Origin: Chromatiaceae bacterium
GTDB lineage: Bacteria; Pseudomonadota; Gammaproteobacteria; Chromatiales; Chromatiaceae
Length of the DNA stretch: 33,098 bases
Direction: 5' to 3'
Assembly (NCBI GenBank): GCA_013426805.1
Contig: JACDZG010000085.1
Span: 1 to 33,098, forward strand
Positions 1-33,098 of this stretch are shown here, piece after piece (the stretch's first letter is position 1; every line of letters starts with the position of its first letter). The translations under genes and the position numbers were made by a program. Under the pieces are notes generated by a model. It saw only the letters and a list, made by a program, of their open reading frames with translations, did not search any database and was not told the DNA's origin.

Positions 1-35
1 TGTAGACGGGTACTGCTGTATTTTATGCTACCTCA

Positions 36-1175
36 TCAGTTTCGATCGCACCCGGCCTCGGCATCAAAGTGCAGCAAGGCATCCCAGATACCTTGCAGCA
101 GCGCCTCGAAGCTCATGCCTTGGAAGGCGGGCATCGATTTGCGCGGGGGCTTTGGGCCAGGCCCCGGCTCCGGCTTGTTCAGTGCCCGCTGCAGGGGCAT
201 GAAATCCACTCGCAACAGCCGCTCCCGCGCCACCGGATCGGCTGCTTCGATGAATGATTTGAGACAGCCCTGGTAGTCGTTCGTGTCGGCAAAGACGGCC
301 TGGCCGTCCGCGGCAACGGGCGGAACAAAGCCCGGCTCACTCAACGCTTTCTCGATTTTCTTCCAGTCTTTGTCTTGCCCGGCCTTGGTCTTGTAACCGG
401 CGTGCGAGATGAAAGCATCGGCCTCCTTGAGCGCCTTCACCGCCGCGCTGCCGTTCGGCACCCCGGTCGGCCCATCCGCGAGAAGCGGCGGAATGTCCCA
501 AAAGGGCAGCGCCTTGAAGCAGCGCTCGCGGAACTCGGCCAGGCTATAGCAATTGCCTTGATCGATCAGCGGCTGCAGAAAAGCCGCCAACTTGGCGAGC
601 CGCAGCGGACGCAACGCGAACAACTGCCGCAGCACCGCGTCGAAACGCTCCAACTCAGTCTCACTAGGACTTAAGCCCAACCGGGTCGCGATCCGCTGCA
701 GCCATGGCTGAAAGCTGCCTTTGAGCTGGCTGATCAGCCGGTGCTCATCGACCCGGTGGAAATCCGCCAAACCGCCTTGATCAGTCGCATGGTTAAAGCC
801 CACCAGTACGGTCACGAGGCCCTCTGCCCCCTCCGATTGAAGTGTGCGACCGCGATACCAGGTGAGTCGATCTTCCCGGTCTATCCAGTCGTGCTGCTCC
901 AGAGCTTCGATCGCGCCGGTCAGCGCCGGCGCACCCGCGGCATCGGTTCGCCAGGCATCCCACAAGCCTTTTGCGACCCGGAAATAACAAACCAGATTGA
1001 TCCGCCCCGACCAGTCCCGGCGGTGGGCCTCCAGTGCCTCGAACAGCGCGAGCGTTCCCACGGGGTCCAGGCTTTGGACGATGAATCTGGCCTCCTTGGG
1101 GCCATCCGGCGCATTCAGGGTACGGTCCCATTCGCCGGTCAGATACTCGGCCAGGGTCTCGATGAACAGGTTCAT
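36..1175 (-). CDS. DptH/SspH-like N-terminal region protein, last gene of PT island (tentative)
   Basis: A 379-residue protein. The start is the ATG at 1175, which overlaps the TGA of the Fic gene by four bases, as elsewhere in this operon; the frame is open further upstream, but that part lies inside the Fic gene. The middle holds a TWYRG segment and, about 35 residues later, DQGGLADFH. I associate this pattern with the N-terminal part of DptH-type restriction proteins, which normally continue into a long HerA/helicase-like motor; PglZ-like proteins are an alternative. No Walker motif is visible. The C-terminus has a proline-rich linker (residues about 340-352) followed by a short helix and two consecutive TGA codons. 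It may be a stand-alone subunit, with the motor encoded as a separate gene beyond the left edge, or a truncated gene. The role is inferred from position, so the family call is weak. Confidence 0.5.
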   Translation of the reverse strand: MNLFIETLAEYLTGEWDRTLNAPDGPKEARFIVQSLDPVGTLALFEALEAHRRDWSGRINLVCYFRVAKGLWDAWRTDAAGAPALTGAIEALEQHDWIDREDRLTWYRGRTLQSEGAEGLVTVLVGFNHATDQGGLADFHRVDEHRLISQLKGSFQPWLQRIATRLGLSPSETELERFDAVLRQLFALRPLRLAKLAAFLQPLIDQGNCYSLAEFRERCFKALPFWDIPPLLADGPTGVPNGSAAVKALKEADAFISHAGYKTKAGQDKDWKKIEKALSEPGFVPPVAADGQAVFADTNDYQGCLKSFIEAADPVARERLLRVDFMPLQRALNKPEPGPGPKPPRKSMPAFQGMSFEALLQGIWDALLHFDAEAGCDRN

Positions 1176-2311
1176 GGGGTCCGTTTCTCCTGTGGTCGTA
1201 AGGTCGCCAACCGTCGGCCGCCGGCCGTCCGGCGATAGCACTGACGGGGGCTGCGAGGATGATCCGGGTCGGTCATCGCCAGCCAGCCCCCGACGAGCGC
1301 GGGCCGCAGATAGTCGTAGAGGAAGGTCGGACGATGCGCCAGGCCGAGTCGGGCCATCAATTCCTTCGCGGGGCAGGTATCGTCCCCAAGCGCGGCCAGC
1401 AGTCGGCGAACTTGTTCGGTTACTTGTTCGGTACCTTGTTCGGTCGCGGCCTCCACAAAGGATTCATCGGGCGGCGCGGACGCCAATTCCGCCAGGGCCG
1501 CCCGGATCACACCCAGCATGAACTCGATGAAGGGTGTGGCACTGCCCGCCTCGGTGCTGTCCGCGATGGCCTGGTAATAGGCGCCCTGATGGGCGTGGAC
1601 CAGGGTTTCGATCGGCAGGTCCGCGAAGAGACCCCGCCAGCGACTCAAGATCAGCGTCTGCCACAGCCGGCCCATCCGACCGTTGCCGTCCGCGAAGGGG
1701 TGAATGAACTCCAGTTCGTAGTGAAAGACGCAACTGTTGATCAGCGCATGATCGGCGCTCCGACCGAGCCAGCGGAGCAGGTCCCTCATCAGCAGTGGCA
1801 CCCGGTCGGCAGGCGGCGCCATGTGGATGAGCGTCTCACCGGCCATGACCCCAACGCCGCCGCTACGGTAGGCGCCGGGGTCATCCACCAGAGCGGTCAT
1901 CAAGAGGCGGTGCGCCTCCAGCAGGTGGTCCTCGTCGCTGGGCGTCCAGGACTGGAAACGCTCATAGGCCAGGAGTGCGTTGCGCACTTCCTGTACCTCC
2001 CGGGGCGGAGCCAGCACCCGCTTGCCTTCCAGAATGGCCGTGATCTGTTCCTGCGTCAGCCGGTTACCCTCAATAGCCAGGGTGCCGTGAATCGTGCGGA
2101 TGCGATTGATGCGGCGCAGCCGCAGGAGCGTGGCACTGTCCGTGGCGGCCCTGACCTGGCCGATGCACTCGGAGATTTCCGCGACCAGCGTCAGGATGAG
2201 CGGAGACAGTGCAAAGGGCGGGCTGTACTCGGCGGCCACTATTGCCTGCCTCCGGGTCAGGTGCCGATGGGGGCTGTCCGCAGCGCCGCCGGAATTCGCG
2301 ATGACCGGCAT
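1172..2311 (-). CDS. Fic-family protein (probable AMP-transferase) with C-terminal winged helix
   Basis: A 379-residue Fic protein. The active-site motif HPFADGNGRMGR lies at about residues 204-215; in this family the His is the catalytic base and the GNGR loop holds ATP phosphates while AMP is moved to a target hydroxyl. An upstream TLAIEGN (residues 77-83) fits the S/T-xxx-E-G/N inhibitory motif of Fic proteins that restrain themselves with an N-terminal helix. The C-terminus (from about residue 300) looks like a DNA-binding winged helix, preceded by a TEQ repeat. I chose the ATG at 2311, four bases after the preceding stop. A GTG at 2239, just before the conserved YSPPF, is also possible, and longer starts overlap the preceding gene. 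It overlaps the next gene by four bases. Its place inside a phosphorothioation island suggests a regulatory or effector role; no target can be read from sequence. Confidence 0.9.
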   Translation of the reverse strand: MPVIANSGGAADSPHRHLTRRQAIVAAEYSPPFALSPLILTLVAEISECIGQVRAATDSATLLRLRRINRIRTIHGTLAIEGNRLTQEQITAILEGKRVLAPPREVQEVRNALLAYERFQSWTPSDEDHLLEAHRLLMTALVDDPGAYRSGGVGVMAGETLIHMAPPADRVPLLMRDLLRWLGRSADHALINSCVFHYELEFIHPFADGNGRMGRLWQTLILSRWRGLFADLPIETLVHAHQGAYYQAIADSTEAGSATPFIEFMLGVIRAALAELASAPPDESFVEAATEQGTEQVTEQVRRLLAALGDDTCPAKELMARLGLAHRPTFLYDYLRPALVGGWLAMTDPDHPRSPRQCYRRTAGGRRLATLRPQEKRTP

Positions 2312-2315
2312 TCCG

Positions 2316-3890
2316 TCATGCCTCGTCCTGCCGAGCGCCGGGATTGTGGACAATGGACACCGCATCGGAGAGTTCCACCAGGAAGCCCCCCTGCAGCAGT
2401 GTCTCCTCGATCCAGCGGGTATCCGCGGCGACGGCATAATCACGGCTGCCGCTCGCCGCACCGCCCCAGGCCAGTGCCACGGCCAATTGCCGGTCGCCCA
2501 GGGCGATGCCGTAATGGGCGAAGACGCGTGCATAGAACTCGGTCAAACGGATATGCTCGCCTGGCGTCAGCAAGGCGGCGACCAGGAAGCGCAGCAGGTG
2601 CGGCGGTAGGACGAAGCGCTGACCGGGGCCGGTGCGGGGGATGACGAGGCCCAGAGCCTTCGCGAGCCCTCTGAAGATCAGGAATCCATGCTTATCCGCT
2701 TCGGCTAGGCTTCCGCCGGCAGCAGCGGGGTCTGACTTTGCTCTCTTGCGTAGCACGCGGAACAGCAATTCCTCAATGTGCTCAAAGGATGTCTGCGCAA
2801 CCTTCCTGGTAGGCGTGCCTGGCGGCGAATCAGCGTTAGCAGTAATCCAGGCATAGCCGCCAATAAACCCGTCGGTGCTCGCTAGTGCCCCATCCTCCCG
2901 GACTGCCTGGAAGCAGAGAGTTCGCAACACCTGCATACAGCAAAGCGCCTGAAGTAAATTCAGTTTCTCTAGGTCGGCAAGTGTAGACAACGCGACATTC
3001 CGGATCTCGAACGCGAATAAATGCGCTTCAGCAAGCGTTGCTGTTGGCACCCAACCAAGCGGGGCACGCTTAGGGTTATCATAAAGTCGGAAAGCGCTTA
3101 GGCCGCCTTCCACGAAATGCGATAGCTGATTGAGGGGTCGGACCGCATCCTCAAGAACGCCGCGTAGCGAATCCTCAGTAACGGAACATAAAGTCGCTAG
3201 ACTTATCCCGCTCAGATGCGAATACAACTTGCCCCCTTCATGCGTTCTCAATGGCGTGTCATTGCACTGAAAAAGATGCGCCAATTGCAGAAACAGCAAC
3301 TCTCCGCCCCGCGCCATAAAGTTATGGCGGTCAGCCGCGAAGTACTGGCGCGCGTCACGCCATTGCGTCAAATGCGGGGGCTTCGGCACCTTTGAATGCA
3401 GCCAATCCAGCTCCCGCGCTAACAACCCGTACGATGCAGGAAGAAAGGTATAGGTCGCCCAGGTTCTGTTCTTAGCTACACCGACGAATCCGGCAAGCAG
3501 GCTTTGCAATAATCGAATAGCCTCGTCTTTGTCCGTTGCGGTTCCCTCGATCCGCTCAGCCAAGTCATCAAGCGCTTCGCGATAGGCGTTCTGGTGCGCT
3601 TCATGACGTGTGTCAAGTTTGGATGCGGCAAAGAACGCGAATAGCTTCAACGCAACACGATCCTCCGGCCAGTAAGTCGCCCTACCCATATCATCGCCGA
3701 TGGAGAAGGTGAACGAGTGTGCATTGCTATGTTCACCGGCCTGGCCCTTCGGCGAGGCAAAAACCAAAAGGAATTCGGCCAGATACTCGACCGGTGTTTG
3801 ATCCTTATAGAAGCGACGTCCGTACAACTGAATCGCCGGGTTGCTGGGCTCCCCGGTGCCGTCGATCGCGGGAAAACGCTCTGGCATCAT
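2316..3890 (-). CDS. 524-residue protein of PT restriction module (DptG/SspG-like by position)
   Basis: I do not recognise a catalytic motif. The protein is mostly helical with many aromatic and leucine residues. It starts at the ATG at 3890, overlapping the TGA of the SBD-ATPase gene (ATGA), so the two are probably translated together. In Dpt/Ssp restriction modules, a protein of about 450-550 residues without obvious enzyme motifs follows the DptF/SspF ATPase, so by position this is the G component; that is inference, not a sequence match. Its N-terminal two thirds (about 2650-3880) is visibly poorer in GC than the modification genes to its right, which suggests a separate origin for the restriction arm. 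It could equally be an unrelated partner of the ATPase. Confidence 0.7.
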   Translation of the reverse strand: MMPERFPAIDGTGEPSNPAIQLYGRRFYKDQTPVEYLAEFLLVFASPKGQAGEHSNAHSFTFSIGDDMGRATYWPEDRVALKLFAFFAASKLDTRHEAHQNAYREALDDLAERIEGTATDKDEAIRLLQSLLAGFVGVAKNRTWATYTFLPASYGLLARELDWLHSKVPKPPHLTQWRDARQYFAADRHNFMARGGELLFLQLAHLFQCNDTPLRTHEGGKLYSHLSGISLATLCSVTEDSLRGVLEDAVRPLNQLSHFVEGGLSAFRLYDNPKRAPLGWVPTATLAEAHLFAFEIRNVALSTLADLEKLNLLQALCCMQVLRTLCFQAVREDGALASTDGFIGGYAWITANADSPPGTPTRKVAQTSFEHIEELLFRVLRKRAKSDPAAAGGSLAEADKHGFLIFRGLAKALGLVIPRTGPGQRFVLPPHLLRFLVAALLTPGEHIRLTEFYARVFAHYGIALGDRQLAVALAWGGAASGSRDYAVAADTRWIEETLLQGGFLVELSDAVSIVHNPGARQDEA

Positions 3891-6229
3891 TCTCTCTCCA
3901 GTGTCTGTTCCTTCTCATCCAGAAAATAACGATAGACGGCCACTCCGCCATCGATGCCGGCGCGCAAGAAAGCGATGTCCCCTGAATGACCGACGGCATC
4001 CCTGGCAACCAACAGTTGCGCCGCGAACCGATCCAGTTGTGCCTGATGAATCGGCGACAGGCCATTGCCAAGCTCTCCGACATCGCGACGCCGGATGTAA
4101 TCCAGCAAGGGCAGAGACAGCACCAGCGCAACCGAGCCGCTGCGATAGCGCAGCTTGGGCAGTCCCGCCATCGGGTCAAAGAGCAGATCGAACTCCTGAA
4201 AAGGCAGGCTGGCGATGATGAGTTGGGTCGGTTGCACCACGGCGCGATCCGGCCGGCGCAGGGTGAGATAGAGATGATCGTGTCGATCCTCGAACTGACC
4301 GGCGCTGAAACCGGAGTACGCTTCAAGCAGTACATTCAGGCAGGCGCTACGCAAGCGCTTGGTCTCGGCGCGCGACAACGTGAAAGCCCCCGCCCGCTGC
4401 CAGGCGTCCAGTTCGCGCAGGCTCGGAGAACGCAGCATCGCATCCAAGAACACTTCAGCCTGATCGACGGCATCCGGCCGCGGGCTACCGAAGATCAAGG
4501 CCATCCGCCGCAGCGCGGCGCGTGTCGGCAGCGCCTCCGGGGCCGCGGCCCGTTTGCACCATAGCTCCCCAAAATGGTGGAGGGCATCGGGTAACCGCGC
4601 CCAACCGCCGCCGGGGTCGTCGATAAAGCGTCGCTCGAAGTCGGCGCCGACCGGTCCGCCGATCAGACTGCGGCGCAACAGTGCGATGGCCTGAAGCGCG
4701 TTCGACTCTGGCCGGAGTGCCCCCGCGCAGTAGCCGAAGAAGCCCTCGCTGAACAGGATCTCTTGCAGCGCCGCGGTGCCCCGATCGGCCCCAATGGCCG
4801 TCGATGCCTCCACCCGCGCCTGCGCTTCAGCGCAGCCCATGCCGCCGGTGAGGCCGTAAGCCAGTTGGGCGACGATCTGCCGCAGCGTTAGCCGTTGTTC
4901 GTAGTCATTGATGCGGCGATAGATCCAACGCACCCGCTCTTCCACGACCGGGGCCGCCTCGGCCAGGGCGCGACGATTCAAGGCCAGCGGACAGGCCATT
5001 TCGACCGGGCAGCCGGCGCAGTGTTGCCACCCGGTATGTTGCACGAGCCGGGTCAGTATCCGTGCGCCAAGCGCGACATTGTCGAGTCTGGTGAGATTGA
5101 GGATCAGGAGCGGCTTGTTGAATCCAGCCAGGACGTGGCTTTCCAAAGCGTCTTCATTGATCGGCCGATTCAGCAGCGAGAGAAGCTTGCTCTCCACACC
5201 CTCCAGCCCTAACGCGTCGGCGTATTTCGTCAGGCTATCCAGCAATGGACCGGTGTTGCTGATGATGAGCCAACTGCCCGCTTGCTTGATGGCTTGGTCG
5301 AGCCACTGCTGACGGGCATCCGCGCTCAGCTCGCTCATGTCCTTCACGATGGTGACCGCGCCGTGCTGCTCCCGCTCTTTGAACGGCGCGCGCAACGGCT
5401 CAGTCGCGGGAATGCCCTGCAGGGTCTTGAGAACATCGAGAGCGACAGTCGACTTGCCGTCACCCGCATGCCCGGTGAGAATAACAATCCGTTCGGTCCC
5501 GTCGACGAGCAGCGACTTGATTCGCCCCGCGAGCGGGAAGGGTTCGTAGAGGTCCCCGAAATACCGGCTCAAAGCTTGGGATTCTGCGAGTGCATTTGCG
5601 CCACCCGCGGTCAGATTGTGTAGAGAATTCAGGTAGGCTATAAAATCGTTCTCGCGCACAGTCATAATTTTGCTTCCCTTTTCGTCGGAACGTTCACCCT
5701 CTTCATCCATAATCGCGTCTCCGAGCCAGTGCGAACGTTTCTCGCTTCTAAAGTCAGGTGTTGGCGGCAGCAACCCCACCGCATTAAGCACCTCACGGAT
5801 CATCCACTCGGGGAAGTACTTCCGCGCCAAGGCGACGGCAACTGACCGAGCTTTAATCTTATCTCCTGCCAAAAGGCTGAAAACGTCAACAGAAAATCCC
5901 GCATGAATGTTCTGGCCTATCAGCTCGGTCCGGTACAGGTGACCGACCGATGTCCGACGTAAGCTACTGCTTTGCTCGACCTCCCAGATGCCATCGTTTT
6001 CCAGTTTACCGAAAGGATAATGCGTATTTGACCGAGTCGATGCCTGTGGGGAAAATTGTTTCAAGAGCCGATCCAGTGCGACATCGATATCTTTATAGGC
6101 GATCAATCGTTGGTCAAAATTAATCAGCTTCCCAATTGCGTACAGCAAGAGCAGCGGCTTGTGAAGCGAGGGATTTCCATTTTCCTGATAAACGCGGGCA
6201 TTGAGTAATCGCTCTTCGATATCTGCCAT
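3887..6229 (-). CDS. PT-DNA sulfur-binding-domain-like (SBD) fused to P-loop ATPase (DptF/SspF-like)
   Basis: A 780-residue protein in two parts. Residues 1-155 resemble the sulfur-binding domain of phosphorothioate-dependent McrA-type endonucleases: HKPLLLLYAIGKL near residue 23, HYPFGKLENDGIWEV at 70-84, GGF-like AGFSVD near 110, then a KYFPEWMIREVLNAVGL ending. In that family the conserved Tyr-Pro region packs against the sulfur of PT DNA. After a charged linker comes a P-loop, GHAGDGKS, at 253-260, typical of DptF-like proteins. A CxxCxxxxxC cluster (sequence QHCAGCPVEMACP) in the middle may bind metal or an Fe-S cluster. No nuclease motif is seen, so it is more likely a sensor or motor than the cutting enzyme. 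It starts 10 bases after the PAPS-reductase-like gene and overlaps the next gene by four bases. The domain call is from memory of the family pattern, not a search. Confidence 0.8.
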   Translation of the reverse strand: MADIEERLLNARVYQENGNPSLHKPLLLLYAIGKLINFDQRLIAYKDIDVALDRLLKQFSPQASTRSNTHYPFGKLENDGIWEVEQSSSLRRTSVGHLYRTELIGQNIHAGFSVDVFSLLAGDKIKARSVAVALARKYFPEWMIREVLNAVGLLPPTPDFRSEKRSHWLGDAIMDEEGERSDEKGSKIMTVRENDFIAYLNSLHNLTAGGANALAESQALSRYFGDLYEPFPLAGRIKSLLVDGTERIVILTGHAGDGKSTVALDVLKTLQGIPATEPLRAPFKEREQHGAVTIVKDMSELSADARQQWLDQAIKQAGSWLIISNTGPLLDSLTKYADALGLEGVESKLLSLLNRPINEDALESHVLAGFNKPLLILNLTRLDNVALGARILTRLVQHTGWQHCAGCPVEMACPLALNRRALAEAAPVVEERVRWIYRRINDYEQRLTLRQIVAQLAYGLTGGMGCAEAQARVEASTAIGADRGTAALQEILFSEGFFGYCAGALRPESNALQAIALLRRSLIGGPVGADFERRFIDDPGGGWARLPDALHHFGELWCKRAAAPEALPTRAALRRMALIFGSPRPDAVDQAEVFLDAMLRSPSLRELDAWQRAGAFTLSRAETKRLRSACLNVLLEAYSGFSAGQFEDRHDHLYLTLRRPDRAVVQPTQLIIASLPFQEFDLLFDPMAGLPKLRYRSGSVALVLSLPLLDYIRRRDVGELGNGLSPIHQAQLDRFAAQLLVARDAVGHSGDIAFLRAGIDGGVAVYRYFLDEKEQTLERE

Positions 6230-6239
6230 GGCCGCGATC

Positions 6240-7031
6240 TCACTTCATGCATATCAAACAGGCATCGTCAGCGCCATCGCCGTCTGAGAACAACGCGTCC
6301 ATAAGTTTCTTCGGCGGCGACACTTTCGTCGGCCTTCCGCGATTATTTTCGGCCCGCTTTATTACTTCGTCTAGTGGACCAGCCTGATTCCAGGTAAAGA
6401 GACGGCCGGTTTTTTCATCAATGCGTTCGTATGCTTTTGCCGCTTTGAAGAGTTCAGGGTGGTGCTCTTTTAAACCAGCCCATTCTTGCTGCTGCTGGAA
6501 GAAGCAGAAATAGCAACCTGATCGACTGCGCCATTTGTAATAACGAGGCACACCGATTCCCGATTCTTCCAGAATTGCGAAGACATCTTCTTTGGTGATT
6601 CCATCTTCGCGAAACGGCATCCGAGTAGTGATGTTTGGCTTGGTTGAAACATACCCAGAACGCGAGGGCTCATCGGCCCGAATCGCGATGTAGGAAACTG
6701 CTTGATCTTCGCCTACGAATGACTCAAAAGGAACGAGCTTCAAGTTCACGGTGCACCAACGTTGGCGTGCCGATGGCAAAAAATTGTTGTGATATTTAAG
6801 GTAATAATCAAAGTCTCTTTCGGCGTTCAGCCGTACGATAGTTTTTCCCAAATAGTCTTGCAATAAATCAATGTACTCTAAAGTCTCCGGAAGCTCAGCC
6901 CCCGTATCCGCAAAGAAATACTCCATCTCCGGCACCCGATCGCGCAGATAGATCGCCAATGCAGAGCTGTCTTTCCCCCCGGATAATCCCAGCAGGTGAC
7001 GCACCGGCGTGGTTGGTGTGGTTTCACTCAT
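6240..7031 (-). CDS. sspD: PAPS-reductase-family ATP pyrophosphatase (SspD/DndC-like)
   Basis: A 263-residue protein that probably adenylates or activates the DNA backbone so that sulfur can be inserted. The PP-loop SGGKDS lies at residues 17-22. Four cysteines, C93 (in RWCTVNLK), C173 and C176 (SGCYFC), with C258 and C261 near the C-terminus, fit the Fe-S cluster cysteines of DndC-like proteins; one of the five is spare. The ADTGAELPET segment is the usual PAPS-reductase strand 2. I start it at the ATG at 7031, which overlaps the TGA of the preceding gene; the open frame continues upstream but lies inside that gene and is rich in Arg, Pro and Gly like a shadow. It is shorter than typical DndC. 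Base composition is lower in GC than in the genes before it. BREX type 4 BrxP is the nearest alternative name. Confidence 0.87.
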   Translation of the reverse strand: MSETTPTTPVRHLLGLSGGKDSSALAIYLRDRVPEMEYFFADTGAELPETLEYIDLLQDYLGKTIVRLNAERDFDYYLKYHNNFLPSARQRWCTVNLKLVPFESFVGEDQAVSYIAIRADEPSRSGYVSTKPNITTRMPFREDGITKEDVFAILEESGIGVPRYYKWRSRSGCYFCFFQQQQEWAGLKEHHPELFKAAKAYERIDEKTGRLFTWNQAGPLDEVIKRAENNRGRPTKVSPPKKLMDALFSDGDGADDACLICMK

Positions 7032-7792
7032 GACGGTTGGTCTCCGAGGGTTGCCACTGGGGCAAGGCGCCTCAACAGCGCGGCGACCACGGCGATTTGG
7101 GTGGCGTCGTCGAGGCTGTGCAGTTCGCCGGCGATACGGTCCGCGGCGCGATCCGCCGCTTGTCGCTGGCCGGGGGTGAGCCGGATCACCCGACTGATGT
7201 CCGCCTGGGCACTTTCCACCAGCTTGACGAGCACGGCGGCGTCGCCGTTGAGGCCCGCCGCGCGGGCCTCCGGGAGGACGTGACAGAGTTGCTCGAGCTC
7301 CCGCAGTTGGGTGGCCAGTTCGCGGACGCGCAGTTCCGCATAGACCCGGTGGGATTCTCGCCACTTGGCCGGCGGGGCATTGCCCAGCAGGGTCATGACG
7401 GACTCCAGCCAGGCCTGCGCGGTTTCGAAATGGGTATCGGACAGGCGGCGGATGAAGGCGCCGACCGTGCCCTGTTGCGGGGCGTAACGGTCCAGTCCGT
7501 GGTAGCGCCGAGCCAGCGCGGCGCGCAGTCCGTCGAGGTCCCCGCTCGGACCGTCGAGCAGGTGCTGCCCCAGCTGCGCCTGCCAGTGCGTCAGCAGCTG
7601 CGGGTAGGCGCCGCTCAACTCACGCAGCACCATGATGAGGCGGCTGATGAACTGCTCGACGGCAGCGGCGTCGTCGCCGCTGAAGGCCGCGGGCTCGATG
7701 CCGCAGGCGCGCGGCAGGGCATCGAACAGCAGGTGTCCAGGGCGTTTGGCCTGGCGGAAGGCGGCGCGCACCCGCTCGGCCTCGGGGCTCAA
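7028..7792 (-). CDS. Unrecognised 254-residue helical protein between SspC-like and SspD-like genes
   Basis: No family is recognised. The protein is mostly helical and rich in Ala, Leu, Arg and Gln, with no signal peptide, membrane segment or catalytic motif. Its start is the TTG at 7792, because no ATG lies near and the TTG overlaps the TGA of the large ATPase gene (TTGA), mirroring the ATGA overlaps elsewhere in the operon. It ends by overlapping the ATG of the SspD-like gene. The coupling on both sides suggests that it works in the modification complex, perhaps as a detached C-terminal part of the ATPase or an adaptor between ATPase and pyrophosphatase. That is inference from position only. 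Confidence 0.75.
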   Translation of the reverse strand: MSPEAERVRAAFRQAKRPGHLLFDALPRACGIEPAAFSGDDAAAVEQFISRLIMVLRELSGAYPQLLTHWQAQLGQHLLDGPSGDLDGLRAALARRYHGLDRYAPQQGTVGAFIRRLSDTHFETAQAWLESVMTLLGNAPPAKWRESHRVYAELRVRELATQLRELEQLCHVLPEARAAGLNGDAAVLVKLVESAQADISRVIRLTPGQRQAADRAADRIAGELHSLDDATQIAVVAALLRRLAPVATLGDQPS

Positions 7793-10461
7793 GCCAACGC
7801 AGTGGTGGCTATATCAGGCAGGGCACCGGCAAAGCGTACCAGTGGCCGGACGATATCGAGCAGGGTGGCATCATCGCGCAGGTTGCCGACGATGGATCCG
7901 AGATAGCGCTGGAACAGGTCGCCGCGCAACCCGACGAGGGTGAAACGCTCCAGGGCAAACAGCGCCGGACGGCGGCACAGGAGCTCGGCCTGCTCGATGG
8001 TGAGTGTTTCGCAGAAGGCGCCTTCCTGGTAAAGGGCGACTTCCCGACGATTGGCAAGCAGGTAGGTCACAACCAGGATGGGCAGGACGCCGAGCCGCAC
8101 TCCGAAGGGTGGAGCTTGCAGGCGTTGATAGAGTGTCGGCAGGGACACCTGCTGCTCGCCACCGCTGCCCAGAGTGTCGCCGATGACTTGCCAGACCGGG
8201 CGCAACGCGCAGGGATCGGCGGGCGGCGGGGAAAAGAAGTCCCAGTGCCCGTGGGCGCCCGCGCGGTGCAGACCGCTGGCGTGGAGTAGCGAGAGATACA
8301 GGCTCTTTTCGGCGGGGGCCTTCGCGATCCCCAGTCCCTCCCGTTCCGGGGTCTTGAGCATGGCCGCCAGCAGCCTATTGCGGCCGGTGTTGGCGGCAGC
8401 GGATGGTTTCTCGCGATTGATCAGTTCGTTGCGAATCCGCGGCGCCTTGGGGAAGCAGTGCTCCGCAACCCATTGGGACAGTGCGCGTTGCAGATCGCGC
8501 CGGTCATGGATGGCGCGTCGCTCGCCGCCAAAGTACCAAATCAGCGCCTCCGGGGCCTCCAGCAGGGACCGCATGGCGCTGAGCGCCTCGGTTTCGGCAT
8601 TGGCGAGCCAGGCTTGGTGCTCACGCTGCGCAACGGGGTCTTGCTGTAAGGCCGCGTGCCGCTTAGGGAGATCCTGCAGGGCCATCCATTCGGACACCAC
8701 TTCCAGCAGGCGCTCGGAGAAGCGGCAGACGGCCACTACCGCCCGCGCCTGCGCCTTGGTGAGATCAGGGTGTTCCGCGGGCTCCGCCAGGTAGATCCAC
8801 AGGGGCAGTTCGGCCTCCTGGGTCTTGGGGGGCCAGCGTTCCTGGGACACGAAGACCGGCTCGAAACGACGCAGGGTACCCGTGTCAATGGACACCCGGC
8901 GGGCCACCAGGGGCGCCAGCGGCATGAGCGCATTCAGCGTGTCGGCCAACGGCTTGCCGGCCTGCTCGGCGGCGGCTTGTGCCAGGGCGCCGTGGAGATC
9001 GAAGTCGCTGCCGGCCCAGACGCGATATTCCTGGGCGTAGCCCCGGAAGTGGATAATCGACGCGGCTTTGAGCGCCGTCAGGTGCGCATCCAACGTCTCA
9101 CCGAACAGCAGCCGCAAGAGGGCGCCTGAGGCTTTGAGGCCGCGCTGGGCACCGATCAGGTTGAAGAGGCCGATGGTCTTAAGCAGACGGGCGCCCGGGT
9201 CCGAACTGCCGCCGCTGGTGTCGCCGTCATAGCGCTCCAGTGCGGTGATGACCTCGACCCAGCGGCGATAAGTCAGCGGATCAGCAAAGCCGCCGGCCTG
9301 GTTGAGGACAAAGTAATCATAGAGTTCCCAGGGGTCGATCCAGTCACCCATCGCCAACTCGTCAAGGCGACGACGCAGGCCAAAGGGTTCGGTGCTGCCG
9401 AGATAGGAGAACAGGGTGCGCTCGTTTTGGGCGACCCGCTGACACAGAATCGGCAGGATGAGGAGCGTGACGGGGTGCAGCGGGTAGCACGCTTGGAAGA
9501 GGTCGGTTGCGCGTGCCAGGTCGATCCCGCCAGGCAGCGCGGTTTGCTCGGCGAGTTCGGCGGCGGTCTCGAAAAGCTCGCTCGCGACCTCCGTCGACAG
9601 TTCACCCTCGCATGCGAACGAGGCGGCCGCCACCCGTAGCGTCTGTTCCGCCGGTTCCAGGAAGGCGATGGCGGCGAAGCGCCCCTGTACCTTTTTCCAT
9701 TCGTCGCGCAGGCTCTTGCCCAGGCGGTTGCTGTAGTGCTCGAAGGCTTGGTGCAACATCACGAGCAGCACCAGTGGTACCGGTCCGGCGGCGCCGGCCT
9801 GCTCGGCGAGCACCTGCAGCAGATGAACCTCGCGGTGCTGCGGGTTGACGGCCTCGTACTCCAGAAACTTGCCCAGCTCATCGATCTCGATGAGAACACC
9901 GGTGCCGCCCGCGTGGCTCCAAGCGGATTGCACCTGGGCGACGAGTTGGAGCACCAAGTCCATACGCACGCCGGGCCGGGCATTGGTCCGTATGCGCTCG
10001 ACCAAAGCAGGCTCCAGGGCGGCCTGCGCGGCGGCCGTACCCAAGGCCAGCAGGACTTGGCGTGCCAGCGAGTCGGGAATGCCGTTGATCTGGACACGCA
10101 GCATGCCCGCCGTGTGGTCGAGGGCGTCACGCACCCGTTGCGCCAAGGCGGGCGCGAACCGTTGCAGGGTCGCAATGGCGCTCTGGTGGGGCTGGCCGCT
10201 GGGGGCGGATAGCAGGGCGCCGGCAAAAAGGCCGAAAGCGGACTTGCCCGCGCCATAGGGGCCGATCAGGGCCAGGGCACGACCGACAGATCCCGGTGTC
10301 AGGGCGCCGATCAACTGCTCCAGGGCGGCGATGGCGCGCGAGGTGGGCACATAGGTGCGCAGCAGTTCGACCGAGTCTTGGTCACGGACCAGGTTGATGG
10401 AGCGGCTGAACCCGGCGCGGATGCGGATGGACGCCGACAGCGGCGTGCGCGGATTGGTCAT
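7789..10461 (-). CDS. sspC: Large P-loop ATPase of PT modification complex (SspC-like)
   Basis: An 890-residue ATPase. The Walker A motif GPYGAGKS lies at about residues 66-73, and the Walker B-like strand VLIEIDELGKFLE near residue 190 supplies the acidic pair. The remainder is a long helical region with winged-helix-like stretches, in the manner of BrxC/SspC ATPases that load or move the modification complex on DNA. I start it at the ATG at 10461, overlapping the TGA of the DUF4007 gene; a TTG 15 bases upstream (10476) is less likely. It ends by overlapping the next gene. Assignment to SspC rests on the order cysteine desulfurase, DUF4007, ATPase, PAPS-reductase-like protein, which is the Ssp arrangement; the ATPase sequence alone would also suit a BREX-like protein. 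Confidence 0.82.
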   Translation of the reverse strand: MTNPRTPLSASIRIRAGFSRSINLVRDQDSVELLRTYVPTSRAIAALEQLIGALTPGSVGRALALIGPYGAGKSAFGLFAGALLSAPSGQPHQSAIATLQRFAPALAQRVRDALDHTAGMLRVQINGIPDSLARQVLLALGTAAAQAALEPALVERIRTNARPGVRMDLVLQLVAQVQSAWSHAGGTGVLIEIDELGKFLEYEAVNPQHREVHLLQVLAEQAGAAGPVPLVLLVMLHQAFEHYSNRLGKSLRDEWKKVQGRFAAIAFLEPAEQTLRVAAASFACEGELSTEVASELFETAAELAEQTALPGGIDLARATDLFQACYPLHPVTLLILPILCQRVAQNERTLFSYLGSTEPFGLRRRLDELAMGDWIDPWELYDYFVLNQAGGFADPLTYRRWVEVITALERYDGDTSGGSSDPGARLLKTIGLFNLIGAQRGLKASGALLRLLFGETLDAHLTALKAASIIHFRGYAQEYRVWAGSDFDLHGALAQAAAEQAGKPLADTLNALMPLAPLVARRVSIDTGTLRRFEPVFVSQERWPPKTQEAELPLWIYLAEPAEHPDLTKAQARAVVAVCRFSERLLEVVSEWMALQDLPKRHAALQQDPVAQREHQAWLANAETEALSAMRSLLEAPEALIWYFGGERRAIHDRRDLQRALSQWVAEHCFPKAPRIRNELINREKPSAAANTGRNRLLAAMLKTPEREGLGIAKAPAEKSLYLSLLHASGLHRAGAHGHWDFFSPPPADPCALRPVWQVIGDTLGSGGEQQVSLPTLYQRLQAPPFGVRLGVLPILVVTYLLANRREVALYQEGAFCETLTIEQAELLCRRPALFALERFTLVGLRGDLFQRYLGSIVGNLRDDATLLDIVRPLVRFAGALPDIATTALA

Positions 10462-11372
10462 GCCGCCGCCCCGCAATAGTAACCGCGCAGCGTCCCGAGC
10501 GGATCGGCGAAGCGCTCCCCGCGGTAGATCTGATGCACACCCGCGGTGTCGCGCAGTTCGTAGTGGCCCGGCCAGCGCGCCATGACTTGGGTCAGGGCGG
10601 CCATCAGCCCCTCTTCGCTCAACCGGAACGCGGCTCCGGGAGCAGCGCGCTCGTCACCGCCGTACAGAACGAGGCGCACCGGCAGCGCGGGCTGTTCGGG
10701 CGCGTCCGCGAAGCACTCCGCCAGCGCAAAATGCAGGGCGACGGGGGGCAGGAAGGGACGGGCGGCCCGCGGGCTGCGATAGGTCTTGATCCTGGCTTTG
10801 GCGTCGCCGTCGATCTCGATCAAGCGCAGCTGCGCCAGCGGGCTATCGAGGTGGTCTTCGTCTTTGTCCGCGACAGGAGCGTACATGCGCAGGAGCGTGG
10901 AGACATCGGATTTGAGAGTGCTCTGGGCGCGCTCGATCTGCAGCTCCGCGGCAGTGAATTCAGTCATGCCGGCGCGGACCTGCTCCTCCTGAAAGCGGGG
11001 CATGGCATAGCGATTGAAAAACCAAAAAAATCCCGTCGCCAGATGGGCATTGGAGACCAGGAGCCAGTGCAGTATCCAGAGTGTAGCCTCGTCCTCCAGG
11101 TAGGGGTCGCCATCGTCGCCGAGCAACAGCTCGCCGAGCGCGGTGGGCTTGCCCTGGCCATCGGCGAACTCGACCAGACGCGCCGCCTGCAACCAGTAGT
11201 GAATGGCGCTGACCATGTTACGTCCCACCCCCAGCACGACCATGGCCAGATCCGGCTCATTGAAGATGTCCGGCTGGTCGAGGACCGCATCGAACCCCTT
11301 GGTAAGCCAAGCGTAGCGTAACGGAAAGGTTTCGTGGCGGCCGAAGGCCGTTTGTTTTGGGTCGAGCTTCAT
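10458..11372 (-). CDS. sspB: DUF4007 protein (SspB-like, DNA-nicking component of ssDNA phosphorothioation)
   Basis: A 304-residue protein with a clear DUF4007 pattern at the N-terminus: FGRHETFPLRY at about residues 10-20, WLTKGFD soon after, LGVGRNMVSAIHYW at 47-60, then a helical C-terminal half. DUF4007 proteins sit beside DndC-like genes in Ssp systems, where SspB is reported to nick DNA as part of single-strand phosphorothioation. I see no classical nuclease triad, so the nicking role is carried over from the family. The ATG at 11372 directly abuts the TAA of the cysteine desulfurase gene with no spacer, and the stop overlaps the ATPase start by four bases. No odd codon use or truncation is visible. 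Confidence 0.88.
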   Translation of the reverse strand: MKLDPKQTAFGRHETFPLRYAWLTKGFDAVLDQPDIFNEPDLAMVVLGVGRNMVSAIHYWLQAARLVEFADGQGKPTALGELLLGDDGDPYLEDEATLWILHWLLVSNAHLATGFFWFFNRYAMPRFQEEQVRAGMTEFTAAELQIERAQSTLKSDVSTLLRMYAPVADKDEDHLDSPLAQLRLIEIDGDAKARIKTYRSPRAARPFLPPVALHFALAECFADAPEQPALPVRLVLYGGDERAAPGAAFRLSEEGLMAALTQVMARWPGHYELRDTAGVHQIYRGERFADPLGTLRGYYCGAAA

Positions 11373-12539
11373 TTAGGCGTCCAGTTCCTGCATCCGTTGA
11401 ACGGCGGTGATGACGGCGTTGACGAGCACTGCAATGTCGTCCACGGTGTGCGCGCGATCGAAACTCACACGCACCGCGCCGTAGAGGGCGTCGCCCGTGA
11501 TCCCCATGGCCCGGAGCACCCGCGACGGCTCCAGGGTGCCGGCGGAGCACGCGGCGCCTGAGGCGATGGCGACCGCGGTTGCCGTTTGGTTGATGAGTGC
11601 ATCGCTCCTGATCCCTGGGACGGCGAAATTCAAAATGTAGGGTGAGGTCCGGTCGGGGGCACCATGGATGTGCAGATCGAGCCTGGCACTGAGTTGCTCA
11701 ATGCATTGTGCCTTGAGGAAGGCAACATGCTCAAGGTCTGCTTGGCGGCGCTGCGCGGCCAGCGTCAGCGCTTTCGCCAACCCGATGATTTGGTGGGTAG
11801 GGAGTGTACCTGGCCGCAGGCCGAACTCTTGTCCGCCGCCGAAGGTCAGCGGGCGCAGGCGCAACCGCGGCCGGTCGCGGATCACCAGGCAGCCGACCCC
11901 CTTGGGTCCGTGGAACTTGTGCGCGGAGAGCGACAACAGGTCGACCGGGACCTCGCCCAGGTCGATGCGGAATTTCCCGGCGGCTTGCGCGGCGTCCACA
12001 TGTAACAACACGCCCTGCTCCGCGGCGATCGCCGCGATAGCGTCGATAGGCTGCATCGCCCCGGTTTCATTGTTGGTGTGCATGACGGATAGCAGGAGGG
12101 TGTCCGGCCGCAGAGCCTGCGCAACGCGGTCCGCGGCAACCACGCCGTCGCCGCCCGGTGACAGGTAGGTGACCTCGAAACCAAGCGCCTCCAAGTGGGC
12201 ACAACAGGCCAGGGTCGCCTGGTGCTCGATGCGGGTGGTGACGAGGTGTCGCCCCTGGTCCGCATGGGCCAGGGCGATCCCCTGCAGCGCCAGGTTGATG
12301 CTCTCGGTCGCCCCGGAGGTGAAGACAACTTCGTCCGCCACACAGCCAAGCTCCGCGGCGACGGCGGCGCGCGCCTGGGCGACCGCCCGCGACGCCTGCT
12401 GCCCGAAGCCGTGGGCCGACGCGGGGTTGGCGAAGCGGTGCACCGCCGTGAGGGCGTCGACCATGACGGCCACTACCTCGGGATCGACTTGGGTCGTCGC
12501 CGCGGTGTCGAAGTAGATGGGCGTGTCGGGCCGGTCCAT
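11373..12539 (-). CDS. sspA: Cysteine desulfurase, sulfur donor for PT modification (SspA/DndA-like)
   Basis: A 388-residue PLP-dependent class V aminotransferase fold of IscS/NifS type, which takes sulfur from L-cysteine as an enzyme persulfide. PLP residues fit: H106 (RIEHQ), D182 (HVDAAQAAGK), and Schiff-base lysine K208 in SAHKFHGPKG. The sulfur-carrying cysteine is C331 in SGAACSAG. Length is normal. The start at 12539 is preceded by GAGGA about 7 bases away, the best ribosome-binding site in the operon, and it is the first gene. Being first in a phosphorothioation operon, it is more likely dedicated to DNA sulfuration than to general Fe-S assembly, and no iscU or iscA lies near. The gene name is by context; dndA or iscS-like would be equally fair from sequence alone. 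Confidence 0.92.
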   Translation of the reverse strand: MDRPDTPIYFDTAATTQVDPEVVAVMVDALTAVHRFANPASAHGFGQQASRAVAQARAAVAAELGCVADEVVFTSGATESINLALQGIALAHADQGRHLVTTRIEHQATLACCAHLEALGFEVTYLSPGGDGVVAADRVAQALRPDTLLLSVMHTNNETGAMQPIDAIAAIAAEQGVLLHVDAAQAAGKFRIDLGEVPVDLLSLSAHKFHGPKGVGCLVIRDRPRLRLRPLTFGGGQEFGLRPGTLPTHQIIGLAKALTLAAQRRQADLEHVAFLKAQCIEQLSARLDLHIHGAPDRTSPYILNFAVPGIRSDALINQTATAVAIASGAACSAGTLEPSRVLRAMGITGDALYGAVRVSFDRAHTVDDIAVLVNAVITAVQRMQELDA

Positions 12540-12777
12540 TGTGTATCCTCAGGAGGTTTCCCGAAGTCAATCATCGGTGTTTGAGATCATGCCAGGCCGA
12601 CGGGCGCACGGCATCAGTCTGTCTGCGCGGGCATTCGGTATCCTGAAGTGGGCGCATCGCAACGAGCGACTCAAGTGCACCGCCAACCCTTACAACTGGG
12701 GCAGTTTCGTCCGATAGCCAGCGATCCGGCATCCGGTTACCGCGGACTTTCCGGCCGCGAACGCCTAGAATCCGATC
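12540..12777. other. Divergent intergenic region upstream of PT operon
   Basis: This 238-base stretch separates the PT operon (leftward) from the PD-(D/E)XK gene (rightward) and must hold both promoters. Apart from the ribosome-binding site of the sspA-like gene I see no convincing -35/-10 pair. A short open frame on the plus strand ends at 12717, but it has no recognisable family or start signal. Confidence 0.4.
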
Positions 12778-13902
12778 ATGCGCTGCAAACTTCCCATCGG
12801 CATCCAAACGTTCTCGCTGATCCGCGAGGAAGGCCATTGCTATGTGGATAAGACGCCGCTGGTGGCGCGCATGGCGGCGGAAGGAAAATACTATTTTTTG
12901 TCGCGCCCGCGACGCTTCGGCAAGAGCCTGCTGGTCTCGACCTTGGCGGAGGCCTTCGCCGGTCACCGCGCGCTCTTCGAGGGGCTCTATCTGGCCGATC
13001 ATTGGGACTGGGAGCGCCGCTCGCCGGTGATTCGGATCGATCTCGGCCAGGGCGTGGTCAGAAGCCGGGAGGATCTCGAACGACGCCTGATGCGCAATCT
13101 TGGACTCCTGGCAGAGACCCACGATCATACCCTCAGCGCCCGGACCCCGGACGAGGCCCTGGAAGAACTGGTCTTGTTCATGCATCACACCACCGGCGAA
13201 CGCGTCGTGGTGCTGGTGGACGAATACGACAAGCCGATCCTGGACAACCTGCACGATCCGGCGCAGGCTCGACTGATCCGTGATGCCCTGCGCTCGCTGT
13301 ACTCGGTGATCAAGATTCAGGACGCACACCTGCGCTTTGGCTTCCTGACCGGGGTCAGCAAGTTCTCCAAGGTGTCGCTGTTTTCCGGACTCAACAATCT
13401 CATCGACATCACGCTCGATCCGCGCTACGCCACCTTGTGCGGCTACACGCAGCAGGAATTGCAGAGCGTCTTTGCGGAACTGGGTCTCTATGACGCCCTG
13501 GAAGCGGACGACCCTGCCGCCCTGGAACGCCTGTTTCACGCCTTCTTTGCCGCCATCCCCCACGACTGGTACCGCAACAACCAACTGGCGGGTTACGAGG
13601 GCTACTACGCGTCAGTGGTTTACTGCTATTTCGCGGCGCTGGGCATTGACCTGATCGCTGAAGACGCCACCAACCACGGGCGGATCGATCTCACCGTGCG
13701 CCATCGTGGCCGGGTGTGGCTGATCGAGTTCAAGGTCAACGAAATGACCCGGCCGGGACGTGCGCTCGACCAGCTCAAGGCGCGCGACTATGCCGCCAAG
13801 TATGCGGGCAGCCCGGTCACGCTGATCGGTATCGAATTCAGCCGCGAGTCACGCAATTTGAGCCGCTTCGAGTGGGAGCGGCTGACGCCCGCGCCCGGCT
13901 GA
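12778..13902 (+). CDS. AAA-ATPase-like/PD-(D/E)XK nuclease protein (DUF1703 type), internally shortened
   Basis: A 374-residue member of the family pairing an AAA-ATPase-like domain with a C-terminal PD-(D/E)XK nuclease domain. The N-terminal signature LPIGIQTF, Walker A-like RPRRFGKS (about 43-50), Walker B-like VLVDEYDKP (about 145-153) and the TGVSKFSKVSLFSGLNN sensor stretch are present. The nuclease core is GRIDL near 302 followed by LIEFKV near 317. Members are usually about 510 residues. Here the protein passes from GYTQQELQSVF directly to the ALERLFHAFFAAIPHDWYRNN segment, so roughly 130-140 residues of the ATPase lid are missing without a frame change. Function is unknown; such genes are common, multicopy and often decayed in purple sulfur bacteria. 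It points away from the PT operon. Confidence 0.85.
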   Translation: MRCKLPIGIQTFSLIREEGHCYVDKTPLVARMAAEGKYYFLSRPRRFGKSLLVSTLAEAFAGHRALFEGLYLADHWDWERRSPVIRIDLGQGVVRSREDLERRLMRNLGLLAETHDHTLSARTPDEALEELVLFMHHTTGERVVVLVDEYDKPILDNLHDPAQARLIRDALRSLYSVIKIQDAHLRFGFLTGVSKFSKVSLFSGLNNLIDITLDPRYATLCGYTQQELQSVFAELGLYDALEADDPAALERLFHAFFAAIPHDWYRNNQLAGYEGYYASVVYCYFAALGIDLIAEDATNHGRIDLTVRHRGRVWLIEFKVNEMTRPGRALDQLKARDYAAKYAGSPVTLIGIEFSRESRNLSRFEWERLTPAPG

Positions 13903-13915
13903 GGTCCGCGCGCGG

Positions 13916-14463
13916 TCAAACCACCGCCACCCAATCGGCTTGCGTCAGGTTGCGCGCTTGGGGGTCGAACACCAGTCCAACCTCAAACAAGCCCTTGTTC
14001 GGCAGACCGCGGTACTTGGCACTGTAGCCGCGGGCCTGGATTTGGACCAGGGCCGGATTGTCGCCCGCCTGAGTCAACACGGGCACGGTCACGTCGCCCG
14101 GGCGCGGCGCGATCCCGGACGGCACCGGCCCAGCGTGGCCGCGGTGCAGCTTGATCTCGATGACATAGATGTAGTCGACCAGTTTGATGGTCCGGCTTGG
14201 AACAGCAGCGTCACCGGATCGATCCGTTCAAGGTCGAATGAGTCGAGGATTTCCTCGCTGGCTTCAAGGCCTTCCAACTCGGGCAGGAAGGTGCCGCGGC
14301 ACTGCACCGAGACGGTTCGCATTCTCACGCAACAGCCGCCCGATACGCAGACCCAGCGCGGCACGTGTCTGCACCACGCCACCGGAAAAATCGAATCGGT
14401 GATGATCTCACCGAACGTCTGGATACCGATCGGGAGTTTCTTCAGGGTTGGATTCATAGCCAC
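13916..14463 (-). pseudogene. Decayed AAA-ATPase/PD-(D/E)XK gene (second copy, opposite strand)
   Basis: Three pieces of the same family as the neighbour at 12778 appear on the minus strand. One frame starting at 14463 gives the family N-terminus KKLPIGIQTFGEI, then later SFDLERIDPVTLLFQAG, a piece from the middle of the ATPase. Around 14190-14130 another frame gives VDYIYVIEIKL, the E-x-K core of the nuclease domain, and continues to a C-terminal stretch (ARGYSAKYRGLPNKGLFEVGLVF) ending at 13916. Most of the ATPase is gone and the frame shifts at least once. It faces the neighbour tail to tail. Confidence 0.8.
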
Positions 14464-14485
14464 TTTGTCTTCAGGCGTCCAACGC

Positions 14486-14515
14486 GATAATCGGATGTAA
14501 GGGCGGGTTTCAAAG
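14486..14515. repeat. Half copy of a GGGCGGGTTTCAAA repeat
   Basis: The sequence matches the left part of the palindrome at 28470-28515 (GATAAxCGGAxGTA, then GGGCGGGTTTCAAA) but lacks the inverted right arm. Confidence 0.6.
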
Positions 14516-14648
14516 TTCCAACGTGGTCGACCGTGTTGGCGCCCGGTGGCCGTTGATCAGGCGTGTGCTGGTACTGTCCCGCTTGCGTCTCCATTATAGG
14601 GCGACGACTGAACCACCAAGCCTTCCTATGCGTCCGCCAGGTCACTCC

Positions 14649-15725
14649 ATGCCGCTTCGCACCGCTCTGCTCCTCTGCGCCACATTGCTCGCGGCGGCCG
14701 CCGCGCGGGCGGCAGAGACCCCGCCCCAGCCGGCGGCGCCGGTGATCGTCGCCGCGGTGCGCACCCTGCCTTTCACTGACCCGGTCGAGGCGCTGGGAAC
14801 CCTGAAGGCACGCGAGTCGGTGGTGGTCACCGCGAACGTGACCGAGACCGTGTCCGCGATCCACTTCGACGACGGCCAGCGGGTCAAAAAAGGCGATATC
14901 CTGGTGGAGATGACCGGGGCCGAGGAGCACGCGCTGATCGAGGAGGGCCGGGCGCGGGTGGCGGAGGCGCAGCGCCAGTACGAGCGGGTGAAGTCGCTGG
15001 CCGGGCAGCGCTCGGCCGCCGAGTCGCTGCTCGACGAGAGGCGCCGCGATCTGGAGACGGCGCGGGCGGCACTCGCGGCGATCGAGTCACGGCTGGCGGA
15101 CCGGCTGATCAAAGCCCCCTTCGACGGCGTACTGGGGCTGCGCAATATCAGCGTCGGCGCCCTGGTGGAGCCCGCAAACCAGATCACCACGCTGGATGAC
15201 CTCAGCACCATGAAGCTCGACTTCTCGGTACCGAGTGTCTTCCTCGCCGACCTCAAGCCCGGTCTCGCCGTGACCGCGCGCGCCCCGGAGTACGGGGAGC
15301 AGCGTTTTCGCGGTCAGGTGAGCGGGGTCGACAGCCGGATCGATCCCGTGACCCGCTCCATTGCGGTGCGCGCCCTGATCCCCAATCCGGACGGCCGGCT
15401 GCGCCCCGGACTGCTGATGCAGGTGGAGCTCGAACGCAATCCGCGACAGGCGCTGGTGATCCCGGAGTCGGCACTGCTGGCGCTGGGTCAGGATCAGTTC
15501 GTCATGCGGGTGGGCGCCGACGACCGGGCCGAGCGGGTCCAGGTCCGCATCGGCGCCCGCCGCCCCGGCGAGGTGGAGATCACCGCTGGCCTGCGGGCCG
15601 GCGATCGGGTCATCACCCACGGCAGCGACAAGGTGCGCGCGGGCCAGGCGCTGGATCTAGTGCTGGACGACGGCACCCGCCCGCTGAAGGAGCTGCTGGG
15701 CGCGCGGGAGGCGGTCAAGCCATGA
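14649..15725 (+). CDS. RND efflux periplasmic adaptor (membrane fusion protein)
   Basis: A 358-residue HlyD/AcrA-type adaptor that joins an inner-membrane RND pump to an outer-membrane channel. Residues 1-23 form a signal peptide (LRTALLLCATLLAAAAARA). Then come a lipoyl-like half around VSAIHFDDGQRVKKGD, an alpha-hairpin (about 100-150, rich in Ala, Glu and Arg), the second lipoyl half (IKAPFDGVLGLRN), a beta-barrel and a membrane-proximal domain (GLRAGDRVITHG). I chose the ATG at 14649 because the signal peptide begins there; the frame is open to 14523 and an ATG at 14628 is possible. The stop overlaps the permease start (ATGA), so the two form an operon. There is no lipobox Cys. With the permease broken, this adaptor may have no partner here, and no outer-membrane factor gene is present. 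Confidence 0.93.
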   Translation: MPLRTALLLCATLLAAAAARAAETPPQPAAPVIVAAVRTLPFTDPVEALGTLKARESVVVTANVTETVSAIHFDDGQRVKKGDILVEMTGAEEHALIEEGRARVAEAQRQYERVKSLAGQRSAAESLLDERRRDLETARAALAAIESRLADRLIKAPFDGVLGLRNISVGALVEPANQITTLDDLSTMKLDFSVPSVFLADLKPGLAVTARAPEYGEQRFRGQVSGVDSRIDPVTRSIAVRALIPNPDGRLRPGLLMQVELERNPRQALVIPESALLALGQDQFVMRVGADDRAERVQVRIGARRPGEVEITAGLRAGDRVITHGSDKVRAGQALDLVLDDGTRPLKELLGAREAVKP

Positions 15726-18156
15726 TCCTGTCCGATGTCGCGGTGCGGCGCCCGGTGCTGGCCGCGGTCCTGTCGCTGCTGCTGACCGCCTTCGGTCTGG
15801 TCGCCTACGATCGGCTGCCGCTGCGCGAATACCCGGACATCGACCCGCCGGTGGTCTCGGTGGAGACGACCTACCCGGGAGCCGCGGCCGCCGTGGTGGA
15901 GACCCGCATCACCCGGCTGATCGAGGACCGCATCGCCGGCGTGGAGGGCATTCGCACCATCGCCTCGGTGAGCGAGGACGGGCGCTCGGCTATTACGGTC
16001 GAATTCACGGTCGGCCGCGACATCGACGGGGCGGCCAACGACATCCGCGACCGGGTCTCCGGCATCCTCGATCAACTCCCGACGGAGGCCGACCCGCCGG
16101 AGATCCAGAAGGTCGACAGCAACGATGACGTCATCCTCTGGCTGAATCTGGTCAGCGACCGGCTCTCGGTTCCCGAGCTGACCGATTATGCCAACCGCTA
16201 TCTGGTCGACCGCTTCTCGGTGCTCGATGGGGTGGCGCGTATCCGGGTGGGCGGGGATCAGACCTATGCCATGCGCGTCTGGCTCGACCGTCAGGCCCTG
16301 GCCGCGCGCGGCCTCACGGTCACCGATGTGGAGAACGCGCTGCGGGCCGAGAACCTGGAGCTGCCGGCCGGCAGCGTGGAGTCGCAGACGCTTCAGTTCA
16401 GCGTGCGGCTCGACCGCGCCTTCGGTTCCGCCGAACAGTTCGCGCGGCTGGTGTTGGGACGGGGGCGCGACGGCTACCTGGTGCGGCTGGGCGATGTGGC
16501 GCGGGTCGAGCGGGGCACCGAGGAGGACCGCCATCTGTTCCGCAGCAACGGCGACGCGGTGGTGGGCCTGGGCGTCGCCAAACAGTCGACCGCCAACAAC
16601 ACCATCGCGGTGGCCGACGCCGTCAAGGCCGAAGCCGCGCGCATCAACCCGACCCTGCCCGCGGGCCTGGAGATCAAGCAGAGCTACGACAGTTCGGTCT
16701 TCGTCAAAGGCGCCATTGCGGAGGTCTACAAGACGTTGGGGGTCGCCGTGGTGCTGGTGGTACTGGTCATCTTTCTCTTTCTGGGCTCGGTGCGCGCCAC
16801 CCTGATCCCGGCGGTGACGGTGCCGGTGTCGCTGATCGCCACCTTCACCGTGCTGTTGATGTTGGGCTTCTCGATCAACATCCTGACCCTGCTGGCCCTG
16901 GTGCTCGCCATCGGGCTGGTGGTGGACGACGCCATCGTGGTGCTGGAGAACGTGCATCGACGGATGGCCGAATACGGCGAGACCCGTCTGGTGGCCGCCT
17001 ACCGCGGGACCCGTCAGGTGGGGTTCGCGGTGGTTGCGACCTCGGTCGTGCTGATCGCCGTCTTTGTCCCCATCGCCTTTCTCCAGGGCAGCGTCGGGCG
17101 GCTGTTCTCGGAGTTCGCGCTCACCATGGCCGCCGCGGTGGCCTTCTCCACCCTGGTCGCGCTCACGCTCTCGCCCATGATGGCGTCCAAGATCCTGCCC
17201 CAGGGCCACCAGCCGGGGCCGCTCAGCCGGGGTATCGACCGGGTGTTCGAGTCGATCCGCCGCGCCTATCTGGCGGCGCTGGGGTTCTTTCTGCACCACC
17301 GCTGGGTCATGGTGCTGGTGCTGCTGGGCACCCTGGGCGCCGCGGTCTGGCTCTATCGCGCCATTCCCCAGGAATACACGCCGAAAGAGGACCGCGGCGC
17401 TTTCTTCGTGCTGGTGGACGGACCCGAGGGCGCCTCTTTCGCATATATGAGCGACTATATGGACGAGATCGAGCGGCGGCTGCTGCCCTATACGCAAAGC
17501 GGCGAGGCAACCCGGCTGCAGATCCGCTCCCCGCGCAGCTTCGGCGGGACTCTGGCGTTCAACACCGGCATGGCGGTGCTGGTGCTCAACGACTTCGATC
17601 AGCGCCGCTCGGCCTGGGTCATCATGGAGGAGATCCGCAACCGGCTCGCCGACCTGCCGGGCATCAAGGCCTTCCCGGTCATGCGCCAGGGGTTCGGGGC
17701 GCGCATCCAGAAACCGGTGCAATTCGTGCTGGGCGGCGGAACCTATGAGGAACTGGCGCAGTGGCGCGACCTCCTGCTGGCCGAGATCGCCAAGTCCAAC
17801 CCCGGACTCAACGGGATCGGCGCGATCAGGGCACGGCCTTTCGCGATGCGCTGATCGAGGCCTCGCGGGTGCGCCTGCGCCCCATCCTCATGACCAGCTT
17901 CACCGCCGCCGCCGGGGCCATCCCGCTGCTGCTCTCCTCCGGCGCCGGCGCCGAGACGCGTGCCGTGATCGGCACCGTCATTCTGTTCGGTGTCCTTGCC
18001 GCGACCCTGTTCACCCTCTTCGTCGTCCCGGTCGCCTATGACCTGCTGGCGCGGCGCACCGGCTCGCCGGGAGACGTGGCGCGGCAGTTGGAGCGGGAGG
18101 AAGCGGCGGCGCAGGCGTTGATCATCGTTCCGGCCGGGCGCGGACGGTCCGCATAG
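15722..18156 (+). pseudogene. RND efflux permease with internal deletion and frameshift
   Basis: The first 702 codons read as a normal RND transporter. They include TM1 (VRRPVLAAVLSLLLTAFGLVAY), the first periplasmic loop, TM2-TM6 with the proton-relay VVDDAIVVLEN at about residues 400-410, and part of the second periplasmic loop. After NPGLNGIGAI (ending 17828) the frame changes. From 17830 the next frame gives GTAFRDALIEASRVRLRPILMTS and the last two membrane helices, a part that in full-length pumps of about 1030 residues lies some 250 residues further on. The gene has therefore lost about 750 bases plus a frame. In the first frame, translation stops at 17854 after 710 residues. The distal frame runs into the palindromic element at 18118 and uses a stop inside it at 18156. 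The start overlaps the adaptor stop. Confidence 0.9.
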
Positions 18157-18245
18157 CGGACCCTACGGTGACACCGTGACCTGTAGGGTCCGCTGTGCGG
18201 ACCGACGACCGTGCAGATCGCGCGGTGACCGGGTTTATGATCAAG
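18118..18245 (+). repeat. Palindromic mobile-like element, copy A
   Basis: About 128 bases begin with TTGATCATCGTTCCGGCC and end with GGGTTTATGATCAAG, so the outer 9 bases are inverted repeats. The core (18146-18203) is a long palindrome, GGTCCGCATAGCGGACCC facing GGGTCCGCTGTGCGGACC with a short loop. Copies B (22672) and C (32761) match over the full length and in the same orientation. No gene lies inside, so it resembles a MITE or a REP-type element moved by another gene's transposase. Confidence 0.85.
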
Positions 18246-18481
18246 ACCCTGGTGCAGGCCGGTGCGATGACGGCGACGCCTTGGCCGGGAAGCGCTGCAT
18301 CCCGGCCCCAAGACCTGGTTTTCTTATTCCCTCTTATTTGCTACTGATGATTGCCGAGTTGATTTTCTTGAAGAGTACCGGTCACGTACCAATGCTATAA
18401 GAAACAGCGAGTGCATTGCAACGCTAAGTGGTCTTCCGGATCTATTTTCAACAGACTTATAATAGACAAGAGGTTCTTGTA

Positions 18482-19048
18482 ATGACAAATTCCAGAGCAA
18501 CCCCGCTCGCGGCTCTACTGGCATTGGGTTTGGCCGTCACTGCTCATGGCGCCGCGGCGGATGACTATCCCTGCCCACCGAATCTCGGGGCGGTGACGAT
18601 CGATGGCAACGTGGTGGTAAATGGCCGCGCGTGCGTATTGGATAAGACCAGGGTGAAGGGCAATGTCTTGGTCTATTCCGGAGGATCGCTCACCGTACGC
18701 GACGCATCGATCGACGGCAATATTCAGGCCGAAGGCGCAAAGTTCGTGCGCGTGGTGCGCACCGAGGTTGAAGGAGACATCCAACTCGATGACTTGCTCG
18801 GCAATAGCAGCAATATCGCGCGCAGCACGGTCGGCGGCAATATTCAGTTGAATGGCAACCGCGTGCCGCTCGTCGTACAGTACAATGTAGTGGATGCTGA
18901 TGTACAAGCCTTCAGCAACACCGGGGGCCTGACCATCCGCTACAACACCATCGACGGTAATCTGCAGTGCAAGAGCAATGTTCCAGCGCCGACCGGAGGC
19001 TTCAATCAAGTCTCAGGGAATAAGGAGGATCAGTGTCGGCGGCTGTAA
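18482..19048 (+). CDS. Secreted beta-helix-like repeat protein
   Basis: A 188-residue protein. Residues 1-26 are a signal peptide (ALLALGLAVTAHGAAA), after which the mature part has short repeats of the form V-x-GN-V/I-x-V/L about every 20 residues (VTIDGNVVVNG, RVKGNVLVYSGG, SIDGNIQAEG, EVEGDIQLDD, TVGGNIQLNG, TIDGNLQCKS). This pattern makes a right-handed beta-solenoid. Four cysteines in the mature part (near its two ends and in the first turn) may form disulfides. I use the ATG at 18482 because it starts the signal peptide and has AAGAGG eight bases before it; the longer open frame to 18428 is ignored. Function is unknown; a periplasmic or surface role is likely. It stands alone between two palindromic elements and is somewhat lower in GC upstream. 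Confidence 0.85.
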   Translation: MTNSRATPLAALLALGLAVTAHGAAADDYPCPPNLGAVTIDGNVVVNGRACVLDKTRVKGNVLVYSGGSLTVRDASIDGNIQAEGAKFVRVVRTEVEGDIQLDDLLGNSSNIARSTVGGNIQLNGNRVPLVVQYNVVDADVQAFSNTGGLTIRYNTIDGNLQCKSNVPAPTGGFNQVSGNKEDQCRRL

Positions 19049-19067
19049 ACAGCGGTCGCGGATTCAG

Positions 19068-19091
19068 CGTCGGCGGGGCGCCGCGCCGACG
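19068..19091 (+). terminator. Hairpin after the beta-helix gene
   Basis: CGTCGGCG and CGCCGACG arms lie 20 bases after the stop codon. There is no T-run, so it could be a Rho-dependent or mRNA-stabilising hairpin. Confidence 0.35.
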
Positions 19092-19110
19092 CGGCAATGC
19101 CGGCGCTGCC

Positions 19111-19240
19111 TCGATCACGGTTCCGGCCACGGGACATCGTAGGGTGGACAAGCGAAGCGCAGTCCACCAGCGACGGCGCGGGATTCGGTGGACTGCGCTA
19201 GCGCTTGTCCACCCTACGGCCGGAACGACGATCAAGGCCT
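19111..19240. repeat. Palindromic element of a second type with shared ends
   Basis: Its ends are GATCACGGTTCCGGCC and GGCCGGAACGACGATCAAGG, related to the left end of the 128-base element. Its core is different: GTAGGGTGGACAAGCG with AGCGCAGTCCACC (19139-19168), mirrored by GGTGGACTGCGCTAGCGC and TTGTCCACCCTAC (19187-19217). It could fold into a long hairpin. Confidence 0.75.
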
Positions 19241-19280
19241 GATTTCCGATTCGTTACCGAAGGCTCCAACCGGCTTCCGA

Positions 19281-22200
19281 TCAATAGCGCTTTTTCTCCC
19301 GCCGAATGGGCTCCGCAGCTTCCTGCTCAGCGGCAATCGCTTTGAGTTCACGCAGCAGCGCGCGCATGATCGGCGCATTGAGGTAATCGTAGGACGAAAC
19401 ATCCCGGCCCTCGACCCGCTTCAGGCTGATGTGGTCCAGATCATCAGTGAGCTGACCGATGAGTTCCAGACGACGTGCTTCACGCTCGTCGGCCACCATT
19501 GTCCCCCAGTGCTGTTTGATCTGCTCGGTGAACGAGGCGCTCAGATGCTCGTCGTCATGAATGATGCCGATCTTGGCCAAGGCCGGGGCGAATTCGGCTC
19601 CCAGTTCAAATGGCTTGCCCCCGGCGCGGCGCCAGACGAACAGGTCCAACGCGTCACCGGGGTCGCCCAGTGTGTCGACCCCGATCACCCGCGTGATCAG
19701 CCCGGTGGCGAAGGTCTTCAGCGCCCAGCCGGTGGACACCTCGGCCTGGCGCGGGTTGAGGTTCGGCAGGGCGTCTTCCCAATGGCGGTCGGTGTGCAAG
19801 CGGAAACCGCGGCGCTCATCGGCCGCCAGCTTGAGATACGAGGGCTCGATCTCATCGATCACCGCCTCGAAGTAATAGAGCGGAATGGGCATGACCACGT
19901 CATGCACGATGATGATGCGCGGGTCATGCCACTGGGTGGTCTTGACCTGTCGGCCGCCGTAGCTCAGCACGTCGATCAGACTTTCTTTGAACGCCTGGGC
20001 CCCGCGCCCGCCGGCATCGGTATCGACACCGAGCACGACCAGCCGGGTGCGGTTGGTGACGACGCCATCGTCCAGCGCCGCGGACTCAGCCGTGCTGACC
20101 CGCGCCATGACGCCGGCCAGTTGCCCCAGGGCGAGCAGTTTGCGCTTGCGGTAGGCGGCAATGGCGTCGTCCGTCACCGGCTCGCCCGGCGCCTGGGCCG
20201 ACTCCAAGGTCAAGCGCGCCTCCAAATCCAACCCGGAGATGACATCGAGTCCCGGCTGCCCGTCTGCACCCTTGGCCTGACCGAAGATCCGCCCGCGCAG
20301 CCGTTCGCGGCCGAGTTGCGTCATGGCCCGGCGCAGATCGGCCACGGTCTGATCCACGCCCTTGGTGACGACCCGCCCGCCCTCCTGGACCACGGGTTTG
20401 AGCTCCTGGGCAATGGCCTGGGCCAGGGCCTGACGATCGAAGGTACCGACAAAGCGGCCGTCATCGATGAACAGCCGGCGGTAGACGCGATCCCAGATGC
20501 GGTGGCGCGGCTCGTCCAGGGTCTCGAAGACCTCGACCCGCATGCTGTAGGGCGGGACCACTGCCGTCTCACCGGCCATCAGGCGCGCGGCATCCTTCTC
20601 CAGTTCCTTGACCAGACCGTCCATCCGGGTGGCCAGGCGGACATATTGGCGTGAGCGGTCTTGCAGGAAGTCCAGCAGACCGCGCAACTGCATGAGCCGG
20701 ACCCGCGCATCCAGATAACGCAAGGCCGCGCCCTTGGCCTGGGTATAGACGGCCTGCGCCTCCTCCCTGGCTTGCAGAAAGTCCTGATCGCGATTGAACA
20801 GCCGCCGGCTGGCGGCGGCCTTGCGCAGATTCTCATAGGTCAGGTCACGCAGTTCGGAGCGTTTCTTCTGCGACTTGACGATATCCTTCGCCTCGGTCGC
20901 TTGTTCGTCCTGCCGCGCCTCGGTCAGCCAGGTCTTGGCGCAGACCTCCAGCACGCGCACCACGAGATAACGCTCCTGAATCGGGTCGAGTTTGAGACCG
21001 GTGATGGCCTCGCCCTCGCGAGCCGCGGTGACCAGCCCCGGCGCATCACTATCCACCAGTTGGTGACCCTGGCGGACTTCCTCCTCCAACTTGGAGACCA
21101 TGTCGATATAGGCATTGGCCTGCTCCTTCTGGAAGAACATGGTGCGGTCCTTGATCGTGATCCGGTTGATCAGGACCTCGCGCTGCTGCGCGAGTTGCCG
21201 CGCCACCTGTTGAATCAGGGTATCGGCATGGACAGGTTCGCCTTTGTCGCTGGTGCCGGTCAGGGCGCCCGTATCCACCGACTCCACCAGCCGGTACCAA
21301 TAACCGTCGAACAGCGCTTCATTGGCATCCTGACGCGCCAGTTCGCGCACCGATGCGACAAAGGCGGCATTGATCAGCTCCTCGCGGCCCTCATCCGACA
21401 GTTGGGCAAAGCGCGGGCTGTTGTAGTCCACCGCGAGTTTGGCCAATGCCCGGGCGCGCTCGTCCGCGGGGTCGCTCTCGCCGACACCGAAGGTGATCTG
21501 GGCGCGCAGCGCCTGCGCGGCGAAGCGCAGTGCGCAGTATTCCAGCAAATCCTGACCCGGCAGGACCATGGCAACCGCACCGCAGGTGCCGTAATTCTTG
21601 GTGAAGCCCTCGCCCACATCACGCAAGTCGCCGGGAAAGCGGGTCAGCGCTTCCAAGTGCTGCTCATAGTTATCGTATTCGCCGGCCAATTCATTGATGA
21701 CCGGGGTGAACACCTGCATGAATGCGGTATCGGCGATGACCTTTTCCGGATCGCGGGTGCCGACATGCGGCGGGCGGTCCATGACAAAGGAGACGAAGAA
21801 CGGCCGGGCGCTGACGCTGAGCGTTTCACGCGCGTTTTCATTGCGATAATACTGAAAGGGCTCGCTGGTGCGCCCGGCCTGCCGGACCTGGCTGTAATCG
21901 AGCTTGGTGAGGTTCTCCAATTCCTTGAGCGCCGCATAGGTGTTGGCGTGGATATTGGCATGCAGTTCCGGGCCGACCTTGTCCGTCAGCAGGGTCGACA
22001 ACAGCAGATTCGCGATCACGCGCGGCTGCCAACCGGTCCGGTCGATAATCTCGTCGATCAGATAAGCCAACGACAGGAAACTGCCGGAGCCGGTGCCGCC
22101 GGCCAGCGTGCAAAACAGATAGATATTGACCTTGCCCTGTTTGCGCCAGGTCACTCCGGGAGCCAGCGCCTGATTGACCAGATCGGTCAGCCGCTGCCGG

Positions 22201-22595
22201 ATCGTCGGGGAATGGAAAAAAAAGCCCAGCCGCGACTCGATGCGAATCTGCCCGGCGCCCGGCTTGACACCCTCCCGCGGGGTATAGGTCGACGGCAGCC
22301 ATTGCTCGGTCTGCGGGTCATTGGAGCGGCGCAGATGCGCGACGACCTTCTGTTTATCGAAGGCGGCGATATTGATGCGATTCCCCTTCGGCACCTGCTT
22401 CAAGGCATCCTGATCCAGGTCATTGGTGTCGATGGAGATGAAGGCCGTCAACGGCCGCAGTTGACTCTCCCAGTTCGGCAGGCCGGCGGCCCGCGCCGCA
22501 ATGCGGTCGACGATCCGAGAGCCGACCCCGCCAACCCCGAGGAAAAACGTCGGAGTGATGGTACCCTGATCCGCGCGATAGTCATTGTCTGCCAT
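19281..22595 (-). CDS. Large tubulin-like GTPase-domain protein
   Basis: A 1104-residue protein. The N-terminus has FFLGVGGVGSRIVDRI (about 17-32), the glycine-rich first loop of the tubulin/FtsZ fold. TLAGGTGSGSF at about 162-172 is the tubulin signature that contacts GTP phosphates. The acidic ISIDTNDLD segment lies between them. This matches the Tubulin_2-like family, with a long C-terminal extension (from about 450) rich in helices and likely coiled coil around 500-700. I chose the ATG at 22595 because AGGAG lies about six bases before it; the open frame reaches 22646. The role is unknown: it could build filaments, or act as a switch GTPase, but the von Willebrand-type or chaperone partners often beside such genes are absent. 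It stands alone, flanked by palindromic elements on both sides. Confidence 0.85.
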   Translation of the reverse strand: MADNDYRADQGTITPTFFLGVGGVGSRIVDRIAARAAGLPNWESQLRPLTAFISIDTNDLDQDALKQVPKGNRINIAAFDKQKVVAHLRRSNDPQTEQWLPSTYTPREGVKPGAGQIRIESRLGFFFHSPTIRQRLTDLVNQALAPGVTWRKQGKVNIYLFCTLAGGTGSGSFLSLAYLIDEIIDRTGWQPRVIANLLLSTLLTDKVGPELHANIHANTYAALKELENLTKLDYSQVRQAGRTSEPFQYYRNENARETLSVSARPFFVSFVMDRPPHVGTRDPEKVIADTAFMQVFTPVINELAGEYDNYEQHLEALTRFPGDLRDVGEGFTKNYGTCGAVAMVLPGQDLLEYCALRFAAQALRAQITFGVGESDPADERARALAKLAVDYNSPRFAQLSDEGREELINAAFVASVRELARQDANEALFDGYWYRLVESVDTGALTGTSDKGEPVHADTLIQQVARQLAQQREVLINRITIKDRTMFFQKEQANAYIDMVSKLEEEVRQGHQLVDSDAPGLVTAAREGEAITGLKLDPIQERYLVVRVLEVCAKTWLTEARQDEQATEAKDIVKSQKKRSELRDLTYENLRKAAASRRLFNRDQDFLQAREEAQAVYTQAKGAALRYLDARVRLMQLRGLLDFLQDRSRQYVRLATRMDGLVKELEKDAARLMAGETAVVPPYSMRVEVFETLDEPRHRIWDRVYRRLFIDDGRFVGTFDRQALAQAIAQELKPVVQEGGRVVTKGVDQTVADLRRAMTQLGRERLRGRIFGQAKGADGQPGLDVISGLDLEARLTLESAQAPGEPVTDDAIAAYRKRKLLALGQLAGVMARVSTAESAALDDGVVTNRTRLVVLGVDTDAGGRGAQAFKESLIDVLSYGGRQVKTTQWHDPRIIIVHDVVMPIPLYYFEAVIDEIEPSYLKLAADERRGFRLHTDRHWEDALPNLNPRQAEVSTGWALKTFATGLITRVIGVDTLGDPGDALDLFVWRRAGGKPFELGAEFAPALAKIGIIHDDEHLSASFTEQIKQHWGTMVADEREARRLELIGQLTDDLDHISLKRVEGRDVSSYDYLNAPIMRALLRELKAIAAEQEAAEPIRREKKRY

Positions 22596-22671
22596 GATTG
22601 CTCCTATGCCAGCGTCACGATGCCTTGGACCAACCGGCCGCCGCACCTGGAACCGGCCTCGCGGATCCGGC

Positions 22672-22800
22672 CTTGATCATCGTTCCGGCCAGCCGGGGAC
22701 GGTCCGCACAGCGGACCCTACGGTAACACCGTGACCTGTAGGGTCCGCTGTGCGGACCGACGACCGTGCCGATCGCACGGTGGCCGGGTTTGTGACCAAG
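22672..22800 (+). repeat. Palindromic mobile-like element, copy B
   Basis: The same element as at 18118, starting CTTGATCATCGTTCCGGCC, with the core GGTCCGCACAGCGGACCC / GGGTCCGCTGTGCGGACC. The right end is slightly degenerate (GTGACCAAG instead of ATGATCAAG). Confidence 0.85.
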
Positions 22801-23449
22801 GCCGCGGATCCTGCCCGGCGGCTGAAAATACGACAGAATTAGCAGAGTTTTTCCTGATTATCAATCTCGAAACATTTGTACTGTGGCGCTTTTCGCAGGC
22901 GCCGCAGGGCCGCAACGGCTTCCGGCGGTCCTGACACGCGGGACTTTTTCGCGAGCGCGCGGAAATATTCGGGTCGCGGCAGCATAGAAATAGGAATGTT
23001 TCTCAACAACGTCTCCCGGCGGACAGCCAAACCCGGCCCATACCGGGTGTCGGCGATCAAGTGGACGCCGTAGCCGAATCCCTCCCTTGAGCGTCGCAGC
23101 GCGCCTCGATCTTGAGGCGAACGCGGGAAAACTTACACGTCCGGGTTGCCAAGGAGCGAGTCCGTGGCAACACCTTCCGGCGACCCGACCCGACTAGCTC
23201 GAGCGGGTCCCTTGTCCGATTGGAAACCGGCCCCCAGCTTCCGCGACGAAAGTCGCCGTTTTCTTTGAAGTCGAGGAGCTCGGCCGCGAGTTCGCTAAGC
23301 AAGAGCGGGACAAGAACTTCAGCCGGCACTAACCCTTGAATAAGGCTGATGGTACCAAGGTCCAATAACCAACAAGTGAACGCCCTCCCGGACTGGGTTC
23401 CCGGCCCGCTGCCGATGACAACACCAGCGTCATCGGGCGGAGTACGCAA
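22801..23449. other. Gene-poor stretch with one possible gene remnant
   Basis: A minus-strand open frame from 23060 to 22839 (73 residues, TTG start) reads like natural protein: IADTRYGPGLAV, then a basic helix ending CFEIDNQEKLC. The frame extends upstream as GFGYGVHL without a good start. The first part loosely resembles a DDE transposase strand, but the resemblance is weak. The rest, 23061-23449, shows nothing convincing; it may hold the lost 5' part of the next gene. Confidence 0.3.
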
Positions 23450-24709
23450 ATGATGAGGCTCACGGCGACGCCCGCTGCCCAGGCGATTTCCGAGTATCGC
23501 CAAAGGAGCGCTGAAATCACTGCAATCCAAGATGCCGACCAACGTCGGCTCGCGGAAAGCGAGTTGCGTGAAGCACGCCGCCTGCTCGTCATGGAGTATT
23601 CGGGCGCCTTTTTTCGCCGCCTGGTCAGCCAGCCAGCCGATGGAACCGAAGCCTTGGTCTGGTTCTGGTTTAACCACTTCAACGTGCTTTGGCAGCATGA
23701 CCTGGTCGGCGCCGCCCTCCCCAGCTACATCGACGACGTATTGCGGCCTAACGCCGAAGGGCGGTTTCGCGATCTGCTGCTCGGCACCATGACGCATCCC
23801 GCCATGCTGGTGTACCTGGACAACACCCGCAACGGCTCCGGTAAGATGAACGAGAACTACGCCCGAGAGCTCCTGGAACTCCATACCCTGGGGGTGAACG
23901 GCGGCTACAACCAGGCGGACGTCCGCGAGACAGCGCGTATCCTCACCGGCGCTGGCCTGCGGACCTTGGAGCCCGTACAGTGGACGCCCAAGCAGGTGCC
24001 CTACCTGGTGCAACGTGGGGAATTCCTGTTCGATCCCAGGCGCCACGACTTTGGCCGCAAGGACCTCCTCGGGCAAACGATCCCCGGCAAGGGCTTTGCG
24101 GAGCTTGAAGCCTTGGCCGATCGGCTGTCCCGCCATCCGGCAACCGCGCGCCATGTGGCAGGAAAACTCTGCCTCTTTCTGGTGGGCGAAGCATCTCCTC
24201 CTGCCCTTGCCGAGGACACCTCCCGGATCTTCCGAGAAACCAGTGGAAATCTCGCCGCCGTCCTCGGTCTGATTCGGGAGCGGCGGAACCGCCGGGACGC
24301 TCCCGGCCTCAAGACATTCAAAGAACCTCAGCGCTGGGTCACGTCCGCCCTAGCCCTGCTCAGCGGCGGAGTGCCTGTCAAGAATGCCCAGCTGCCGCTC
24401 GGCTGGCTCGCTGCGCTTGGGCAGGGTTTGTTTAGCTGCCCCACACCCGACGGCTATCGCCTACGTGGGGGCGACTGGCTCAGCGCCGGCCAATTGGCGC
24501 AGCGGTTCGAACTGGCACCGCAGATCGTCAACACGCTGCCCCGCCTGGCAGAAACCGCGATGCCGCCGGAGCAGATTCGGGCCAGCCCGGCGGTCGGCGC
24601 GCTGGAGGCCACACTCGGCCCGAAGTCCAGACAGGCCTTGGCGAGGGCGAAGGGAGACGCGGGGCGGCTGGCGCTGTTGATCTCCAGCCCTGAATTCATG
24701 TACTGGTGA
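23450..24709 (+). CDS. DUF1800 family protein, apparently lacking its N-terminus
   Basis: A 419-residue DUF1800 protein. Family hallmarks are present: LVWFWFNHFNV (about 66-76), MTHPAMLVYLDNTRN, NENYARELLELHTLGVNGGY and DVRETARILTG. The C-terminus ends SSPEFMYW, as is usual. Full-length members normally have another 60-100 residues at the front, with a secretion signal and an HLLxRxxFG segment, which are missing. The frame is open back to a stop at 23366 without a signal peptide, and a neighbouring frame upstream (ALPDWVPGPLP near 23380) may be part of the lost front. It may therefore be frameshifted or truncated. It pairs with the DUF1501 gene four bases on, the normal arrangement. Function of the pair is unknown; the proteins are usually exported. 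Confidence 0.85.
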   Translation: MMRLTATPAAQAISEYRQRSAEITAIQDADQRRLAESELREARRLLVMEYSGAFFRRLVSQPADGTEALVWFWFNHFNVLWQHDLVGAALPSYIDDVLRPNAEGRFRDLLLGTMTHPAMLVYLDNTRNGSGKMNENYARELLELHTLGVNGGYNQADVRETARILTGAGLRTLEPVQWTPKQVPYLVQRGEFLFDPRRHDFGRKDLLGQTIPGKGFAELEALADRLSRHPATARHVAGKLCLFLVGEASPPALAEDTSRIFRETSGNLAAVLGLIRERRNRRDAPGLKTFKEPQRWVTSALALLSGGVPVKNAQLPLGWLAALGQGLFSCPTPDGYRLRGGDWLSAGQLAQRFELAPQIVNTLPRLAETAMPPEQIRASPAVGALEATLGPKSRQALARAKGDAGRLALLISSPEFMYW

Positions 24710-24712
24710 ATC

Positions 24713-25939
24713 ATGGGTGCATACGCGATGGATCGGCGACAATTTCTGCGTCTGGCGCTGGGAGCCGGAATCATGCCCGTGGCCTGGCGGCTCTGGGCCG
24801 CCCCGGCGGTGCGCCCCGGACCCAGGTTCGTTTTCGTCTTCTTGCGCGGCGGCTACGACGCACTGAGTGCCCTGGTACCCTACGGCGAGCCCTTCTATTA
24901 CGAGGCGCGTCCAAACATTGCCCTCGCGCCGCCGGACCCGGCCAACCTGGACGCCGCCGTGCCGCTGGATCAGCGCTGGGCGCTGCACCCGTCCGTGAGC
25001 GACGCCCTGATGCCCTTCTGGAACGCCAAACAACTGGCCTTTGTGCCCTTCACGGGCACGGGCTTCGTCTCCCGCAGCCACTTCCAGGCCCAGGACTGGG
25101 TCGAGCTTGGCCAGGCCCCGGAGGTGCGTCCCGCTGCCGGCAGCGGTTTTCTCAATCGCCTGCTGACTGAACTGAATGATGCGCGCGGACCCGCAACGGG
25201 CGTGAGTTTTACCCACACCTTGCCGCCGAGCTTCCATGGGCCCGTACCGGTCGCGAACTGGCCCCTGAGCGGCTCGCGTCGGGGCAATATCAATCCGGGC
25301 CTCGAGGAGTTGATCCTCGCGATGTACCACGAACATGCCCTGGAGGCGCTGGTCAGAGACGGCCTGGGGCTGAGGCGGGAGATCTCCCTCCAATTGCAGC
25401 AGGAAATGCACGAGGCCTCCCGCGCAGCCCTTCCAGCCGGCAGCTTTGCGCTGGAATCGGCGCGCATGGGACGCTTGCTGTGCGACCATCCCGAGTACTT
25501 GCTGGCCTTCGCGGACGTCGGCGGATGGGACACTCACGCCGGACAGGGAGCAGCGCGCGGCGCGCTCTCCAGCCGGCTGCGGGATCTCGCGGAGGGACTC
25601 CAGGCCCTGGCCCGGGAACTCGGCTCGGAATGGCAACGGACCCTGGTGGTCGTGATGTCGGAGTTCGGCCGCACCTTCCGCGAGAACGGCAGCCGCGGCA
25701 CCGACCACGGTCACGGAACCACCCTCTGGGTGCTGGGGGGCGGCATCCACGGCGGGGCCATCCGCGGTGAGCAGGGGGGGCTCGGCCCCGCCGATCTGCA
25801 CCAAGACCGGGACCTGCCGGTGCTGAACGAATACCGGGACATCTTGGCCGGTCTGTTCGCCCAACACTATGGTCTTGGGCGCGAGGCGGTGGCGCGTGTC
25901 TTTCCCGCCTCCAGCCCACGGCATCTCGGCATGCTTTGA
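24713..25939 (+). CDS. DUF1501 family protein with twin-arginine signal
   Basis: A 408-residue protein. MDRRQFLRLALGAG near the start is a twin-arginine export signal followed by a hydrophobic stretch (IMPVAWRLWA). The mature part shows DUF1501 features: FVFVFLRGGYDALSALVPYG, LHPSVSDALMPFW, FADVGGWDTHAGQG and VVMSEFGRTFRENGSRGTDHGHG, the last resembling the metal site of the alkaline phosphatase/sulfatase-like fold. It is therefore probably a folded, metal-binding exported protein. The frame opens with an ATG at 24713; the second ATG, at 24728 just before the twin arginine, is also plausible. It lies four bases after the DUF1800 gene, so the two are co-transcribed. Its length is normal and it looks intact. 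Confidence 0.9.
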   Translation: MGAYAMDRRQFLRLALGAGIMPVAWRLWAAPAVRPGPRFVFVFLRGGYDALSALVPYGEPFYYEARPNIALAPPDPANLDAAVPLDQRWALHPSVSDALMPFWNAKQLAFVPFTGTGFVSRSHFQAQDWVELGQAPEVRPAAGSGFLNRLLTELNDARGPATGVSFTHTLPPSFHGPVPVANWPLSGSRRGNINPGLEELILAMYHEHALEALVRDGLGLRREISLQLQQEMHEASRAALPAGSFALESARMGRLLCDHPEYLLAFADVGGWDTHAGQGAARGALSSRLRDLAEGLQALARELGSEWQRTLVVVMSEFGRTFRENGSRGTDHGHGTTLWVLGGGIHGGAIRGEQGGLGPADLHQDRDLPVLNEYRDILAGLFAQHYGLGREAVARVFPASSPRHLGML

Positions 25940-26079
25940 GATCTCCATCACCCGGCGAATCGGGATTCAGCTGCCATTGATCTTAGGGATTTCGCCCGCC
26001 GCCACGCCCGACTGCAACCAGCCTGACCGCCTGCACCGCGCCCTGGCGCATCAAGGGGCGCAGCGGGGGCTAGCGCTCC

Positions 26080-26913
26080 ATGGTCGCCTTGCCCTTGCTG
26101 GGCGAGCAGGGCAGCGCCATCGGCAATTTCAGCATTTTTTCGACTTCGCACGATGCCTTCACCGCCGCGGAGTTGGCGCTGCTCGCGCAACTCGCCCAGG
26201 ACCTTGCGTTCGGCATCCAGACCGCCCGTGCCCGTACGGCAGAAGCGCACCGAAAGCGCCAGTTACGCGAGGATGCAGATGCGGACGCCCGGCGGCGGAT
26301 TGCTGCGACACTACACGATGTGGTGGGGCAATCCCTGCAAACGGCCAACCTCGGACTCAAGCGCATCCGCGCTATGGCCGCGGCCGGGACCCCGGTGCCG
26401 GATGAACTGCTGGCCGCGCTGGTGGGAGAGGTCGGCGTCGCCATCCGCGAGGTCCGCGACCTCGGGCAGGCGCTGCGGCCGCTGTTCCTGGAACGCCTGT
26501 CCCTGGTCGAAGCAGTGCACCTGCACTGCAACGATATCGCGGCACGGACCGGGATCGTGATCGCAGTGGACGCCGGCGGGGACAACCTCGAGCCGGAGGA
26601 ACGGATCAAGGATCAGTGCTTCCTCGGGTTCCGCGAGGCCCTGGGTAATGCGGTCAGGCACGGCCAGGCCCGCCACATCCAGGTCACCCTCCGCGCTCGA
26701 CCCGCGGGTCATCTGGTATTGACGATTCAGGACGACGGGACCGGTTTCGACCTCGGCGCCACCGTCGCGCGGCCGTCCGGGCTCGGCCTGTGCACCATCT
26801 GCGAGCGTGCCGAGAGCATCGGGGGGAACGCCTTGATCCGCAGCAGCCCCGGTCAGGGAACCCGGGTACGCATCAGCGTGCCGCTCGCACGAGAGCCCAG
26901 CCCGTGTCCATAG
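26080..26913 (+). pseudogene. NarL-type sensor histidine kinase, N-terminally broken
   Basis: Residues 1-55 are the end of a GAF sensor domain (VALPLLGEQGSAIGNFSIFS, LAQDLAFGIQ). HisKA_3 follows, with the phosphorylated His in TLHDVVGQSL at about residue 79, and then a HATPase with the N box FREALGNAVRHG (about 186) and DDGTGFD (about 222). The kinase core is complete. Upstream, RSM-VALPLL is preceded in frame by a TAG at 26074-26076, while the expected AQRGL stretch sits in another frame, so the coding sequence has shifted just before 26080 and the rest of the sensor region is unreadable or gone. The open part could still yield a soluble, unregulated kinase from the ATG at 26080. The stop overlaps the response regulator start. 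Confidence 0.75.
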
Positions 26914-27112
26914 GGGTCGTTCTGGCCGACGACCATCCCATCTTTCGCCAGGGGATGGCCGCCCTGCTGAGCGCCGAGGACGCTATCGATTTGCTCGCTC
27001 AGGCCGGCACCGGACCGTCGACACCTATCGCAGTCGCGCGATGCGGAAACTCGGCCTGCACTCCCTGGCTGAGGTGGTCCGCTATACGCTGAAGGCCGGG
27101 CTGCTGGACTGA
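26904..27112 (+). pseudogene. NarL/LuxR-type response regulator with the middle deleted
   Basis: A GTG at 26904 starts VVLADDHPIFRQGMAALL, the beginning of a receiver domain with its acidic pair. It breaks off after about 36 residues at LLAQAG. From about 27014, in another frame, RTVDTYRSRAMRKLGLHSLAEVVRYTLKAGLLD follows, the recognition helix and end of a LuxR-type DNA-binding domain. About 140 residues, including the phosphorylated Asp, are missing. It overlaps the kinase by ten bases, the usual pairing, so the whole two-component system is probably dead. Confidence 0.85.
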
Positions 27113-27418
27113 GGCGCCGCTACCCGGCCAATTGCCGACGGCAGTCAGGCCACGGACAATCAGGCCACCCTCCGACCCTTTCAGGCGAGCGTGCACCCAC
27201 GCGCGGGGGAGCGCGTGCCTTCCGAAGCCGCTCCTGTCCGTTCATTCACGGACGCCACCCTACCGCAACAGACGGACGGCCCGCGACGCGTCACCGCGGA
27301 CAGCCCGCCGAATCGCTGACAGGTAACCTGACAGTGTGATTCAAGACGGTTTACGCCTAAACCAGGCGCGACGACACTGAGCCACACCGATCACCAGGAG
27401 TCACCAGGAGCAACCACC
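27113..27418. other. Intergenic stretch upstream of catalase-like gene
   Basis: I see no gene here. The last bases contain two CACCAGGAG(T/C) copies in tandem (around 27392-27411), the second serving as ribosome-binding site for the next gene. Confidence 0.5.
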
Positions 27419-28420
27419 ATGGTCACGCCCGCAGCAGACGCCGTGCCCCGGCTCGGCGCAGAACAGGTCCCGGCCAACGAGGCACAGGCGACCCAACAGA
27501 TGACCGCCCTTCAGCAGGCTATCAGCCAGGCGAACGGGCCTGATCGCCGCGGTCAGCACCCCAAGGCCCATGGCTGCGTCGAGGCAACCTTCAGCGTGCC
27601 GGCGGATCTGCCGCCGGAACTGCGGGCCGGAGTGTTCGCCGTGCCCGGACCGCACGCCGCCTTGGTACGCTTCTCCAATGGGGGGGCCGCGGATGATCGA
27701 TCACCAGACGTGCGCGGCATGGCGATCAAGCTGCTCGGGGTGGCCGGTCCGCGGGCCGCTGACGGCGACGACAGCCATGATCAGGACTTTACCCTGATCG
27801 ACAGCGAGACCTTTTTCGCCGATAGCGTGGCGACCCTGCTTGGCTTCATGGCGGCCCGCGTCGCCGCGGCAAGAGCCGGAAACAACGATGCCCTAACCGC
27901 CTTCGCCCGCGCCGGCACCGACCAACAGGCGACCGTACAGCGGGTTCAGGAAAGCCTGCACGCGGACATCCCATCGCCGCTGGCCATCCGTTACTAGAGC
28001 ACGGTGCCCTACCGGTGTGGTGCGCTGGCGGTGAAATACTCAGTGCGCCCGGCTGACGGCAATGGATCGGCAGCGGTGCCCGCCGCCGGGCCGGACTATC
28101 TGCGCGAGTGCCTGGTGGAGCACCTGACGCGACGGCAACTGACGGCCAGCTTCGATTTCTGTGTGCAGGTCCAACAGGATCCGGTGACGATGCCGATCGA
28201 AGATCCAACGGTCCCCTGGCCAACCCCCGAGGTACGGGTGGCCATCCTGACGATCGCTCCGCAGACATTCGACACCCCGGAGCACAACCGCCGCTGTGAG
28301 GAGACCGTCTTCACGCCCTGGCACGCGCTGGCGGTCCATCAGCCGTTGGGAGGAATCAACCGGGCGCGGCGACCGGTGTATGCGGCAGGGGCCGCACTGC
28401 GCGCGGCGTCTCACCACTAG
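27419..28420 (+). pseudogene. Catalase-family (heme) protein with one in-frame TAG
   Basis: One frame of 334 codons is interrupted only by TAG at 27995-27997. The first part has features of small catalase-like proteins: QHPKAHGCVEATFSVP with the expected active-site His, VRFSNG, and RGMAIKLLGV. The second part continues IPSPLAIRY-stop-STVPYRCGALAVKYSV. In relatives, the position after the Tyr is usually Trp (YWS), so TGG to TAG is the simplest change. The remainder carries FDFCVQVQQD, DPTVPWP and PLGGINRARRPVY, all normal for the family, and ends properly at 28420. The start ATG has AGGAG eight bases before it. No signal peptide is visible in the first residues. Without suppression, the 192-residue product would lack the distal heme-side residues. 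Confidence 0.85.
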
Positions 28421-28467
28421 CCGCGACCCGCCATCCGGCTGCGACGCGCATCTTAAAGCCTGCAGAC

Positions 28468-29499
28468 GTGATAACCGGACGTAGTAGTAGGGGCGGGTTT
28501 CAAACCCGCCCCTACACGAAGGTCTGTCTGGGACTGACCAACCCGCTCTGCCCGATCTGGGGCAGCGAGACGGACACCATCCATCCCGCATCAGCGGCGA
28601 CCCTGCAGGTCTGGCTCGATCAATATCCGGGCTCATCTGTCTGGCGCGTGCCGAATGTGGGGCAAACGGGCCAGGCATGGAACCTGCGATACGGAAGCCC
28701 AGGAACAACCCTGACGCGGGATCCAGGCCATGAACAGCCGCTTGGCCCTTACGGCGGCGAGCTGCGTCAGGGTCCTAAAGGCAACGCTGCCCGCCAAGAG
28801 CGGGTGAAGGGGATGCAACAGGCGCTGCTCGCCCGCGGGTTCGATCCGGGCGAGATCGACGGCGAATTCGGCCCTGACACGGCGCAGGCAGTGCGCCGCT
28901 TTCAGTTGTTGAACGCCCTCACTCCGGACGGCATCGTCGGCCCCAGCACCTGGACCCCGCTGGGGGGCTCACTCGGCGAGGGACAACGGGACTTCCAAAG
29001 CCGCTCGCGCGAGATATTGGCCAGCGTCGCCGAGGCCGCCCTGGAGTTGCGCTGGACCGGCCCCGACGCCGCTGCCGAGAAGTACCTGGCCCCCTTGCGC
29101 AAACCGATGCAGGAACTCGACCATATCGGCTCCAAACCAGTCTTTTATAACTGGTGCGCCGCGTTTGTCACTTATTGCGCCCGGCAAGCCGGCTTTGACA
29201 TCCCCGACCGTCCCAAGGGCCACGGTGCGACCATGGCGCTGGCGGAGATGTGGCGGGCCTGGGCCAAGGACCAGGGATGCTGGTACCAAAAGGGTGCAAC
29301 GACTCCGCAACGGGGCGACATTGTCTGTCTCGAATGGTTCGACGGCGACACGGCAATCGATCACATCGGCATCGTGCGCCAGGGCCCAGGCAACGGCACC
29401 GTCCTGCAGACCGCGGAGGGTAACCGCAACAATCGGGCGGTCAACGGCACCCGATCAATGGACAACGTCGCCGGGATCGTACGGCTGCGCGAAGTCTGA
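28468..29499 (+). CDS. Peptidoglycan-binding and CHAP-like amidase protein
   Basis: A 343-residue frame. A peptidoglycan-binding domain lies at about residues 112-155 (GMQQALLARGFDPGEIDGEFG, then AVRRFQLLNALTPDGIVGPSTW). The C-terminal part looks like a CHAP or NlpC-type cysteine amidase: NWCAAFVTYCARQAG with the catalytic Cys near 230, then GDIVCLEWF and DHIGIV with the His. It would cut or bind cell-wall peptides. The start is doubtful: the ATG at 28468 lies just before a palindromic repeat that would encode residues such as RGGFQTRPYT, and no signal peptide or ribosome-binding site is seen. The true 5' end may have been replaced by the repeat. An effector or phage-type lysin is possible, as the protein has no membrane segment. 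It is the only gene in its unit, convergent with aprA. Confidence 0.8.
   Translation: MITGRSSRGGFQTRPYTKVCLGLTNPLCPIWGSETDTIHPASAATLQVWLDQYPGSSVWRVPNVGQTGQAWNLRYGSPGTTLTRDPGHEQPLGPYGGELRQGPKGNAARQERVKGMQQALLARGFDPGEIDGEFGPDTAQAVRRFQLLNALTPDGIVGPSTWTPLGGSLGEGQRDFQSRSREILASVAEAALELRWTGPDAAAEKYLAPLRKPMQELDHIGSKPVFYNWCAAFVTYCARQAGFDIPDRPKGHGATMALAEMWRAWAKDQGCWYQKGATTPQRGDIVCLEWFDGDTAIDHIGIVRQGPGNGTVLQTAEGNRNNRAVNGTRSMDNVAGIVRLREV
28470..28515. repeat. GTAGGGGCGGGTTT palindrome
   Basis: GTAGGGGCGGGTTT (28487-28500) is mirrored by AAACCCGCCCCTAC (28502-28515), preceded by GATAACCGGACGTA. A half copy lies at 14486. It overlaps the first codons of the amidase frame. Confidence 0.75.
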
Positions 29500-29625
29500 G
29501 CGTATCAGCGGACGGTACGAACCGCCGCCGTGACGCGCGTCCACTTGGGTTCATCCACCCTATTGCCCATAGGGCGCATCCAATCAGAGGTTACGCAATG
29601 ATAGCGCCAACCATGTCGGACCAAT

Positions 29626-29660
29626 GAAAAAGGCCCGGGCACCTTAGGGCGCCCGGGCCT
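29626..29660 (-). terminator. Terminator of the aprBA transcript
   Basis: Arms AGGCCCGGGC and GCCCGGGCCT (29631-29640 and 29651-29660) make a 10-base-pair GC stem with a 10-base loop. Read on the minus strand it is followed by TTTTT. It sits about 36 bases after the aprA stop and is a classical intrinsic terminator. Confidence 0.9.
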
Positions 29661-29695
29661 TCCTCCGCGGTCTCCAAACGGGACCGCTCAGCGCA

Positions 29696-31681
29696 TCACT
29701 TGTAGGAGACGGCCTTGTCGATCAGGTCGACGTGCTTGCGCTTGAACACGGTCCAGGACTTGCTGGACTTGTCATAGACCGAGTTGACGAAGCACTTCCA
29801 GTTCTGGTCGTCCACCGTGTTGAAGTCCATCCGGTAGTAGAAGCCCGGATAACGGGACTCCTCGCGGAACTGGATGTGCTTCATGTGGGCTTCGGCGGCC
29901 AGGATACGATGGTAGTTCTCCCAGGCGCGCAGCAGTTCGTGCAGGTCCTTGGCACGCATCTTCAGCGCGTCTTCCTTGAGCATGCCGAGCTTGTGCTCGG
30001 CCACTTCCATCATCTTGGCATTGGTGCGGTAGTAGGTCGCGACACCGGCCACGTACTCGTCCATGATCTTCTGCAGACGGAACTGCAGCATCCGCGGGGT
30101 GATGTAATTGGGATTCACATCGATCGCGGTGGTGTAGTCCTTGTTCTCCAGGAAGTTACGCACCGGACGGTAGATCTCTTCCATCAGTTGGTCGACTGAG
30201 GTATCGAGCTCCGGCTTGTGGTCCTTGTTGTCCATGACGAACTTGATCATGGCCTTCATGGCCAGCCGGCCTTCGGCATGGGAGCCGGAGGAGAACTTGT
30301 GCCCGGAGGCACCGACGCCGTCGGCGGCGGTGAACAACCCCTTGACGGTGGTCATGGAGCGGTAGCCCCAGTTCCAGCCGGAGGGCAGATGACCCGGCAC
30401 CTTGTCGGCCTCGGCATGGCCTTCGCTGGTCGGCGCACCCAGGTCGGTCGGACCCGACACCCAGATGCCGCAGCAGCCCGAATGCGAGCCGAGCAGGTAG
30501 GGTTCGGTCGGCATCAACTCGGAGTTCTTCTTCTCCGGCTCGATGTTCTCACCCGCCCAGACGCCGGCCTGGCCGATGCACATGTCCAGGAAATCTTCCC
30601 AGGCCTCGGCCTCCAGGTGCTTGATCTCCTTCGGCGTCATGGTCTCGGCGAGCTTGCCCAGGGCGCTGACGGTGTCCATATAAATGGGCCCGCGGCCTTC
30701 CAGCATCTCGTTGAGCATGACGTGGTTGCGCAGACAGGAGGGCGTCACGTAGGCGCGGTTGTAGGGGCCGTAGGGCTCCAGCAGCGCCTGCGCCTCGGGC
30801 TTGGAGAGATACTCCTCGCCGTAGGCATTGATGGCCTTGGACTTGAACAGCAGGAACCAGGCGCCGACCGGGCCGTAGCCGTCCTTGAAGCGGGCGGGAA
30901 CGAAGCGGTTTTCCATCATCGTCAATTCGGCGCCGGCCTCGGCGGCCATGGCGTAGGTCGAACCGGCGTTCCACACCGGATACCAGGCGCGGCCCGTGCC
31001 CTCACCGACCGACCGCGGACGGAAGATGTTCACGCAGCCGCCGGCCACCAGCAGGCACGCCTTGAACTTATAGACGAACAGCTTGTGGTCGCGGGTGGAG
31101 AAACCGACGGCACCGGCGATGCGGTTGCTGTCGTTCTTGTCGTTGACCAGCTTGACGATGAAGACGCGCTCCTGGATACGCTCGGTGCCCAGCGCCTTCT
31201 TGGCGGCCTCGGCGACGATCCACTTGTAGGACTCGCCGTTGATCATGATCTGCCATTTGCCGGAGCGCACCGGCTTGCCGCCCTCGACCAGGGGCTTGCC
31301 CTCGTCGCCCGGCTGCTTCCAGATCGGCAGACCCCACTCCTCGAACAGATGCACCGAGTCGTCGACATGCCGGCCCAGGTCATAGGCCAGGTCGTCGCGG
31401 GTGATGCCCATCAGGTCGTTGGAGACCATGCGGGCATAGTCGGCCGGGTCATTCTGACCCAGATAGGTGTTGATGGCGGAGAGGCCTTGCGCCACGGCGC
31501 CGGAGCGATCCATGGCGGCCTTGTCGACCAGCTTGATCTTGATGTCGAAACCGGCCTTCTTGGCCTGGTCCAGCCAGGGACCGGCCTCGAAGGCGGCACC
31601 GCACGCGCCCATACCACCGCCGATGAGGAGGATGTCGACCTCTTCTTCGACGACTTCGGGATTTCCGAATACACCTGCCAT
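29696..31681 (-). CDS. aprA: Adenylylsulfate (APS) reductase alpha subunit
   Basis: A 661-residue flavoprotein. With AprB it interconverts APS and sulfite plus AMP; in sulfur oxidisers it runs toward APS, the sulfite-oxidising direction, in the cytoplasm. The FAD-binding start VDILLIGGGMGACGAA is at residues 15-30; MENRFVPARFKDGYGPVGAW and HSGCCGIWVSGP are conserved family stretches around the active site, and GVGASGHKFSSGSHAEGR is the second FAD contact. Length is normal and the frame intact. The ATG at 31681 has AAAGG ten bases upstream. The aprB stop is 97 bases before it and they share one transcript, ended by the strong hairpin downstream. No sat or hdr/qmo gene follows in the window. 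Confidence 0.97.
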   Translation of the reverse strand: MAGVFGNPEVVEEEVDILLIGGGMGACGAAFEAGPWLDQAKKAGFDIKIKLVDKAAMDRSGAVAQGLSAINTYLGQNDPADYARMVSNDLMGITRDDLAYDLGRHVDDSVHLFEEWGLPIWKQPGDEGKPLVEGGKPVRSGKWQIMINGESYKWIVAEAAKKALGTERIQERVFIVKLVNDKNDSNRIAGAVGFSTRDHKLFVYKFKACLLVAGGCVNIFRPRSVGEGTGRAWYPVWNAGSTYAMAAEAGAELTMMENRFVPARFKDGYGPVGAWFLLFKSKAINAYGEEYLSKPEAQALLEPYGPYNRAYVTPSCLRNHVMLNEMLEGRGPIYMDTVSALGKLAETMTPKEIKHLEAEAWEDFLDMCIGQAGVWAGENIEPEKKNSELMPTEPYLLGSHSGCCGIWVSGPTDLGAPTSEGHAEADKVPGHLPSGWNWGYRSMTTVKGLFTAADGVGASGHKFSSGSHAEGRLAMKAMIKFVMDNKDHKPELDTSVDQLMEEIYRPVRNFLENKDYTTAIDVNPNYITPRMLQFRLQKIMDEYVAGVATYYRTNAKMMEVAEHKLGMLKEDALKMRAKDLHELLRAWENYHRILAAEAHMKHIQFREESRYPGFYYRMDFNTVDDQNWKCFVNSVYDKSSKSWTVFKRKHVDLIDKAVSYK

Positions 31682-31778
31682 ATCAAATTACCTTTGCGTT
31701 CTCAACTGGGTTCGCGGCGGGACCTGAGCGGGTCCGGAAACGGGCATCAGGTAGGGGCCGCACGCTGCCGGACTCGCG

Positions 31779-32249
31779 CTACTTGGCGATGAGCTGGGTG
31801 GCGTCTGCCGCGTGCAGACCGTCGGTGCCGGTGGTGAAGAAGCCGGCCTTCTCGATGTTGGCGATGTCGGCGGTGGGCTTGTTGCCGTAGGGGTCGATCG
31901 AGCCCTCCGGGGTGGTGCGGATCGGGAACTTGAAGCGCTTCATGGTCCCGTTGCGGAACTTGATGGTCCACATGATGGAATCAGTGCCGCGCAGGGGCTG
32001 CACGGAGGCGCCCATGGGCACGACGTCGGCGTAATGACGGCACTCGATTGCCTGCTGCGGGCAGATCTTGACGCAGGAGTAGCATTCCCAGCACTGCTCG
32101 GGCTCCTGGTTGAACGCCTTCATGGCGTGGCCGGTGTCGGAGCCGTCCTGGTCCAGCTTCATCAGGTCGTGAGGGCAGATGTACATGCAGGCGGTCTTGT
32201 CCTGTCCCTTGCAACCGTCGCACTTGTCGGTACGCACAAACGTGGGCAT
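31779..32249 (-). CDS. aprB: Adenylylsulfate (APS) reductase beta subunit, two [4Fe-4S] ferredoxin
   Basis: A 156-residue partner of AprA that passes electrons between the FAD and a membrane acceptor. Eight cysteines fit the two [4Fe-4S] clusters: C10, C13, C21, C25 (DKCDGCKG, CMYIC) and C53, C56, C59, C63 (CWECYSCVKIC). The C-terminal tail, with the IRTTPEGSIDPYG segment, wraps around AprA in known structures. The start at 32249 has GGAG upstream. It is the first gene of the aprBA unit. A membrane-anchor gene aprM commonly precedes aprB in purple sulfur bacteria; none lies directly upstream in the 850 bases available, so the electron acceptor is encoded elsewhere. Confidence 0.97.
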   Translation of the reverse strand: MPTFVRTDKCDGCKGQDKTACMYICPHDLMKLDQDGSDTGHAMKAFNQEPEQCWECYSCVKICPQQAIECRHYADVVPMGASVQPLRGTDSIMWTIKFRNGTMKRFKFPIRTTPEGSIDPYGNKPTADIANIEKAGFFTTGTDGLHAADATQLIAK

Positions 32250-32682
32250 CGCGATAAATCTCCAAACAGTTCACTGCGGTGATGTGCCGCCATCGGGGGT
32301 CAAGGCGCGGGGCGAGGCGCCGGCAGCACGGGAAGACGCTCCACTGAAAACCGCCGCGCCGCTGTACGCCCGCGGTGTTCAACCCAGTCCGCGCCGCGCA
32401 TCCCGGCCGAGTACGGCTCGGCGCCGACGATGCCCGGCGGGCTGACTCGCGTTCTGCCCCTGGCGTCCGACTGATTCCGACGATGGGTTCCGACGATGCT
32501 GCCGAGGGAGTCCGGATCACGCGAGTGCGGCAGAGTAGTGACAGGTCCATGTCACTGTCAAAACAGTATTTCGGTTTGCTTTCATAAATTCGCTTTATTA
32601 GCAGATTCCGGAATCCTTGAAGTGACGAAAAGGCGCACACGCGCCCGGCGTTTGCGGCGTCGCGGTCGATTTGGTCCTGGGG
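32250..32682. other. Long upstream region of aprB
   Basis: No gene is seen. Apart from the promoter/operator candidate, a locally AT-rich patch (about 32560-32600) stands out in otherwise GC-rich DNA and fits a regulatory region. Confidence 0.5.
32532..32561 (-). promoter_or_regulatory. Candidate aprBA promoter with operator between -35 and -10
   Basis: On the minus strand TTGACA (32561-32556) is followed, 18 bases on, by TACTCT (32537-32532). A perfect inverted repeat, AGTGACA-6 bases-TGTCACT (32537-32556 on the plus strand), fills the space between them. Such a placement would let a bound regulator control RNA polymerase. The -10 match is poor and the leader to aprB would be about 275 bases. 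Confidence 0.4.
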
Positions 32683-32737
32683 CCTTGAGCACGGTTCCGG
32701 CCAGGCGGCATCTACGGCGGGAACGACGATCGAGGCC
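32683..32737. repeat. Short element with the shared repeat ends
   Basis: CCTTGAGCACGGTTCCGGCC faces GGGAACGACGATCGAGGCC, the same type of ends as the other palindromic elements, with only about 15 bases between them. Confidence 0.55.
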
Positions 32738-32760
32738 GGCACGCGGGCCTCGCCGGGGGC

Positions 32761-32889
32761 CTTGATCATCGTTCCGGCCGGCCGCGGACGGTCCGCACAG
32801 CGGACCCTACGGTAACACCGTGACCTGTAGGGTCCGCTGTGCGGACCGGCGACCGTGCCGATCGCGCGGTGGCCGGGTTTACGATCAAG
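32761..32889 (+). repeat. Palindromic mobile-like element, copy C
   Basis: Almost identical to copy B, starting CTTGATCATCGTTCCGGCC and ending GGGTTTACGATCAAGG, with the same core palindrome. It joins directly to the DUF4351 remnant. Confidence 0.85.
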
Positions 32890-32900
32890 GCCGCAAAGCC

Positions 32901-33047
32901 GATGTGCTCCTGCGCCAGATTGCATGGAAATTCGGCCCCCCCAGCGAGTCGGTGCGTCAACGCATCGCCGCCGCCGACGCCGCGACCCTGCTGCACTGGT
33001 CCGAGCGCATCCTCACCGCCGACAGCCTGGAGGCCGTGTTGCACTAG
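32901..33047 (+). pseudogene. C-terminal remnant of a DUF4351 (Rpn/PD-(D/E)XK) protein
   Basis: The frame ending at 33047 gives LLRQIAWKFGPPSESV, then RQRIAAADAATLLHWSERIL and TADSLEAVLH, the pattern of the DUF4351 tail found after Rpn-type recombination-promoting nucleases. All of the upstream nuclease part is missing; the frame instead runs out of copy C of the palindromic element, so the gene is a leftover of 48 residues. Confidence 0.75.
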
Positions 33048-33098
33048 CAGCCTGTCGGACTTTAGGCGATTTCCGAATAAGACGCTATCAAGCATCAA
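33048..33098. other. Right edge, possible insertion-sequence end
   Basis: CAGCCTGTCGGACTTT resembles the terminal repeat of some insertion sequences, but the window ends before this can be tested. Confidence 0.25.

Follow-up and report, generated by a model that had tools for sequence, protein, structure and literature searches.

A divergent SspABCD–SspFGH-type island with a predicted sulfur-binding domain fused to SspF in a Chromatiaceae bacterium

The window, the whole 33,098-nucleotide stretch of Chromatiaceae bacterium DNA analysed here, carries at its start a run of nine minus-strand open reading frames (ORFs), all confirmed by the ORF listing where the first-pass annotation had placed them. 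Neighbouring genes overlap or are separated by at most 10 bp throughout, in agreement with the near-continuous start–stop overlap described there: ATGA overlaps join SspB to SspC (taking ATG 10461 as the SspC start), the end of SspC to SspD, SspF to SspG and Fic to SspH, SspA and SspB abut, and gaps of 10 bp and 4 bp separate SspD from SspF and SspG from Fic. Starting from the upstream end, the cysteine desulfurase is SspA (388 aa, 11373..12539), with 448 bits to the PADLOC SspA profile, 431 bits to DndA and 400 bits to TIGR03235, below the 480-bit cut-off of that model. The DUF4007 protein, SspB (304 aa, 10458..11372; Pfam DUF4007 250 bits), and the PAPS-reductase/ATP-pyrophosphatase-like protein, SspD (263 aa from ATG 7031, 6240..7031; Pfam PAPS_reduct 33 bits), fall inside the Ssp families when checked against Ssp and Dnd profiles (PADLOC SspB 248 bits, SspD 348 bits), and SspD scores 39 bits against BrxP. 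Between them lies the large ATPase SspC, whose N-terminal part (895-aa ORF, 7789..10476, likely start ATG 10461) matches positions 1–883 of the 1,054-position PADLOC model with 1020 bits. SspB, SspC and SspD thus share one operon with a cysteine desulfurase, SspC being spread over two frames.

The second frame of sspC had been taken for an unknown 254-residue protein. This ORF (7028..7792) is the SspC C terminus, with 147 bits over model positions 888–1054, and the frame shifts where relatives read through in a single frame, the homology being intact on both sides. Across 79 related loci (the best 80 of 119 confirmed places, located by the peptide patterns NALAESQA and TGHAGDGK and no even sample of SspF), C-terminal SspC matches never sit in an ORF of their own; a separate SspC count, restricted to ORFs of at least 1,000 aa, cannot alone exclude other split loci. 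The frame change could be an assembly error; as sspC is out of frame in the assembly, the modification arm may be damaged.

Downstream of SspD come co-directed F, G and H genes. The predicted ATPase fusion (3887..6229) joins a sulfur-binding domain (SBD, residues 1–150) to an SspF P-loop core (about residues 190–780), as had been proposed. The 524-residue protein that follows (2316..3890) is SspG (PADLOC, 57 bits); its best solved fold is DndG (7exx), a weak match (E 0.11, prob 0.85), and its profile found one chance match only among PDB sequences (E 0.76). Next is a Fic protein (379 aa from ATG 2311, 1172..2311; Pfam Fic 74 bits, Fic-like_C 87 bits) with the motifs HPFADGNGRMGR and TLAIEGN. 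The last ORF (401 aa, 54..1175) holds the first 374 codons of sspH from ATG 1175, 40–53% identical to the SspH N termini of the nearest loci. Earlier described as a DptH-like fragment, it is of DptH/DndH type but does not end as a complete gene: sspH is cut by an insertion sequence, one end of which occupies window bases 1..53. Two of the supposed extra parts, the 254-aa protein and this fragment, are therefore pieces of broken sspC and sspH.

The remaining sspH, about 1,463 codons, lies on contig C312 (L016:55-4455) behind an exact 9-bp target duplication (54..62 in the window, second copy at L016:55-63), and its C terminus is a translocase nearest DndH (190 bits in a profile search). The two end types of the insertion sequence each occur 12 times in the genome, and 10 of 12 element copies pair across contigs through their target duplications; the element is known from its ends, its interior lying outside the contigs examined. 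F, with a Walker A motif, G and H, with an FtsK-like C terminus, are thus arranged beside sspBCD with H completed on another contig and split by the insertion sequence, so the restriction arm in this genome is probably dead and this copy of the operon probably inactive. A suspected loss of sspH in Chromatium weissei was rejected: the genome has a 1,787-aa frame at another place, apparently some 54 kb distant and on the opposite strand.

The nine genes are not the whole unit either, as the operon runs past the window edge: it continues with a second SspB-like gene, B2, on C312 and a second SspC-like gene, C2, on contig C144. B2 matches SspB profiles with 98.3% probability (E 2e-14). Among the related loci (best 80 of 119 places), B2 follows H in 58 of 68, counting genes with long upstream starts and leaving ten exceptions (L047, L052, L059, L065–L067, L069, L100, L104 and L109), and C2 follows B2 in 54 of 54. 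In these sequences the order F-G-H-B2-C2 is conserved, and the conserved B2–C2 pair suggests that the working unit in this branch is five genes rather than three. Fic is a local insertion and was rejected as a core part: it is absent between G and H in all 70 related loci with both genes visible, and the 379-aa query matched within four of the 79 loci (L088, L099, L105 and L114), never between G and H (best 80 of 119 places). Small matches at the G–H joint of L046 and L052 came from a query stretch overlapping sspG and vanished with the 379-aa protein.

Taken together, the island is a predicted DNA phosphorothioation (PT) module, SspABCD, followed by a divergent restriction module of SspFGH/DndFGH type. 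The first-pass annotation was right to see an Ssp-type PT island that includes a Fic gene, a protein of the DptH/DndH kind and an ATPase fused to an SBD-like domain, and to set its layout apart from SspABCD–SspE and DndABCDE–FGH; at E 0.1, none of the nine proteins matches SspE (DUF262-DUF1524). Its suggestion that the layout lies outside those described does not hold, as this is the SspABCD–SspFGH layout of PMC8092258 (cited here, like PMC10853773, PMC9646914, PMC6224610 and PMC7470945, from part of its text), in a divergent subfamily with extra parts. Against the SspF, SspG and SspH models, each matched over part of its length, the window proteins reach 85 bits (F), 57 bits (G) and no more than 84 bits (H), as opposed to about 750, 670 and 2,400–2,580 bits in the canonical loci L037 and L038. 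Because these scores are low and partial, the window F–G–H is, by PADLOC score, a putative sister subfamily far from the described SspFGH. The two canonical loci have no SBD match, and no B2 or C2 within about 1.3–1.4 kb beyond sspH.

The assignment of the SBD is supported by profile, fold and pocket. NF045808 matches residues 3–153 with 87 bits (the cut-off of 180 applies to a whole SBD-HNH protein), the PADLOC SspF profile matches residues 245–474 with 85 bits, and the SBD finds 5zmo among PDB sequences at E 2e-11. The predicted fold, compared against 5zmo, 7ccj and 8h0l (SBDHga1), matches 5zmo_A with a TM score of 0.78 by target length. H23, K24, Y71 and P72 align with the ScoMcrA pocket residues H116, R117 (a lysine in most homologues), Y164 and P165 (PMC6224610), so that both the fold and the four-residue pocket are present. 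We compared 51 N-terminal extensions: that of the window, a separate SBD ORF in L040 and those of every locus whose extension exceeds 100 aa, 49 in number (L060, with its SBD in a split ORF, was left out). In this set (best 80 of 119 places), NF045808 matches 41 of 51; the pocket lysine is present in 42 of 43 ungapped rows, with arginine in the remaining one, the histidine in 38 of 43 and the proline in 44 of 48. Two SBDs (L048 and L054) have lost both the histidine and the proline.

Across the related loci (best 80 of 119 places), an SBD is fused to SspF or lies just before it in 45 of 79, in addition to the window, and wherever an SBD row has 4 kb or more of sequence upstream, ssp modification genes lie there (34 of 34). 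After correction for descent, using a quick kind of tree, this link comes down to four independent pairs, about one agreeing and three silent, and is not significant. Of 31 testable loci whose SspF lacks an SBD, 16 also have ssp modification genes beside it (best 80 of 119 places), which means that some such systems do without the domain. Five loci in the same set carry a kinase without an SBD; one of them, L090, starts at the edge of its contig and may be truncated. The SspF fusion was not found in phage records, and eight plasmid records matched, none covering 80% of the query.

The gene cluster looks like an anti-phage system in which self DNA is marked with sulfur and unmarked DNA is attacked. 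In the explanation that we favour and regard as moderately probable, it is a PT-based restriction operon whose SBD makes SspF a reader of the self mark. SspA, SspB, SspC and SspD would add sulfur to the backbone of the host's DNA; SspF, SspG and SspH, together with B2 and C2, would form a DNA-translocating complex that damages unmarked DNA; and the SBD of SspF would read the mark and restrain the complex on self DNA. Since the N terminus of SspF is the same SBD as in ScoMcrA-type enzymes, the predicted SspF itself is most likely the reader that holds the complex back. Binding of the SBD to the Ssp mark, restraint rather than triggering as its effect, and a loader or scanner role for B2–C2 are our inferences. 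In the founding SspFGH system F, G and H are each reported to be needed, and FGH without PT to be toxic (PMC8092258). The known Ssp mark is C(PS)CA, and an SBD that recognises it is expected to lack tyrosine at ScoMcrA position 164 (PMC6224610); the ScoMcrA SBD is reported to bind G(PS)GCC, with no binding to four further natural cores (PMC7470945). Tyrosine stands at this position in the window and in 21 of 44 SBD rows (best 80 of 119 places); with it, the predicted SBD may not fit the C(PS)CA core.

It is quite possible, at somewhat under even chances, that the locus still works as an orphan modification system: DNA would continue to be marked by SspABCD, the frame change in sspC would be an artefact of assembly and the loss would be confined to the restriction arm, a state compatible with the other readings. 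The uninterrupted sspC homology fits this, as does the report that sspBCD without sspFGH and without sspE is the commonest state (2,211 of 2,678; PMC8092258), whereas sspC as assembled is broken. A rather unlikely alternative is that SspF carries its SBD as an accessory co-effector or as a generic winged-helix (wHTH) DNA-binding module, discrimination residing in SspG, B2 or elsewhere. N-terminal additions to DndF (wHTH, NERD and kinase domains) are indeed read as variable co-effectors (PMC10853773), and SspF lacks an SBD beside SspBCD in those 16 of 31 loci, including L045, close to the window; G406, of the same family, likewise has an SspF with no SBD match at E 1e-10. Against it, the pocket residues stand near the top of a conservation ranking of 148 SBD columns (K24 ranks 1, P72 4 and H23 8, with Y71 only at 42), which a generic wHTH would not need. 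That ranking uses an SBD model built on 40 rows picked for K at position 24 and W at position 82, which makes the ranks of K24 and W82 partly circular; the pocket counts over the 51 extensions and the NF045808 tally do not derive from these picked rows. Finally, it seems improbable that the SBD instead switches F–G–H on upon binding the self mark, a licence to attack that would work only in marked cells: SspE, the other SspABCD partner, is stimulated by self PT (PMC9646914) and the 34 of 34 co-location fits equally well, but the characterised SspFGH is toxic without PT and restrained by it (PMC8092258), albeit in the canonical subfamily, both examined loci of which lack an SBD match.

With SspF as the favoured reader, the locus is a variant of a known PT system with a sulfur-reading domain built into the attacking machine. 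For discrimination between marked and unmarked DNA, PMC8092258 points to PT sequence and density in SspFGH, and PMC10853773 suggests DndG in DndFGH. An unspecified wHTH on DndF is already in print (PMC10853773); the reading of an SBD on SspF as mark reader was not found in the literature searched, and a full-text search of a corpus with preprints and most subscription papers outside it returned no paper with both whole words 'SspF' and 'SBD'. The natural fusions of SspF with this structurally understood SBD make discrimination directly testable, as they point to one subunit, to a pocket and to mutations that should abolish binding. Tentatively, the related loci could represent an unnamed, widespread class of PT defence, SspABCD with a five-gene (SBD)-F-G-H-B2-C2 unit, in which an SBD on the translocase F subunit reads the self mark, a paralogous SspB–SspC pair acts as loader or scanner and, in some phyla, a NERD–kinase block stands between reader and motor subunit (SBD-NERD-kinase-SspF), placing mark reading, signalling and attack in one chain.

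BREX type 4 and BREX-related capture systems (PMC12839542) share with this locus a PAPS reductase, DUF4007, a BrxC/SspC-like ATPase and HerA/FtsK; as opposed to BREX type 4, PglZ and BrxL have no match among the nine proteins in a profile search, and SspFGH-type restriction genes are present instead. As in SspABCD–SspFGH of Vibrio anguillarum FF-93 (PMC8092258), ssp modification genes stand beside F, G and H genes of shared orientation, with a Walker A motif in F and an FtsK/HerA-type C terminus in H; here, however, F carries an SBD, B2 and C2 are added, Fic is inserted, H and C are broken, and the H translocase is nearest DndH. Similar to DndF as described, and as far as the predicted model shows, the window F core has a four-helix lead, Walker A, an Asn in Walker B, a large helical lid, a Cys cluster and a C-terminal α+β region; DndF is also reported with N-terminal wHTH, NERD and tandem kinase domains (PMC10853773), and the SspG fold best, if weakly, matches DndG. 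Unlike DndFGH, the module is coupled to SspABCD rather than DndABCDE, its N-terminal domain is an SBD with a sulfur pocket, and B2 and C2 follow. The SBD itself shares fold and pocket residues (H, K, Y and P) with those of ScoMcrA, SprMcrA and Hga, but its fusion partner here is the P-loop NTPase of a translocase complex rather than an HNH nuclease, and the genes that make PT lie alongside.

The first-pass annotation had described a nine-gene Ssp-like DNA phosphorothioation (PT) island at window positions 36–12539, and all nine open reading frames (ORFs) are present, on the minus strand, from 12539 down to 36. PADLOC firmly places four of them, as SspA (448 bits), SspB (248 bits), SspC (1020 bits) and SspD (348 bits). 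The 254-residue ORF matches SspC positions 888–1054 in PADLOC, exactly where the 895-residue ORF ends; a separate ORF for the SspC C terminus occurs in none of the related loci compared. Because relatives read across this joint in a single frame, for example LPDYSQHCAGLSLNAERVR in the Chromatium weissei locus L040, whereas the window, read by eye, has LPD and then a continuation in another frame with YSHHCVGLSPEAERVR, sspC is out of frame in this assembly, through mutation or assembly error. The G+C content dips to 0.487 at window 6001–7000, in the region of sspD and the beginning of sspF, with all other 1-kb steps at 0.551–0.711. An AAA-ATPase_like/PDDEXK_9 gene lies at window 12778–13902, and an apparent remnant of another copy, recognized by eye, lies on the minus strand at 13916–14463. 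The genome also holds a second PT locus (L125, contig C255, 4983–8677), with DndC (610 bits), a DndB-like protein (89 bits) and an adjacent nuclease that joins a sulfur-binding domain (SBD) to HNH.

The 780-residue protein is an SBD (NF045808, 87 bits, residues 3–153) fused to an SspF core (85 bits, PADLOC), and the 524-residue protein is SspG (57 bits, PADLOC). The 401-residue ORF matches the PADLOC SspH model weakly (12.8 bits) and is 40–53% identical to the SspH N termini of the nearest loci (L041–L060 and L113, where present), whose complete SspH proteins span 1,764–1,928 residues; it is the start of SspH. Since two canonical SspFGH loci of the same class, L037 and L038, score about 750, 670 and 2,400–2,580 bits against the same models, the F-G-H genes of the window form a distant subfamily. 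For the C-terminal translocase of the genome's own SspH, the closest model is DndH (190 bits). L040 encodes its SBD and SspF in two distinct ORFs (10001 and 10572); its sspH is at another place in the genome, apparently some 54 kb from there and on the opposite strand.

The window is contig C48 in its entirety, from a draft genome of 7.6 Mb (349 contigs) that, judged by its nearest relatives, probably belongs to the Chromatiaceae. Its bases 1–53 recur at other contig ends of this genome. A pattern for both ends of the repeated element has 24 matches in the genome, and the reversed control pattern has none. They fall into two types with 12 ends apiece; a single end, on C52, differs in its inner sequence. 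When the ends are read outward, an exact 9-bp duplication pairs 10 of the 12 first-type ends with exactly one second-type end each, and no ends among the 12 of each type pair at 8 or 10 bp. Judged from its ends, the element is an insertion sequence, present in about 12 copies, that makes 9-bp target duplications and breaks the assembly. One of the ten pairs joins C48 to C312, on which sspH resumes for about 1,463 codons (L016) and is followed by a second SspB-like gene, B2. Exactly 55 bp are shared between the right end of C312 and the left end of C144, which starts with a second SspC-like gene, C2, giving the operon order A, B, C (broken), D, SBD-F, G, Fic, H (split), B2, C2.

B2 encodes 291 residues and scores 21 bits for DUF4007, below the cut-off of 27, but its profile (30 sequences) matches that of SspB (26 sequences) over 258 columns with a probability of 98.3% and an E value of 2e-14. 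The SspC-like C2 is about 1,490 residues long and 45% identical to a relative in genome G199 that scores 55 bits to SspC. Across 79 loci collected with an SspF alignment, 68 extend far enough for B2 to be visible, and 58 of these have it after sspH; C2 comes after B2 in 54 of 54. Around L037 and L038, 20 kb that reach only 1.3–1.4 kb beyond sspH contain no match to B2, C2 or the SBD. Between B2 and C2 is a short GC-rich repeat, with two copies there (L016, 5317–5371; own-genome locus L129, 1–141); a 92-base query that spans it finds 45 genomic matches, two of them in the window (18177–18210 and 22732–22765).

The Fic gene (379 residues from the ATG at 2311) lies between sspG and sspH; its active-site motif is complete and its inhibitory motif is of the class-II type. 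Among 70 loci with both genes, the sspG–sspH gap exceeds 150 bp only in L056 (1,547 bp) and L113 (293 bp). As L056 (Thiothrix lacustris) carries an AbiEii-type toxin gene and a 214-residue ORF there (14087–15558) and the window carries Fic, this joint has acquired toxin–antitoxin-like cargo at least twice.

Against solved structures, the SBD of the window SspF matches the ScoMcrA SBD (E 2e-11), and the SspF profile matches SBDHga1 (8h0l, E 5e-17). A predicted model of the whole fusion (mean pLDDT 86.7) aligns to 5zmo_A (probability 1.0; TM-score 0.78, normalized by target length). PMC6224610 gives the ScoMcrA sulfur pocket as H116, R117 (lysine in most homologues), Y164, P165 and A168, where the window has H23, K24, Y71, P72 and K75. 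Over 51 aligned N-terminal extensions, the ungapped rows keep K24 in 42 of 43 cases, H23 in 38 of 43 and P72 in 44 of 48; position 71 varies, with Y in 21 of 44 SBD rows. NF045808 matches 41 of the 51 extensions, and 15 contain a MAD6/PglW-like block of NERD and protein-kinase domains, which is found before SspF with or without an SBD (L061, L062, L064, L068, L071 and others). The pocket H and P are lost in two SBD-SspF proteins of methanotroph metagenome-assembled genomes (L048, 43–2394; L054, 5893–8253), which offer a natural test of the pocket's importance.

Of the 79 loci, 33 encode SBD-SspF, 10 SBD-kinase-SspF, 5 kinase-SspF without an SBD and 1 another extension; 30 lack such an extension, two of them (L040 and L060) having the SBD in an adjacent ORF. 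A quick tree of 80 SspF cores requires 8 changes of the SBD label, 5 of them forced by well-supported branches. Where 4 kb or more of upstream sequence is available, ssp modification genes lie upstream on the same strand in 34 of 34 SBD rows versus 16 of 31 others (Fisher p 1.4e-6). Shared descent may account for this link, because there are only 4 independent pairs, about 1 agreeing and 3 silent. A search with the whole SBD-SspF query at E 1e-5 matches 8 of the 368 other genomes in the window's own class, mostly through just one of its two domains; in its family, 5 of 95 other genomes have an SspF relative and a sixth an SBD match alone, and neither of two same-genus genomes has either. Locus L039 (genome G249) encodes a 459-residue SBD-DUF4007 (SspB-like) fusion (3707–5086), close to SspD-like and SspC-like genes.

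According to PMC8092258, SspABCD marks DNA and SspFGH damages unmarked DNA, with F, G and H each required and FGH toxic if the mark is absent. The SBD on F would be the missing mark reader, and when bound to sulfur would hold F-G-H inactive on the cell's own DNA. Against this reading, PMC6224610 predicts a residue other than Tyr at 164 in SBDs that recognize C(PS)CA. A live rival is the SspE-like reverse, in which the mark activates F-G-H instead of restraining it. With sspH split, the attack arm should be off in this genome, and loss of sspC function would then be tolerable. The split of sspH presumably came first, because losing the mark earlier would expose the cell to its own F-G-H.

PMC12839542 presents DUF4007 as a triple HTH resembling BrxA and treats SspC as the equivalent of BrxC. 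In the passages covered of that paper and of PMC10853773, we found no SspF-borne domain proposed as a sulfur reader, no link of such a domain to ssp genes and no B2-C2 pair, and the main text of PMC10853773 contains neither 'SspFGH' nor 'DUF4007'. PMC10853773 classes the SBD, where it occurs with HNH, as a wHTH and relates DndG to SspB. It also describes variable domains fused ahead of DndF, including wHTH, NERD and tandem kinases, and interprets these N-terminal additions as co-effectors, so that a fusion before F was already foreseen in part.
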